Assembly (NCBI GenBank): GCA_947174665.1
Contig: CAMWJV010000003.1
Span: forward strand, 1-64,000
From: an uncultured Lachnospiraceae bacterium
GTDB lineage: Bacteria > Bacillota > Clostridia > Lachnospirales > Lachnospiraceae
DNA: 64,000 nucleotides
Direction: 5' to 3'
Shown: positions 1 through 64,000 of the stretch, piece after piece
Layout: each line of letters opens with the position of its first letter
Numbering within the stretch: position 1 is the stretch's first letter
Notes under the pieces: model-generated
Told to the model about the DNA's origin: nothing
Database searches by the model: none
The model's input: only the letters and a program-made list of their open reading frames with translations
Made by a program: the position numbers and the translations under genes

Positions 1-273
1 GAAGAAGGCTGGAAAGTCGGGTATATGGAAAGAAATGAACCATTAAACGAAGAAGACAGCGGCTGGTCTTTTTTTGCAGGAAATGAAAGTGACGAATATA
101 CGTCAAATCACAGAAATATAGAATTAATGTATGTAGGAAATGTATGGCAGCAATTAGATCAGGATATTTTCAAATATATTGATATGCCGATAGGGACGAG
201 GCTTATCAGAATATCTCCGGAAAGTTTTGAAGCAGATAAAAATGATAAGGAAATATATATGGTAAAAAGATAA
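1..273 (+). CDS. DUF2185-like (immunity-type) protein, 5' truncated by window edge
   Basis: Frame open from base 1: EEGWKVGYMERNEPLNEEDSGWSFFAGNESDEYT...; GW-F-GNESDEY pattern resembles DUF2185. Confidence 0.5.
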   Translation, partial: EEGWKVGYMERNEPLNEEDSGWSFFAGNESDEYTSNHRNIELMYVGNVWQQLDQDIFKYIDMPIGTRLIRISPESFEADKNDKEIYMVKR

Positions 274-435
274 CGATATATGGTATGCCCGGTTCATCGG
301 TTAATCTGTAACCTTGCATTTTTCCGAATGCCGTGTTATTATTTTAACGATTGGACACAGATGTGAAATATGTCAGTTTCAAAGCTGTGCAAAAACAGAA
401 AGAGATGCCCGGAAGGCAGAAAGGAAGCAGGAGTA

Positions 436-1359
436 ATGAAGCAAGGATTTGATGATGTGATTTCTAAGGTGAAAAGCTGTGAAATGAAGAAGATTGCTGT
501 GGCGGCCGCACAGGATTCCGCCGTGTTGGAGGCAGTGCGGGAGGCAAAGCATCAGGGTATTGCGGACGCGGTTCTGGTGGGAGATGAGGCGAAGATTCGG
601 GAGATAGCCGCATCCATGGATATGGATCTTGAAGGCTACCGTATCATCGACGAGCCCGATATGATTCAGGCAGCGCTGAAGGCTGTGAAGCTTGCCCATG
701 ACGGCGAGGTTGACATGTACATGAAGGGCCTTGTGGATACCAAGAATTTCTTAAAGAGCGTGCTGGACAAGGAAGTGGGTCTGAGGACAGGCGGTCCCCT
801 TTCCCATGTGTGTGTGTTCGACATTCCGGGCATTGACAGGCTCCTGTTTCTCACAGATGTGGCATTTATCACCTACCCTACTCTGGAGGACAAGATTCAC
901 ATTATCAATAATACGGTTCCCGTCTGCAATGCCTGCGGCATAGAGAATCCCAAGATTGCGCCTCTGGCGGCGGTTGAGGTGGTAAATCCCAAGATGGAGA
1001 CCACCGTGGAAGCTGCGGAACTGACGAAAATGTGCGAGGAAGGAAAGATTACCGGATGTATCGTGGACGGACCTCTCTCTCTTGACCTTGCTGTTGACGC
1101 GGAGGCGGCAAAGCATAAAGGTGCCACAGACAGAAAGATTCAGGGGGATGCGGATGTGCTGCTGTTCCCGGACATTCATGCTGGAAATCTTGTATATAAA
1201 GCAATCGTACATATGGTGCCGGGAGTGAAGAATGGCTGCATCCTCACCGGAACCAAGGTTCCCGTTATCCTTACCAGCCGCTCCGACACCTTTGAGACCA
1301 AGGTGAATTCCATTGCCCTGGCTGCGGTGGTGGCTGAGGAGTTGAAGAAGAATGGCTGA
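436..1359 (+). CDS. ptb: Phosphate butyryltransferase (Ptb family)
   Basis: ORF 370-1359; likely start ATG 436 (MKQGFDDVISKV) after a purine-rich RBS. PTA/PTB motifs (KGLVDTKNFLKSVL, GPLSLDLAV, DADVLLFPDIHAGNLVYKA); followed by buk. Confidence 0.88.
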   Translation: MKQGFDDVISKVKSCEMKKIAVAAAQDSAVLEAVREAKHQGIADAVLVGDEAKIREIAASMDMDLEGYRIIDEPDMIQAALKAVKLAHDGEVDMYMKGLVDTKNFLKSVLDKEVGLRTGGPLSHVCVFDIPGIDRLLFLTDVAFITYPTLEDKIHIINNTVPVCNACGIENPKIAPLAAVEVVNPKMETTVEAAELTKMCEEGKITGCIVDGPLSLDLAVDAEAAKHKGATDRKIQGDADVLLFPDIHAGNLVYKAIVHMVPGVKNGCILTGTKVPVILTSRSDTFETKVNSIALAAVVAEELKKNG

Positions 1360-1504
1360 GGTGCTGATTGAAATTATCGGTGAAGTCATAGGCTGCGTGC
1401 TGGACCTGGTGATTGACGGCGCGACGGACAGGATGGCTGCATCCAAAAGAGCCCGGCGGGAAAAGAAGAAAGAAAAGAAGAGGAGGAAAAATCTATGTCC
1501 ATAA
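1352..1504 (+). CDS. Small 50-aa ORF between ptb and buk, hydrophobic N-terminus and basic tail
   Basis: [50 protein letters not shown]; overlaps the ends of ptb and the start of buk. Confidence 0.35.
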
Positions 1505-2562
1505 AGAGCTTAATTATCAACCCAGGTTCTACCTCCACCAAAATTGGTGTGTTTGAGGATGAGAATCTGTTGTTTGAGGAGACCTTAAGGCATTCCACCG
1601 AGGAGATTTCCCGGTATGAAACTATTTTTGACCAGAAGGATTTCAGAAAGCAGATTATCACAGACCTTCTGGCTTCCAAGAATTTTGACATCAAGTCTCT
1701 GAATGTGGTGGTGGGCCGCGGCGGTATGTTAAAGCCCATTCCCGGAGGCACCTACGCAGTCACGGACGAGCTTCTGGCGGATTTGAGAATAGGTGTGCAG
1801 GGACAGCATGCGTCCAACCTGGGAGGAATCCTGGCGAGGGAAATCGCAGACTCCATCGGCGTTCCGGCCTATATTGTTGACCCTGTGGTGGTGGATGAGC
1901 TTATGCCTATAGCAAGATATTCCGGCATGGCTGAAATCCCCAGAGGCAGTATTTTCCATGCTTTGAACCAGAAGGCAGTAGCAAAGAGGTACGCAAAGGA
2001 GATTGGGAAGCCTTATGAGTCCCTGAGGCTGATCGTGGTGCACATGGGCGGAGGCGTATCCGTGGGTGCACACGAAGGCGGCAGAGTGGTAGACGTGTTC
2101 AGTGCCTTTGACGGAGACGGAGCGTTTTCACCGGAGCGTGCGGGCGGCGTCCCCTGCGGTGCGCTTGTGAAGCTGTGCTTCTCGGGTAAATATACGGAGA
2201 AGGAAATATACAGTAAGCTTATCGGCAAGGGAGGATTTAACGCTTACCTTGGCACAAACGATATGCGTGATGTGACGAAGCGGGCGAACGAAGGCGATGA
2301 GAAGGCTGCGGAGGCCAAGCAGGCATTCCTGCTCCAGGTGGCAAAGGACATCGGTGCCATGGCCTGTGTACTGAACGGCAAAGTGGACCAGATTATTCTC
2401 ACAGGCGGCATTGCTTACGGGCAGGATGTGTGTGACGTTCTGAAGGAGAGAACGGGCTGGATCGCACCTGTTACTGTATATGCAGGAGAGGATGAGCTGC
2501 TTGCTCTTGCCCAGGGGGCCATGCGTGTGATGAACGGCGAGGAAAAAGCGCTGAAGTACTGA
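1495..2562 (+). CDS. buk: Butyrate kinase (acetokinase family)
   Basis: 355 aa; [47 protein letters not shown] motifs; GGAGG RBS. Confidence 0.92.
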
Positions 2563-2611
2563 AAACAGCAAAAGTGAGAGTTCATCTTGCCTGTTATCAG
2601 CCGGTTGGGAT

Positions 2612-2725
2612 AATGGGTTCCTGCAAAGACCGTAAAAAACGTCGGTACTTAGTCTCCGTACTTTGGAGACTTATGTACCGTTACGTTTTTTCCCGAGTGG
2701 AAACGTGTCTGAGCAGGAACCCATT
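2612..2725. repeat. Nested inverted-repeat (cruciform/RNA-fold) element
   Basis: Outer arms aatgggttcctgc (2612-2624)/gcaggaacccatt (2713-2725), perfect 13 bp; inner aaaaaacgt (2634-2642)/acgtttttt (2683-2691), cggtac (2643-2648)/gtaccg (2675-2680), gtctcc (2652-2657)/ggagac (2665-2670). Confidence 0.8.
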
Positions 2726-2903
2726 GTCTCGGGCGGCGTGACTTGCTGCAAGGCTGAACGGTTACTGGCAGAAAATGCTGTTAATAAAAAGAACTTGACA
2801 AAGATATAGCGATAAAGTTATGATTATAGTGTTGTTCTGACAGACAGGGGCAAAGCATATGCTCTTGTATAAACACTATGAGGATAAGGAGATTAGCGAA
2901 AAA

Positions 2904-3758
2904 ATGGTATGTAAGAATTGTGGTAAGGAACTTCCGGAAGGAACAAAGTTTTGTACTTCCTGCGGTACATCATGTGAGGAAGCGGCACCTCAGACCGCTG
3001 CGCCTCAGGCAGCAGCTGAAAGTGCAAATGGAGCGACACAAACTGTGACACCGGCTGCAGAAGCTCCAAAGGAAGCAGAAGCTCCCAAAGCTGCAGAGGC
3101 ACCCAAGGCGGCGGAAGCTCCGAAGGATGCTGTTGCGGCAAACGGCGATAAGCCTCAGGCGGCAGGGTCTGACAATGTGAAGAAGCTGGCCTTCATTGGC
3201 GGCATTGCGGTGGTAGCTCTTGTGTTGCTCATTGCATTGTGCAATCTGATGTTTGGCAGTTCACCCAAGAAAGCGTTCAAGGCGTATGTAACAGGCCAGT
3301 ATTCCTGTGATTATAAGAAGCTGTGGAATAATTCCATAGCAGCAAAGAAGGCACAGAAGGCGCTGGATCTGTATGATAAGGACGATTACGAAGATGACTA
3401 CGAGGATATGAAGGACTACTACGAGGATCTGAAGGAGGACTGGAAGGACGACGGTATCAAGTACAAGGTCTCCGTAGACATCAAGGATGTTGAAAAGATC
3501 AAGAAGAGCGACAGGGAGTTCAAGTGGGCAAAGGAGTTCATGGAAGACTACTATGACTGTGACGCAGACAAGATCAAGCAGTTCGCCATTGTAGAGGCCA
3601 GGATTAAGGCAGAGTACTATGAGGACGGGGACAGAGAAAAAGATTATGATGTTGATACAGGCAGAACACAGTACTTGATGATAAAGATCGGCAGTGACTG
3701 GTATTTTACCGGATACTCTCGTGATGACATCAAGGAGTATCTGAAGTATTATAAGTAA
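2904..3758 (+). CDS. Zinc-ribbon, single-TM protein with acidic/Tyr-rich C-terminal domain
   Basis: MVCKNCGKELPEGTKFCTSCG zinc ribbon, Ala/Pro/Glu linker, TM (LAFIGGIAVVALVLLIALCNLMF), then a D/E/K/Y-rich domain. Start moved from 2859 to 2904. Confidence 0.6.
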   Translation: MVCKNCGKELPEGTKFCTSCGTSCEEAAPQTAAPQAAAESANGATQTVTPAAEAPKEAEAPKAAEAPKAAEAPKDAVAANGDKPQAAGSDNVKKLAFIGGIAVVALVLLIALCNLMFGSSPKKAFKAYVTGQYSCDYKKLWNNSIAAKKAQKALDLYDKDDYEDDYEDMKDYYEDLKEDWKDDGIKYKVSVDIKDVEKIKKSDREFKWAKEFMEDYYDCDADKIKQFAIVEARIKAEYYEDGDREKDYDVDTGRTQYLMIKIGSDWYFTGYSRDDIKEYLKYYK

Positions 3759-3791
3759 GTCTCAGAAAAGAATCTGCAAAAAGTAAAAAAA

Positions 3792-3823
3792 GGCATGACA
3801 TCTTGATGGTGTCATGCCCTTTT
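3792..3823. terminator. Bidirectional Rho-independent terminator
   Basis: aaaaaaaGGCATGACatcttgatgGTGTCATGCCctttttat between convergent genes. Confidence 0.8.
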
Positions 3824-3851
3824 TATGCACATGCCGATGCAGAGGAAACAT

Positions 3852-5264
3852 TTACTGAATAGGGAACTTGAAATAGTTCTTTGCGTTATAGTAGGAAATG
3901 TTCTTTACAATCTCTGAGAGAGTGTCGTAATCCTGAGGAAATTCACCGTTCTCCACCCAGCTTCCGATCAGGTTACAAAGGATTCTGCGGAAATACTCAT
4001 GTCTTGTGTAGGACAGGAAACTCCGGGAATCCGTCAGCATTCCTACAAAGCCGGAGAGATTGCCCAGATTTGCAAGGGAGACCATCTGGTCCGTCATGCC
4101 AACCTTGTGGTCATTGAACCACCATGCGCTGCCCTGCTGAATCTTTGCCACGGCGGTGGAATCCTGGAAGCAGCCTAAGATACTGCCGATGGACTGATTG
4201 TCATTGGGATTCAGGCTGTACAGGATGGTTCTGGGAAGTTCGTCTGTGCAGTTTAAGGCATTGAGGAAATCAGCCATCTGAGAGGAGGGGGCGTAGTTGT
4301 TGATGCAGTCATAGCCGGTGTCAGGCCCCAGCTTCTCATACATCAGTCCGTTGTTGTCCCGTTTACAGCCGTAATGAAGCTGCATTGCCCAGTCCAGTCT
4401 GTGGTATTCTCTGCCGACAAAGAGCATAAAGGCTGTCTTGAACTTCATTTCCTCCTCTTTGGTAAGGATCATGCGGTTCTGGCGCTTTAAGAAAATTGCC
4501 TCAATTTCGTCCTCATCTGCGGGGCAGTACATCACATATTCAAGAGCATGGTCGGATACGTTGCAGCCCATGGATGCAAAGAATGTCATGCGGTTTTTAA
4601 GAGCGTTCTTTAGTGCGGCGAAGCTGTTGATTTCAGCCATGCCCACGGTTGCGGCAAGCTTACCCAGATAGTCCAGATAATCGGGCTTCTCGATGTTCAT
4701 TGCTTTGTCGGGTCTCCATGCAGGAAGAACCTTTACATCGAAACTCTTGTCCTCCGCAATCTTCTTGTGCCATTCAAGAGAATCAATGGGGTCATCCGTG
4801 GTACAGATGAGGGTGACGTTACTCTGTTTGATCAGGCTGCGAACACTCATGGAGGGCTGGGAAAGCTTCTCGTTGCAGAGCTTCCAGACCTCGTCCGCAG
4901 TGTTTTTATTGAGTATTCCGGTGTAGCCGAAATATCTCTGCAGCTCCAGGTGGCTCCAGTGGAACAGAGGATTGCCGATGGCATGGCCCAGACACTCTGC
5001 CCATTTGCAGAATTTTTCATAGTCGGATGCATCGCCTGTTATGTACTTTTCATCCACGCCGCAGGAGCGCATAAAGCGCCATTTGTAATGGTCTCCGCCC
5101 AGCCACACCTGGGTGATGTTTTCGAACTGACGGTCCTCGGCAATCTCCCTGGGATTGATGTGGCAGTGGTAGTCCAGAATCGGCGTGTTTTCCGCGTAGT
5201 CGTGGAACAGCTTCTTTGCTGTCTCGGTCTCCAACAGAAAGTCTTTGTCCATAAATGCTTTCAT
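3852..5264 (-). CDS. uxaC: Glucuronate isomerase
   Basis: 470 aa; MKAFMDKDFLLETETAKKLFHDYAENTPILDYHCHINPREIAEDR, TTDDPIDSLEWH, GMLTDSRSFLSYTRHEYFRRILC; family hallmarks. Confidence 0.95.
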   Translation of the reverse strand: MKAFMDKDFLLETETAKKLFHDYAENTPILDYHCHINPREIAEDRQFENITQVWLGGDHYKWRFMRSCGVDEKYITGDASDYEKFCKWAECLGHAIGNPLFHWSHLELQRYFGYTGILNKNTADEVWKLCNEKLSQPSMSVRSLIKQSNVTLICTTDDPIDSLEWHKKIAEDKSFDVKVLPAWRPDKAMNIEKPDYLDYLGKLAATVGMAEINSFAALKNALKNRMTFFASMGCNVSDHALEYVMYCPADEDEIEAIFLKRQNRMILTKEEEMKFKTAFMLFVGREYHRLDWAMQLHYGCKRDNNGLMYEKLGPDTGYDCINNYAPSSQMADFLNALNCTDELPRTILYSLNPNDNQSIGSILGCFQDSTAVAKIQQGSAWWFNDHKVGMTDQMVSLANLGNLSGFVGMLTDSRSFLSYTRHEYFRRILCNLIGSWVENGEFPQDYDTLSEIVKNISYYNAKNYFKFPIQ

Positions 5265-5313
5265 TTTATTACCTTCTTTCTGCCGCCCGGCGGCGTTTTT
5301 TGTTTATTTAGGT

Positions 5314-6324
5314 TTAGTTCCTTGTGGTGCCGCGATGAATGATCTCGCCTGAAAAAACAGTCTTTTTCGGCATCTCGTTTCCGTCAAGCACCCCCATCAG
5401 GGTGGTGATCAAATGCTGGCACAGGGTCTCCAGCTTGTTGTCGATGCTGGTGAGCTCCGGGTCACAGCAGTTGACAAGCATAGAATTGTTGTATCCCAGT
5501 ATGGAGAAATCCTGCGGTATGGAATATCCCATCAGCTTTGCGTATTTAACGGCGGCCAGCGCCAGGGTGTCATCCGAGGCAATAACTCCGTGAAAATTCA
5601 GCCCCTGGTCATGCAGCTTCATCAGGTGCCGGGTCATGGCCGGAATGTCCTCATGGGAACCCTGATAGAATTGCAGCAGACCGGACTCGGCGGAGAGCTT
5701 TTGCTCCTCCATGGCGGCTCGATATCCTGCAAGCTTTTTCTTCCCGCTGTAGGAGACAGAGTTATAGAAATATACAATATCCCTGACTCCGGCGGAGATC
5801 ATCTGCAGAGTGGCCTCATACATAGAGGTGAAGTCGTCAGATATTATGCTGTAGATGTTTGGAGCATCCAGAGCCGCATTCAGAAGCATTAACGGAACCT
5901 GGGCGGCAGCATCCACCACATATTGGTTGTCGGCATCTTCCTCATAAATAAAATTGGAGCCTACAAGGATAATGCCATCCACCTTTTTGGTAATAAGGAG
6001 ATTGACCGCGGCAGCCTTTGCGTCCAGATCGTAGCCTGTGCAGCACAGGATACTGTCGTAATCGTTTGCACGCAGCTTTTGTTCTATATAGTAGATTGCC
6101 TTGGCGAGATAGAGGTCGGAGCTGTCGGCGCATATGATACCGATGGTCTTCATAGTGTTCAGGCCCAGGCCTCTGGCAAAGGCATTAGGGGTGTACTCAT
6201 ACCGGTTGATGACATCCAGTACTTTTTTCTTCGTCTTTTCGCTGACACTGCTGCTTCCGTTCAGCACACGCGACACCGTAGCTATGGATACGCCGGCTTT
6301 CTCCGATATATCATAGATGGTCAT
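5314..6324 (-). CDS. LacI-family transcriptional regulator
   Basis: N-terminal HTH MTIYDISEKAGVSIATVSRVLNGSSSVSEKTKKKVLDVI; PBP-like C-domain; divergent from uxaB. Confidence 0.93.
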   Translation of the reverse strand: MTIYDISEKAGVSIATVSRVLNGSSSVSEKTKKKVLDVINRYEYTPNAFARGLGLNTMKTIGIICADSSDLYLAKAIYYIEQKLRANDYDSILCCTGYDLDAKAAAVNLLITKKVDGIILVGSNFIYEEDADNQYVVDAAAQVPLMLLNAALDAPNIYSIISDDFTSMYEATLQMISAGVRDIVYFYNSVSYSGKKKLAGYRAAMEEQKLSAESGLLQFYQGSHEDIPAMTRHLMKLHDQGLNFHGVIASDDTLALAAVKYAKLMGYSIPQDFSILGYNNSMLVNCCDPELTSIDNKLETLCQHLITTLMGVLDGNEMPKKTVFSGEIIHRGTTRN

Positions 6325-6516
6325 ACCTGTAAATGCCTTCCTGTAGGTTATAAGAGAGAATATGTAAGCAGTTACATAAAACTCTTTTTAAATTATATCC
6401 GACCACAATTCTTTTTTCAAGACATTTTTTTGTGGTTATAATTGTGTTGACGAAAGCTTTTTTTGGCAGTAAAATAGCTTATGAAAGTACTTACACTATT
6501 AGGAGGGAGACTGACA

Positions 6517-7977
6517 ATGGAAGTATTAAACAAATCGATGTCCAACAGGAAAGAAAGGCCTGTTAAGGTAGTTCAGTTCGGAGAGGGAAATTTTCTTCGG
6601 GCGTTTGTGGACTACATGATTGATATTGCCAATGAAAAGGGAACTTTTGACGGGGATATTGTTCTTATCAAGCCCATTGAATTTGGCAACCTGGACAATT
6701 TTCACAAGCAGGACTGTCAGTATACAGTGTCTCTGCGGGGAAATGTGAACGGTGAAGGCAAGATTATCAACAGAGTGGTGACAAGCGTTGCAGACGCTGT
6801 GGATACTGCCAGTGAATATGAGAAATATGCGGCCCTTGCCGAGATTGATACTCTGCGGTTTGTCGTCTCCAACACTACGGAGGCCGGCATTGTATATGAC
6901 CCTTCCGATAAGTTTGAGTTAAATCCCCCTAAGACGTTTCCGGGGAAACTGACAAAGTTCCTGTATCACAGATTTGAGACATTCCACGGTGATAAGTCAA
7001 AGGGGCTTGTGATGCTTCCGGTGGAGTTGATTGATGACAACGGCATTATGCTGCGCAAATGCGTGATGCAGCAGATTGAGAATTGGGGACTTTCCGATGA
7101 ATTTAAGGCATGGGTGGAGGATGCCTGTATCTTCACGTCTACATTGGTTGACCGCATTGTCACCGGCTACCCCCGCGCCACGGAGCAGGAGGAGTGGGAG
7201 AAGCTGGGATATGAGGACCGTATCATGGTTACCGGCGAGCCCTTTGCACTCTGGGTTATCGAATCCGAGAAGGACATCAGCAAAGAATTTGACCTTCCCG
7301 GAGCGGGACTGCCCGTTATTTTTACAGAGGATCATCACCCTTACAAGCAGAGAAAAGTGCGTATCTTAAACGGTGCACACACTTCATTTGTGCTGGCTTC
7401 CTGGCTCTGCGGCAATGATATTGTGAGACAGTCCATGGAGGATGCGGATGTGCGCGACTTCATGAACAAGACAATTTTTGATGAAGTTATTCCAACCCTG
7501 ACCCTTCCTGAGGACGAGTTGAAGGAGTTTGCGGGTGAGGTTGTAAACCGTTTCAATAATCCCTATGTGGACCATGCGCTGCTGGCTATCTCACTAAATT
7601 CCGTATCTAAATGGCGTGCAAGATGTCTGCCCAGTCTGCTGGGATATGTTGATAAGTTCGGCAGACTTCCCGCTCATCTGACGTTCTCCATCGCAGCGCT
7701 GATGGCGTTTTATCAGGGCACCGAGATTCAGGACGGCGTTCTGAAGGGTGACAGGAACGGACAGCCTTATGATATTAAGGACGATTTGGCTGTACTGGAG
7801 TTCTTCCGTGACAATTGCGGCAAGGATACCGCAAGCTTTGTGACGGCTTACCTGGGGAGAGAGGACTTCCATGGACAGGATCTGAACAAGGTGCCGGGTC
7901 TTACCGACGCAGTGGTTTCCTATCTGGATGATATAAAAGCAAATGGTATGAGGGCGGCATTATGCAGGATTTCATAA
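6517..7977 (+). CDS. uxaB: Tagaturonate reductase (altronate oxidoreductase)
   Basis: Mannitol-dehydrogenase-type: VVQFGEGNFLRAFVDYMID, KVRILNGAHTSFVLASWLCGND; start MEVLNKSMSN after aggaggga RBS. Confidence 0.92.
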   Translation: MEVLNKSMSNRKERPVKVVQFGEGNFLRAFVDYMIDIANEKGTFDGDIVLIKPIEFGNLDNFHKQDCQYTVSLRGNVNGEGKIINRVVTSVADAVDTASEYEKYAALAEIDTLRFVVSNTTEAGIVYDPSDKFELNPPKTFPGKLTKFLYHRFETFHGDKSKGLVMLPVELIDDNGIMLRKCVMQQIENWGLSDEFKAWVEDACIFTSTLVDRIVTGYPRATEQEEWEKLGYEDRIMVTGEPFALWVIESEKDISKEFDLPGAGLPVIFTEDHHPYKQRKVRILNGAHTSFVLASWLCGNDIVRQSMEDADVRDFMNKTIFDEVIPTLTLPEDELKEFAGEVVNRFNNPYVDHALLAISLNSVSKWRARCLPSLLGYVDKFGRLPAHLTFSIAALMAFYQGTEIQDGVLKGDRNGQPYDIKDDLAVLEFFRDNCGKDTASFVTAYLGREDFHGQDLNKVPGLTDAVVSYLDDIKANGMRAALCRIS

Positions 7978-9488
7978 AGATTCATGACAATGACAAGGTA
8001 GTGGTAGCGCTTAAGACGATTTCGGCTGGGGAGACCCTCACCGTGGAGGTACAGGGTGAGACCAGGCAGATTACCGCGCTGGAGGAGATTCCTGCGGGGC
8101 ACAAGATGGCAATCTGCGACATTCCGGCTGAGGGCGAGGTCATCAAGTACGGCTGCCGTATAGGTAACGCAAAAGAGGACATAAGGGCAGGAGCGTGGAT
8201 ACACACTCACAATATCAAAACTGCGCTGGGAGACCTGCTGGAGTATACCTATGAGCCTGTGGCCGCAGTGGAGCAGGATACCGGCTCTGCATCGCAGGAA
8301 GAAGTCACCTTCATGGGCTTCAATCGGTCCAATGGCAAGGTGGGTGTCCGGAATGAAATATGGATCATTCCAACGGTGGGCTGCGTGAACAATGTGGCTA
8401 CTGCAATTGCTGCCAAGGCAAATGCCTGGCGCATGGCGAATGAGGATAAATACGCAAGCGTTGGAGAGGTTATCGCTTTCCCCCACCCCTACGGCTGTTC
8501 CCAGATGGGGGATGACCAGGAGCACACCAGACAGATTCTGGCGGATTTGATCAACCACCCCAATGCAGGCGGAGTGTTGGTGCTGGGGCTGGGCTGTGAG
8601 AACAGCAATATCGATGTGCTGAAGCCCTATATCGGCGACTATGATGCGGACAGGGTAAAGTTTGTGGTATCCCAGGACTGTGAGGATGAAATCGCCGAGT
8701 CTCTGGAGGTCATCAAGGGACTGATAGGCTACGCATCCAAATTTGAGAGAGAGCCAATCAGCGTCAGCAGGCTGGTGATCGGCATGAAGTGCGGCGGCAG
8801 CGACGGGCTTTCCGGCATCACTGCAAATCCGCTGGTGGGGCGTTTCTCCGACAAGCTGATTTCTATGGGGGGGACTACGATTCTGACAGAAGTACCGGAG
8901 ATGTTCGGCGCGGAGACCCTTCTCATGAACCGCTGTGCCGACAGGGAGCTCTTCGACAAAACCGTTGACCTTATAAATGATTTTAAGAATTATTTCAAGA
9001 GCCACAACCAGACAATATACGAGAATCCTTCTCCCGGAAACAAGAAGGGAGGAATCTCCACCCTGGAGGATAAATCTCTTGGCTGTACCCAGAAGTCGGG
9101 CAGCGCACCGGTGCGTGGTGTGCTCCAGTACGGTGACAGGGTGGAGACGGCAGGTCTGAATTTACTCAGCGCACCGGGCAATGATCTGGTGGCAGCCACA
9201 GCCCTTGCGGCGGCAGGAGCCCATATTGTCCTGTTTACCACAGGCAGGGGAACGCCCTTTGCATCGCCGGTTCCCACCGTAAAGATTTCCACAAATTCCG
9301 GGCTGGCGGGCAGGAAAACTAACTGGATCGACTTCAACGCGGGAGTGCTGGTAGAGGACAAGACCATGGAGGAAGAAACGAAGGCGCTTTTTGATTATGT
9401 GGTGGAAGTGGCTTCCGGAAAGCTGGTTCGCAGCGAAGCGGCGGGATTCCACGATATGGCAATATTCAAACAGGGAGTAACCCTGTAA
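7962..9488 (+). CDS. uxaA: Altronate dehydratase
   Basis: 508 aa; FMGFNRSNGKVGVRNEIWIIPTVGCVNNVA, MKCGGSDGLSGITANPLVG; overlaps uxaB by 16 nt. Confidence 0.95.
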   Translation: MQDFIKIHDNDKVVVALKTISAGETLTVEVQGETRQITALEEIPAGHKMAICDIPAEGEVIKYGCRIGNAKEDIRAGAWIHTHNIKTALGDLLEYTYEPVAAVEQDTGSASQEEVTFMGFNRSNGKVGVRNEIWIIPTVGCVNNVATAIAAKANAWRMANEDKYASVGEVIAFPHPYGCSQMGDDQEHTRQILADLINHPNAGGVLVLGLGCENSNIDVLKPYIGDYDADRVKFVVSQDCEDEIAESLEVIKGLIGYASKFEREPISVSRLVIGMKCGGSDGLSGITANPLVGRFSDKLISMGGTTILTEVPEMFGAETLLMNRCADRELFDKTVDLINDFKNYFKSHNQTIYENPSPGNKKGGISTLEDKSLGCTQKSGSAPVRGVLQYGDRVETAGLNLLSAPGNDLVAATALAAAGAHIVLFTTGRGTPFASPVPTVKISTNSGLAGRKTNWIDFNAGVLVEDKTMEEETKALFDYVVEVASGKLVRSEAAGFHDMAIFKQGVTL

Positions 9489-9510
9489 ACAGCATACTTT
9501 CAGGCATATT

Positions 9511-9536
9511 ACCCCCGGACATAAAATGCCGGGGGT
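9511..9536 (+). terminator. Hairpin downstream of uxaA
   Basis: acccccggacataaaatgccgggggt, 8-bp stem; weak U-tract. Confidence 0.55.
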
Positions 9537-9580
9537 AAATTATTCAAGCTATATCCTTTACGGGAGATTTATGATATAAT

Positions 9581-9768
9581 GAGCGTAAAAGAAAATCAAG
9601 CGACGCAAAGCGTCATTTGATTTTCTTGCGCTCATTAACGAGCAAACGTCCGATGAAATCGGACAAGAAGCGCTGAAAGCGCGGGTTTGCGAGTTTAGAT
9701 GAATGGTTATTAACGAGAAAGCGTTTGACGAAGTCAAACATAGAGCGCGTCAGCGCGTGCTTTCGAGT
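9581..9768. repeat. Modular structured intergenic element (one long hairpin plus two three-way-junction-like modules)
   Basis: gagcg(9581)...aagaaaatcaa/ttgattttctt with inner gacgc-aaa-gcgtc; module 2 gcaaac[gtccgat-gaa-atcggac][gcgct-gaa-agcgc]gtttgc; module 3 gaaagc[gtttgac-gaa-gtcaaac][gcgcgtcagcgcg]gctttc. Confidence 0.7.
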
Positions 9769-9824
9769 ATAGATGGTATAATAATCTGTGTCAGTCAGTA
9801 TGCGTGCAGGAGAGGAGAGCGGCT

Positions 9825-11765
9825 ATGGGAATGAGACGTAAGATTGCTCTGATTACCACGGAGCTGGAGAACGTATACCAACAGCGTGTCATGAAGGGTA
9901 TGTTTTCACAGTGTGCAAAGTACGGCTATGATGCGGCGGTATTTACTACTCTGGTGGACACCGCCCACTCCATGAAGGAAAACCTGAAGGGCGAGCTGAA
10001 TATATTTAATCTGGTCAACTTTGATCTTTTTGACGGTATTATCATCACGCCGGATCCCATTTTTGCCATGGATGACGGGACCTTTGAGGCGGCTATGTTA
10101 AAAATGTTTCGTGAGAAGTGTCACAGCAAAGTGGTTGCGCTGGATATTCCTTTCGGAGATTATGAGATGGTCCTGACAGACGATACCGGCGCATTCTACG
10201 AGATTACGAAGCACATTTATGAAGAACATCACAGACAGAAGGTGTATTTTCTGAGTGGTTTTAAGGATTATGACATTTCAACGCGGCGGCTGAATGGTTT
10301 TTTGAAGTATACGGCGGAGCAGGGAATTGAGGTGTCTGAGGAGGACATCTTTTATGGTGATTATTGGTATACATCAGGAGAAAGACTGGCGGAGGATATT
10401 TGCAGCGGCAGGGTGGAGATGCCGGATGCGGTCATCTGTGCCAGCGACCATATGGCGATCGGGTTGGCGAACAGGCTTACGGAGCACGGCATTTCAGTGC
10501 CGGACCAGGTGGCTGTGACGGGATACGATGCCACTCAGGAGGCAGCTTTTAACGATCCATACATATCATCCTACGAACCAAAGGTATGTGAGACAGCAGC
10601 TATGGCGGTGAACAGGATTCGCAGTGCCATTGAGCCGGAGGCAGAATGTCTGGACACGGTGGTGAACGGAGGTGATGTTGGGCTGCGCATAGGGGAAAGC
10701 TGTGGCTGCGCTCCGAATATGACATATTGGAAAAAGCGTATTGATGATGCACTGCTGCATCAGAAGACGAACTGGACGGCCTATGAAGAAAAGCCGGTAG
10801 ATGTGGGAAAGCTGCTGGACAGCTATATGCTGGAGAGGATTACCGGTGCGTCGGATTATATGGCGTGTCTGGACAGGATTTACAGCTTTGTGTATTTACT
10901 GCATCCCTATGGGGATTTTTGGATGTGCCTGAAGGAGAACTGGCTGGACTTAGACGATGTGGTGACTTCAGGATATCCAGACAGGATGCGTGTGCTCCTG
11001 CACTCCCAGGGGGCAAATGACACAGGGCCGGCGAGAAGCGTAGGATTCTGCGATGAGGTCGGACCACGCTCCTTTGACACAAAGCAGATGCTGCCGGAAC
11101 TGTGGGAGGAGCATGAGCCCAGTGTATTCTATTTTCTGCCGATCCATGCGGAGGCTGTGATGTACGGGTATGCCGTGGTGCGGAATTCTCTTTTGCAGAA
11201 GTATATCGTAGGTTATCTGTACCGTCACTGGATTCGGTTTGTCAGCAATGCCATTTCCATGACCAGAATCAGGAACCAGCTTTTCGAGTTGTCCATGAAG
11301 GATTCGGCCACCGGGCTGTACAACAGGCGGGGTATGCAGGAATGGCTTGACGGAAAGCGGGATGTTGAGGGTAAAGTCTTTTTCATCATGGTGGATATGA
11401 ACGGGCTGAAATATATCAATGACAAATTCGGACATGCGGACGGAGATTTCGGTCTGCTGACTATTGCGGAAGCATTGAAGGAGGCCGTGGGCTGGAATGA
11501 AATAGGTGCCAGGATCGGCGGCGACGAATTCCTGCTCGTTGGAGTCGGGCAATACAGTATAGAGGACATCAAACGGAAGATCACACAGATTGAAAAAAGT
11601 GTGGCGGAAAAATCTGAACATTCGGGGAAAGAATATGAAATATCCGCAAGCCTGGGCTTTTCTGTCGGCGAGCTGGGAACAGATGCGGAGATTGACAGGC
11701 TGATCGAGGCAGCTGATGCGGATATGTATCAAAATAAGCGAAGCAAATACAAGAGTCGGAAATGA
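9825..11765 (+). CDS. LacI-type (PBP-like) ligand-sensor + GGDEF diguanylate cyclase
   Basis: N-term KIALITTELENVYQQRVMKGMFSQCAKYGYDAAVFTT... LacI/PBP fold (VICASDHMAIGLANRLTEHGISVPDQVAVTGYDAT); C-term ARIGGDEFLLVG with intact GGDEF. Confidence 0.85.
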   Translation: MGMRRKIALITTELENVYQQRVMKGMFSQCAKYGYDAAVFTTLVDTAHSMKENLKGELNIFNLVNFDLFDGIIITPDPIFAMDDGTFEAAMLKMFREKCHSKVVALDIPFGDYEMVLTDDTGAFYEITKHIYEEHHRQKVYFLSGFKDYDISTRRLNGFLKYTAEQGIEVSEEDIFYGDYWYTSGERLAEDICSGRVEMPDAVICASDHMAIGLANRLTEHGISVPDQVAVTGYDATQEAAFNDPYISSYEPKVCETAAMAVNRIRSAIEPEAECLDTVVNGGDVGLRIGESCGCAPNMTYWKKRIDDALLHQKTNWTAYEEKPVDVGKLLDSYMLERITGASDYMACLDRIYSFVYLLHPYGDFWMCLKENWLDLDDVVTSGYPDRMRVLLHSQGANDTGPARSVGFCDEVGPRSFDTKQMLPELWEEHEPSVFYFLPIHAEAVMYGYAVVRNSLLQKYIVGYLYRHWIRFVSNAISMTRIRNQLFELSMKDSATGLYNRRGMQEWLDGKRDVEGKVFFIMVDMNGLKYINDKFGHADGDFGLLTIAEALKEAVGWNEIGARIGGDEFLLVGVGQYSIEDIKRKITQIEKSVAEKSEHSGKEYEISASLGFSVGELGTDAEIDRLIEAADADMYQNKRSKYKSRK

Positions 11766-11783
11766 AAGGGCAGGGTTATCAGA

Positions 11784-13844
11784 ATGAATGAGCAGTTGAA
11801 GGCGGAGCAGATTAAACAGCTTCTCAGAAGAGCAGACAGTCTTTTTGAATTGAAATCTGTTGATGAAAATCTGTTTCGGGCGGCAGGGCAGGTATTTCCT
11901 GTGTATGCGGCCTATGAGACAGATTACAACGGCAAGGAAGGGTATCCTGACCTGCTTGCGCAGATGCGGATCCTGCGGGGAGAACTGGAGAAAGACGGCA
12001 CATTGGAGAACAGGGCGCTGTTTTTGGACGGTCTGCTCGGAACCACAGAAAATGTGAGCCCTCAGCTCTACGAGTATTACCGGGAGCTGGCGGATATGTT
12101 CAAGGAAGTATTACGGGAAACCATGGCACAGTGGGGATGTGAGGCCGCGGAGCGACTTAAGAAAGTTGTGGCCCATGCTGCGGAACTGCATTTGCTGGCA
12201 GAGGAAAAATATCAGCCGGAAGAAAAGTATCAACAGGAAGAGGCGGGAGCAGCATCGGAAGGTGTCCCTTGCTCCGGCACTGCGGCGGAAGTGAAGCCGG
12301 TTATGGTTACAGCCAGAAACGCAGTCATTGAGATTGTGGATGGAGGAAAGTATTTTGCAAAGGCGGCATACAGCATCCGGGTGAACGGCACAGAAGTCCT
12401 TACGGCAGATAAAACTATTGTCTCCCTGTATGATTTGAAGCCTGACAGCGATTATAATGTGGAGGTGTTTGAGGGCACAGCGAAAAAGGGCGGGGTGAGG
12501 CTTCGGACAGCCCATGAATTTGTGACCCTGGATGTGCGGCGGTTCGGTGCAAAGGGAGACGGGGTACAGGATGATACCCATGCCATTCAGGCGGCAATTC
12601 TCGCCTGCCCCGGAGACAGCCGGGTGTTGATTCCTGCGGGAATCTATCGGATTACCAGCCTGTTTTTAAAGAGCCATATCAGGATTGAACTGGCAGAAGG
12701 TGCAGAACTGAAGGCATTTACAGATAGAGAGAGATTTCCTGTATTTCCCGGTATGCTCGAGAGCTATGACGAGGAGGAGCAGTACAATCTGGGAAGCTGG
12801 GAAGGGAACCCGCTGCCCATGTACACGGGGATCATCTGCGGCGTGGATGTGGAGGATGTGGTGATTTACGGCCGGGGGACGATCAACGGCAACGCCTCCA
12901 AAGAGGATTGGTGGAAGAATCCGAAGGGCTACAAGGATGTGTTCCGCCCCAGACTGTTCTTTATCAACGGCTGCAGGAATGTGATCCTGCAGGGGGTGAC
13001 CTGCTGCAATTCTCCGTCCTGGACATTGCATCCCTATTTCAGCAATGATCTGAAGTTTATTGATTTAAATGTGCTGAATCCGGCTGATTCGCCTAACACG
13101 GACGGATGCGATCCTGAGTCCTGTAAAAACGTGGATATTCTCGGGGTGCGCTTCTCCCTGGGAGATGACTGTATCGCAGTGAAGAGCGGCAAGATTTATA
13201 TGGGCAGAAAGTACAAGGTGCCCTCCGAAAATATATTGATTCGCCAGTGCCTTATGGAAAACGGACACGGTGCAGTGACACTGGGCAGCGAGATGGCAGG
13301 CGGTATATTGAATCTGACGGTGGAGGACTGTGTCTTCCGCCATACGGACAGAGGATTGCGAGTCAAGACCAGAAGAGGCAGAGGTAAGGATGCAGTTTTG
13401 AACAATATCATTTTTCGCAATCTGGAGCTTGATCATGTGATGACGCCGCTGGTGGTGAATTCATTCTATTTCTGTGACCCTGACGGCAAGACATCCTATG
13501 TGCAGTCAAGAGAGCCTTATCCGGTGGACGACAGGACGCCTTCCATCAAAAAGCTGGTATTTGAAGACATGAGATGTACTAACTGTCATGTGGCGGCGGC
13601 ATATTTTGACGGGCTGCCGGAGCAGAAGATTGAGGAGATTGTCATGCGGAATATTTCCGTCAGCTATGCGGAGAATCCCAAGTGTGACGTACCTGCCATG
13701 TCCGTAGGTGTGCCGAAGAGCAGCAGGCGCGGCCTGTACGCCCATAATGTTTCGAAGCTGACCCTGGACAATGTGGTGATTGAGGGGCAGGATGGGGAGG
13801 CCTATGAGTTGGATGGAGTCGACCGGTGCGAGAAGAATGTCTGA
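11784..13844 (+). CDS. Glycoside hydrolase family 28 (polygalacturonase-like)
   Basis: DVRRFGAKGDGVQDDTHAIQAAI, NTDGCDPESCKNVDI, GDDCIAVKSGK, GHGAVTLGSEMAGGI; FN3-like segment and N-terminal extension. Confidence 0.9.
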   Translation: MNEQLKAEQIKQLLRRADSLFELKSVDENLFRAAGQVFPVYAAYETDYNGKEGYPDLLAQMRILRGELEKDGTLENRALFLDGLLGTTENVSPQLYEYYRELADMFKEVLRETMAQWGCEAAERLKKVVAHAAELHLLAEEKYQPEEKYQQEEAGAASEGVPCSGTAAEVKPVMVTARNAVIEIVDGGKYFAKAAYSIRVNGTEVLTADKTIVSLYDLKPDSDYNVEVFEGTAKKGGVRLRTAHEFVTLDVRRFGAKGDGVQDDTHAIQAAILACPGDSRVLIPAGIYRITSLFLKSHIRIELAEGAELKAFTDRERFPVFPGMLESYDEEEQYNLGSWEGNPLPMYTGIICGVDVEDVVIYGRGTINGNASKEDWWKNPKGYKDVFRPRLFFINGCRNVILQGVTCCNSPSWTLHPYFSNDLKFIDLNVLNPADSPNTDGCDPESCKNVDILGVRFSLGDDCIAVKSGKIYMGRKYKVPSENILIRQCLMENGHGAVTLGSEMAGGILNLTVEDCVFRHTDRGLRVKTRRGRGKDAVLNNIIFRNLELDHVMTPLVVNSFYFCDPDGKTSYVQSREPYPVDDRTPSIKKLVFEDMRCTNCHVAAAYFDGLPEQKIEEIVMRNISVSYAENPKCDVPAMSVGVPKSSRRGLYAHNVSKLTLDNVVIEGQDGEAYELDGVDRCEKNV

Positions 13845-13887
13845 TGGTCATTCTTCCTGATAACTTGAGTAAGAAGGAGGAGAGAGA

Positions 13888-14724
13888 ATGCAGTTAGGAA
13901 TCAGATTACACGATATGCAGAAGCTGCCCTTTGAAGAGCGGGTGGCAGCAGTACATGAGGGGGGATTTGCCTGCGGACATCTTGCCCTGGCAAAATTTAT
14001 TAACGAATTTCCTACCACGGACGAGGCTTTGACACCGGGTCTTGCCATGTATATTAAGAATGTATTTGCCAAAAATGAAGTGGACATTGCCGTGTTGGGA
14101 TGCTACCTGAATCTTGCCACACCAAATCAGGAAGAACTTAAAAAAACTGTACACCGCTACATGGCGCATATCCGTTTCGCGTCATGGATGGGCTGCGGTG
14201 TGGTGGGAACGGAAACCGGAGCGCCAAATGAGGCATATGCCTTTACTCCGGAGTGCGGCACCGAGGAGGCGCTGCAGTTGTTTATCGAGAGGCTGAAGCC
14301 CATTGTGGCTTACGCGGAGAGCATGGGGGTGGTGTTTGCCATTGAGCCTGTGTTCCGCCATATTGTGTGCAATCCGGCACGGGCCAGGAGAGTTCTGGAC
14401 GAAATCAATTCTCCGAATCTTCAGGTTATTTTTGACCCCGTAAACTTGCTGGATATAGCAAATTATCAGGAACGGGATGCGGTTTTCCGGGAAGCAATAG
14501 ACTTGCTGGGGCCGGATATTGCGATGGTGCACCTGAAGGACTTCCGCATCGAGAACGGCAAAATGATTTCCGTGGGCTGCGGCATGGGAGAGATGGACTA
14601 CACGGAGATCCTGAAATTCGTGAAAGAAAGAAAGCCTTTTATACACGCAACATTAGAGGATACCAAGCCGGATAATAATCAGCAGGCAAGGGATTTCATT
14701 CTGCGGGAGTATGAACGGGTATAA
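13888..14724 (+). CDS. Sugar phosphate isomerase/epimerase (xylose isomerase-like TIM barrel)
   Basis: VIFDPVNLLDIANYQ, MVHLKDFRIENGKMISVGCGMGEMDYTEILKF; AP-endonuclease-2 superfamily pattern. Confidence 0.8.
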   Translation: MQLGIRLHDMQKLPFEERVAAVHEGGFACGHLALAKFINEFPTTDEALTPGLAMYIKNVFAKNEVDIAVLGCYLNLATPNQEELKKTVHRYMAHIRFASWMGCGVVGTETGAPNEAYAFTPECGTEEALQLFIERLKPIVAYAESMGVVFAIEPVFRHIVCNPARARRVLDEINSPNLQVIFDPVNLLDIANYQERDAVFREAIDLLGPDIAMVHLKDFRIENGKMISVGCGMGEMDYTEILKFVKERKPFIHATLEDTKPDNNQQARDFILREYERV

Positions 14725-14799
14725 GGAAATAAAGCGGGCTCAAATAAATAACAGGGCCGGCGCTTGAACGATTATAAAATCGGAAGCGACGGCCTTGTA

Positions 14800-15285
14800 T
14801 AATTAGTCATTTGATGCCTGCTCTTTATAGATTTCGTCCCTGATATTGTACAGTCACAATGTAGACTATTTCGTTAGTTTCATCAACTCGGAAAATAACG
14901 ATATAGTTATCAATTGGCAACTGACGATAACCTTTTCCGGCATATCTGCCTTCATTGCGCTCTTGGTGGGAATGCGGAAAAATGTTCAAATTCAAAATAG
15001 CCTTTTTGAATCTGTCAATCTGCCCTTAGGCATTTTCAGGAGCTAGTTTTTCTCCAGTTCTGCAAAAACTGTTTCTGCGTCTACTGCTTCAGCTCCGCTT
15101 AATATTTCCCGTTCGGATTCATAAAAAGCCTGATCAATGCGATTGATTGTTGCGAATTTATCGTATTATTTACTGCTCATCAAAACCAGGTCGCTGTATC
15201 CGTTTTTTGTGATAATAATAGGCTCCTGTTCCTTGTGTGAGATGTTGGAGATCTCTGTTGTATTACGCAAATCTTTATTTGGCAT
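14800..15285 (-). pseudogene. Decayed Phd/YefM antitoxin - RelE-type toxin pair
   Basis: Minus strand MPNKDLRNTTEISNISHKEQEPIIITKNGYSDLVLMSSK*YDKFATINRIDQAFYESEREILSGAEAVDAETVFAELEKN*: in-frame TAA in the antitoxin; downstream toxin reading frame broken. Confidence 0.65.
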
Positions 15286-15640
15286 TATAAGTGGTATAAT
15301 ATTTCACTCCCCGCTTTGACGTAATTATAATTATGCGTGATCCGCAATAAAAAATATACTTTGAATTTCTCTATTTTTATAATAGGTAAAGTTTTTGACA
15401 AAAATTTATCAAATACATTTTAATTTTGTAACCTAATCTGTTATAATTAATCATGCAAAACACTCCTTTGCTTGATTATTTGTGGTGATTCAATTATAAC
15501 AAAGATTCAGTGTTTTTGCATATTCAACTACGCAAGAAAATGGGAAACTCAAATAATTAACCAATTGACATAACTCATTATATATCAGTTTCACGGATTC
15601 AGGGAATGTTATAGGAAATTTTCATTCCCTATAATAAATT

Positions 15641-17221
15641 TCAAAAAGAATGGAAATTCTCTTGCACATATTTCGCACCAACAGTATATGCAAAATTTCG
15701 CACGAATTCATCTTTATCTGGTAAATCTCCTTGGTCACCGAAAACCGCATAGGTGTGCGGATTCTTTTCTCCATTTTTCAACAAGAAATCCTTCAATTCC
15801 GCCATCCTTTCTGCCGTAAGCTTATTCTCGACATCATTTGGGAGAATATACTTGTTTAGAGTGTTACAGTAACATACATCTATGTGAGGAAATTCATTTT
15901 TTATGGTGTATTTTCCATCTGCACAACAAATAATTTCTGCAATCGGAATATCGGAAGTATAGGCAGCACACTCTTTCAAGCCTTTCCGAAGAGTCTCAAT
16001 ATGTTTTCTTGATTGAAGAACAACATTCATTATCATCTTATTGTGATCATTTAAGGGCTTAAGCATTCCGGTTTCTGTAAGAACATAATCATCGCTAAGC
16101 ATTTTTACTTCGATTGTATATATGCCACTCGGAGCAAGCACAATAAAATCGTGCTCATAAATCCATGTATAATCACGGATAAAGTAAATTCGGTCATCAT
16201 AGAGTGATAGTACCTCTTCGACATTGTTTTCTCCCTGAATACCTCTACTCAATGTAAAAAATGCCTTTGATAATGCCGCCCAGCCACTATCAAAACATTG
16301 ACACATAGCAGTATCGACATACTTCTGAAATTCCTTGTTAAACACAGATGCTAATTCAACTTGATTATTCTTGAGTTCCGGTATATAGCTAATACAAAAC
16401 TCCCGCAATCTACCATATTCTTTCACCTTGTCTTTGGCGGAAAGAGCGGATACCTGTAATAATTTAGATTCATCAAACTTATTAGTAACTTGTGCTATTA
16501 TTTCTTCTATTTTTTCATTCATAGCGCTCTTTCTCTGAATACGCGCCGCCTCTTCTTGTTTCTCATGGTAGTCCCTAAAAATGCGGTTAATTGATTCCGC
16601 AATTGTATTTGCAACGTTTTCTGCTTCCAATTTATCTGTTTTATATTTATTGTACTCTTTTGACTCCTCATAAGATGGGATGTAAAATGGGTCGTCAGGG
16701 TCTGAGTAAGTCCGTAGTGAAAGAGACTTGTTTTCTACATTAATCTGCTTATAATAAGGAGCATCCACCCGAATAACAATGTAAAATTTACATGTGGTAA
16801 TGTAATAAGCCACATTACCTTCGTAATAAGCACTATGTCCATCTTTTGTTTTTGCTTCTGTCTTTTCTTTAGAGTCAACTACACAATTTATATACTTTGA
16901 AAAATCTAAAACATCTGGGTTCGAATCTTCTCTCTGGTTTACAATCACGAATTTTTCAGCACCATCATCAACCTTCAAAAGAATTTCATTATTTATTTGT
17001 ATCTGTTGGGTTGGGTGAAACAGATAAATTAGACGTTTGTTGTCTTCTCGAGAGCATAATTGCGCTTTGATATCTGCAATTGTATATTTTGACAAAGTTT
17101 CAGACCTAAGAAACCAGTAGGACAATTTTGAACGACATTTTCCGCAAATCAAACCATTTTCGAGATGTTTTCTCGTGAAAATTCCACACTTATCACCACA
17201 TATATCACAGTACTTGCTCAT
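15641..17221 (-). CDS. DUF4428-like zinc-finger + NERD (nuclease-related) domain protein
   Basis: N-term MSKYCDICGDKCGIFTRKHLENGLICGKCRSKLSYWF; C-term YFIRDYTWIYEHDFIVLAPSGIYTIEVKMLSDD NERD-like core. Confidence 0.65.
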   Translation of the reverse strand: MSKYCDICGDKCGIFTRKHLENGLICGKCRSKLSYWFLRSETLSKYTIADIKAQLCSREDNKRLIYLFHPTQQIQINNEILLKVDDGAEKFVIVNQREDSNPDVLDFSKYINCVVDSKEKTEAKTKDGHSAYYEGNVAYYITTCKFYIVIRVDAPYYKQINVENKSLSLRTYSDPDDPFYIPSYEESKEYNKYKTDKLEAENVANTIAESINRIFRDYHEKQEEAARIQRKSAMNEKIEEIIAQVTNKFDESKLLQVSALSAKDKVKEYGRLREFCISYIPELKNNQVELASVFNKEFQKYVDTAMCQCFDSGWAALSKAFFTLSRGIQGENNVEEVLSLYDDRIYFIRDYTWIYEHDFIVLAPSGIYTIEVKMLSDDYVLTETGMLKPLNDHNKMIMNVVLQSRKHIETLRKGLKECAAYTSDIPIAEIICCADGKYTIKNEFPHIDVCYCNTLNKYILPNDVENKLTAERMAELKDFLLKNGEKNPHTYAVFGDQGDLPDKDEFVRNFAYTVGAKYVQENFHSF

Positions 17222-17529
17222 CTTAAATGTTCTCCTCTACAATTATTTTAAAGGTTTAGCTAAGAAATGTCAAGAAATGAGAAGTTTCAAAAAATGGGGT
17301 AGAATGAAAAAACGGAGAAACTGATAAAATATACGATACATCCGTTGTAAAATTTCGGATGCATTAGCAGTTGATCACAAAGCGATTGTAACAGCTTACC
17401 CCTGCCAACTATCCATTGTCCGTCAGACGGCGTGACTTGCCGCAAAAGCCGAAGTGCGGCAAACAATTGAAATTTTGATTATTCAGGCTTGACAATCCAT
17501 AATGCGAATGTTATGATGTTGACTAAATT

Positions 17530-17790
17530 AACATAAGAAAAGGCGATGACGGAAACAAGTAGCATATTGATTGCAGACAGAGAGAGCATCATTTGGTGGA
17601 AGATGTTTATGTAAATAGTATGTGAAAACCATTCCCAAGCTGTAATACTGAAAGTAGATGTAAGTATTACCGTATACCTGCGTTAAAGGTTAGGATTTGA
17701 TGGAATCTGAAGTGAAAAATTGAGGTGGAACCGTGCAATAAGCACCCTCAGAGATACAAAGCAAGTATCTTTGAGAGTGCTTTTCTTATG
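17530..17790 (+). promoter_or_regulatory. T-box leader upstream of thrS
   Basis: T-box core AGGTGGAACCGTGC (17723-17736) followed by terminator agcaccctcagagatac...gtatctttgagagtgctttt (17741-17785); candidate Thr specifier ACC at 17669-17671. Confidence 0.85.
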
Positions 17791-17827
17791 TTGATCAAAA
17801 ATCTTATTCAAGAAAGGAAATGGTAAA

Positions 17828-19582
17828 ATGAAGATCAAGATGAAAGACGGTTCTATTCAAGAGGCTGGTTTTGAGGAGGAGTTGGGGAAAAATGCGTTCA
17901 GGCATACGACGGCGCACATTTTGGCACAGGCAGTAAAAAGACTGTATCCGACAACAAAATGTGCAATAGGTCCGTCTATTGCAGAGGGTTTCTATTATGA
18001 TTTTGACTTCGACTTTCGCTTTTCGGAAGAAAACTTTGCTGAAATAGAAGCAGAAATGAAAAAGATCGTGAAAGAAAATCTGCAGCTCAGGCATTTTACG
18101 GCAGACCGCAAAAAGGCAATGCAGGCTATGGAAGAAAGAAATGAGACATATAAAATTGAAATGTTAAATGATCTGCCGGAAGATGAAGAAATCAGCTTTT
18201 ACCAGCAGGGAGAATATCTGGAGATGTGTGCCGGACCTCATGTGGCATACACCAGTGCAATTAAGGCGTTTAAGCTATTGTCCGTAGCAGGTGCATACTG
18301 GCGCGGCGATGAAAAGAATAAAATGCTTACCCGAATATACGGCACTTCCTTTCCGAGTGAGGCTATGCTGGAAGAATACTTATACCGATTGGAGGAGGCA
18401 AAGAGGAGAGATCACAGAAAATTAGGAAAAGAATTGGGCTTATTTGCGTTGCTTGAAGAAGGACCGGGTTTTCCATTTTTTCTTCCCAGGGGACTGATAT
18501 TAAAGAATCTGTTGATTGACTATTGGAGAAAGCTGCACACAAGAGAAGGATATGTGGAAATATCCACTCCCATTATGCTAAACCGTCAGCTTTGGGAGAC
18601 ATCCGGACACTGGGAGCATTACAGGGATAATATGTATACAACTTTAATTGATGGGGCAGATTTTGCCATAAAACCCATGAGCTGTCCGGGCGGTATGCTT
18701 GTATATAAGATGGAGCCCCGCTCTTATCGTGAATTTCCCATGCGTATCAGCGAGTTGGGATTGATACACAGAAACGAAAAATCGGGAACTTTACACGGAC
18801 TTATGCGCGTTCGCTGTTGTACACAGGACGATGCCCACATCTTTATGATGCCGGAGCAGATACAGGACGAGATAAAGGGTGTTGCCCACCTGATAGATGA
18901 GGTGTATTCAGATTTCGGATTCAAATATCATGTAGAGTTATCCACCCGACCCGAAAATTCCATCGGAAGCGATGAAGACTGGGAAATGGCAACAGACGCT
19001 TTGAAAAATGCATTAGATGATCTGCAGCTGCCATATGTTGTAAATGATGGGGATGGGGCATTTTACGGTCCGAAGATAGATTTTCATTTGGAGGATTCTA
19101 TCGGAAGAACATGGCAATGCGGGACGATTCAACTGGATTTTCAGCTGCCGCAGCGTTTTGAGGCAGAGTATATCGGGGAAGATGGAAATAAGCATCGTCC
19201 GATCATGATACACAGGGTGGTATTCGGTTCCATTGAGAGATTTATAGGGATCCTGATCGAGCATTTTGCCGGGAAATTTCCCTTATGGCTTTCACCGGTG
19301 CAGGTAAAAGTATTACCTATTTCGGATAAATACATTGAGTATGCAAAAGAAATTGAAATAACCCTGAAAAAAGAAGGATTGCGCTGCGAAGTAGATGAAA
19401 GGGCTGAAAAAATAGGCTACAAAATAAGAACCGCTCAACTGGAAAAAATACCCTACATGCTTATAATCGGTGAGAAGGAAGTTAAAGCCGGCAGTGTTTC
19501 TGTCCGCAGGAGAGATGACGGTGATCTGGGAAGTATGCCGATACAACGATTACTGGAAGTTCTTCTTGAAGAAGGAATCTGA
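17828..19582 (+). CDS. thrS: Threonyl-tRNA synthetase lacking the N-terminal TGS domain
   Basis: 584 aa; editing-domain HTTAH and CAGPH, catalytic MSCPGGM, RCCTQDDAHIF, IMIHRVVFGSIERFIGILIEH; editing domain begins at about aa 24. Confidence 0.93.
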   Translation: MKIKMKDGSIQEAGFEEELGKNAFRHTTAHILAQAVKRLYPTTKCAIGPSIAEGFYYDFDFDFRFSEENFAEIEAEMKKIVKENLQLRHFTADRKKAMQAMEERNETYKIEMLNDLPEDEEISFYQQGEYLEMCAGPHVAYTSAIKAFKLLSVAGAYWRGDEKNKMLTRIYGTSFPSEAMLEEYLYRLEEAKRRDHRKLGKELGLFALLEEGPGFPFFLPRGLILKNLLIDYWRKLHTREGYVEISTPIMLNRQLWETSGHWEHYRDNMYTTLIDGADFAIKPMSCPGGMLVYKMEPRSYREFPMRISELGLIHRNEKSGTLHGLMRVRCCTQDDAHIFMMPEQIQDEIKGVAHLIDEVYSDFGFKYHVELSTRPENSIGSDEDWEMATDALKNALDDLQLPYVVNDGDGAFYGPKIDFHLEDSIGRTWQCGTIQLDFQLPQRFEAEYIGEDGNKHRPIMIHRVVFGSIERFIGILIEHFAGKFPLWLSPVQVKVLPISDKYIEYAKEIEITLKKEGLRCEVDERAEKIGYKIRTAQLEKIPYMLIIGEKEVKAGSVSVRRRDDGDLGSMPIQRLLEVLLEEGI

Positions 19583-19602
19583 GAGTATAACTGTATTAAC
19601 AG

Positions 19603-19662
19603 AGAAAATATGCTTTGAGACCAGTGTGGAACACTGTTGGATCGTCACAAAGCATATTTTCT
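19603..19662 (+). terminator. Terminator after thrS
   Basis: 15-bp perfect stem agaaaatatgctttg/caaagcatattttct enclosing a smaller cagtgtggaacactg hairpin. Confidence 0.7.
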
Positions 19663-19730
19663 TGACTGCTATATTCTGCGCGGTGTCTGCAATTTATACT
19701 GCTTAACAGTTAAAATTTCCGAGTAACCTG

Positions 19731-19794
19731 ACTACATAACGCCAGCCATATTCGTTTAACCAATGCAGTATGGTAAATTCTGGCGTTATGTAGT
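19731..19794. repeat. 64-bp inverted repeat between convergent genes
   Basis: actacataacgccag (19731-19745)/ctggcgttatgtagt (19780-19794), perfect 15-bp arms. Confidence 0.7.
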
Positions 19795-19813
19795 ATACCC
19801 GCAATATCCTGGT

Positions 19814-21388
19814 TTATTTAAACAGGGTGCCCAGAATGCTGCGTCCCAGGGATGCTCCCACGTTTCCGCCCAGCTTTTTGCCGAAGGAGCCGCCCAGAGA
19901 TTTTCCGAGGCTGTTGCCTACTTCCCGGCCTATAGTGCCTCCGGCGGAATTGGCAACGCTCCTGATACCTGACTTGATAGCACTCTGCTTTTTCGCTGCT
20001 TCTTTTTGAGCAGCCTTTTCCTTCGCGGCCTGCTCCTTTGCAGCAGCCTTTGCGGCCGCTTCGCTCTGCTTTTGCTGTTCCAGCGCTTCTGCGTCGGCCA
20101 GCCGCTTTCTCTCAAGAAATTCATAGGCGCTGTCGGGGTCATGGGCATCCTTATATTTCAGGTAGAGATTGCTCATCTTGACTTCCCGCAGCTTTTCCTC
20201 ATCAGGTATGGGGCCCATGAGGCTTTGGGGAGGCAGCACATTGCAATGCTTTACGATGGTGGGAATACCATCTTCATCCAGCACGGAGATCAGAGCTTCG
20301 CCGGTGCCCAGCTGAGAGAGCACTGTCTTGGTATCGAATTCCGGATTGGTGCGGAAGGAGGCTGCAGCCGCTTTGATGCCCTTTTCGTCCGCAGGGGTGT
20401 ATGCCCGCAGCGCATGCTGTATTTTGTTGCCAAGCTGACTTAAGACACCGTCGGGAATGTCCTTCGGAGCCTGGGTGATAAAATAGATGCCCACACCCCT
20501 GGAACGGATCAGTTTTACAATCTGCTCGATTTTGTCCTTCAGAGTCTTGGAGGCATTTTCAAAGAGCAGATGTGCCTCGTCAAAGAAAAATACGATGCGG
20601 GGCTTTTCGGGGTCGCCGATTTCCGGCAGACTCTCGAAGAGCTCAGACAGCATCCACAGCAGGAAAATAGAATACATGGTGGGGTCATTTACCAGCTCAC
20701 GGCAGTCCAGAATATTGATGGCACCCTTGCCGCCTTTTCCTGTGGCAAACCAGTCTGCAATATTCAGCGCGGGCTCCATGAAGAACTCCTCCGCTCCCTG
20801 GGATTCCAGAGCTACTACATGGCGGATGATGGTGGTCACGCTGGCCTTGGGGATATTGCCGTATTCCATGCTGAAATCGGCAGCATTTTCACCCATGAAC
20901 TGCAGCATGGATTTCAGATCTTTGGTGTCGATGAGCAGCAGATCATTGTCATCCGCAATCTTAAAGGCGATGTTAAGCACATCGGTCTGGGCGGGAGTCA
21001 GATCCATGAGTTTGCCCAGCAGGATGGGCCCCATCTCAGAGACGGTGGTGCGAAGAGGAATGCCCATTTTTCCATATACATCCCAGAACACGCTGGGATA
21101 ATCCTGAAAGGTAAAGCCGCACTGATTCAGTCCGAAGCCTTCAATGCGTCCCTCTATCTCTTCGTTGCTCTGGCCGGGCCGGCACATACCTGCCAAGTCC
21201 CCTTTGACATCCGCCAGAAACACGGGCACACCCGCGTCGCTGAAGGACTCCGCCAGTACCTTCAGGGTAATTGTCTTGCCGGTGCCGGTAGCGCCTGCAA
21301 TCAGGCCGTGGCGGTTTGCCATCTGGGGCAGAATGCACACCTTTTCACCGTCAGAGTCGCCGATCCAAATCTTATTGTCATAAAACAT
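19814..21388 (-). CDS. HerA-like (DUF853) ATPase
   Basis: Start MFYDNKIWIGDSDGEKVCILPQMANRHGLIAGATGTGKTITLKVLAE; Walker A GATGTGKT, Walker B RIVFFFDEAHLLF; Ala/Lys-rich C-term. ORF-track start 21754 judged too far upstream. Confidence 0.88.
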   Translation of the reverse strand: MFYDNKIWIGDSDGEKVCILPQMANRHGLIAGATGTGKTITLKVLAESFSDAGVPVFLADVKGDLAGMCRPGQSNEEIEGRIEGFGLNQCGFTFQDYPSVFWDVYGKMGIPLRTTVSEMGPILLGKLMDLTPAQTDVLNIAFKIADDNDLLLIDTKDLKSMLQFMGENAADFSMEYGNIPKASVTTIIRHVVALESQGAEEFFMEPALNIADWFATGKGGKGAINILDCRELVNDPTMYSIFLLWMLSELFESLPEIGDPEKPRIVFFFDEAHLLFENASKTLKDKIEQIVKLIRSRGVGIYFITQAPKDIPDGVLSQLGNKIQHALRAYTPADEKGIKAAAASFRTNPEFDTKTVLSQLGTGEALISVLDEDGIPTIVKHCNVLPPQSLMGPIPDEEKLREVKMSNLYLKYKDAHDPDSAYEFLERKRLADAEALEQQKQSEAAAKAAAKEQAAKEKAAQKEAAKKQSAIKSGIRSVANSAGGTIGREVGNSLGKSLGGSFGKKLGGNVGASLGRSILGTLFK

Positions 21389-21524
21389 AACATGATCCTC
21401 CTCGTATTTGAACCCATTGCAAAGGTTACTATACAATAGTATACTGGAAAATAGACGCGGGAACAAGAGTTTTGTATGCAAATAATAACAGAAAAGTGAA
21501 TCGGAAAAGAAAGCGGGTATAAAT

Positions 21525-24134
21525 ATGAGATTGTACGATCTGAAAGTGAACCATATGAGTAATCCTCTGGGATTCCGCATGGAGAGGACGGTGTTCTCCT
21601 GGAAAGTGGCGGATGCTGAGGGAAAGAGGCAGGAGTGGGCCAGAATCATGGTTGCATCCGATGAAAGCCTGACAGACCTTCTGTTTGACTCCGGCTTTGA
21701 CAGCAATGCCAGCTCTCTGGGGTACAGGGCGGAGGTTCCCCTGCGGCCCCGCACACGCTATTACTGGACAGTGACGGTCCGCACAGATGCAGGGGAGGAG
21801 ACCACCGGCGAGATACAGTGGTTTGAGACCGGAAAACGGGAGGAGCCCTGGACGGCAAAGTGGGTGAGCTGCGACTCAGGTGTGGGCGAAGAACCAGGAA
21901 GCAGCCACAGGCGTCATCCCTGTTTTGAGAAGCAGATCAGGCCCGCAAAGGCAGTGGCGGGCGCCCGGCTGTATGTCTGCGGACTGGGGCTGTATGAGGC
22001 GTATTACACTCCCGCAGACGGCGGACAGGAGCGGATCGGCGACGAATACCTGGCCCCATACAGCAACGATTACAGGGAGTGGGTGCAGTATCAGACCTAT
22101 GATGTGACGGAACTGATGCAGAAGGCGGGAACCCTGTCCATTCTCCTGGGGAATGGCTGGTATAAGGCCAGGTTTGGCTGGATGGCAAAGGAGGATGTGG
22201 GCTTTTACGGTAATGAGTGGAAACTGATCGCGGAGCTGCATCTGGATTATACGGATGGCAGCAGGGAGGTTATCGGTACGGATGACAGCTGGACTGTGAA
22301 ACGCAGCAGCATCACCTTCTCCAATCTCTATGACGGGGAGCATCGTGATGACACCCTGGATTCGCTGCCTGCTGAACAGGCTGTATTCTGCCAACCGCCG
22401 GAGGGTGTGTTGATGGATCGTATGAGCCTGCCTGTGAAGATACAGGAGACCTTTGAACCCATAGAGCTTATTCATACTCCGGCAGGGGAACTGGTTCTGG
22501 ACATGGGGCAGGAGTTTACCGGTATTTTTTCTCTGAGGGTTCACGAGCCTGCCGGGAGCAGGATTCATGTGCAGACAGGTGAAATTCTGCAGCAGGGCAA
22601 TTTTTATAATGCAAACTTAAGAAGTGCCAAATCAGAGTATATCTATATCAGTGACGGCAGTGAGAAAATACTGACTCCACACTTTACCTTTTACGGTTAC
22701 CGATATGTGAAAATCCGGGGAATCCATGATCTGAAGAAGGAGGATTTCACCGGTCTGGCTTTTTACAGCGACTTGGAGGCCAAGGGAATTATGCGCACGG
22801 GGCATGAACTGGTGAATCGTTTTCTGGAGAATGTGAAGTGGGGGATGCAGGGCAATTTTGTAGATGTGCCCACAGACTGCCCTCAGAGAGATGAGCGCAT
22901 GGGCTGGACAGGGGATGCCCAGGTGTTTTCACCCACAGCGACTTTTTTGAAGGATACCTATGCTTTCTACGCAAAATACCTCTATGACATGTCCAGGGAG
23001 CAGAGCGCCATGGGCGGGAAGGTTCCGGATGTAGTTCCATCCTGCGGGGTGGAATCCTGCGCCTGCGTCTGGGGAGACGCGGCCTGTATCATTCCCTGGA
23101 ACCTGTATCTGTTCTATGGGGACAGGAGTATTCTGGAGGATCAGTTCGAGAGCATGAGATCATGGGTGGATTACGTGTCAAAAGTGGACGGAGACAACCA
23201 TGGATGGAGACATGTGTTCCATTACGGGGATTGGCTTGCGTTGGACAATCCAAAGAGCGGCGCGGAGGAAGTCTTCGGGGCCACGGATGAGGAATTTATC
23301 GCTAATGTTTACTATGCTGCCAGCGCAGAGCTTGTGGCAAAAGCGGCAGCCGTGCTGGGCAGAAAGGAAGAGGAGGAGAAGTACAGAAGGCTGTCGGAAG
23401 AGCAGTTTGCCGAGGTAAGGAGGGAATACTACAGCGCTACGGGGCGCTGCTGTATCAAGACCCAGACTGCCCTGCTCCTGACCCTGAAATATTATCTCTC
23501 AGATAATATCGAGCTGACAAAGCGGCAGCTGAAGAAGCTTTTTGAGGACAGCGGGAACAAGCTGAAGACAGGCTTTGTGGGAACGCCCTTATTGTGTAAT
23601 GTGTTGTCTGATTTTGGCATGGAAGAGTTGGCATATACGCTGCTTCTAAACGAGGAGTATCCCGGATGGCTGAATGAGGTGAAACTGGGGGCGACCACGG
23701 TCTGGGAGCGCTGGAACAGCCTGTTGCCTGACGGAACCATCTCCGGCATCGGTATGAACAGCATGAACCATTATGCCTATGGCTCCGTGGTGGAGTGGAT
23801 GTTCCGCCACAGCGCGGGTATTAACCCGGCAGAAGATGAGCCGGGGTTTGTTAGGGTGGAGTTTGCACCGCTTCTGAACCGGGAGCTGGGCAGTATGGAG
23901 GCGGAGTACGATTCTCCCTCCGGTGTTTACCGAAGCGCCTGGAGGTTTCAGGATGACACCCATGTGGAACTGTCGGTGACAGTTCCCTTCGGCTGCAGTG
24001 CAACCCTGAAACTTCCCATGGCGGGACAGCAGATTTATGAAGACAGATCCAATCCCCTGTTTGCGGATGTGCGGTATGGCGTATGTCATCTGGGGCCCGG
24101 AACATACTGTGTGGTCTATGAGACGGAACACTAG
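21525..24134 (+). CDS. Alpha-L-rhamnosidase (GH78)
   Basis: 869 aa; NFVDVPTDCPQRDERMGWTGDAQVFSPTATF and GMNSMNHYAYGSVVEWM hallmarks. Confidence 0.95.
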   Translation: MRLYDLKVNHMSNPLGFRMERTVFSWKVADAEGKRQEWARIMVASDESLTDLLFDSGFDSNASSLGYRAEVPLRPRTRYYWTVTVRTDAGEETTGEIQWFETGKREEPWTAKWVSCDSGVGEEPGSSHRRHPCFEKQIRPAKAVAGARLYVCGLGLYEAYYTPADGGQERIGDEYLAPYSNDYREWVQYQTYDVTELMQKAGTLSILLGNGWYKARFGWMAKEDVGFYGNEWKLIAELHLDYTDGSREVIGTDDSWTVKRSSITFSNLYDGEHRDDTLDSLPAEQAVFCQPPEGVLMDRMSLPVKIQETFEPIELIHTPAGELVLDMGQEFTGIFSLRVHEPAGSRIHVQTGEILQQGNFYNANLRSAKSEYIYISDGSEKILTPHFTFYGYRYVKIRGIHDLKKEDFTGLAFYSDLEAKGIMRTGHELVNRFLENVKWGMQGNFVDVPTDCPQRDERMGWTGDAQVFSPTATFLKDTYAFYAKYLYDMSREQSAMGGKVPDVVPSCGVESCACVWGDAACIIPWNLYLFYGDRSILEDQFESMRSWVDYVSKVDGDNHGWRHVFHYGDWLALDNPKSGAEEVFGATDEEFIANVYYAASAELVAKAAAVLGRKEEEEKYRRLSEEQFAEVRREYYSATGRCCIKTQTALLLTLKYYLSDNIELTKRQLKKLFEDSGNKLKTGFVGTPLLCNVLSDFGMEELAYTLLLNEEYPGWLNEVKLGATTVWERWNSLLPDGTISGIGMNSMNHYAYGSVVEWMFRHSAGINPAEDEPGFVRVEFAPLLNRELGSMEAEYDSPSGVYRSAWRFQDDTHVELSVTVPFGCSATLKLPMAGQQIYEDRSNPLFADVRYGVCHLGPGTYCVVYETEH

Positions 24135-24189
24135 GCGGGTATTATTACCGCGAGCAATGATCCAAGTCAGCTTGCTGCGGGGTATTTGA

Positions 24190-25887
24190 CTACATTTCCT
24201 CCGGGCATTCCATTCCCAGAAGCCCGCAGGCGTCCCGTAGTACATTTTGTGTCAGGTCAACCAATGCCAGTCGAGCTTCTTTCACCTTTGGGTCAGCCTG
24301 CAGGATAGAGCAATCATGATAGAATTTGTTAAAACGGCTTGATACTTTGATCAAGAAGCGGGCGATAACGCAAGGTTCATAACGTTCTGCCGCTTCCGTA
24401 ACGGCAGAACGATACTCGCTTACCGCTTTGATCAATTCATAGCTGCTGTCCTCTGTTAATATGCTGTAATCAATGTCCCCGGAAACTTCTTCATGCGGGC
24501 ATTTCCTCAAAATACTTTTTGCACGGGCGTAAGTGTATTGAACATAAGAACCGGTTGAACCTTCAAAGTTCAGTACATCATCCCATATAAAATCGATATT
24601 TTTGATTCTCTGATTAAATAGATCATGAAAAATGACCGCGCCTATCCCCACTTGTTGGGCGACAGCTTCCTTATTCTGCAGACTGGGATTTTTTTCATTG
24701 ATCAATTTATATGCCCGTTGAATGGATTCATTTAAAATGTCTTCTGCGTAAATGATATTTCCGGTTCTGGTAGACAGCTTTTGTCCGTCCAGACTTACCA
24801 GACCATATGGTATATGCTGTAAACCCTCGTACCAATCATAACCCATTAGTTCGATTGCCTTAAAGACCTGTTTAAAATGGAGGGATTGCTCTAATCCGGT
24901 AACATAAAGACATTTTTCAAAATCATATTTCTGTTTACGGTACAAAACAGCAGCAATATCCCGTGAATGATATATTGAGCCCCCATCGTTCTTTAATATC
25001 AGACAGGGAGGCATATCATACTGTGACAGATCAATTATCTTTGCCCCCTGACTGTCGCTCAGAAGGTGTTTTTCATTCAGCTCTTCAACCAGAGCAGGTA
25101 CTTTATTGCGGTAAAAACTTTCCCCGGTATAAGAATCAAAGGAAATACCCAACAGTTCATATACCCTTGAAAATTCCGCCATGCTGATTTCTTTAAACCA
25201 ATTCCATATTTCAAGCGCCCGTTCATCGTTATGCTCCATTCGTACAAACCACTGACGGGCCTCCTCAATGAGGCTTTCATCATTTTTGGATTCTGTGTTA
25301 AATTTAATATAAATGCGAAGCAGCTCATCAATCCCTTTTTCTTCAACAAGTTCTTTGCTGCTCCACTTAAGATATGCGGCAATCAATTTTCCGAACTGTG
25401 TCCCCCAGTCTCCCAGGTGATTGATCCGTACCACCGTATATCCCAGCTTTTTGTATATCTTGTATAAAGAATTGCCGATTATCGTGGTCCGCAAATGTCC
25501 TACATGAAAATTTTTTGCGATATTCGGAGACGAATAATCCATGCAGATTACCTTACCGTCACCTGTGTTTTCAATTCCATGGTTTTCCTGACTTAAAGTT
25601 ATCATAACTTTTTCTGCATATTTTTTCCTTATGAAGCAGATATTCAAATATCCGTTTACTGCATGAACATTTTCGATTTCCAGTTCTGCTTTTCGGGTTT
25701 CAATTTTGGCGGCCAGTTCTTCTGCTATCATTTTGGGATTTTTTCTGAGTATTTTTGCAAAGCTGAAACACGGCAGGGCCAAATCCCCCATTTCCTTTTC
25801 CGGCGGGACCTCCAAAAGCGGCAGAATTTCCTGCGAACCGATACCCGGCATTTCCCCGGCAATCATCGTACATAGTAAATCTTTCAT
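24190..25887 (-). CDS. argS: Arginyl-tRNA synthetase
   Basis: 565 aa; SSPNIAKNFHVGHLRTTIIGNSL, GDWGTQFGKLIAAY, VSLDGQKLSTRTGN, C-terminal DALR-type domain. Confidence 0.95.
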   Translation of the reverse strand: MKDLLCTMIAGEMPGIGSQEILPLLEVPPEKEMGDLALPCFSFAKILRKNPKMIAEELAAKIETRKAELEIENVHAVNGYLNICFIRKKYAEKVMITLSQENHGIENTGDGKVICMDYSSPNIAKNFHVGHLRTTIIGNSLYKIYKKLGYTVVRINHLGDWGTQFGKLIAAYLKWSSKELVEEKGIDELLRIYIKFNTESKNDESLIEEARQWFVRMEHNDERALEIWNWFKEISMAEFSRVYELLGISFDSYTGESFYRNKVPALVEELNEKHLLSDSQGAKIIDLSQYDMPPCLILKNDGGSIYHSRDIAAVLYRKQKYDFEKCLYVTGLEQSLHFKQVFKAIELMGYDWYEGLQHIPYGLVSLDGQKLSTRTGNIIYAEDILNESIQRAYKLINEKNPSLQNKEAVAQQVGIGAVIFHDLFNQRIKNIDFIWDDVLNFEGSTGSYVQYTYARAKSILRKCPHEEVSGDIDYSILTEDSSYELIKAVSEYRSAVTEAAERYEPCVIARFLIKVSSRFNKFYHDCSILQADPKVKEARLALVDLTQNVLRDACGLLGMECPEEM

Positions 25888-26110
25888 CTGTTTTCTCCCT
25901 TCTGAATCAGGAACAAAAAAAGAACCCTAATAGAATTGTCAAAGCATGGCATGCTTTTAAATCGAATTCCATTACGGTTCTCTGTATAGAACTAATCTAT
26001 AAACAACCGCACGGAGACAAGACGTAAATCCTTGTAACCGTGCAACGCTGGTTACAGGAATCTACATCTGTTATCTCTTCGTCTCAAGCTGTTTGAAAAT
26101 AGATTGTTCA
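25888..26110 (-). promoter_or_regulatory. Structured 5' leader / putative attenuator of argS (no T-box core seen)
   Basis: Minus strand: gcacggttacaaggatttacgtcttgtctccgtgc hairpin, then gaaccgtaatggaatt...aattctattagggttcttttttt (14/16 pairing + U-tract) enclosing agcatgccatgct, just upstream of the argS RBS. Confidence 0.6.
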
Positions 26111-26156
26111 TGTCGTTTGTTCCCTTAAATATGATTGTTTATTCCCGCGAGCAATG

Positions 26157-26195
26157 AGGAAAATAGCCATGTTTGCATGGCTATTTGACGAATGC
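26157..26195. repeat. Strong hairpin within a cgcgagcaatga-type intergenic repeat
   Basis: aaatagccatg-ttt-gcatggctattt, preceded by ccgcgagcaatga, a motif also present near 24148. Confidence 0.5.
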
Positions 26196-26266
26196 CGCGA
26201 GGGTCAAATACCACGCTGCCCTGCAGCGTTGTCTTTGATTATGCCACAAACATGAGAAAAATACAA

Positions 26267-26299
26267 CTATATGGTTTCAAACAGTTCTTCCTTGTTCAT
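26267..26299 (-). pseudogene. Truncated start of an anti-sigma/regulator gene (MNKEELFETI*) downstream of the 26325-26885 sigma gene
   Basis: Strong RBS (gggaggttatATG) followed by only 10 codons then TAG; position matches the anti-sigma gene in the paralogous unit at 27641. Confidence 0.45.
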
Positions 26300-26324
26300 A
26301 TAACCTCCCTTTATACATGCTTTT

Positions 26325-26885
26325 TTAGATTCTGTATCCTTTAGCCGTCAAGTGCTTTTTCAGCTGCTGTCTCGTTCTGGACAAAAGCATAGTGACGCTT
26401 GCCGGGGTGCGGCCGTTTTCTTCCGCGATACTTCGGACGGAATCACAGTACCAGTACCGGCGGACAAAGCACCGGCGGGTTTCGGGAGACAGGCCGGCCA
26501 GAAAGGCATCCAACTCCTTTATCAGTTCTCTTCTGTCGATTTCCTGCTCTACAGTGTCTTTTCCTGACAGGCATTCTTCCAGTTCTTCCAGTACCAGAGC
26601 AATTTCTCCGCCTCCGCGTTTTTGGGCGTGAACTTGTTTATAGCGGTTGAAGGCAAGATTACGGGTGAGCTTACCTAAAAAAGCGGAGAGCAGGGAAGGT
26701 CTGTGGGGAGGAATGGAATTCCAGGCATGCAGCCAGGTATCGTTGATGCATTCCTCAGCGTCCTCTGGGTTGTTCAGAATATTTATGGCAACGGTATTGC
26801 AGTATCTGCCATACTTTTTGGCAGTGGCAGGGATGGCGGCCTCATCCCTGCACCAGTAAAGATCTATGATAACGTTATCTTCCAT
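26325..26885 (-). CDS. RNA polymerase sigma factor, sigma-70/ECF-like
   Basis: 186 aa; NPEDAEECINDTWLHAWNSIPPHRPSLLSAFLGKLTRNLAFNRYK; region 4 C-term. Confidence 0.85.
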   Translation of the reverse strand: MEDNVIIDLYWCRDEAAIPATAKKYGRYCNTVAINILNNPEDAEECINDTWLHAWNSIPPHRPSLLSAFLGKLTRNLAFNRYKQVHAQKRGGGEIALVLEELEECLSGKDTVEQEIDRRELIKELDAFLAGLSPETRRCFVRRYWYCDSVRSIAEENGRTPASVTMLLSRTRQQLKKHLTAKGYRI

Positions 26886-27083
26886 GGAAAAATCCTCCTC
26901 TGTCTATATACACAACTTTTTAACACAAATCTAACATAATTATTGTGAGCAATATTTTGTGAAAAGGCAAGACAGGGCCGGCAATTTATTTCCAAAGGAA
27001 TCAGTCGGAAAAACTGTGACCGGGCAGGGCATTTTACGGTATATTAATGTGAAAGGCCTTATCAATACGGAAGGGAGAAGCGT

Positions 27084-27644
27084 ATGGATGACAGACAGAT
27101 TGTAGATTTATACTGGGAGCGTTCCGAAAAAGCCATATCTGAAACATCAAAAAAATACGGAAAATACTGCAGCTATATTGCTTATAACATTCTGCACAAC
27201 CGTGAGGACTGTGAGGAATGTGTGAATGATACTTATATGAGAGCATGGAATGCAATGCCGCCCCAGCGCCCGGACAGGCTGGCTGCTTTTCTGGGAAAGA
27301 TTACCCGTAACCTGTCCCTGAACAGGTATGCAAAGTATAATGCCGGAAAGCGCGGGGCGGGGCAGACCGAACTTGCCCTGGATGAACTTCATGAGTGCAT
27401 ACCGGCATCAGATCGTGTGGAGCAGGTTATTGACGATATGCAGCTTGCGGATATCATAAACGGATTTCTTGATACACTTCCTGCAGAGACACGGAAGATT
27501 TTTGTGCGGCGGTACTGGTATTTAAGCCCGGTCAGGGAGATTGCGTCTGACTATGAAGTCAGCGAAAGCAAAGTGAAGATGAAATTGATGCGGACAAGAA
27601 ATAAACTCAAGAAAGTGTTGGAGAAAGAAGGGATAAGCCTATGA
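27084..27644 (+). CDS. RNA polymerase sigma factor, sigma-70/ECF-like
   Basis: 186 aa paralog; NREDCEECVNDTYMRAWNAMPPQRPDRLAAFLGKITRNLSLNRY. Confidence 0.87.
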   Translation: MDDRQIVDLYWERSEKAISETSKKYGKYCSYIAYNILHNREDCEECVNDTYMRAWNAMPPQRPDRLAAFLGKITRNLSLNRYAKYNAGKRGAGQTELALDELHECIPASDRVEQVIDDMQLADIINGFLDTLPAETRKIFVRRYWYLSPVREIASDYEVSESKVKMKLMRTRNKLKKVLEKEGISL

Positions 27645-29005
27645 AAGAAAAAAGACTTTTGAAGGTTTTGGGTGAGATTGACGAGCAATATGTTGAGGAA
27701 GCGGCTCCTGCGGTAAAAAAGGCAGGAGGAGAAAAGAGCAAAGTGGTGTACATTCGCTGGGGCGTGACGGCGGCCTGCCTGTGTCTGCTCTGTGTGTCAG
27801 TAATCGCAGTTTCCGGTAGATTTTCAAATCAACTGCCGCCGGACATCGGCTGGAATGACTTGCCGGGCGGGGAGCAGACAGCGTTGCCGGATATGGGGCA
27901 GACTGTGCCGGCAGACAGCAATCAGGCAGTTGGTGAACAGGAGTTGTTCGTTCCAATCAACTCTCTGCTTGCAGACGGAAGCGGCGGCATTATCAATGAG
28001 GCCCTATTCATCGCAAAGGTTCCGATAAACGGACAATACACAGGAGTGTATGAAAAGATCCAGTCTGTCGAAAGTACTGTATTGTCCGAAAACAAGGGGA
28101 GAGGCATATCCGGCACGGAAGAATGGTATTATGTATCCGGCCATACGGATATGCAGTATCTGATCAGAAGTGATAATGAAGAATATTCTTTGTGGAAATT
28201 TTCCTGTTTTGACAGCGGGGAATATCCATATAGCGATGTTCTTGAGCTTGTATATCTGATTGATTCGGCTGATATAATCAGTGAAATCAGGGTAAATCCC
28301 CCCAAAATGGATAATACCAATGAGGGAATGACCATACAGAAGAAGATTGGAACCCACTCGATCACAAACCGCGAGCAGATAAATGTGATATACGAAGTCC
28401 TTTCTTCCATGACCTGCTACGGAAGCGGTCATTGGGATATGATTGACAATGGCAGTACGGATGTGCCTGCCGATGCAGAATTACCGTCACATCAGGCTGT
28501 ATGGCTGGGGCGTTACCTGTCGGTTGTTACGGATTACGGAAATGAAATAGACGGGCTGAAATATACGGCAGTTTCCGATATGTTTTATGAATTTTCAGGC
28601 ATTGCCTATAACCGGCTGACAGAGGAGCAGGCAGCGAAGATATGGGAAATTATCGGGATTACGGAGGAGGGGGAAGAGATTACAGGCAGCCGTGGTGCAG
28701 AGACTAATGAGATTCATCGGCAGGAAGTGCCTTCTGCTCCTGCAGATGAAATATTCAGGATTCAAGCCACGAATACGGACGCCGGCCTGGAATATGTAAC
28801 AGAACTGCAAGACAGAGTGAGCGGTGCCATGATAAATCAGGAATTGCCCTTTGTCATAGCATCATCAGTATATGAGAACCCGTACAGGCTTCATGTTGTC
28901 GTGACATCCGATTCGGAGGAGGACCTGCAGAAGCTGTTGGATTTGGATAGTTTAGGCGGTGTTTTGGAGATAGAGTATACTGCTTCAGATAATTTTGTTA
29001 AATAA
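27641..29005 (+). CDS. Membrane-anchored anti-sigma/regulatory protein
   Basis: Overlaps the sigma gene by 4 nt; MKEKRLLKVLGEIDEQYVEEAAP..., single TM (WGVTAACLCLLCVSVIAVSG), extracellular domain. Confidence 0.65.
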   Translation: MKEKRLLKVLGEIDEQYVEEAAPAVKKAGGEKSKVVYIRWGVTAACLCLLCVSVIAVSGRFSNQLPPDIGWNDLPGGEQTALPDMGQTVPADSNQAVGEQELFVPINSLLADGSGGIINEALFIAKVPINGQYTGVYEKIQSVESTVLSENKGRGISGTEEWYYVSGHTDMQYLIRSDNEEYSLWKFSCFDSGEYPYSDVLELVYLIDSADIISEIRVNPPKMDNTNEGMTIQKKIGTHSITNREQINVIYEVLSSMTCYGSGHWDMIDNGSTDVPADAELPSHQAVWLGRYLSVVTDYGNEIDGLKYTAVSDMFYEFSGIAYNRLTEEQAAKIWEIIGITEEGEEITGSRGAETNEIHRQEVPSAPADEIFRIQATNTDAGLEYVTELQDRVSGAMINQELPFVIASSVYENPYRLHVVVTSDSEEDLQKLLDLDSLGGVLEIEYTASDNFVK

Positions 29006-29013
29006 CGGTAAGA

Positions 29014-29052
29014 AAAAGCGCTAATTTCTTTATTTAGAAATTGGCGCTTTTA
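29014..29052 (+). terminator. Terminator upstream of the CIS-like cluster
   Basis: aaaagcgctaatttctttatttagaaattggcgctttta. Confidence 0.75.
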
Positions 29053-29209
29053 TATGCAAAAACTTTTTGTGTCGCAAAATGTCGGATTATGTAGATGCGG
29101 TTGAAGCATATTGTTGTTTTATATTATTCTTGCAAAATAAGTATAAGTCTGAAAGAAGTCTGCAAATGGCTGAAACAATACAATGGAATCGGGAAAGGAA
29201 GAGCAGTGA

Positions 29210-31216
29210 ATGAAAGGAATACGAATATTACTTTGCTGCATTGTCCTGGGTCTGTTCTTTCCCAAAACGGCCTGTGCAGAGGAAATTGCTTCCGAAAAAG
29301 AAGCCATAGATATCGTTTTTGTCATTGACTGCAGCGGTTCCATGAAAACGAATGACCCGTCGAAAATGGGGCTGAATATGGTGCAGGCATTTATTGACAC
29401 CGTTCAGACGGAAAATATCCGCATAGGGTATGTGGCTTACAATGACGTCATCCTGTCCTTTTCAGAACCGGAACCCATGGCGATGGCTGAAAAAAGGGAG
29501 TCATTAAAAGAAGAAATCGGCGCAATAGCTTATTCCGGAGATACAGATATCGGACTTGGCGTTTCCTATGCATACGGATTACTCTCAGCAGAAAAAAGCA
29601 CCCGGCAGATCATAGTGTTGATTTCGGACGGAGAAACGGATCTGCCGAAAAGTAATGAACGCACAGAAGAACAATCCAATGAGGAACTGAAGCAGTGCGT
29701 CCGTCGGTGTAAAGAAGAGAATATAGAAATCTATACGGTGGCCTTTGGCCAATATGGCGGCAGTACGGAAGTTCTGGAGGATATTGCTGCACAGACCGGA
29801 TCCATGAGTTACTCTGCCCGGGGGCCGGAAGATTTGATAGAGGTACTGTACGGAATTTTTCAGGACAGCTTAATTTATAAGATACAACAGTTTTCCAGCG
29901 GAACCTATGCAGGGGGAAGCCAGGAGTTTAAATGTGTACTGGATGCTCCGTATTTGGATGAAGTCAATATATTGCTGCTTTCCTCGAAGCCTGTGGGTGA
30001 AACAACGGTCCAATATGATGAACAGGAAATCCTGTTGACCGGCCTTTCCCATTATGCAGTGGGGAAAATAGAGAATGCAGGGGTGAGTGCTGCAGGCAGA
30101 GAACTGGTGATCCGCTCAGAAACGGGCGAAGGACAGGATCTGCAGATTTTTATCATCAGTTACCGGAAGCTGACACCGGTATTACGGATTGCGGCAGATG
30201 CAGGAAGAAATCAGGAGCTGGAATATCAGGTTTACTTCAAAGATCGAGACGGCAGCATCATAAACGATGCGGGATTTTATGAAACGTTTTTCTGGGAACT
30301 TGCCTGCGATGACGTAAACATGGTGCAGGAAGAAGTCAGAGTGTCGGAGGGCGTGCTGAAGGGGAAACTAAGTTTTTCCCGTTCCGGTACATATATGTTA
30401 TCCGGCACATTATCGGACGAGCTGGGGAGTTTTTCGTTTCCTGTTCAGGTCAGTGTAACGAATGAGATGCCCACGGGGAGCATACCCGAAGACCGATGCA
30501 CACGTCTGGACGGAGAATGGACGCTTTGTCTGGATGACTATTTCACGGATCAGGACAATGATACGCTTGTCTATTCTGTCACAGATATGCCGGAGGGAGT
30601 CGCTGTCCGGCTGGATGGCAGTCAGTTGACGATCACCCCCCAGAGCGATGGAACGCATACGGTGGCAATTCAGATAAGCGATGGAGAATGTGCAGTGCAG
30701 TATATCCACCGAATTAAGGTGATTCCGCTGTGGCAGGCATATTGGTGGGTACTTGTATTAATCGCTGTGGCGACAATGCTCCTTTTAGCACTTCTTTTAT
30801 GGAAGATATTTTATAAGCCCAAACCGGAGCTGGAACGTCTGACAGAGGAAAAAAAGCAAAATCATTTTTGCGGGAAACTGGATGCTTATTTTGTTTTGCA
30901 GCCGGAGGGAGAGGAAGAGATACCGCCGCTTTCCTTCCAGATGAGCAAAGTAAAGGACGGAAGGGTATCACTGGGTGCTCTTTTCGGAACCTTTCCGGAA
31001 CAGGCAGCCGCATTGCACCTGGAAGATATTTTTCTCATTGCCGATGAAGACCGCAGCATGATCTTATACCACAGGTCAAAATCCGGCGTTATGGTCGGAA
31101 GTACGATCGCATGTATGCAGATACAGTACAGTATCAGCTTTGGCGACATTATTTATATTACGTCGCCGGGGGGTGATTATGATCTGGAGATTCACTATGT
31201 TGCCCTGTTCCAATAA
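29210..31216 (+). CDS. Transmembrane vWA protein with cadherin/Ig-like domain and cytoplasmic FHA-like tail
   Basis: Signal peptide; vWA MIDAS VIDCSGSMKT, SGDTDIGLG, LISDGE; Ig/cadherin-like TDQDNDTLVYSVTDMPEG; TM AYWWVLVLIAVATMLLLALLLWKIFY; beta-rich tail DRSMILYHRSKSGVMVGS...FGDIIYI. Confidence 0.75.
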   Translation: MKGIRILLCCIVLGLFFPKTACAEEIASEKEAIDIVFVIDCSGSMKTNDPSKMGLNMVQAFIDTVQTENIRIGYVAYNDVILSFSEPEPMAMAEKRESLKEEIGAIAYSGDTDIGLGVSYAYGLLSAEKSTRQIIVLISDGETDLPKSNERTEEQSNEELKQCVRRCKEENIEIYTVAFGQYGGSTEVLEDIAAQTGSMSYSARGPEDLIEVLYGIFQDSLIYKIQQFSSGTYAGGSQEFKCVLDAPYLDEVNILLLSSKPVGETTVQYDEQEILLTGLSHYAVGKIENAGVSAAGRELVIRSETGEGQDLQIFIISYRKLTPVLRIAADAGRNQELEYQVYFKDRDGSIINDAGFYETFFWELACDDVNMVQEEVRVSEGVLKGKLSFSRSGTYMLSGTLSDELGSFSFPVQVSVTNEMPTGSIPEDRCTRLDGEWTLCLDDYFTDQDNDTLVYSVTDMPEGVAVRLDGSQLTITPQSDGTHTVAIQISDGECAVQYIHRIKVIPLWQAYWWVLVLIAVATMLLLALLLWKIFYKPKPELERLTEEKKQNHFCGKLDAYFVLQPEGEEEIPPLSFQMSKVKDGRVSLGALFGTFPEQAAALHLEDIFLIADEDRSMILYHRSKSGVMVGSTIACMQIQYSISFGDIIYITSPGGDYDLEIHYVALFQ

Positions 31217-31246
31217 GTAAACAGAAAAAAGGAGGAAGTGATAGCC

Positions 31247-33415
31247 ATGGAGACAATCACACAGACAAACAGAACAATATTGTTTGCCGAGATGAATCCG
31301 GAACGTCTCAACTTACTGACATTGATCGGGGATGTGCGGGGAAAGAGCAGTCTGGATGATGACAAGATGAAAGAGATCAACGAAGAATTGCTGGTCTCAA
31401 GCTTTGAGGAGTTCCTGGAAAAGTTTACTCCGGTGGTGTATTCCTGGTGTGATGCGACAACGGGAAGCATCCAGTACAGTCTGGTAAAACCGGAAAATAT
31501 CCCGCAAAACTGTATCACTGAGATTCCGCTGAACGAATCCAATGACCTTTTAAACATGCTGACTACGCTGATGGGCGCCAGAGATGCCCAGGGCGTCGCA
31601 AATGCGGATTTCCAGTTCAGCAATATTCTGGAGATGATCTCACCCAAGAAAATCATGGATGATATCCGTCAGGTTCGCAGAGAGATTCAGTATACTTACG
31701 GCAAATATGTGGAGTTGGATGAGGAAGATCCGAAGAAGCTGGATATGGGTGACAAGCTGAACTATCAGTTTGAGCAGGCAAGTCAGAATTATAATAATGT
31801 TCTTGCCATGCTTCCCCTGGCCATAGAGGACATTAAGACCCGTCTGCTGTTGGGAGATAACGAAGCCGGACAGGGACAGTCAGAATTTAAGGCCGGTCTT
31901 TTGAGCATGGGTGATGACGGTGAATTGAAGATTCTGGAGATGAAACAGGAAGAGAGCACCCAGCTTGCAGTCGTGGATGATCAGGTCAACACAAGCCTGA
32001 TGGAGACATTCAAAGAGGACTATGATGCATTAAATGAAAATCAGTCCGATTATGTAAGGGATTTGGTGGTGCGGACCTTCTGTCCGTTGAGTTCCACCAT
32101 GGAGAGCAGTGTCAACCGGGAACTGGAGGTACGTAATTATAACAGCTATCTGGAGTTTTATAAGAAGAGCAAGGATGACTTCGTGAAGGTAGTCAAGCCT
32201 CTGGTGGAGAGGATGCTGGGCGTTAAGACCTTTTTCGATCAGTATCAGGTCAAGGAAAAAGGAATGCAGCCTAAACTGCTGATCACGAACCTGCCGCTGG
32301 AGATGATGGTAAAGGCGAGCAACCTGCCCCGGCTGATTGCCTATCTGAATACGACCAATGACAAAAATGAGTTTGAGAATACAATCTGGTTTGGAATCGT
32401 ACCGGATGTGGAGCTGAACCAGACGGAGGGAGGCAGACTGCAGAGAATCCGTTTCGCCGGAAACAAACAGGAAGAAAAGCGCGGAAATAATTCCATGGAA
32501 AATGTGGCAGCTTTGATGAATGCGCTGGAGCCATACAGGATCACTACATTCTTCAGTTTCTGCTCCGGCGAAGATTCAACGTTCAACTATGTCGCCACAG
32601 AGGGCATCAACATTTATAAAGAAAAGTGTGCGCCGCTTATGAAAAAGGCATACAGCGAGTTTGCCGTACCCTGCATTCCGAATGCCACCATCATCCCCAA
32701 GGATAAGTCGGGTCTGGTGCTGGATAAGCGGATGGTCATGGATGAGGATGGAAACGTATCCCTCTCCGCAGAGAAGGATGATGTTATGAAGATGTGGCTG
32801 GAAGGCATTTATGTAGGAGCGGCTTATGAAGCGGCAGGAATTGTGGCAGCATGGCAGTGCCCGGAATACCTGAAACAGCGTTTTAAAAACACCAGCATGG
32901 AATATCCGGGCGTGCGGTTTGATGTGGAAGCCAATGACAACGCGCTTTTGGCAACTACCAGTATGACGAAGGAAATCTCAGGATTTACCAATGCCATCAA
33001 AAATTCCATCAACCGAACCGGTTTTGGATTTGTATTTTCGTCGGACAATGCGCAATACAAAGGGCAGAACATTAAGAACATAACGGTATATAAGGCGCGC
33101 AACCTGTTGAGTAACGGAAACGAATTTGAGCCTATATACAAGACACTGGTAGTTACTTATATTGAACGGATGCTCCGGTTTTACAGCGGAGACTTCAAGC
33201 AGGATAAGATACTGACGTTTTTCAGCAATAATCCCAGCAGCCAAAAGAGCAGATGGGACGGGGACAGGCAGTATGTCAATTCCATTCTTCAGGATGGAGA
33301 TGAACTGGACTACAGCATTGATGAGAAAAACGGAGTCTGTGAAGTGCTGGTGACATTTGCCAACACAACTAAAAATTTGAAAGTACAGCTTACAAGAAAA
33401 GCTGGAAATGAATAA
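31247..33415 (+). CDS. Contractile sheath-like protein (TssC/VipB-type, candidate)
   Basis: 722 aa; sheath-like body with VGAAYEAAGIVAAWQCPEYLKQRF and C-terminal handshake-like SRWDGDRQYVNSILQDGDELDYSIDEKNGVCEVLVTFANTTKNLKVQL; directly upstream of two tube-like genes. Confidence 0.65.
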   Translation: METITQTNRTILFAEMNPERLNLLTLIGDVRGKSSLDDDKMKEINEELLVSSFEEFLEKFTPVVYSWCDATTGSIQYSLVKPENIPQNCITEIPLNESNDLLNMLTTLMGARDAQGVANADFQFSNILEMISPKKIMDDIRQVRREIQYTYGKYVELDEEDPKKLDMGDKLNYQFEQASQNYNNVLAMLPLAIEDIKTRLLLGDNEAGQGQSEFKAGLLSMGDDGELKILEMKQEESTQLAVVDDQVNTSLMETFKEDYDALNENQSDYVRDLVVRTFCPLSSTMESSVNRELEVRNYNSYLEFYKKSKDDFVKVVKPLVERMLGVKTFFDQYQVKEKGMQPKLLITNLPLEMMVKASNLPRLIAYLNTTNDKNEFENTIWFGIVPDVELNQTEGGRLQRIRFAGNKQEEKRGNNSMENVAALMNALEPYRITTFFSFCSGEDSTFNYVATEGINIYKEKCAPLMKKAYSEFAVPCIPNATIIPKDKSGLVLDKRMVMDEDGNVSLSAEKDDVMKMWLEGIYVGAAYEAAGIVAAWQCPEYLKQRFKNTSMEYPGVRFDVEANDNALLATTSMTKEISGFTNAIKNSINRTGFGFVFSSDNAQYKGQNIKNITVYKARNLLSNGNEFEPIYKTLVVTYIERMLRFYSGDFKQDKILTFFSNNPSSQKSRWDGDRQYVNSILQDGDELDYSIDEKNGVCEVLVTFANTTKNLKVQLTRKAGNE

Positions 33416-33456
33416 TCCCGTACTTTTGTACAGTAAAAAAGAAGGAGGAAACAAAA

Positions 33457-33885
33457 ATGGGAGTACGATTGAGCATTGAAGGAAGCGAGTCTGTCAAGTT
33501 AAGGGAGACGAGCATCACCGGCATTAAGTTTGGGGCTGATATTCCTCATGACTCCAATGCCAGATCAACGGATCTGGGTTCTACAGTATTGATCGAGGGT
33601 AAAATCCTGGCGGCCGTAAACGGGGAGGCGGCAGATGACACGAGCAAGCTTGCAAAGTGGTCTCTGATCGCGGCGGAAAAGGCTGACTGTTACCGGAAGG
33701 TTCAGATCGATGTAGTGAGCGCATCTCAGATTGTGCGTCAGATCACCATTCCAAACGCTTTCGTGGTGGGATATGAAGAGGACTTTACGGATGAAACCGG
33801 CGCAGGGACATTCCGCCTTCTGATCAAGCAGAAGAAGGATAAGATGAGCAGCCTCAAATTTGAAGGCGGCTTCAGCGGAGAATAG
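33457..33885 (+). CDS. Hcp/tube-like protein 1
   Basis: 142 aa beta-rich: GVRLSIEGSESVKLRETSITGIKFGADIPHDSNARSTDLGSTVLIEGKI...FRLLIKQKKDKMSSLKFEGGF. Confidence 0.6.
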   Translation: MGVRLSIEGSESVKLRETSITGIKFGADIPHDSNARSTDLGSTVLIEGKILAAVNGEAADDTSKLAKWSLIAAEKADCYRKVQIDVVSASQIVRQITIPNAFVVGYEEDFTDETGAGTFRLLIKQKKDKMSSLKFEGGFSGE

Positions 33886-33940
33886 ACGGCAGCCTGGCAA
33901 CAGCTAAAAAATAAGTACAGCACATGAAAGGAGAACTACT

Positions 33941-34369
33941 ATGGGATTTACATTAAAGGTGGAGGGAAATACCACAATTGAATTGGGAACAACGAGCATT
34001 ACGGGCGTGAAAGTCAGCACCGACATTCCGCAGGACAGCAACGCAAGGTCTACGGATCTGGGGAGCACTGTAACTGTTACCGGAAAGATTCTGACCGCTG
34101 TGGACGGGGATCCTTTTGACGGGACAAAGCAGCTTGGCCTGTGGGCACTGGTTCCGGCGGAGAATTCCGACTGCTACCGCAAAGTCACCGTAGAGGTGAT
34201 CGCAGCCTCACAGGTGGTTCGCAAGTATACATACCCCAATGCTTTCGTTGTGGATTACAGGGAAAACTACGGGGATGTGGAAGGCATCGGCACCTTTACG
34301 CTGGTCATGAAGCAGAAAAAAGACAAGATGGCACAGGTATCGGTAGAAGGCGGATACAGCCTTACTTAA
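33941..34369 (+). CDS. Hcp/tube-like protein 2 (tandem paralog)
   Basis: 142 aa; clear paralog of 33457-33885 (TSITGVKVSTDIPQDSNARSTDLGSTVTVTGKILTAVDG...KQKKDKMAQVSVEGGY). Confidence 0.6.
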   Translation: MGFTLKVEGNTTIELGTTSITGVKVSTDIPQDSNARSTDLGSTVTVTGKILTAVDGDPFDGTKQLGLWALVPAENSDCYRKVTVEVIAASQVVRKYTYPNAFVVDYRENYGDVEGIGTFTLVMKQKKDKMAQVSVEGGYSLT

Positions 34370-34445
34370 TTGGCGGAAATGCAAAAAGGGGGCTGCCTGC
34401 TTGCGGGCGGTCCCTCTTGACAAGTAAGCTGACAGGCGGCGGCAG

Positions 34446-34916
34446 ATGAAAGATTATTATAAAATACTGGGCGTGGACAGACAGGCATCGCCGGAGGAGA
34501 TTAAAAAAGCATATCGTAAACTGGCAAAGCAATATCATCCGGACGTGGTAAAGAATGACAAGGCGAAACAGGACCGTATGTATCAGATTCAGGAAGCCTA
34601 TGGGTGTCTGGAAAATGAAGAGCGCCGCAAAAAATATGACGCAGAGTGTCTGAAGAACTCCCGAAGCGCTTTTGACACAGGGAGGAAGCAGAAAAACAGT
34701 ACAGAGCCGTTTGAAGAAAGAAAGCCGGATATGGGGCGGTTCGAACGGTTTTTCGGATTTCAGCCGGGCAAAGGGATGGAAACCTACCGGGATCAGGGGG
34801 CAAAAAAGGCAGAAGGACCTGTCAGACCCGAGGAAATGTTTGCAGCCTTTTTCGGAACAGGAAGTATGCAGGAGGCGGGAAAGAGAGATGCGTCAGGAAG
34901 CAAAAAAAAGAGTTAA
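34446..34916 (+). CDS. DnaJ-domain protein
   Basis: DYYKILGVDRQASPEEIKKAYRKLAKQYHPDVVKNDKAKQDRMYQIQEAYGCLENEERRKKYDAE; HPD motif. Confidence 0.93.
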   Translation: MKDYYKILGVDRQASPEEIKKAYRKLAKQYHPDVVKNDKAKQDRMYQIQEAYGCLENEERRKKYDAECLKNSRSAFDTGRKQKNSTEPFEERKPDMGRFERFFGFQPGKGMETYRDQGAKKAEGPVRPEEMFAAFFGTGSMQEAGKRDASGSKKKS

Positions 34917-35457
34917 GCAGATTATAGATGTTCTGATCATTTTTTGCGGAATATTCCTTATTTACTATGTTTTGAAGGTAATTAGGACATGGCGCATTAC
35001 GCCTGTATTTCTGGCTGTGATAATAATCGTGCTGGCATGGATACTGTTCGATCTCTTCTTTTTATGTAACGGAAAAAGTGAAGAAATCCTGTCACCCGGG
35101 CCGGAGGTGTCTCTGACGCAGGGAATACAGAGACTGATCCTGCTGGACGAAGACGGAAAGCCTGTCAGGTCATGGGATCTGCAGGGAAAGGTGTCTCAGA
35201 TCATCGGAAAAGCCGGACAGGATCAGGAGTTGGATATTGACCTGTCGGATTGTGAGTACAGCAGTTTTATTGATTTTCAGCATGCCGTGCTGAATTTCTG
35301 CCTGGATCAGTGGTATGTGGAAGATCTTGGCTCCCAAAACGGCGTAAAGGTAAGAAAAGTGGAAGACGGAGAATGCTACAGAGTGATTCATCGTCCATGC
35401 AAAGTTGTGGCAGGAGATATTCTTTACATCGCGAATACGAAACTTCTTTTAACGTGA
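34888..35457 (+). CDS. Two-TM protein with C-terminal FHA domain
   Basis: MRQEAKKRVKQIIDVLIIFCGIFLIYYVLKVIRTWRITPVFLAVIIIVLAWILFDLFF, then FHA-like YVEDLGSQNGVKVRKVEDGE...VVAGDILYIANTKLLLT. Start set to internal ATG. Confidence 0.75.
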   Translation: MRQEAKKRVKQIIDVLIIFCGIFLIYYVLKVIRTWRITPVFLAVIIIVLAWILFDLFFLCNGKSEEILSPGPEVSLTQGIQRLILLDEDGKPVRSWDLQGKVSQIIGKAGQDQELDIDLSDCEYSSFIDFQHAVLNFCLDQWYVEDLGSQNGVKVRKVEDGECYRVIHRPCKVVAGDILYIANTKLLLT

Positions 35458-35526
35458 TGTAAATGTACGGATAGATTAAGCGGATACAGGCGCGCTCTGT
35501 ATCAGAAAAGACAGGAGAAAAGAAAA

Positions 35527-36024
35527 ATGGGTTTGGCTAAATGTCCGAATGGACACATTTATAATCCGAGACGTTATGGGAAGATATGTCCGTACTGCAA
35601 CATGAAAACGCAAGATGAGGCCTTTGCGGAAAAACCCCTGGGCTTTGAGCCCCCCGTGGAGATTCTGGAAGAAACGGTACGTCCCGTGTGCGGCTGGATC
35701 ATCTGCATTGAAGGGGCAAGAGTGGGTACGGATTACAAGATTCACGAAGGGAAGAATTTTGTCGGCCGGGGGGATGATATGGATGTCCAGATTTTGGGGG
35801 ACAACGATATCAACCGCAAAAATCATACCATTATCGTATATGACCCCAAGAATCTGAATACCATGATCCTTCCCGGAGATTCCGCAGGGATCGCATATTT
35901 GAACGAAAAGCCGGTATATGTGCCGACGGAGCTGAATCCGTATGATGTCATCAGTCTGGGACAAAGCAGATTTCTGTTTGTACCCCTGTGCGGTAAGAAT
36001 TTCTCATGGGGGGATTTGAAATGA
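35527..36024 (+). CDS. Zinc-ribbon + FHA domain protein
   Basis: CPNGHIYNPRRYGKICPYCN; GRGDDMDVQILGDNDINRKNHTIIVYDPKNL...AYLNEKPVYVPTELNPYDVISLGQSRFLFVPL. Confidence 0.8.
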   Translation: MGLAKCPNGHIYNPRRYGKICPYCNMKTQDEAFAEKPLGFEPPVEILEETVRPVCGWIICIEGARVGTDYKIHEGKNFVGRGDDMDVQILGDNDINRKNHTIIVYDPKNLNTMILPGDSAGIAYLNEKPVYVPTELNPYDVISLGQSRFLFVPLCGKNFSWGDLK

Positions 36025-36863
36025 CAGGCGATATGACGATCCTGCTTGGGCTAAGCACCCTGTACGTCATATTAGTTTTCTGCCGCTGTCTGTTTGGGTG
36101 GGATGATAAGCCCTGCGCCGGGAAGAAAACGTCCGGAGCAGGAATAGCCCAGACCACGGGCAGCCGCCAGGTTCAGGCGGATATTGCGCAAGTCTGGTCG
36201 AACAGGGCCGGGACAATGGCAGTGCTGGCGGATGGGATCGGCAGCGCAAATACCGGCACGGTCTGTGCGCAGATAGCGGTAGATACGATTCTTGACCGTT
36301 TTGAACCATATCATGAGTTAAATGACCCTGTTTATTTTTTCAAATCTGTCTTTTTGGAAGCGAACAAGCGCATCCAGAGGACGGCGGGAGAGCGCAGAGG
36401 CGGTGCAAGCGTAGGGGCGGCGTTTTTGAACCGCAGCCACCTGTACTATGCAGTGGCAGGGGATATTCGAATTGCGGTTATGCGGGGGGAAGAGATCATC
36501 CCGCTGAGCAAGGGGCAGACAATAGATGTTCTGGCAGCCCGGGCTTATGAAGACGGAAAGCTTTCCAGACAGGAAACGCTCTGGAGTATGGAGGAGAAAA
36601 GGGTTTGGAATTATCTGGGGAAGGACGGGTTCCACGAAATTGAGGTATGCGAGCAGCCCATATTGCTGAAAAGGGGCGATAAAGTGCTGCTTACGAGCAA
36701 AGGTATTTTTGAGGAACTGTCCTGGAGTGAAACAGAGGATATTTTGATCGACACCGCTTCTTCACAGGAGCTGGCGGAACGCATGGTTCACGCGGCAGAG
36801 CAAAAAAATAATCCCCAGGGGGACAACGGAAGCGTCATATTGATACAGAGGCTGGAGGCTTAA
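36006..36863 (+). CDS. PP2C-like protein phosphatase with N-terminal TM
   Basis: AQVWSNRAGTMAVLADGIGSANTGTVCAQIAVDTIL (PP2C-type DGxG), AAFLNRSHLYYAVAGDIRIAVMRG, RGDKVLLTSKGIFEELS, NPQGDNGSVILIQ. Confidence 0.8.
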   Translation: MGGFEMTGDMTILLGLSTLYVILVFCRCLFGWDDKPCAGKKTSGAGIAQTTGSRQVQADIAQVWSNRAGTMAVLADGIGSANTGTVCAQIAVDTILDRFEPYHELNDPVYFFKSVFLEANKRIQRTAGERRGGASVGAAFLNRSHLYYAVAGDIRIAVMRGEEIIPLSKGQTIDVLAARAYEDGKLSRQETLWSMEEKRVWNYLGKDGFHEIEVCEQPILLKRGDKVLLTSKGIFEELSWSETEDILIDTASSQELAERMVHAAEQKNNPQGDNGSVILIQRLEA

Positions 36864-38525
36864 ATGAGAAGAATCAATTCTGAATTCCAGACATTCCATA
36901 TGTCAGAGGAAGGGCAGAAGCTATCCAACAGGGATTATTTCGGATATGTGGAAATGGACGACTTCGCCTGCTATGTGCTGGCAGACAGTCTGGATGATGA
37001 GCCGTCTGTAAACAGTGCAAGACTGGTGGTTGACAGTATCATCCGGGACTTTACGGAAGCGCCTACCATGGGCAGATCAGCCCTCAGGCGATATATGCGG
37101 AGAGCCCATGCAGAGCTTCTGCATCAAAGGGGCGGGATGCACCTGAAGGTTGCAGTTGTGGTGGCCGTGACCGATTACAGGAAACTCCGTTACTGCCATG
37201 TGGGAAACAGCCGCCTGTACCTGATCAGAAATGCACGGATTCTGGAACAGACTTTGGACCAGTCACTGACGCAGAACCTTGTGGAGCAGGAGCGTGTCAT
37301 CCTGGACGAGGCCGCGCGCCATGAGGAGCGCAATAATTTATATTCCTTTCTGGGAGAGCGGGGAAAACCGGAGATACAGATTTCCCGAAAGAAAAAGCTG
37401 GAGGCCGGAGACCTTTTTATACAGCTTACAAGAGGCGTTTGGGAGCAGTGTGAGGAACGGGAATTTCTTCAGATCGTCAACGACGCCAAAGAGACAAAGG
37501 ATATTTTAGAACAGACGGAAGACCTTATCCTGAAGGAGCAGAACAGCAGGAGCATTGACAATTACTCCATGGCAGTGACCGCCGTAAACAAGGTGTATCA
37601 GTCACCCAAAAAGCCCGTATCCCTCAAAAAGGTGTTGCTTATTGTACTGCCGGTGCTGCTGGTGATCGTCACAGTATCCGTGACATTGTTCCTGAGACAA
37701 CGCAGTATCCGGAAAAAGGCGGAATCCATGCTTCAGTCTATGGAGAGCGGAGAGGAGTACTTTACATACAATAACTATCAAAAGGCGAAAGAGGAATACG
37801 GGGAGGCCAAAAAGCTGGCTGACAGCCTGCACCGGAAACCGGAGTACGAAGAAGCGGATATGTATATAAAGCTTGCGGAGCAGGTGATTCTGGCAGATGA
37901 GGCATTGAGCGAGGAGGAATATCAAAAGGCTCAGGACCTGTATCTGACTGCCCGGCAGATGGCGGCAGATGCGGGAAATGTGGGACTGACATATATTGAA
38001 GATCAATTAGCGCGCACAGAAGGGTACATAGAAGTGTTTGATCTGATCGCCCAGGGAGAGAGAAAGCAGGAATACGGCAATCTGAAGGGCGCCATTGAGC
38101 TATATAAAAACGCAAAAGAGAGAGCGGCAGCGCTTTACTTTATGGATGGAAAGAAGGAAGCACTGGAGCTGCAGATGGCAGCAGAGGAGGAGCTGGAAAA
38201 AGAGCAGATGGAGGCGGAAGCACGTCTTCGTGAACAGATAGAGGCGGAGGCGGCAAGCAGGGCTTTGGATAATGAACAGAAGGCAAACGATCAACAGAAT
38301 GCCATTGATCTTGAAAATAAGGGAAATGAACTGCTTGCGGAAGGCAGCTATGAAAGCGCTATTACATTCTATCAGGCAGCTCAGACGATTTACAATCGCC
38401 TGGAAATGAAGGAAATGGCAGCCGGGATTAAGCCTAAGATAGCGGCGGCTCAGGCAGGAATTGCCGCAAGGGATGCCAAAGCGGCGGAAATTGCCGCAGC
38501 CGGGCAGGAGCAGCAATCTCAATAG
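36864..38525 (+). CDS. PP2C-like domain + TM + TPR/coiled-coil protein
   Basis: SNRDYFGYVEMDDFACYVLADSLDDEPSVNSARLVVDSII; YCHVGNSRLYLIRN; TM KKVLLIVLPVLLVIVTVSVTLFLRQ; TPR-like helical tail. Confidence 0.7.
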   Translation: MRRINSEFQTFHMSEEGQKLSNRDYFGYVEMDDFACYVLADSLDDEPSVNSARLVVDSIIRDFTEAPTMGRSALRRYMRRAHAELLHQRGGMHLKVAVVVAVTDYRKLRYCHVGNSRLYLIRNARILEQTLDQSLTQNLVEQERVILDEAARHEERNNLYSFLGERGKPEIQISRKKKLEAGDLFIQLTRGVWEQCEEREFLQIVNDAKETKDILEQTEDLILKEQNSRSIDNYSMAVTAVNKVYQSPKKPVSLKKVLLIVLPVLLVIVTVSVTLFLRQRSIRKKAESMLQSMESGEEYFTYNNYQKAKEEYGEAKKLADSLHRKPEYEEADMYIKLAEQVILADEALSEEEYQKAQDLYLTARQMAADAGNVGLTYIEDQLARTEGYIEVFDLIAQGERKQEYGNLKGAIELYKNAKERAAALYFMDGKKEALELQMAAEEELEKEQMEAEARLREQIEAEAASRALDNEQKANDQQNAIDLENKGNELLAEGSYESAITFYQAAQTIYNRLEMKEMAAGIKPKIAAAQAGIAARDAKAAEIAAAGQEQQSQ

Positions 38526-38546
38526 GGATGTGCGGCGAGTACACAG

Positions 38547-41057
38547 ATGGGAGCAGGAGGCATGAGCAAGTATACTTATACCCTAAACCCCGGTCGGGAA
38601 GAGGAGGAGCAACATACCTACAGACAGAGTGAGCTGGAAAAAATGACCACGTTTCATCTGCGGGAAATCTGCAGAAAGGAACGTCTGGTGGTTTCCTCTG
38701 CCAAAAACGAAGACAAGGACGGACTGATCCGCCTGATCATGCGGTTTCGGGGGCAGAAGGAATACCGGCATATCAAAGAATTCTGTGAAGGCGGACTGGA
38801 GCGGATTCAGGCGTTTTTGGACGATCAGGAAATCCGCTTTCTGGAGGAGCCGGAAGTGAATATACCGGGAACGCTCACTATTTATCATGATACGGAGATG
38901 AATGAACTGGACGGCTATCAGGTAAAGTCGGATGAAAAACTCTGCTGCGGAAATCTTCTGCTGGTGGACGAAGCACTCAGGGTCTATACCTGTTTTTACA
39001 TTGAAGAGGCGGAGGATGCTGCATATCTCTTTAAGGGAAAAGGTATGCCGGTAGACCCGTTGGAAAAGCATCAGTATTCTGTCCTGTATTTTCCCAATGA
39101 GACAGTTTCTGAATTCCTTTACGATTGTTATTACGGGAATCATGTCTCCGTTCCGGGGCATACGGAGGCTGTCCGGATTCCTCTTCTGGACGTTGTGGAA
39201 AGGCAGATTCCGCAGGCGGACTTACCGCTGGTGATAGACTTCGGAAGCTCTAATACTACCATGGGCATCTGTCTGGAGGACGGGAGCGTACAGATCGCTA
39301 CGGCAAGGGGAAAGACCATTATTCCCAGCATGATCGGTGTGCGGGAGAAAGAGGGGGGAGAGACGGAATTCCTGTTTGGCTGCGATGCGCAGGAAATGAT
39401 CAGACAGAATTACCGGGATGAAGACGCTGCCGTTTTCTATGATATTAAGCGCTGGATCAGTGATGCCGACCGTGTGGAGAGCGTCATATTAAAAAGCGGG
39501 TATAAATATCAGTTTCCCAGAAAGGACATGCTCCGGGTTTACCTGGATCATCTTCTGGAAATGGCACGTCAGCAGTTTAAGTGCAGTTTTACAAATATCC
39601 AGCTCCTGGCACCCATACGGCAGAAAGAGAAATTCCGCAGGCTGTTCAAGGACCTGCTTCCGGAATATACCGTAAACTGCGAACTGGACGAGGGAATGGC
39701 CGTCCTGTTTCACAGCATCCACAGCATGATCCGGGCAAAGGGATATGAGGAACGCCGCTGGTATCATGCCCTTGTCATCGACTGCGGCGGGGGAACCACG
39801 GATTTAACCTCGGGTCGGTTCTGTATTGAGAACAACAGGGTGTCCTATATCATCGATCTGGAAACCCGGTATGAAAACGGCGACACAAATCTGGGAGGAA
39901 ATAACCTGACCTACCGCATCTTTCAGCTGTTAAAGCTGCGTCTTGCGGAGGAACTGGGATTTCTGGCGAAGGAGCCCTTGTCCATAGGAAGCGCCGAGGA
40001 AGGGAAGGCTGCCTATGAGGAGCTGGAAAGGCGCTATCTTCTGGCAGAAAAATGGCTGCCCACCCGGTTTAAGGAGTATGAGGGAAGAAGCAGAGAGCAT
40101 TACTTCTTTGTTAAAAATAATTATTACTATCTTTTTGAATTGGCGGAACAGATCAAGAAGATGTTCTTTCAGGCCGGATTTTGTTACGAACTGAAAATAT
40201 CCACTGATAAGGGGGATGACATTTTTCTGGATAAATGGAAATTGTCCGTTTGCGGAGAAGGGCGGGACGGAGACGCTGCCCGGCGGTTTGAAAACATTTC
40301 CCGGCGGGCGGAGATATGCCTGTATCTGCATGAGATAGAGGAACTCCTGAGGCCGGAGATTTATGGGCTGATGGAACGTTTTCTGGATTCAAAATTTGAA
40401 AAGGGCCAGCTTGGGGAATACGAGATGATCAAGCTGACAGGACAATCCTGCAAGTCCAGGCTGTTTTTAGAGGCGCTCAAACAGTATGTTCCGGGGAAAA
40501 GGATTCAGGGAATCAGACGGGACGAGGCCGGGACGGAGCTTAAAATGTGCTGTCTGGAGGGTGCCCTTGCCTACTTTATGAACTGCAAGCTGGGATACAT
40601 GAAGGTGAATGAACATTACAGGGTGGGCAGCCTGCCTTATGAGATCATGGCATACACCCATGAAAATAAAGAAAAAATTCTCATCAAGAGTCTGGATGCG
40701 GAAGACCATATCGGGTATATTTCCCGCTTCCACATCGGGAACCAGCTGGATCTGTATCTGAATGACGAACAGGGAAAACGGCTCAGGACATATTATTTTG
40801 CCTATGATACCGCCAGGTTCGAGAAGACCACCCAGAAGGAGATTGACGAGGCCTATGAGGGGACCGTCATTCAGGAGGAGACAGACATTATCGTAGAAGG
40901 AGAGATGAAGTTCTTTGTATGGATTTCCAGGGAGCGGTGGGGATTTGTGGTCCTGCCGGTTCTGCGGGATCGGGAGATTTTGTATAAAGGTGAGGAAACC
41001 TTCTTTGATTTTGAAGATGACACCTGGGAATTGAATTTCTTTGACGGAAGAAAGTAG
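38547..41057 (+). CDS. Hsp70/actin-fold ATPase-like protein
   Basis: LVIDFGSSNTTMGICLEDG (phosphate-1-like), LVIDCGGGTTDLTSG (phosphate-2-like), DTNLGGNNLTYRIFQLLK; 836 aa. Confidence 0.75.
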   Translation: MGAGGMSKYTYTLNPGREEEEQHTYRQSELEKMTTFHLREICRKERLVVSSAKNEDKDGLIRLIMRFRGQKEYRHIKEFCEGGLERIQAFLDDQEIRFLEEPEVNIPGTLTIYHDTEMNELDGYQVKSDEKLCCGNLLLVDEALRVYTCFYIEEAEDAAYLFKGKGMPVDPLEKHQYSVLYFPNETVSEFLYDCYYGNHVSVPGHTEAVRIPLLDVVERQIPQADLPLVIDFGSSNTTMGICLEDGSVQIATARGKTIIPSMIGVREKEGGETEFLFGCDAQEMIRQNYRDEDAAVFYDIKRWISDADRVESVILKSGYKYQFPRKDMLRVYLDHLLEMARQQFKCSFTNIQLLAPIRQKEKFRRLFKDLLPEYTVNCELDEGMAVLFHSIHSMIRAKGYEERRWYHALVIDCGGGTTDLTSGRFCIENNRVSYIIDLETRYENGDTNLGGNNLTYRIFQLLKLRLAEELGFLAKEPLSIGSAEEGKAAYEELERRYLLAEKWLPTRFKEYEGRSREHYFFVKNNYYYLFELAEQIKKMFFQAGFCYELKISTDKGDDIFLDKWKLSVCGEGRDGDAARRFENISRRAEICLYLHEIEELLRPEIYGLMERFLDSKFEKGQLGEYEMIKLTGQSCKSRLFLEALKQYVPGKRIQGIRRDEAGTELKMCCLEGALAYFMNCKLGYMKVNEHYRVGSLPYEIMAYTHENKEKILIKSLDAEDHIGYISRFHIGNQLDLYLNDEQGKRLRTYYFAYDTARFEKTTQKEIDEAYEGTVIQEETDIIVEGEMKFFVWISRERWGFVVLPVLRDREILYKGEETFFDFEDDTWELNFFDGRK

Positions 41058-41067
41058 GAGATGCGTC

Positions 41068-42384
41068 ATGGGGCGGTCAGAGCGGGAAAATGACATAGAA
41101 ACAATGAAAGAGATGATCCAAAAGGAAATACAGTCCATTGTCGGTCTGGAGGAGAGGGTCGCTTTCAAGGAACTGATGGAAGGTGTATTTCTGTCCTTAT
41201 ATGATACAAATCTAAAGATGTACGAGGAATTGGAGCGCCGTGTAAAGGAAGAGCTGGATTATGATAAAAACCGCTATCATATCAAGACGGGAATTATCGA
41301 AAGAGAATTTTTTGATGAATCCCATCATCTGCTGTTTCCCATGGAAGAGCGGGATCTGGCCGGGAATCTTTATGACATGAAGGAGATTCTGAGAGCAGTG
41401 ACGGAGGAGGGAGCGTTTCCGCTGATGAAAGTCATGCTCCGCTGCGACTATCTGGAGCTGCAGAGACTGTTGGAGGCAAAGCCTGTATTCGAAGGAGTGA
41501 TCGAGACGGAGGAACCTGCACAGGAGTGGAAGGTTGAGGTTCGCCTGCGGGAAAACAGGGAGTATCTGGAAAAGATAGCATACCTGTACCTTCTGTTTAC
41601 CAGAAACGGTATTCCCTGGCAGACTGTCAACGCGCCCTATCTGTACAAAATGGCGGATATGATCGTCACAGGACTCCCGGAGGGTATTACCGGAGGGGAA
41701 AAAATAAAGCAGGTGACTATTCAGTTTGGGGAATACAGCAAGATCATTCAGAAGGATGTCATTCCGGTGTGGAACATTCAGAAACTTGCATTGGACAGTG
41801 TGGGCTTCCCGACTCCCTGCGAGGATCACCGGAATTTTGAACATAACATTTCCCTGCGTCAGCAGGGTACAGAACATGCTTATCTGGTGGAGAATGACAG
41901 GAACATACACAGCATCAGCCAGAGCGGTGAGAGACTAAAGATTGTGTGTGAGACCGGAGAAGCAAAAAAATGGAGCATTTATCAGATACGTTCTTCCGCG
42001 GAGCAAAGGATTGACCGCTATACTTTCCCCATTATGGGAAACGGACGGGAAGAGAGCTTTTCAGAAAAATACCAGCGGAAGTGGAACCAGCACATACGGA
42101 CAAAAACGGAATTGGTGCATTTTATCAGGGGGCTGGGACTGGAGGACTATGTAAGTTATGAGGACTGCCGGGTGGAAGACGGCTTTCCGGGAAGGCGGGA
42201 GAATTATTCCATGAATTTCTTTGTGCAGGACGAGATCAGGGACAAAACAGCGCAGAAGAAGCTGATCCTGTATTTCCGGCCGGGGCAGAAGCTGGACTGG
42301 CTGCAGCGGGACATCCTGAGCTTTCTTGTGTCCGAAGTGCAGAGAATCTATCCGGAGTATGACTGCGGGGGAGTGTTGCTATGA
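41068..42384 (+). CDS. Unknown, conserved-looking CIS-cluster protein (candidate baseplate component)
   Basis: 438 aa; no motif recognised; translationally coupled to the next gene (ATGA overlap). Confidence 0.45.
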   Translation: MGRSERENDIETMKEMIQKEIQSIVGLEERVAFKELMEGVFLSLYDTNLKMYEELERRVKEELDYDKNRYHIKTGIIEREFFDESHHLLFPMEERDLAGNLYDMKEILRAVTEEGAFPLMKVMLRCDYLELQRLLEAKPVFEGVIETEEPAQEWKVEVRLRENREYLEKIAYLYLLFTRNGIPWQTVNAPYLYKMADMIVTGLPEGITGGEKIKQVTIQFGEYSKIIQKDVIPVWNIQKLALDSVGFPTPCEDHRNFEHNISLRQQGTEHAYLVENDRNIHSISQSGERLKIVCETGEAKKWSIYQIRSSAEQRIDRYTFPIMGNGREESFSEKYQRKWNQHIRTKTELVHFIRGLGLEDYVSYEDCRVEDGFPGRRENYSMNFFVQDEIRDKTAQKKLILYFRPGQKLDWLQRDILSFLVSEVQRIYPEYDCGGVLL

Positions 42385-43085
42385 GGTATCTTTGGGAAGT
42401 GCTGCTGGCGGCAGAGGAGGAAGGAATTTCGGAAAAAAAGCTCCGCTTTGTCCATGCACCTTCGGGGAGCGGATATATGGAGCTGTCGCTGCCCTGCCTC
42501 AACCAGACGTGGCTGGACGAAGACGAACAGGATATCAGCATAGGGGTAAACACCTATTATCGCTTTTATGACATCTTTCATGAGATGTTCCCGCCGGATC
42601 AGACAGATTTTCCCGCCCTGCGGGAAAGCCTGACAAACTTAAGCCTGCACATGCTGGCCCAGAATGATATTCGGAGGGGCCTGACAAGAGAAGATTACCA
42701 TAAGAGGCTTCTGGCGAAAGAGATTCTGGCGAATGGCTTTGGAGAGACGGCAAGGGATGTGTTCCTGTCCATGAACAGGGCGGACAGGGAAAAGCTGCTG
42801 GGGGGATGGCTAAACAGTTTCCGGGCAGGGAGCGCATTGCCGGTCTTTCTGGATATGGTTCACGGTCTGGTTGCGGACAGCATCGTTTATCACAACAATG
42901 AATATCCGGATGAAATCCTGATCTATACGGGATTGAAAAGGGAGAGGAAGCTGGAACAGAGAATCCAATTTCTGATAGATACATTTTTGGATATTCGTTA
43001 TCATGTAGAGATTTTTTATGAGTATCATTTCGGCATTATCGGAGTGGATGAGACCATGCAGATTGACGGGATTGCCATCTGCTGA
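42381..43085 (+). CDS. Unknown CIS-cluster protein (candidate baseplate component)
   Basis: 234 aa MRYLWEVLLAAEEEGISEKKLRFVHAPSGSGYMELSLPCL...IGVNTYYRFYDIFHEMF; coupled to the upstream gene. Confidence 0.45.
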   Translation: MRYLWEVLLAAEEEGISEKKLRFVHAPSGSGYMELSLPCLNQTWLDEDEQDISIGVNTYYRFYDIFHEMFPPDQTDFPALRESLTNLSLHMLAQNDIRRGLTREDYHKRLLAKEILANGFGETARDVFLSMNRADREKLLGGWLNSFRAGSALPVFLDMVHGLVADSIVYHNNEYPDEILIYTGLKRERKLEQRIQFLIDTFLDIRYHVEIFYEYHFGIIGVDETMQIDGIAIC

Positions 43086-43125
43086 GGCTAAAATGTTTGG
43101 ATAAGACCTGTGCGGGAGGTAAAAA

Positions 43126-43899
43126 ATGTTTCAGAATACATATCCGGTCTTTGAAGCGAAAAGGCTCTTGAAAAAGGAGATGCTTGATAATCTTCGGGAT
43201 TTCCCCAGAGAGCTGTTTGATCTGCAGTATCAGGGTTACAGTGACGGAATCCTGACAGGATGCGATATTAAGGGAACCGGGACAGGACTGACGATCCTGC
43301 CGGGGATATTGTATTACAAAAGCGTGCCTTACTTTTTAGACAAGCCATATCCCATCCCGTATAGGGCGGAAGGAGAACCGGTGTATGTGAAAGTACATTT
43401 CTGGGATAAAGCTATCGGGGCAGGGGGAGAGGAATTCTTTTCACAGGTGATCGTGGATGGGCAGGAACCGGATGCAGAACAGGAACTGGAGCTTGCGCGG
43501 TTTAAGCTTCAGCCCGGAGCGAGGCTCCGGTCGGAGTACGTGGATTTTTATGATTATGAGACAGAATTCGACACAGTAAACCGTATCCATGCGCCCTATG
43601 CAGCCCCGAAGCATTCCGGTATCTGGCCGCGTATATTAAAGAGCTTTGCTAAGGAACTGTTGAGAAACCATGTGAACAATCCCTGGGACAGCGCTTTCTG
43701 CCTCAGCTGTCTGCAGTTGACGGAGGCTATGCCTTACGAGGCAGTCCGCGCCTATCTCAATGCAAGGCTGGGACAGGACAGGGAATATACAAATATACAG
43801 GTATATAGCGCATTAAAACGCATTCTGCGGGAGAGCGGCAGCAGGGAAAAAGAACCGGAAAGATCCAGGGAGAAAGAGGGAACGTTGCTCATGTTATAA
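43126..43899 (+). CDS. Unknown CIS-cluster protein (candidate baseplate/fibre-like component)
   Basis: 257 aa; beta-rich N-half DGILTGCDIKGTGTGLTILPGILYYKSVPYFLDKPYPIPY. Confidence 0.45.
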   Translation: MFQNTYPVFEAKRLLKKEMLDNLRDFPRELFDLQYQGYSDGILTGCDIKGTGTGLTILPGILYYKSVPYFLDKPYPIPYRAEGEPVYVKVHFWDKAIGAGGEEFFSQVIVDGQEPDAEQELELARFKLQPGARLRSEYVDFYDYETEFDTVNRIHAPYAAPKHSGIWPRILKSFAKELLRNHVNNPWDSAFCLSCLQLTEAMPYEAVRAYLNARLGQDREYTNIQVYSALKRILRESGSREKEPERSREKEGTLLML

Positions 43900-43922
43900 A
43901 GTGAAAGAAGGAGGCAGCAGAT

Positions 43923-44537
43923 ATGGAAAAAGAAATGGATTTATCCATAGCACGGTTCATAAAGGAATACTGGGAACGGGAAGAGGCGGAAGAACGGGAA
44001 CGTGTGCGGAAGCAGTATGATCCCAAGGAGCGGATCACCTATACGCTGGAGGAGCTGATAGAAGGAATTCGAAGCGGGCACCAGATGCTGTATACTCTGC
44101 CTCTTGAGTTTGAAACGAGGTGTCTGCTGGACGGGAAGATCATGATTCCATATATTAAAAACTTTTTCGAAGTGGAGGATGATGAACCGGAAGCTGTGCT
44201 TCTGGCCGGCAATAAGAGAAAAGTTGCTTTTTCCCTGTCAAGCACACCCTGCAAGAAGATGGCACAGTCCATGGATGATTGGATTGCGCAGACAAGGGAG
44301 AGATTCAAAGAAATGCATTGGGTCATGAAACCTGAGCGTAAGAAAAGCCTGGGAAATATGGAGTATTTCTGTTTTGCAATGCCTACCTCGGAGGGGCGGC
44401 TGTACAATGTTATGTTCCGTTTTCATAAAGATGAGCGGCTATATGCAGGCGTGCTGAACTGTCCTGAGGAGGAGCGCAAGGGAATGGGACTTCTTTTGGA
44501 GGCCATGGTTTATGTGATACAGGAAATGAATGGCTAG
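43923..44537 (+). CDS. Candidate effector/hub chaperone (DcrB/DUF1795-like C-terminal pattern, weak)
   Basis: 204 aa; C-half SLGNMEYFCFAMPTSEGRLYNVMFRFHKDERLYAGVLNCPEEERKGMGLLLEAMVYVIQE; precedes the VgrG-like genes. Confidence 0.35.
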   Translation: MEKEMDLSIARFIKEYWEREEAEERERVRKQYDPKERITYTLEELIEGIRSGHQMLYTLPLEFETRCLLDGKIMIPYIKNFFEVEDDEPEAVLLAGNKRKVAFSLSSTPCKKMAQSMDDWIAQTRERFKEMHWVMKPERKKSLGNMEYFCFAMPTSEGRLYNVMFRFHKDERLYAGVLNCPEEERKGMGLLLEAMVYVIQEMNG

Positions 44538-44551
44538 GAGGCGATGGAAGT

Positions 44552-45949
44552 ATGGATGCGATTACTTATGGGCAGCTTGTGTTGGTGCTGGGAGATACAG
44601 CCATGTCAGTGTTCCAGCTTGCGATCCGGGAAGAACAGGGAAGTCATGGAAGATTATCTGCAACGGCAGCAGCAGAAGAAGGAGCAAAGGATTACCTTTT
44701 ATATGAAGAAAGTGCAGGTGTGGCATTGTATGTCATGCGGGATAAGACGCTGGAACCCCTGTTTTTTGGTCTTCTCACCAGTATGAACATAAAAACCAGT
44801 GGGAAACAGTGCATAGTATGTCTGGAGGCTGTGACGGGAAGTTATCAGATGGATTTTTTTGCACAGAACCGCTCTTTCCAGGATACGGCGCTCACTTCCC
44901 ATCAATTGGTGGAAAAGGTCATGAAGCCGTATAAAGAACAGAGTGAGGTTCTGTTTTCCATACCGGATGAAGAACTGGGGCAGATCATGGTTCAGTATCA
45001 GGAGACGGATTGGGCGTTCTTAAACCGTATTTTATCGAGGTATGGCATCCGCGCTTATATCGACAGCGCAAAGCCCGGCATCTGTCTGCGGGCAGGGCTT
45101 ATGGATACGGAGGAGGATGCAGACTGGGATCATCTCCCTTATAAAGTGATGCGTGATACGGCACCGGCAGATGTGAGGAAGACGCTAAAAGGACAGATAT
45201 GCTATGAGGTGGAGGCGTATGACCTTTTCCCTCTGGGTGAAAAAGTACATTTCCATAATCAGGATCTCTATATTGGGAAAATAATCAGAAGCATCCGGCA
45301 GGGACTTTTGGTAAACAGTTATAGTCTGTACTTTCAGGAGGGGCTTGCCGTTCCCGTACAGGATAATCCGTATCTCAGCGGAGTATCGATCAACGGAACA
45401 GTGTCAGGCGTAAAGAGAAATAAAGTTCAGGTTAATCTTGAAACGGACGCGTTGAAAAAGTGTAAAAAACAGTATCTTTTTCCGTTTTCCACAGTTGCAG
45501 CATCTCCAGATGGAAGCGGATGGTATTGCATGCCTAAGAAAGGGGATCGCGTCCGGATTTTTTTCCCGACTGATGATGAGAGCGAAGGGTATGCGATTGC
45601 CAATATTATGGGCGAATCCGCACCGGCTGAAGACAGTTCTATGGCGAACCCTGACGCAAAAGACATTACAATGCCGGACGGCAAATCCATCAGGTTTGTT
45701 GAAGGAGGAATCCAGCTTGCTGTGGGAGATGATAAAGGAACGGTCACCCTGACAAATGACGGAAAAGCCGAAATCCGGACGGATGAGGATATTGTGATCA
45801 GCGCGGCAGAAACGGTGTACTTTACCACGGAAGGAACAATGGAAGTGATGGCAGGGACACAGATACAGATTATCAGTGATGCAGGAGGCAGTATGTGCAT
45901 GACCAACGACACAGTGCAGATTCAGGCGTCTGCCATTGAGAATAATTAA
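44552..45949 (+). CDS. VgrG/gpD-like hub-spike protein 1
   Basis: IMVQYQETDWAFLNRILSRYGIRAYIDSAKPGICLRAGL (gp27-like), OB-type WYCMPKKGDRVRIFFPTDDESEGYAIANIMGES, beta-helix-like C-term. Confidence 0.78.
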   Translation: MDAITYGQLVLVLGDTAMSVFQLAIREEQGSHGRLSATAAAEEGAKDYLLYEESAGVALYVMRDKTLEPLFFGLLTSMNIKTSGKQCIVCLEAVTGSYQMDFFAQNRSFQDTALTSHQLVEKVMKPYKEQSEVLFSIPDEELGQIMVQYQETDWAFLNRILSRYGIRAYIDSAKPGICLRAGLMDTEEDADWDHLPYKVMRDTAPADVRKTLKGQICYEVEAYDLFPLGEKVHFHNQDLYIGKIIRSIRQGLLVNSYSLYFQEGLAVPVQDNPYLSGVSINGTVSGVKRNKVQVNLETDALKKCKKQYLFPFSTVAASPDGSGWYCMPKKGDRVRIFFPTDDESEGYAIANIMGESAPAEDSSMANPDAKDITMPDGKSIRFVEGGIQLAVGDDKGTVTLTNDGKAEIRTDEDIVISAAETVYFTTEGTMEVMAGTQIQIISDAGGSMCMTNDTVQIQASAIENN

Positions 45950-45961
45950 CGGAGGTGTGCG

Positions 45962-47392
45962 ATGTACAGCTTACATGATATTAACGTAACAGGACTCCCC
46001 ATAAACGAAGTGCTGGAATGTGAGATTGAATCCCAAATAGGGGAACACAGTACGCTCACGCTGCTTGCTTATGCAGACAGGGAGGATGTGATTTATGAAC
46101 TGCCGGACTGTCAGGAGGTAACTGTATGCCTGGGGAAGGGGAAAGAAGGGAGAATCCTTTTTTCCGGTATCGTGACGAATGTGCAGATGTCAGAACAGGG
46201 ACAGATGAAAACAGTTCAGATCAAAGCGAAAAGCCGGAGCTGGCTTATGGATCGGACGAAATATTCCCGCTCTTTTCAAAATACAAAAATGACGTACAGA
46301 GCACTGGCAAGAGAAGTGTTGAATTATTATGAAGACAAAGACAGTGAAAAGGAAAAAGAACAATGCGATATGATCTGCGCGGGAGCGGATCAGGAGATAG
46401 GAAACCTGTATATTCAATATAAAGAAACGGATTGGAAATTCCTGAAAAGGGTACTTTCCATGACAGGGTTAGCAGTTACGCCGGATAGCCGACAGGATAA
46501 ATTGAAATTGTATGTCGGTGTGCCGGAACTTGCCGAGGCAGAATTATCCTACCATGTGCTGGGAATAGACAAGGATATGGAGACTTATTACCTTTTGAAA
46601 GCAAACGGGCGGGATGTTCGTGCAGCAGATTTTACCCGTTACCGGATTGCTTCGGAGCAGCTGCTGGGGATGTTTGAGACGGTTTCCGTACAGGGAAAAA
46701 AGCTGGCGGTATATTCCGGCAGATACATTTTTAAGAATCAGGAGATGCTGGGTATTTATGGGCTGCAAAGTCCTCAGGGACTGAAGCAGGCAGCATCCTA
46801 TCCTATGCATCTGATCGGTGTGGCACTGACAGGAAAGGTGGTTCATGTGTCCGGTACTAAGATACAGGCTGCGCTTGAGATTGACAAAAACCATGCGGAA
46901 CGGGCAGTATACTGGTTCCCGTTCTCAACCCTGTCTGCATCTCCGGATGGGAGCGGCTGGTATTGTATGCCGGAAGAGGGAGACGATGTGCGAATTTATT
47001 TTCCCTCCAAACAGGAAAAGGAGGCCGTGGCACTTAGCGCTGTCAGCAATTATGATGCCTCTCAGTCGGGCGGCGAAGACCGGATGAGTGATCCAAACAG
47101 CCGGTATTTAAGGACAAAAGCGGGACAGGAACTGGCCTTGACGCCGAATCTAATTAAGCTCTCCTGTGGAGAACAGGCATCTTCGGTAGCCATTGACACA
47201 GACGGAAAGGTGACAATACAGGCGCAGAATATGGTGAGGGCAGAGGCGGAGACAAGTGTGACCATCCATGCGGAAGAAAACTTAAACATTCATGTGGCGG
47301 AACAGTTTGTCGCACAGAGTTTGGATGGCGGGCATATAGCTTTTGACGGCGGAAATATCTATATCAGAGGAACCCAGGTTAATTTTGATTAG
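45962..47392 (+). CDS. VgrG/gpD-like hub-spike protein 2
   Basis: LYIQYKETDWKFLKRVLSMTGLAVTPDSRQDKLKLYVGVPEL; WYCMPEEGDDVRIYFPSKQEKEAVALSAVSNYD; repetitive beta C-term. Confidence 0.78.
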   Translation: MYSLHDINVTGLPINEVLECEIESQIGEHSTLTLLAYADREDVIYELPDCQEVTVCLGKGKEGRILFSGIVTNVQMSEQGQMKTVQIKAKSRSWLMDRTKYSRSFQNTKMTYRALAREVLNYYEDKDSEKEKEQCDMICAGADQEIGNLYIQYKETDWKFLKRVLSMTGLAVTPDSRQDKLKLYVGVPELAEAELSYHVLGIDKDMETYYLLKANGRDVRAADFTRYRIASEQLLGMFETVSVQGKKLAVYSGRYIFKNQEMLGIYGLQSPQGLKQAASYPMHLIGVALTGKVVHVSGTKIQAALEIDKNHAERAVYWFPFSTLSASPDGSGWYCMPEEGDDVRIYFPSKQEKEAVALSAVSNYDASQSGGEDRMSDPNSRYLRTKAGQELALTPNLIKLSCGEQASSVAIDTDGKVTIQAQNMVRAEAETSVTIHAEENLNIHVAEQFVAQSLDGGHIAFDGGNIYIRGTQVNFD

Positions 47393-47410
47393 TATTGGAG
47401 GCGATCGCAG

Positions 47411-48382
47411 ATGGAAAGAGAGACGGCTTTGCAAAGCTATCGGGAAGCGGTATCCGGTAAGATAGCGGATTTTCGCAGCAATATGGAAAAGCATCTTCTG
47501 GAGCATGCCGGATATTTGGAAAATATGGTGAAATGCGGCATGGATTTTTTGGGAGAGCAGATGAAAAAGCAGGAAAAAGAGTATGTTTGTTTTTTGTACA
47601 TCTCTGTGCTGAAGGCAGACTTAATTGCCGGAAAGTACCGTATTTTTCTTCATGGCCTGGATATGCGGTGGTATTTGGATGAGGAACCTGCGGAGGCATA
47701 TGTGGATGCGGATGAACTATTTGAACCTTTCAACCGTCTGCGCAATGCACTGGAAGATGCGAACAGCGGCTACGGAGGAGCTGTCAGCAGTTATGATATT
47801 CAAAATCTGCTTTTTGAAGAGCTGCCTCTTATGGACAGCATGATCTGCCAGATTCTCCGTTATCGTCTGCGTGATTGGGAAGAAAAGGGGATTTTTAATA
47901 AAGTGGTCCGTTCGCCCTATTGGCTCTTAAAGTGGGGGGAATACCGTGACAGGGCAGAGTTTCTGATCCAGACAGACCGTGTGGAAAAGTCAGACTCGGC
48001 CTGGAAGGAAGAATTGAAAAAAGCGGCGCATGATCCGGAAAAGATGGTGTTCAGTTACTGGTACAAGGGAAAATGCCAGGGGAAGGATCCCAAAAATCTG
48101 GATATGCGGTTTATCACCTTTGAGGATTGTGTGGTGCAGGATGTGAAGTTTGAAAACTGTAACATGGAAGGAAGCCGGTTTCCGAAAAGCAAGATTAGCG
48201 GGTGCCGTTTTGAAGGCTGCAATTTGAGCGGAGCGGATTTCAGAAGCTGTAGTTTTGAAAATACATCTTTTGCAGGAGCGGAGCTTACATCAGCTATTTT
48301 CCCGGCTGAGAGCATTCCTTTTTTGGAAATCAGTGCGGAACAGCTTCAGACGATTCAGATATACAGGGAGGAGCGGGCATGA
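47411..48382 (+). CDS. Pentapeptide-repeat protein (candidate effector adaptor)
   Basis: C-term FENCNMEGSRFPKSKISGCRFEGCNLSGADFRSCSFENTSFAGAELTSAIF pentapeptide repeats; helical N-domain. Confidence 0.75.
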   Translation: MERETALQSYREAVSGKIADFRSNMEKHLLEHAGYLENMVKCGMDFLGEQMKKQEKEYVCFLYISVLKADLIAGKYRIFLHGLDMRWYLDEEPAEAYVDADELFEPFNRLRNALEDANSGYGGAVSSYDIQNLLFEELPLMDSMICQILRYRLRDWEEKGIFNKVVRSPYWLLKWGEYRDRAEFLIQTDRVEKSDSAWKEELKKAAHDPEKMVFSYWYKGKCQGKDPKNLDMRFITFEDCVVQDVKFENCNMEGSRFPKSKISGCRFEGCNLSGADFRSCSFENTSFAGAELTSAIFPAESIPFLEISAEQLQTIQIYREERA

Positions 48383-48900
48383 GATATTTTTTTATTAAGC
48401 AGGATAAGGAACTGCCCTGTGCTATCCAGTATCGGGATTTTGACATCAACGGAGGCAGGCATGTGTTTTCAAGACAGGATGCACAGAGGTTAAATGACAG
48501 CGTTGTACTGTACCTTAAAGGAAGCGGAAGGGAAGCCAGATGGGATTTCCTGCAGTGTCCGGTGACGATGTTTGACGAGCGGTTTCAGGATATTTTGGAG
48601 GCATATGAGCCGGGGCTTTTTTTTCAGGAGGTGGTTTTAATTCATAAGGGAAATGCTCTGCAATATCAATATGTACATACTCTCATGGAGCAGGTGGATG
48701 CCGTCTCGGACAAAACCGAATATTATCCGAATGGGACTGTGAAAAAACTGGTTTTGGATCATTCGAAGATTGGCAGACATAACCTGTTCCTGCTGGAGGG
48801 AAATCATAGAAAAGATCCAATTGTCAGTCTGGCATTGGCAGAGAGTCTGCTGCGACGTCAGCCGATTGGAGTCTGTTTTGAAGAAGTGGAGGTAGAATAG
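48379..48900 (+). CDS. Imm11/DUF1629-like small protein
   Basis: 173 aa; C-term LFLLEGNHRKDPIVSLALAESLLRRQPIGVCFEEVEVE resembles the Imm11 C-terminal pattern. Confidence 0.45.
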   Translation: MRYFFIKQDKELPCAIQYRDFDINGGRHVFSRQDAQRLNDSVVLYLKGSGREARWDFLQCPVTMFDERFQDILEAYEPGLFFQEVVLIHKGNALQYQYVHTLMEQVDAVSDKTEYYPNGTVKKLVLDHSKIGRHNLFLLEGNHRKDPIVSLALAESLLRRQPIGVCFEEVEVE

Positions 48901-49794
48901 ATGGGCGACACTGTGACACAGGGAGCTGCAGGGGATGTGGAAACATCTGTAGGAGCGGGACTGGTTGAATCTATTATGTCAAGCTCTACCCTTTCAGATG
49001 TTGAAAACACGGCAAATGGGGCATATATGGAATATTATGAGGCGGGGAATGCCTTAACTGCGGCGCAGGAAAATAAGAAGAGTGCAGAACAGGCATATGA
49101 GGATGCGTGGAATCAATATATGTTTGAGGATCCCAGTCCGGAAAGCTATGAAAAGATGCTGGAGGCAGAGCGGGCGTTGGAGGAAGCCAAGGCAGAGGAA
49201 AAAGCTGCTGCAGGGGCTTTGGAAGCTGCCGCAAAAAAAGCGCAGGTGGCGGCAGAGCTTGTGGAGATGAAAAAAGAGCAGCTGCGGAAGAGCCGATATA
49301 CGGATACTACCTACGTGGTACACTGTGCCCGGGTTGAATGTTCCTGTGGTATGAGGGAGAGTTATCTTGCATTAGGTCCCACTCATGGCGTAAAGACCCG
49401 TCAAATCCCGCAAATGATAACGAGTGATACCATTCTTGATGAAAATATAATCAATTTTGGAGGCTGTAAGAGTAAGGAAAACCCTTCTCTGATTGCAGCT
49501 GCAGAAGAAGCGGCCCGTAAGGCAAATGAGGAGATCAAGGAAAAAAGGAGTAAAGGTGGATTTTTTAACTGGGTCATCGATCTCTTCTGCGGCGACGGGC
49601 ATATTGAAGTATCGGACAGTCTGCTGGAACAGTGTGTGGGAGAATGCAAGGAATGTTTTCCGGCAGATGCAGAATGGAGATTCGGACATAAAAAGGTATT
49701 TATAAACGGGAAACCTGTGCTGTTGCGCAAGTGCAGTGTGAGATGTATTTATGGTGGGCTGGTTACTATACTGCTGTCAGGGCAGCCGGAATAG
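48901..49794 (+). CDS. DUF4280 PAAR-like spike-tip protein with N-terminal coiled-coil
   Basis: YVVHCARVECSCGMRESYLALGPTHGVKTRQIPQMITSDTILDENIINFGGCKSKENPSL ... CKECFPADAEWRFGHKKVFINGKPVLLRKCSVRCIYGGLVTILLSGQPE: DUF4280 Cys/Gly pattern. Confidence 0.8.
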   Translation: MGDTVTQGAAGDVETSVGAGLVESIMSSSTLSDVENTANGAYMEYYEAGNALTAAQENKKSAEQAYEDAWNQYMFEDPSPESYEKMLEAERALEEAKAEEKAAAGALEAAAKKAQVAAELVEMKKEQLRKSRYTDTTYVVHCARVECSCGMRESYLALGPTHGVKTRQIPQMITSDTILDENIINFGGCKSKENPSLIAAAEEAARKANEEIKEKRSKGGFFNWVIDLFCGDGHIEVSDSLLEQCVGECKECFPADAEWRFGHKKVFINGKPVLLRKCSVRCIYGGLVTILLSGQPE

Positions 49795-49800
49795 GAGGAT

Positions 49801-52800
49801 ATGATGGAGCTTACTTATCAGGGACTCAAAATCAGAATCCCTTTGGAGGGATTGGTCAGTGTAGAAGAGTTTAAGATGGAGGCATCTTTTAATAAACATG
49901 TATCTGTAGAGCTTGCATTGATTGCGGAGGAAGAGAAGATTGAATCCGCGATTCATGGACTGGCAGATAATGATGGAATTGAGGTTTATGAGAACGGCCA
50001 AGAGGAACTTATGTTTGCCGGTAAAATAATTGATGCCAAAATGGTGAAGGACAGAGGATTATGCTGTCTGAACTTAAAAGCGCTTTCTTATACGATGGAG
50101 TGGGACCTTGTGCCGGTAAGCCAAAGCTTCCTGAATTTGGATGCAACCTATAAACAGGTCATGGATAAGGTGCTCGAAAACCAGCCGAATGCCGAGATTA
50201 AGGATTGTGTAACCAAAGGCGCCGTGATTTCGGACTTTTTGCTGCAGTACGAAGAGAGTGACTGGGATTTCCTTGCGCGTCTTGCCAGCTGTTTTGGTAC
50301 ATTCCTGGTGCCGGACTGTTGTTCCGACCATGGACGAGCTTATTTTGGCATCCCTGATCTTGGGGAAGAGTATGTCCTGGATGGAGAAGACTATCAGGAA
50401 ACCAAGGACATGGATAAGTATTATCGTATCGGATGTATGCTGGGTATTCTGTCACAGGAGCATATGGGCTGGGAAGTGACTACAGGCCGCAATTTCAGCC
50501 TGGGTCAAAAGGTGCGTTTCAAAGGGATCAGCACGATTGTTACTAATATACGGTATTGCACGATAGACGGCGAGTTAGTGCGCTCTTATCAGCTCAATCG
50601 GGAAAAGGGGGTAGTGTGTCCGCCCAGAAAGAATCCGCATATTTTCGGGATGAGTATCCCTGCTACCGTAAAAGAACGTTCCGGGAATTGTGTGAAGGTG
50701 CATTTTCATATTGACCCTGTATATGACACGTCTCCTCACATCAGGTACTTTACATATGCCATAGAGAGCAGCTTTATTTACTGTATGCCTGAAGTGGGAA
50801 GCCAGGTGCATATTTATTTCCCCAGTGACGATGAAAAGGATGCTGTAGCGGTTCATGCAGTCCGTACAGAAGGGACGCAGGCATCCGGCGGTTCTGCGGG
50901 CTATGCACAGAAACCGGACTTCAAATCTTTTTCAAATGTGAATGGGGCGGAGCTGCTGCTGGCCCCGGAGTTTGCATCCATGTCTGCAGATCAGGAGAAC
51001 GAAACCAAAGTGTCCATGGATGTAAACGGGCTTGTGGAGATTACGGGAAAAAATATTGAAATAACCACAGAAAAAACTCTTTCCCTGGGAGAGGCCATGG
51101 AGGAGGGAGGAAGCCCTGCCAAACAGCTGGCATTGGAGGCAGGAACCCTGACTTTTCAGATAGGTGAGACAGGAACAAGGATTGAACTGACGGAGGAGGC
51201 AAAGATCATTGCAGCCTTTGTCAAAATGGAGGCTACAGATACAACACCTGCAGATAACCCGACGCTTCAAGAGCTTATTGATAATGTGACCATAAACGAT
51301 GAAGAGGCAAGAACTCAGATTAACGATAATGCGGCGAATAAGCTGGTGGAAAAGTATGAAGAGGGCCGCAAGCAGATATTAAGAGGACTTGGGAAGATTG
51401 CCGCTGTTGTTGCCACGGTTGCGGTAGCCGTTGTGCTGACAGTTGCAACAGGAGGCGGCGCGGCCGCAGTGTTTGGTCCTATGATGCTTGCGACATACGG
51501 ACTGGGAGCCGCTTCAATCGGTATTGCCGTCTCGGATATCGGGGAGGGCATCGATAATGTCAACAAATCACAGAGCGGAAATCTGGACGAGGGGCATAAC
51601 TTTCTGCGCGATGATGTGTGCCATGGGAATAAAATTCTCTATAATGTCATCAAGACAGGTGTGGATATTGCCTTCGGTGTTGTGTCGGGGAAGGCAATAG
51701 GAAATATTTCCGGCACAGCGAAATTTGGGCGTTTGGTCTGCGGCAGCAAGGAATTGAAGCAATTAAAATCAGTCGTCCAAATGGGTGGCAATGTGATCAG
51801 TGCTGTCTACAACCAATATGTGGAGACAGGGAAGGTAAGTTTCTCAACCATAGCGTTCAACATTGGGCTTGGAGCTGTTCAGGGATTCATCGGATCCGGT
51901 ATAACAGACAGTATTATGGGGAAGCTGAATATCGATAATTCTACCGTGAAGAAACTCACACAGGTAGTGGTAGGTACATTTGTAGATACGGGAATGGACT
52001 GGGGACTCAGCAGTCTGATGGGGCAGCCGTTTGATTTATGGGACAGCCTTGGGAGAAACGCCTTTGCAAACACGCTTGCCGCCTTTATCGCCGACCCGGT
52101 GGATGCGGTCACGGGAACCTATCTGATCCATGCTACGGACTTCCTTCTGTCGAGCCTGCCTCTGTCATGGAAGCTGGAAAGATCCTATTATTCTACGGGC
52201 GTGAAAGACTCTGTGTTTGGAAAGGGATGGAGTTTCCCCTATGCCAGCAGAATTTATAGGGACACACAGGATACAGAAAACATCCGTGTTCATATGGAGA
52301 CTATCACAGGACATTCCGTGTGCTTTGAAAAGCAGGGGGATGTCTGGGTGAACCAGTGCAGGGGGACATCCCGTTTTTGCCTGGCCGCGCGGGAAGACGC
52401 CGGATGTCCGGAGCAGGAAGTATTCCTGCTCACAGATGTGGTGGATCATACCCTTTGCGTCTATGACAGACAGGGGAAGCTCTCTTATGTGGAATATCCG
52501 AATCACTTAAAATTAATGTTTTCCTATAATGAGGAAGGGCTTCAGCGCATCACAACACCCCTTGGCAACGTTCTGGAGGTAGAATGTCAGGGTGGACGCA
52601 TCCTGCAGGTTACAGATGAGATCGGGCGCAGGACCCAGTACCGCTATGCGGGTGAATACCTGGTGGATGTTGTACATACGGATGAGGGGATCACCCATTA
52701 TGAGTATGATGAGAACGGGCATATCATATCTGTCACCGACCAGAACGGCAGCCGTTATATTGAAAACAAATATGATGAGAAAGGCAGGATCACCCGTCAG

Positions 52801-55800
52801 GGCTTTACCAGTGGGATATACCAGACCTTTACCTATGACGATGCAAACCGCAGAAATACGATCTACTACAGTGAGAACGGTAAGACGGAAATCTATGCGT
52901 ATAATGACCAGCTTCTGAAAGAGCAGACCATTTATGATGATGGCACCTGTGAGGTATACGAATACTCTGACGACAATATGAAGACCGGAGAGGTCAGCCG
53001 GTTGGGGCTCAAAAGGGAATGGGAGTATGACACTTTTGGGCGGACTGTCCTGGAAAAATCTCCGGACGGTTACGAAGTGCGCCATGAATATGATGGGAAC
53101 CATGACCTGATCCGTACATGGGACACGGATGGCAGGGAGACACAGTATGCCTATGATAATGCCCACAATCAGATATTGGTTCGGGAGAAACTGTCTGATT
53201 TGAAATGGCGTGAGACTGCCAAAGAGTATGATTCCATGGGAAGGTGCATTGTGGAGCGGGATGCCCTCGGAAACGAGACGCTGAAGGAGTACGACTCTAA
53301 CCATGCTTATCCCAGCCGCGTCACAACACCGAAAGGGGAGGAGACTTTCTACGGTTATGACGTCGTGGGCCGCAGAATGTCCATCAGTAACAGCTATGGA
53401 AAGGTGGAGATGGCATATAATTCCCGTAACTTTGTCACCAGCCGCACGGACGGGGAGGGATATACCAGTCACAAATTCTATGACCGCATGGGCAACCTGA
53501 CATCCTATTACCCGCCTGTGCAGTGGGAAAAGAAAGAAGGAGGCTACGAGTATCGCCGCGACTTTTTGGAGAGAGTGGTGGATACCATATCTCCGCTGCA
53601 GGAGCACCGGAGAGTATTCCGAAACTTTGACGGGGAGATCACAAATAAAATCCATCCGGTCAGCTATGCGGAAAAAGGTGAGGACGGCGAAGGAACAAGA
53701 TACGAATATGACACTGACGGCAACTGCATCCGCGTTTATTATCCGGACGGTGGTATAGAACGGCGTTTCTATGACGCGGACGGCAACATGATAAAGCAGA
53801 TACAACCGGAGTCCTATGATGCTGCTGCCGACGATGGTGCCGGATACCGTTATGTCCATGATGCCTGCGGCCGCCTGACTCAGGTTTGTGACCCCGACGG
53901 GAATGTCCTGCATACTTACGAGTACAACGGCCACGGACAGATCACCCGGGAAGTGGACGGTGAGGGGAAAGAAAACCTCTATACATACAATGGTCTGGGC
54001 TGGAAGATTCGGGAGCAGATCAGTGTTCGTAAGGAAGGAGATGCGGTCTGCTACCGTGTGATTGCCTATTCTTATGATGCCCAGGGCAACAAAGTGGAGG
54101 AAGCATACGGGCAGCAGGAAGTGGAGAAAGATGGGGAGCCGGAAAGCTGGCATTCTATCCATTTTTCCTACGACCGGAATAACCATCTGACTCTGGTGCA
54201 GGATGACTTCGGGGCACAGATGCGCTATGATTATGACTGCTTGGGAAACGTGACGCTGGAAGAGCGTGTCATAGAGGAAAATATCCGAAGCGTTGTTCAC
54301 TATGCATATAATAAGAACGGCTGGCGGATACAAAAGACAGAAGAAATCCAGGGGAACGGCTCGGTGCAGTCTGCTGTCACGAAATACACTTATGACGCAA
54401 ACGGAAATCTTATTAAAATCACCACGCCGAAGGGCTTTGTAATCCGCAGGGAATATGATGCGGATGACCGACTGACTGAAGAACGTGTCATGGACAGAAA
54501 GAGCGGCATCGACAGACGGGTGCAGTATGCCTATGACGAAGCCGGTAATGTAGTGAAGCGTACAATTCTTGGCACAGACGGGGAGTGTCTGAAGATGGGC
54601 TTCCGTTATGACCTCAAAGACCGTCTGACCCGCAGGACAAATCCCAGCGGTGCAGTCATGCGTTACCTCTATGACCGAAATGATAAACTGTCCAAGGCAA
54701 TCAGCCCTTATGCCTATGAGTTTGAGAGTGACGACGGCGCAGGGACAACCTATGCCTATGACAGCCGCGGCAACCGTGTCCGCGTCACAAATGCACTGGG
54801 AGAGACAGTGCAGGAGCTTTCCTACAACCTGCAGAATCAGCCTGTCATGCAGAAAGATCCGTTTGGGAATCAGACAGCGTATTCCTATGGGCTGGACGGC
54901 AAGATCAAGGATGTACGGCGTTTCGGAGACGGAAAATGGAATGGAAGTGCAGGAGACAGTTCCGCGTGTGGCGAGGCTATGGCGCAGAATGCCGCCGTCA
55001 GCCAGTCATCAGGGAACAGTCAGCGTACCGTTCAGCAGTATGAGTATAATGCCAGAGGACAAATTATTGGTATTGTGGACGGCAATCGGAATCCCATCTC
55101 CTATGATGTGGATCACTGGGGGCGTATCACCGGCATCGGCTTTGCAGATGGCGTAAAAGAGGGATATGAGTATACCCCTGCCGGTCAGGTCTGCAAAACC
55201 ACGGACGGAAACGGCAATTCCGTACAATACCGCTACAACAGCTTCGGTAAGGTCAGCGAACGCATCGACCAGTTAGGATACAGCGAGACGTTCCGGTATG
55301 ACGAGGAGGGCAACCTGTCCCTGCATACCGACAGGGACGGCAGGCGATTGCAGCGGGACTGCAATGTGTTCGGAAGGCCTGTATATGAGAAAGCGACGGA
55401 TGCGGAAGGGAAAAATCCCAATATCAGCACATGGCACTACGACAGCCTGGGCAGGGTTACACGCGCGGTCTGTGACGGGCATTCCTATGAGTATGTCTAT
55501 GACCCACAGGGCAATCTAAAAGAGAAGCGTTCCAGCGGGAGACGCTTGATTTCCTATGCCTATGACAAGATGGGACAGGTAACGGAAATCAAAGATTCCG
55601 CAGGAGCATGCACCCGTTATGAGTATGATATTTTAGGCAGACGGAGCCGGATCTATAACGATGACGGATTGGAAGTGCGCTACGGATATGATGCCCTGAA
55701 CCGCATTAGTCATATCCGTTATGGCAACGGCGTGGAGACGGCCTATGCCTATGACGGGGACGGCAATATCAGCAGTCTGGAGACAAAAGCAGGGGAAAAC

Positions 55801-57159
55801 ATACTGCTCTCTTTTGCTTACCAGTATGACGGGAACGGAAACCGTACGGCTAAAGTGGGTACACAGGCCAGCGCAGCTCTGGGAAGTATTACAGTAGGAA
55901 ATAATGCACTAGATATTTCCTACAGTTATGATGTGCGTGGACAGCTTTTGGAAGAGCGGCGGAATGGTGCTTCTGTTTGCTATACCTATGACAAGGCAGG
56001 GAACAGAGTAAGAAAGACGGATACCAAAGGTGCGACCCTATATCAGTTTAACGGGAAAAATCAGCTTGTAACGGAAGAAAGCAGTAACGGGAAAAATCAG
56101 TTTACATATGACAGACAGGGCGGTATAGTAGAAGAAAAGAGCCCTACGGGTATCCGACTGTTTTCATATAACAGCCGCCACCAGCAGACAAAGGTGGAGA
56201 CTGAAACGGGCAATGTGCAGGAAAACCGTTATGATGTGGAAAACCTGCGCTTTGAACTGCTGGAGAATGGCAGGCGTACCAGTTTTGTATATCATAATGG
56301 TGAGCTTTTGCATGAAGAAGGGAGGGACGAAAAGCAGACCAGTTATCATTTGGGTGCAGGGATTGACGCATTCCAAAGAGGGCAGAAACTTTACTACTAC
56401 CAGCAGGATGAGCAGTTAAGTACGGCATTTATTACTGATGGACGAGGAGAAGTCCAGAACAGTTACCTGTATGATGCTTTTGGTATTGAAGTTGAGACAA
56501 AGGAACAATTCTCGAACCGTATCCGTTATACAGGGCAGCAATATGATGAGTTCACAGAGCAGTATTATTTAAGGGCGAGATACTATAATCCTGTGCTTGG
56601 AAGGTTTTTGCAGGAAGATGTGTACCAAGGTGATGGGTTGAATTTATATGCATACTGTGGGAATAATCCTGTGATATACGATGATCCAAGTGGATATGCT
56701 GGGACACCACAAGATCCAAGTAATCAGTGTGGACAATCAGGAGAGATTGGCGGAAACGACAATAATAACGCTGGTGTACAAGATGAGGATGGCTATCAAG
56801 TTAGTGATGAAAGACGAAGACATATATTAGATGGAGAGGATCCTGTAAATGATCCGGGGCATGGTCCTAATCGAGGATTTACAGATAGCGCATTTCCAGA
56901 CACATGGACGGATGATCAGGCAATTGCAGCTATAGAAAGAGTTGCTAATAGTCCAGATTCAACATGGAAACAATCGACTGGTCCGGGAAATCAAACAGCA
57001 CCGATTACCGTAGGTGGTCCAGACCCAGCAGCACCAAGTACAACTAATAATGGTAGAAATGTGCGGTTTATAGTTGAAGGGCAGGATCATAGTCTGAATA
57101 TTAGAGTCATTGTGGAACCTGGAGGGGAGGGAATCATAACGGGTTATCCTCATAATTAA
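49801..57159 (+). CDS. VgrG-TM-Rhs polymorphic toxin with C-terminal EndoU-like (BECR-fold) domain
   Basis: 2452 aa. gp27/gp5-like N-term (FLLQYEESDWDFLARLASCFGTF; IYCMPEVGSQVHIYFPSDDEKDAVAVHAV); hydrophobic stretch near aa 540-590; DPVDAVTGTYLIHATDFLL; many YD repeats; RYTGQQYDEFTEQYYLRARYYNPVLGRFLQED; tip DERRRHILDGEDPVNDPGHGPNRGFTDSAFPDTWTDDQAIAAIERVA. Confidence 0.88.
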   Translation: MMELTYQGLKIRIPLEGLVSVEEFKMEASFNKHVSVELALIAEEEKIESAIHGLADNDGIEVYENGQEELMFAGKIIDAKMVKDRGLCCLNLKALSYTMEWDLVPVSQSFLNLDATYKQVMDKVLENQPNAEIKDCVTKGAVISDFLLQYEESDWDFLARLASCFGTFLVPDCCSDHGRAYFGIPDLGEEYVLDGEDYQETKDMDKYYRIGCMLGILSQEHMGWEVTTGRNFSLGQKVRFKGISTIVTNIRYCTIDGELVRSYQLNREKGVVCPPRKNPHIFGMSIPATVKERSGNCVKVHFHIDPVYDTSPHIRYFTYAIESSFIYCMPEVGSQVHIYFPSDDEKDAVAVHAVRTEGTQASGGSAGYAQKPDFKSFSNVNGAELLLAPEFASMSADQENETKVSMDVNGLVEITGKNIEITTEKTLSLGEAMEEGGSPAKQLALEAGTLTFQIGETGTRIELTEEAKIIAAFVKMEATDTTPADNPTLQELIDNVTINDEEARTQINDNAANKLVEKYEEGRKQILRGLGKIAAVVATVAVAVVLTVATGGGAAAVFGPMMLATYGLGAASIGIAVSDIGEGIDNVNKSQSGNLDEGHNFLRDDVCHGNKILYNVIKTGVDIAFGVVSGKAIGNISGTAKFGRLVCGSKELKQLKSVVQMGGNVISAVYNQYVETGKVSFSTIAFNIGLGAVQGFIGSGITDSIMGKLNIDNSTVKKLTQVVVGTFVDTGMDWGLSSLMGQPFDLWDSLGRNAFANTLAAFIADPVDAVTGTYLIHATDFLLSSLPLSWKLERSYYSTGVKDSVFGKGWSFPYASRIYRDTQDTENIRVHMETITGHSVCFEKQGDVWVNQCRGTSRFCLAAREDAGCPEQEVFLLTDVVDHTLCVYDRQGKLSYVEYPNHLKLMFSYNEEGLQRITTPLGNVLEVECQGGRILQVTDEIGRRTQYRYAGEYLVDVVHTDEGITHYEYDENGHIISVTDQNGSRYIENKYDEKGRITRQGFTSGIYQTFTYDDANRRNTIYYSENGKTEIYAYNDQLLKEQTIYDDGTCEVYEYSDDNMKTGEVSRLGLKREWEYDTFGRTVLEKSPDGYEVRHEYDGNHDLIRTWDTDGRETQYAYDNAHNQILVREKLSDLKWRETAKEYDSMGRCIVERDALGNETLKEYDSNHAYPSRVTTPKGEETFYGYDVVGRRMSISNSYGKVEMAYNSRNFVTSRTDGEGYTSHKFYDRMGNLTSYYPPVQWEKKEGGYEYRRDFLERVVDTISPLQEHRRVFRNFDGEITNKIHPVSYAEKGEDGEGTRYEYDTDGNCIRVYYPDGGIERRFYDADGNMIKQIQPESYDAAADDGAGYRYVHDACGRLTQVCDPDGNVLHTYEYNGHGQITREVDGEGKENLYTYNGLGWKIREQISVRKEGDAVCYRVIAYSYDAQGNKVEEAYGQQEVEKDGEPESWHSIHFSYDRNNHLTLVQDDFGAQMRYDYDCLGNVTLEERVIEENIRSVVHYAYNKNGWRIQKTEEIQGNGSVQSAVTKYTYDANGNLIKITTPKGFVIRREYDADDRLTEERVMDRKSGIDRRVQYAYDEAGNVVKRTILGTDGECLKMGFRYDLKDRLTRRTNPSGAVMRYLYDRNDKLSKAISPYAYEFESDDGAGTTYAYDSRGNRVRVTNALGETVQELSYNLQNQPVMQKDPFGNQTAYSYGLDGKIKDVRRFGDGKWNGSAGDSSACGEAMAQNAAVSQSSGNSQRTVQQYEYNARGQIIGIVDGNRNPISYDVDHWGRITGIGFADGVKEGYEYTPAGQVCKTTDGNGNSVQYRYNSFGKVSERIDQLGYSETFRYDEEGNLSLHTDRDGRRLQRDCNVFGRPVYEKATDAEGKNPNISTWHYDSLGRVTRAVCDGHSYEYVYDPQGNLKEKRSSGRRLISYAYDKMGQVTEIKDSAGACTRYEYDILGRRSRIYNDDGLEVRYGYDALNRISHIRYGNGVETAYAYDGDGNISSLETKAGENILLSFAYQYDGNGNRTAKVGTQASAALGSITVGNNALDISYSYDVRGQLLEERRNGASVCYTYDKAGNRVRKTDTKGATLYQFNGKNQLVTEESSNGKNQFTYDRQGGIVEEKSPTGIRLFSYNSRHQQTKVETETGNVQENRYDVENLRFELLENGRRTSFVYHNGELLHEEGRDEKQTSYHLGAGIDAFQRGQKLYYYQQDEQLSTAFITDGRGEVQNSYLYDAFGIEVETKEQFSNRIRYTGQQYDEFTEQYYLRARYYNPVLGRFLQEDVYQGDGLNLYAYCGNNPVIYDDPSGYAGTPQDPSNQCGQSGEIGGNDNNNAGVQDEDGYQVSDERRRHILDGEDPVNDPGHGPNRGFTDSAFPDTWTDDQAIAAIERVANSPDSTWKQSTGPGNQTAPITVGGPDPAAPSTTNNGRNVRFIVEGQDHSLNIRVIVEPGGEGIITGYPHN
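56105..56672 (+). repeat. Rhs core 3' segment, copy 1 (568 bp)
   Basis: Nearly identical, gap-free, to 57982-58549 (constant offset 1877). Confidence 0.95.
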
Positions 57160-57256
57160 TATCTGCAGAAATAAAAAAGTAGAAATGCTTGATATTATAG
57201 ACTTTATATTACTTAAATGTCTGGTAATGATTATATCAAGAAGTGGGATTTGGAAG

Positions 57257-57285
57257 GGGGATATGGAAACTGTATCCCCCTGACT
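57257..57285 (+). terminator. Hairpin downstream of the Rhs gene
   Basis: gggggatatggaaactgtatccccc; 8-bp stem. Confidence 0.4.
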
Positions 57286-57648
57286 TGCTACAAATATGTT
57301 ATTATTGGAAGGAGACATCTGTTTGCATAGTTTGATAGAAAATGGGGGTTTTTAAGCGATTTTATGCTAACATGGAGATAATATGTCCAATGAAAAACGA
57401 ACATAAAGGTGGACACCGTAACAGAAACGGAAAATACGATCACAGTTTAATGCGTGAAATTTAGAAACAGACATTCTGGCTCATTCGATGGATAAATAAT
57501 TCAGATAAAGGAAATTGTAATATGCTCGAGTTAAGCGGTTGCTTTACAAGTATAATAATTTATAACATTAGAATTGTATCGAAACATGGTGCAAATAAAG
57601 AGAAGGGAGACGGGTGTTTTGGTCATATAAACATCATACAAGATTGAA

Positions 57649-57960
57649 ATGAATAAAGAATTTTTAGAACAGTTTATATTGAAAATAGAAGAATTGAAAG
57701 AGAAAAGTGATAGGAACGCAGTAGTTTATGATAGCTTTGGACGGTACAATAAAGTTGTATATATTGAAAATGTAATAATAGAAACAAGAGAACTTATTAA
57801 GCATGGAGAGAAGAGAATAGCATTAGAAAATATGTTGGAAAATATAAATGAGGTAGGAATTGCGCTTGATATAGATACAATTACTCTGGCTCAAAAGGCA
57901 TTTGGAAAAAATATCTCTCCTTATATTGAAGAATTATTGAGAGTAATGACTTGTAAGTGA
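57649..57960 (+). CDS. MafI-like immunity protein (candidate for the EndoU-like tip)
   Basis: 103 aa helical; ETRELIKHGEKRIALENMLENINEVGIALDIDTITLAQKAFG resembles the MafI-family layout. Confidence 0.55.
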   Translation: MNKEFLEQFILKIEELKEKSDRNAVVYDSFGRYNKVVYIENVIIETRELIKHGEKRIALENMLENINEVGIALDIDTITLAQKAFGKNISPYIEELLRVMTCK

Positions 57961-57981
57961 CATATTATAGAAATATTTAAT

Positions 57982-58549
57982 CATATGACAGACAGGGCAG
58001 TATAGTAGAAGAAAAGAACCCTACGGGTATCCGACTGTTTTCATATAACAGTCGCCACCAGCAGACGAAGGTGGAGACTGAGGACGGTAATGTGCAGGAA
58101 AACCGTTATGACGTAGAAAATTTGCGCGTTGAACTGCTGGAGAATGGCAGGCGTACCAGTTTTGTATATCACAATGGTGAGCTTTTGCATGAAAAAGGGA
58201 GGGAAGAAAAGCAGACTAGCTATCATTTGGGTGCAGGGATTGACGCATTCCAAAGAGGGCAGAAACTTTACTACTACCAGCAGGATGAGCAGTTAAGTAC
58301 GGCATTTATTACTGATGGACGAGGAGAAGTCCAGAACAGTTACCTGTATGATGCTTTTGGTATTGAAGTTGAGACAAAGGAACAATTCTCGAACCGTATC
58401 CGTTATACAGGGCAGCAATATGATGAGTTCACAGAGCAGTATTATTTAAGGGCGAGATACTATAATCCTGTGCTTGGAAGGTTTTTGCAGGAAGATGTGT
58501 ACCAAGGTGATGGGTTGAATTTATATGCATACTGTGGGAATAATCCTGT
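57982..58549 (+). repeat. Rhs core 3' segment, copy 2 (568 bp)
   Basis: See copy 1 at 56105-56672. Confidence 0.95.
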
Positions 58550-59147
58550 AACATATTTTGACCCGAGTGGATACAACGGTGATTCAACATGTCCGCCTGA
58601 ATCAAACATTGCTGATGATAATGAAAAAGATAAGTATCCAGAAAGAACACCAGAGGCACAAGAAGAGGCGCAAAGAGTGGTTGACGTTGGAAATGCAATA
58701 AAAGCATTTGACGAATCTCAGAACCCCGACCAGCATCCAACAACAATGGTCTTTGTTCATGAAGATGGTACCGTTTCAGTAGGTATAAGTGGATCTCCCA
58801 CTGGAAGCAAAGGGCTATCTGAGTATTCTCAAACACTACAAGATGCATTAAATGAGAGTGCAGGATATGATAAGTATAATGTTTCTCCAACAGTTGATGA
58901 TGCTCTATTTGGAAAGCTTAATTACGAAAGTGGAGGAGCTCCTGTTGGAGTTTGTGCAGAGCCGAAAGCAGCCACGGCAGCACATTATAATGATAGTCCA
59001 ATAACGGGAATGGACGTAAGGTATTATAGTAATGAAGGGAACCCGTATCCATTGCCGAATGCAACTTCGCCTAATCAAATGGCATCTTGTCCTACATGTG
59101 AACGTAATGAAGGAGTGTATATGAATTATGCAAATGGCAAACAATAG
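57982..59147 (+). CDS. Orphan Rhs C-terminal cassette with YwqJ-like deaminase tip (possibly silent)
   Basis: ORF-track start is GTG 58071; homology extends upstream in frame to 57982 without an obvious ATG/RBS. Tip GVCAEPKAATAAH...CPTCERNEGVYM: C-A-E and CxxC deaminase motifs. Confidence 0.75.
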
Positions 59148-59916
59148 AATTATGGCAATACAGGAAGATAGTAAACCAGTTATGCAAAGATTAAGAGCCT
59201 ATATTGAACCAGTAGATCACACTTGGTTTGACAATTTGCGACCGGCAAAAGAGGGGCAGATTGCAGAATTAAAAAGACAATTAGATTTAGATAATTTAGG
59301 CTTGCATTTGCCAGAAATTTTTGTTGATTTTTTACAAGAAGCAGGAGAAGGTGCAGGAGGATTATTTTATGATTTTTTGCATACAGAAATCTCATTATCG
59401 TATTTGCTTTCGCGAAATACCCGTATATATTTAAATGAAGCGGATGGAATGAGGCCATTTTGTTTTGATTTTTTGAAAGATAGCATGGGGATTTTTTATT
59501 CTCTAAATCTTAATAAAAATAATCAAAAAATTTACATGGAAGAAACATATGAAATTAGTGAAAATTTTGAAAAACTACTTTTTCAATGTGCAGTGCATAG
59601 ATATGAAAAAGAGTATTATCTGCATAAGGCTTTTTTTTCGGCTAATAATAGCAGCTTTCATGATTCTGAAATAAGGAGAAAAGGGATAGATTTATTTGAT
59701 TATTTATACCAAGTGATAGAACATTATCATTTAGAAAGGGCATGGTTTAGTGATGCTTTTAACTTCTTTGCATACAATGCTGAAATGTCGCTAATCATTA
59801 ATCGAAGCGGTGCAGGATTTTATGGATATATTTATTCTGATGATATAAATTTGTTACATAAAATACAAAAAAAGTGGTTAGTTGAAACAGGAGCGAGAAT
59901 ACGAGAGGTAAACTAA
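59128..59916 (+). CDS. SMI1/KNR4 (SUKH)-like immunity protein
   Basis: QIAELKRQLDLDNLGLHLPEIFVDFLQEAGEGAGGLFYDFLHTEISLSYLLSRNTRIYL; adjacent to and overlapping the toxin cassette. Confidence 0.65.
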   Translation: MQMANNRIMAIQEDSKPVMQRLRAYIEPVDHTWFDNLRPAKEGQIAELKRQLDLDNLGLHLPEIFVDFLQEAGEGAGGLFYDFLHTEISLSYLLSRNTRIYLNEADGMRPFCFDFLKDSMGIFYSLNLNKNNQKIYMEETYEISENFEKLLFQCAVHRYEKEYYLHKAFFSANNSSFHDSEIRRKGIDLFDYLYQVIEHYHLERAWFSDAFNFFAYNAEMSLIINRSGAGFYGYIYSDDINLLHKIQKKWLVETGARIREVN

Positions 59917-60478
59917 TTCATGGAGGATATGGCTGAATAGATACTTATATATTACTGGATGAAATTGGATACGAAAAGCTTCTGCGGTCGGTATATGGAA
60001 CATAACAATTTGAGAAAAGTTATGCTGTAGCTTGCAGAAGATATTCCATAAATGTCTGATTCAAACAAAACAGGAAACAAAAATATATAAATCATATCCA
60101 AAGTAGAATAAAACTTTTTCGGACAACATATCTTGAACGGAGAAGTTTTATTTTGTACATATCGAAAATATTGCCAAAATAGACGCAAAAGTTTTTGTCG
60201 CTAAATTTTTAAAAGATTTGACACGAATACGGATAACAAGATTGATGCCTGCTGGGTTTCTTCTAGCTTGGTTACAATGCATCTCGTGCAATAGTAGTGT
60301 AAGTGTCAAAGAATTTGTGTAGTAGCACATTAATTATAGAGAGGGTAAAAAATTACTCAAAAATATAACAAAATTATACGATTACTAAAAATAATATTAT
60401 ACAAAAAACGCCAAATAAAGGTTATAATTATAATAAACAGGAGAATATGGACAGCAGATAAAGCAGGGGAAGAAACGG

Positions 60479-61216
60479 ATGGAGAAAAGGAAATGCAGGG
60501 TCGGCATATGCGATGATAAGGCGGAAGATATTGAACGGATTAAAAACGCACTGCAAAAAAGTCTAAAAGAGATAGGACAGCCGATCAGTCTGCTTTGCTG
60601 GACTTGTTTGAGTGGGGAGGAGTTATATAAGGCTGCCTGCAAGGAGAATTTCGATTTACTTTTGCTTGATATAGAGATGCCCGGAATGGACGGATTTAAA
60701 CTGGCGGAAAAGCTCTGCAGGGATTGTCCCGCGACTTATCTCGTGTTTGTATCTATACATGAAAGCTTTGTGTTTGATGCACCCGAATACGATTCCTTAT
60801 GGTTTGTGCGCAAAGGAAATCTGGAAAGGGACATGTCCCGCGCGCTGAGGAAATATCTGCGGGTTACATCCTTTATGGGAGTACGCTATCGGTTGAAAGA
60901 GGGGTTCAGCTTCAGGGAACTTCTCATTAATGATATTTTGTATATTGAAGGCAGCGGTCACAGTCTGTCGATAAGGAAGACAGACGGGAGTTTGCTGAAG
61001 AAATACGGCAGCCTGAAATCTATGGAGGAGGAATTGGCTGGCTGTCATTTTTTGCGTATCCATAAAAACTACCTGGTTAATCAGGAATACATAAAGGAAG
61101 TGGGTAATCGAGAAGTATACCTGGTGGACGGGAACTTTCTTGAAATGGGCAGGGACAGGAAAAAGGAAATCCGTGAGGCGATGCTGAGGTACACCAGAGA
61201 AAGGCGCAGGCCATAG
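60479..61216 (+). CDS. LytTR response regulator (AgrA/VirR type)
   Basis: CRVGICDDKAEDIERIKNAL, LLLLDIEMPGMDGFKLAEKL; LytTR INDILYIEGSGHSLSIRKTDGS...HFLRIHKNYLVNQEYI. Confidence 0.92.
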   Translation: MEKRKCRVGICDDKAEDIERIKNALQKSLKEIGQPISLLCWTCLSGEELYKAACKENFDLLLLDIEMPGMDGFKLAEKLCRDCPATYLVFVSIHESFVFDAPEYDSLWFVRKGNLERDMSRALRKYLRVTSFMGVRYRLKEGFSFRELLINDILYIEGSGHSLSIRKTDGSLLKKYGSLKSMEEELAGCHFLRIHKNYLVNQEYIKEVGNREVYLVDGNFLEMGRDRKKEIREAMLRYTRERRRP

Positions 61217-61230
61217 AAAATGGGGGTGTT

Positions 61231-61998
61231 ATGGGAGTCAGAAAATATATAACCGGCGCTATATTGGCGGCCATAGCAGTGGGAATCCTGACTCAGCTGT
61301 ATCACCACCTGGGCAAGCATCAGAAAGAGAAGATAGAAGAACTGTACCGGCGGGAGCGGAAGGAGTGGAGAGAAAGGCTCGCGGAACTATACCGGATGGG
61401 CAGAGAGATTAATCATTGGCGCCATGATATGCAGGGGAAGCTGGAAATCCTGTACCGTATGCAGAAGAACGGGAAGTATGCGGAGGTGGAGTCTTACATA
61501 GAAAAGCTGTGCGGCGAATTACGGGATTATCCTGAGCTGCCGCAGCCCACAGGAAATGAAGGGCTGGATGCGGCGCTGATAAAAGCGATTTCCAAATGCA
61601 GGGAGCGGGGCGTTCATTTCAGTTATGTTGTACTGGGGAAACCGGAGCAGATTGACAGTATTGTGCTGGGGAATCTTATGAATAATTTGCTTTGCAATGG
61701 GATGGAAGCATGTCAGAATCTGAGCGGCACAAGGGAAATGGAGCTGGTAGTACACAGTCAGGCCAAGGGGGTGGAGATTTATCTGGAGAACAGTATCGGC
61801 GAATCTGTACTGGAGAATAATCCGAAGTTTGTCAGTCATAAACGGGAGAAAGAAAAGCATGGCTTTGGGATGGAGAGCATTTTCCGTATAATAAAGCAAT
61901 ATGAGGGGACGTATGAGAGCAGGGAAGAAGCTAAGGGAGAAGAAAACAGGTTCTGCCAGTATATTTATTTGAAATATGTAGTTCAATCGGGTTCATGA
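61231..61998 (+). CDS. GHKL-type sensor histidine kinase (AgrC-like, single N-terminal TM)
   Basis: TM GAILAAIAVGILTQLY; INHWRHDMQGKLEIL; LGNLMNNLLCNGMEAC; GFGMESIFRIIKQYEGT. Confidence 0.88.
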   Translation: MGVRKYITGAILAAIAVGILTQLYHHLGKHQKEKIEELYRRERKEWRERLAELYRMGREINHWRHDMQGKLEILYRMQKNGKYAEVESYIEKLCGELRDYPELPQPTGNEGLDAALIKAISKCRERGVHFSYVVLGKPEQIDSIVLGNLMNNLLCNGMEACQNLSGTREMELVVHSQAKGVEIYLENSIGESVLENNPKFVSHKREKEKHGFGMESIFRIIKQYEGTYESREEAKGEENRFCQYIYLKYVVQSGS

Positions 61999-62275
61999 TG
62001 ACCGCAGATATATCATTCAAGGGCTGCTGCAGGAGTACGATATTGAAATAGCTGAAGATATCCGGAAAGCGCTCAAAGATCTTTTAGGCAATACATGCCA
62101 AATCCCAACGCTCCGATAATGACGATTACCGTAACGGCTATAAAAACAAGCAGGTAAACAGCAGTTACGGAAGCATGGAGATCGAAGTCCCTCAGGACCG
62201 TAAATCTACTTTTGAGCCACAGGTGGTGAAAAAGCGGCAGAAAGATATTTCCGATATCGACCAGACAGGCGGAAA
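61997..62275 (+). pseudogene. IS256-family transposase N-terminal remnant
   Basis: DDRRYIIQGLLQEYDIEIAEDIRKALKDLLG...(frameshift)...DDYRNGYKNKQVNSSYGSMEIEVPQDRKSTFEPQVVKKRQKDISDIDQ. Confidence 0.85.
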
Positions 62276-62423
62276 CTTTCGTCTGCTCTTGACATGTACC
62301 AGCATGTGCTGTTATAAATAAAGCAAGGGCCGGAAGCTCATCTAAGAGCCTTCAGCCCAATCATTATCATAGAAGATCAGTATTTACAGACTTTATTTCA
62401 CACACCCGTTTGACGGAGGATTT

Positions 62424-63341
62424 TCATTCGGCAATCTTTATCTGGAGACGGTCAATACTTGTACCAAAACTACCTGCATAACCATCTTGTCCTTTTGTTG
62501 TTTCATTGTCATTTTGAAAATCATAGTAGTTGCTTTTAACGGGACTTACACGATAATGTGCTTTATATTTACCATTGTAAACAATTTGAATTGCATCAAT
62601 TTCTTTTTTGGTCCCTGCGTAACCGTTATTATCATCATTTAAATTATATCCTGTAACCCATGGCAACCATTTGCCACCTTTTATATGAACACGATATTTA
62701 CAAGTTCCTTTGCTAAACTTTATAGCAACATCTGTAATTGGTTTACCTACAACACCTGCATAACCTTCAAGATTCTTTACGGCAGGATACCATTTGCCTC
62801 CTGCTCGTACACAATAAAAAGCATCCGGATACTCGTGAGTAGGTTCATTTGTTTTCATACACCAATTGGGACGGAAATAACCATTAATTAACCCTGAACA
62901 TAGTTCATATCTATTTTTACCTACTTTAGATTTATCATTATCATCACTTTTTATGCCACCTTCAATGGTATAAACATATTTGGTGCCAACCTTATATACA
63001 ATACCAACGTGGTCACTATAATATTTATCTTGGTTAAGATATCTGCCTTTACCATTCCAGGTGAAAAAAATGATATCACCTACCTGTGGTTTTGTAGTAT
63101 GACCTTCATGCCATATTCCGCAACCAGCCTTAACACCTGATCGTGCAATGTCACCAACATTATCACTTTTTTGTACCAGTGTTCCTAATATTCCTGTAAC
63201 ATTTGCTACATATGAAACAAATATTGCAGACCAAGGGATACCTTTTTTATCGGAACCATAAAACCATTTTCGAAAATTACTTGGCTCTTGGCATAAATAT
63301 TTACTTGCATTATTTGCAAATTTTTCATTTAACGTTAACAT
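62424..63341 (-). CDS. CHAP-domain peptidoglycan hydrolase/endolysin-like with C-terminal repeat domain
   Basis: Start MLTLNEKFANNASKYL after gggag RBS; GIPWSAIFVSYVA, KPQVGDIIFFTW, YSDHVGIVYKVG...YVYTIEGG; tandem GYAG-containing repeats. Confidence 0.75.
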   Translation of the reverse strand: MLTLNEKFANNASKYLCQEPSNFRKWFYGSDKKGIPWSAIFVSYVANVTGILGTLVQKSDNVGDIARSGVKAGCGIWHEGHTTKPQVGDIIFFTWNGKGRYLNQDKYYSDHVGIVYKVGTKYVYTIEGGIKSDDNDKSKVGKNRYELCSGLINGYFRPNWCMKTNEPTHEYPDAFYCVRAGGKWYPAVKNLEGYAGVVGKPITDVAIKFSKGTCKYRVHIKGGKWLPWVTGYNLNDDNNGYAGTKKEIDAIQIVYNGKYKAHYRVSPVKSNYYDFQNDNETTKGQDGYAGSFGTSIDRLQIKIAE

Positions 63342-63384
63342 TGTGAAATTCTCCCTTCGTGTTATAATACAATAATATACGATT

Positions 63385-63413
63385 ATTATATATAACACAT
63401 AAAAATTTGTCAA
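63385..63413 (-). promoter_or_regulatory. Sigma-A-type promoter for the CHAP hydrolase gene
   Basis: Minus strand TTGACA-17 bp-TATAAT (63413-63408 and 63390-63385); adjacent palindrome gttatatataac. Confidence 0.75.
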
Positions 63414-63975
63414 GTTATATATAACTAGAGCTTCCGTACTTTTATCCACAGTACTCTGTTTTTAACCAGGTCCATATAAACAACTTTCCAAACCTGAAAG
63501 AAAATTTACGGCTGACATGACTTATGGCATGCTCGCCTCCAACAGCTGCCTTCTCACCATGATGCTGGCAACCAATAAAGAGATCAGTTCCAAAGAGGAT
63601 GTTGTAAAAGTTGCAGCAGTTTACTTTTCCGGATGGCGTATTGAGGAATAGTCACATGCTCAGGCGGAAGCAGGAACCCTGTGTAATCAGGTCTGCTGCG
63701 CACTGTATTGTCTTGTGGCAAGAGCCCTGTCGGAAGGCTCACAGGCTCATGATGCAATAGAAGAAGGTATATCTGTTCTTCGGCAGATTTATCGGGATAT
63801 GCCGGAATATGAACAGGAACTCAATGACGTAGAAGCCATTGATAACATTTTCCGGCATATTTCGTGACATATGGGAAACAATTAATAATATTTTGCCGAA
63901 ATATATATGGATTAAAACGGATGGATCCAAATATTAAAATCAATGCGCGCCGGAGGTGGGCATAGGGGTATAAAT

Positions 63976-64000
63976 ATGCAGGTTGCCATATGTGATGACG
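63976..64000 (+). CDS. Start of another response regulator, truncated by window end
   Basis: MQVAICDD... matches the N-terminus of AgrA/LytTR-type regulators. Confidence 0.5.

What the first reader, a model, noticed from the sequence alone, without database searches (positions are those of the whole stretch)
49801..57159. 2452-aa VgrG-TM-Rhs-EndoU effector
A single protein carries hub, hydrophobic segment, Rhs cage and EndoU-like tip, so it would be an evolved-VgrG effector delivered as part of the spike. Rhs toxins are usually PAAR-linked; a direct VgrG fusion with a separate DUF4280 tip gene is less common. The EndoU call rests on the RRHILDGE...GHG...FPDTWTDDQAI pattern.
Basis: partly seen in the sequence, partly recalled or inferred. 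Interest (0 to 1): 0.8.

Follow-up and report, generated by a model that had tools for sequence, protein, structure and literature searches.

The report
Bacillota injection-spike VgrG-Rhs toxin with EndoU tip
A gut bacterium (Lachnospiraceae, close to Acetatifactor) encodes one giant protein that joins the spike of a phage-tail-like injection machine to a toxin cage and an exchangeable RNA-cutting tip; the same layout is kept in dozens of Bacillota genomes, which helps explain a suspected but uncharacterised weapon of Gram-positive bacteria.

Summary
Window 49801-57159 (+) encodes 2452 aa: VgrG hub (1-~470), all-helical segment with a transmembrane-like stretch (~490-764), Rhs cage (765-2298) and an EndoU tip (2299-2452). 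PF14436 matches above its cut-off; the hub is weak by HMM but its AF2 model matches VgrG spikes (Foldseek to 3e-20). The fusion is not a one-off: 66 GTDB loci, mostly Lachnospiraceae and Clostridium, encode relatives in conserved synteny. The fused hubs form one clade, and 43 of 46 scorable loci have exactly two stand-alone VgrGs upstream. Tips change abruptly at residue 2298, even in 95%-identical neighbours. The likely immunity gene is the MafI-like 57649-57960. A silent cassette (58071-59147) shares a 592-nt direct repeat with the toxin gene. A conserved upstream gene (43923) has the Mog1/DcrB fold of Eag chaperones, which hold Rhs transmembrane segments. Most likely this is a specialised-VgrG effector of a Bacillota contractile-type injection system, delivering an antibacterial RNase by a T6SS-like route. 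Not shown: expression, secretion, RNase activity, immunity, and a sheath (31238 is only a candidate). New variant of a known kind. Most novel reading left open: a three-paralogue VgrG spike carrying a single Rhs cage.

The parts
49801..51210 (+). VgrG hub/spike part of the effector, residues 1-~470 (gp27/gp5-like, OB, short beta-helix)
   Evidence: TIGR01646, Phage_GPD weak; paralogue of 45962; AF2 + Foldseek to VgrG/eCIS spikes, E down to 3e-20
51211..52092 (+). all-helical linker, residues ~471-764, with transmembrane-like segment 525-564
   Evidence: hydropathy peak 2.42; helices 490-762 in low-confidence AF2 model
52093..56694 (+). Rhs cage, residues 765-2298; N-terminal D765-P766 motif and C-terminal Asp pair D2273 / D2294-D2295 (DPSG)
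   Evidence: 17 RHS repeats, DUF6531, Rhs_assc_core; motifs in relatives
56695..57159 (+). EndoU tip, residues 2299-2452; predicted active-site residues H2341, H2354, T2415, T2447
   Evidence: PF14436 E 4e-11 over cut-off; alignments
57649..57960 (+). likely cognate immunity protein, MafI-like, 103 aa (490 nt after the toxin stop)
   Evidence: NF033691 E 7e-5, below curated cut-off; MafI-family genes follow the homologous EndoU tips in Rhizobium and on an E. coli plasmid, sub-threshold MafI-like genes in E. coli Rhs and the phage
56105..56696 (+). direct repeat copy 1: 3' end of the Rhs core
   Evidence: 95.6% identical over 592 nt to 57982-58573, the stretch of about 300 nt from offset 250 identical
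57982..58573 (+). direct repeat copy 2: start of the orphan cassette
58071..59147 (+). silent orphan Rhs-core + alternative tip (deaminase-like CAE..CPTC motif by eye; no HMM support)
   Evidence: 91% identical to residues 2098-2307 with an upstream in-frame stop; no ribosome site; tip without Pfam hit over cut-off
59128..59916 (+). SUKH-like protein, probable immunity of the orphan tip
   Evidence: SMI1_KNR4 E 0.007, SUKH_6 E 0.01, both below cut-off
48901..49794 (+). DUF4280 PAAR-like spike cap
   Evidence: PF14107 E 1.5e-18
48379..48900 (+). Imm11-like protein; kept at this place whatever the tip, so more likely a loading/structural factor than the immunity gene
   Evidence: PF07791 E 6e-6; found upstream in 40 of 46 loci
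47411..48382 (+). pentapeptide-repeat protein, conserved
   Evidence: PF00805; 45 of 46 loci
45962..47392 (+). stand-alone VgrG2
   Evidence: Phage_GPD 54 bits, over cut-off; 45 of 46 loci
44552..45949 (+). stand-alone VgrG1
   Evidence: Phage_GPD 36 bits, over cut-off; 41 of 46 loci
43923..44537 (+). Eag-like chaperone candidate (Mog1/PsbP/DcrB fold)
   Evidence: AF2 pLDDT 92.6; Foldseek SciW 3.6e-5, DcrB 7e-5, EagT6-Tse6 2e-4, PsbP 5e-6; 42 of 46 loci
33457..33885 (+). Hcp/TssD-like tube protein 1
   Evidence: family profile vs PDB Hcp1 6bdc E 0.005; Pfam TssD matched by 17 of 22 members, best 3e-5
33941..34369 (+). Hcp/TssD-like tube protein 2
   Evidence: 57% identical to protein 1
31238..33415 (+). 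candidate sheath (725 aa; TssB+TssC-like only by eye)
   Evidence: just upstream of the Hcp genes; found in all 12 family genomes that have the VgrG; profile comparison with TssB/TssC not significant

Best explanation
The protein is a specialised ('evolved') VgrG effector of a Bacillota contractile-type injection system. Its hub is proposed to sit in the spike with the two co-encoded VgrGs, capped by the separate DUF4280 protein. The helical segment, held before firing by an Eag-like chaperone (probably gene 43923), is proposed to help the cage cross the target membrane. The Rhs shell encloses the EndoU tip, and the conserved Asp pair cuts it free after DPSG at residue 2298, as in Rhs1 and TcC proteins. 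The released EndoU domain cleaves RNA in a competing bacterium; the producer is protected by the MafI-like protein 57649-57960. The tip is a replaceable cassette, and the downstream orphan tip with its 592-nt repeat is a stored alternative. Shown here: domain anatomy, hub fold, EndoU and Rhs families, tip exchange, synteny, single origin of the fusion, chaperone fold. Inferred: assembly, membrane crossing, self-cleavage, RNase activity, target, immunity.
For: Hub fold and homology to adjacent VgrGs. Rhs and EndoU HMMs. EndoU tips of the same clade occur in unrelated delivery proteins: a Rhizobium hemagglutinin-repeat protein followed by an annotated MafI gene, a plasmid EndoU-MafI pair, E. coli Rhs orphan tips and a phage toxin, the last two also followed by MafI-like genes. 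Tip swap: the trunk is 86-100% identical to L055 (L044: 77-98%) up to about residue 2300, then 13-23%; tips differ across loci. Synteny with hub, cap, tube and chaperone genes. Eag-type fold of 43923. Candidate sheath present in all 12 family genomes with the VgrG. One origin of the fused hub, SH-aLRT 100. Asp pair at Rhs1-like spacing (PMC8636562).
Against: No annotated T6SS or eCIS sheath, ClpV or baseplate gene was found in the cluster; the candidate sheath has no detectable sequence kinship to TssB/TssC and could not be folded. The hub is below HMM cut-offs. The tip has no sequence match to solved EndoU structures. The immunity match is below the curated cut-off, and the gene lies 490 nt away instead of adjacent. 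The first DPxG motif is changed to EDVY. The Mog1/PsbP fold is also that of unrelated proteins.
Confidence: 0.78

Rival explanations
1. The spike is assembled as alternative homotrimers: VgrG1, VgrG2 and the VgrG-Rhs protein each form their own spike, so that three Rhs cages would sit on one spike.
For: VgrGs form homotrimers in known systems (established knowledge); some clusters have only one stand-alone VgrG (L038, L041).
Against: 43 of 46 loci have exactly two stand-alone VgrGs plus the fusion, and the three paralogue lineages are old and diverged together with mirrored trees; three cages of about 1500 residues on one short spike would be crowded.
Confidence: 0.4
2. It is a polymorphic toxin exported by another route (T7SS, Sec, lysis), and the VgrG domain is a relic or only a docking module.
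For: No recognisable sheath, ATPase or standard baseplate gene; EndoU tips of the same clade also ride on other delivery proteins.
Against: The hub is conserved as one lineage in 40 loci with VgrG, cap and chaperone-like genes in order; no LXG/WXG family was matched in Pfam.
Confidence: 0.12
3. The particle is released (eCIS-like) and acts on another kind of target, such as host or protist cells, rather than on neighbouring bacteria.
For: Foldseek's best hub matches are eCIS spikes; machine type unknown; the host is a gut commensal.
Against: Immunity-type genes follow the toxin and the orphan tip; FHA and PP2C genes recall membrane-anchored T6SS control; tip polymorphism with relatives in bacterial competition systems.
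Confidence: 0.15
4. The EndoU tip is inactive or the locus is decaying.
For: 490-nt AT-rich gap between toxin and immunity gene.
Against: 2452 codons open with a good ribosome site; H2341, H2354, T2415 and T2447 present.
Confidence: 0.08

Closest known systems
T6SS PAAR-TMD-Rhs effectors with Eag chaperones (Photorhabdus Rhs1-EagR, Salmonella Rhs1-SciW)
   Same: Spike module + transmembrane segment + Rhs cage + C-terminal toxin + immunity gene; Asp-pair self-cleavage motif; Eag-fold protein encoded nearby (PMC8636562, PMC7773334)
   Different: The spike module is the VgrG hub itself; the PAAR-like cap is a separate DUF4280 gene; Bacillota host; no recognisable TssBC/ClpV
Specialised (evolved) VgrGs of T6SS
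   Same: VgrG with a C-terminal toxin extension delivered as part of the spike (PMC10433429)
   Different: Extension is a complete Rhs cage with exchangeable tip; in 43 of 46 loci with two further VgrGs in the same operon
Gram-positive DUF4280 / Phage_GPD neighbourhoods ('unknown phage-like translocation system')
   Same: This cluster is of that type: Phage_GPD next to DUF4280 in Firmicutes without T6SS/eCIS genes (PMC8651086, PMC5349215)
   Different: Those papers give only the neighbourhood; here effector, immunity, chaperone, tube and a sheath candidate are placed
Bacterial EndoU toxins (CdiA-CT STECO31, MafB-MGI-1 NEM8013, BC_0920) and MafI immunity
   Same: PF14436, two conserved His and Ser/Thr residues, MafI-like downstream gene
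   Different: The His-His-Lys triad of STECO31 is not clear here: no conserved Lys in the aligned tips; substrate unknown
Rhs / CDI orphan toxin-immunity cassettes
   Same: Orphan core-tip-immunity cassette downstream with long identical core DNA
   Different: Attached to a VgrG trunk in Bacillota

Membership tests
Bacterial EndoU nuclease (PF14436) | profile match above curated cut-off | tested here: met
   36.8 and 43.7 bits vs 25.3
Bacterial EndoU nuclease (PF14436) | active-site pattern H, H, [SNT], [SNT] (Zhang 2012) | tested here: met
   H2341, T2415, T2447 invariant in A2; H2354 shared by the closer homologues, shifted by a gap in Rhizobium
Bacterial EndoU nuclease (PF14436) | fold and RNase activity | not testable with these tools
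   not folded; no sequence match in PDB
VgrG spike proteins | gp27/gp5-like hub, OB and beta-helix fold | tested here: met
   Foldseek to VgrG/eCIS spikes, E 1e-16 to 3e-20
VgrG spike proteins | family HMM above curated cut-off | tested here: not met
   TIGR01646 28.5 vs 121.8; Phage_GPD 20.4 vs 30.1. Filed as VgrG-like by fold and by homology to the adjacent VgrG2, which does pass Phage_GPD
VgrG spike proteins | assembles as a trimer on the tube | not testable with these tools
   no complex modelling or experiment
Rhs polymorphic toxins | YD/RHS repeats, Rhs_assc_core, variable C-terminal tip after DPxG | tested here: met
Rhs polymorphic toxins | Asp-pair self-cleavage | tested here: inconclusive
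   D2273 and D2294/D2295 present at matching spacing, first motif EDVY instead of DPxG; cleavage not tested
Eag chaperones (gene 43923) | DcrB/Mog1 fold | tested here: met
Eag chaperones (gene 43923) | binds the effector's transmembrane helices | not testable with these tools
   needs a binding experiment
MafI immunity family (57649) | NF033691 above cut-off | tested here: not met
   22.6 vs 31 bits; the E. coli (30.3) and phage (24.2) homologues are also below, the plasmid one (64.5) above
Type VI secretion system | TssB/TssC sheath | tested here: inconclusive
   no Pfam hit; hhalign probability about 1% or less
Type VI secretion system | Hcp tube | tested here: met
   TssD-like, weak but consistent
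Type VI secretion system | ClpV, TssE/F/G/K, TssJLM | tested here: inconclusive
   none recognised among the cluster genes scanned; 41041 and 42381 were not scanned with Pfam

The most novel reading that the evidence does not exclude
Bacillota have a T6SS-like contractile machine whose spike is an obligate heterotrimer of three co-encoded VgrG paralogues, only one of which carries a covalently attached Rhs cage; this places one cage per spike without a PAAR-Rhs fusion. Two plain VgrGs plus one VgrG-Rhs in 43 of 46 loci and three co-diverging paralogue lineages fit this.
Probability: 0.4. Interest if true: 0.82.

Novelty: new variant of a known kind. Interest (0 to 1): 0.62.

Why it matters
[quoted passage not shown] This locus supplies its effector logic: a spike-fused Rhs toxin with exchangeable tips, an Eag-fold chaperone, likely immunity genes and stored alternative tips. 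The sheath-candidate family occurs in 13 of 200 sampled genomes of the same family and 13 of 398 of the phylum. If the tip is toxic and 57649 protects, there is a direct assay for whether Bacillota fire such a machine at neighbours, and the 2+1 VgrG arrangement makes heterotrimer spikes testable.

Tried and rejected
Imm11-like 48379 as the cognate immunity: rejected as unlikely, since it stays in place whatever the tip. The single Phage_sheath_1 gene of the genome (contig C9) as this machine's sheath: it lies on another contig; not pursued further. Sheath identity of 31238 by profile methods: PDB search, Pfam on 14 members, hhalign against TssC and TssB families and with a larger alignment all not significant, so left as a candidate. 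Solved-structure search for the tip: no hit. Conserved genes 38547, 43126, 41041 vs PDB/Pfam: no significant identity. PADLOC: nothing. Promoter scan downstream: not above chance. Michalska 2018 (EndoU) not held.

Full report
OBSERVATION. The ORF at 49801-57159 (+) is 2452 codons long without a stop. It starts 6 nt after the DUF4280 stop codon, behind an AGGAGG ribosome site. Pfam and NCBIfam give 17 RHS repeats, DUF6531 (765-833), Rhs_assc_core (2224-2298) and EndoU_bacteria (2350-2451, E 6e-9, over cut-off); the hub matches vgr_GE and Phage_GPD only below cut-off. It is, however, homologous to the stand-alone VgrGs next to it. An AF2 model of residues 1-770 from 41 aligned sequences (hub pLDDT about 84-95) retrieves eCIS and T6SS VgrG spikes with E-values from 3e-20. 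Residues 525-564 form a strong hydrophobic segment in an all-helical stretch of low confidence. The four-part anatomy is therefore real.

TIP. The isolated tip scores 43.7 bits to PF14436 against a cut-off of 25.3. Relatives are 62% identical in E. coli (an Rhs orphan tip, whose surrounding DNA matched 3 of 5426 genomes), 41% in a Rhizobium hemagglutinin-repeat protein, and 71% in a Ruminococcus phage protein with an intein-like segment. A small gene follows each, as it does a plasmid EndoU gene: annotated MafI in Rhizobium and on the plasmid, MafI-like but below the curated cut-off in E. coli and the phage. The window's 57649-57960 matches the same family (E 7e-5, below cut-off), so it is the best immunity candidate, though it lies 490 nt away across an AT-rich gap. 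H2341, H2354, T2415 and T2447 fit the H, H, [SNT], [SNT] pattern given for Tox-EndoU (PMC3482391). Known EndoU toxins differ in substrate: a specific tRNA for CdiA-CT STECO31, uridylate-preferring and non-specific for MafB (PMC9086364, PMC9990079). The substrate cannot be predicted here.

CASSETTE STRUCTURE. Against the nearest relatives L055 and L044 the trunk is 86-100% and 77-98% identical per 100 residues up to about 2300, then 13-23%. The break falls at the DPSG that ends the Rhs core. Tips across the loci differ from each other. Downstream lies an orphan cassette: 592 nt of Rhs core, 95.6% identical to the toxin gene's own 3' core with the stretch of about 300 nt from offset 250 identical, then another tip and a SUKH-like gene. 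It has an upstream in-frame stop and no ribosome site, so it looks silent. Such repeats are the known substrate for tip replacement in Rhs systems. Tip and immunity genes are lower in G+C (0.44, 0.29) than the cage (0.50), as expected for moved modules.

RELATIVES. One GTDB scan with the hub and helical region found 66 loci, mainly Lachnospiraceae, Lacrimispora, Hungatella, Clostridium and Tepidibacter; the nearest (L055) is an Acetatifactor sp.. Gene order is kept: 38547, 41041, 42381, 43126, 43923, VgrG1, VgrG2, pentapeptide, Imm11-like, DUF4280, VgrG-Rhs, immunity, orphan tips. Of 46 loci with enough upstream DNA, 45 have VgrG2 and the pentapeptide gene, 42 have 43923, 40 Imm11-like, 39 DUF4280, and 43 have exactly two stand-alone VgrGs. 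In a tree of 120 hubs the 40 fused hubs form one group (SH-aLRT 100); VgrG1 and VgrG2 need two changes each, and the three parts show the same locus relationships (quick method, with long-branch warnings for two loci). The tree used only loci with exactly two stand-alone VgrGs, so it does not itself test the 2+1 count. The fusion thus most likely arose once, before these loci diverged, while tips were exchanged.

CHAPERONE. From its position and sequence I guessed that 43923 has the Eag/DcrB fold before testing. The AF2 model (pLDDT 92.6) matches PsbP (5e-6), SciW (3.6e-5), DcrB (7e-5), SciW-Rhs1 TMD (1.7e-4) and EagT6-Tse6 (2e-4). PsbP and Mog1 share the fold, so the chaperone role rests on context: it sits in an operon whose effector has a hydrophobic segment ahead of an Rhs cage, as in PMC7773334 and PMC8636562.

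MACHINE. Two Hcp/TssD-like genes follow a 725-aa protein whose family is present in 13 of 200 sampled family genomes, including all 12 with the VgrG, and in 13 of 398 genomes of the phylum. Hcp-like genes sit beside its relatives. It resembles a fused TssB-TssC by eye, but profile comparison did not support this and it could not be folded. VWA, DnaJ, FHA and PP2C genes complete the cluster. [quoted passage not shown] this cluster is of that type. Paper searches found no experimental account in the held open-access library, which lacks most subscription papers and all preprints.

MECHANISM AND VERDICT. The best explanation is a specialised VgrG whose spike carries a caged EndoU RNase into competing bacteria. 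Anatomy and evolutionary pattern are shown; assembly, crossing, cleavage, RNase activity and immunity are inferred. The most novel reading left open is a heterotrimeric spike of the three paralogues with one cage; alternative homotrimers are the main rival. New variant of a known kind.

Noticed in passing
31238-34369: 725-aa conserved protein plus two Hcp-like genes: core of an uncharacterised Bacillota injection machine; sheath identity unproven.
   Followed up: partly
38547-41057 and 34446-34916: Highly conserved 836-aa protein with actin/Hsp70-like phosphate motifs by eye (Pfam Actin E 0.06, HSP70 E 0.3) and a DnaJ-domain protein in the same cluster; possibly a chaperone pair in place of ClpV.
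   Followed up: partly
48379-48900: Imm11-family gene kept beside DUF4280 in 40 of 46 loci whatever the tip; the family name 'immunity' may be misleading here.
   Followed up: partly
L109 6004-6351; L112 4118-4572: E. coli Rhs orphan EndoU tip with MafI-like gene, 62% identical to the window tip; its surrounding DNA matched 3 of 5426 complete genomes: the same tip lineage in two phyla.
   Followed up: partly
L113 13068-14649: Ruminococcus phage NatCom_29429 carries a 432-aa protein with intein-like segment and EndoU tip (71% identical), a MafI-like gene, and an FtsK/SpoIIIE-like gene nearby.
   Followed up: partly
L068, L087, L094, L062, L077, L102: DUF4280 proteins of about 470-550 aa followed by extra unknown genes before VgrG-Rhs: the PAAR-like cap may also carry a payload.
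   Followed up: no
L041 6367-8772 (-): In genome G054 the third VgrG is 802 aa with a non-Rhs extension at the same place.
   Followed up: no
L042 (G000 contig C201): Second partial cluster in the own genome: 42381-, 43126-, 43923- and VgrG1-like genes, cut by the contig end.
   Followed up: no
57160-57648: 490-nt AT-rich gap (G+C 0.33) between toxin and immunity gene; in the homologous pairs the two genes are adjacent.
   Followed up: partly
60479-61998: LytTR-type regulator and sensor kinase-like gene pair (by eye) just downstream; possible control of the locus.
   Followed up: no
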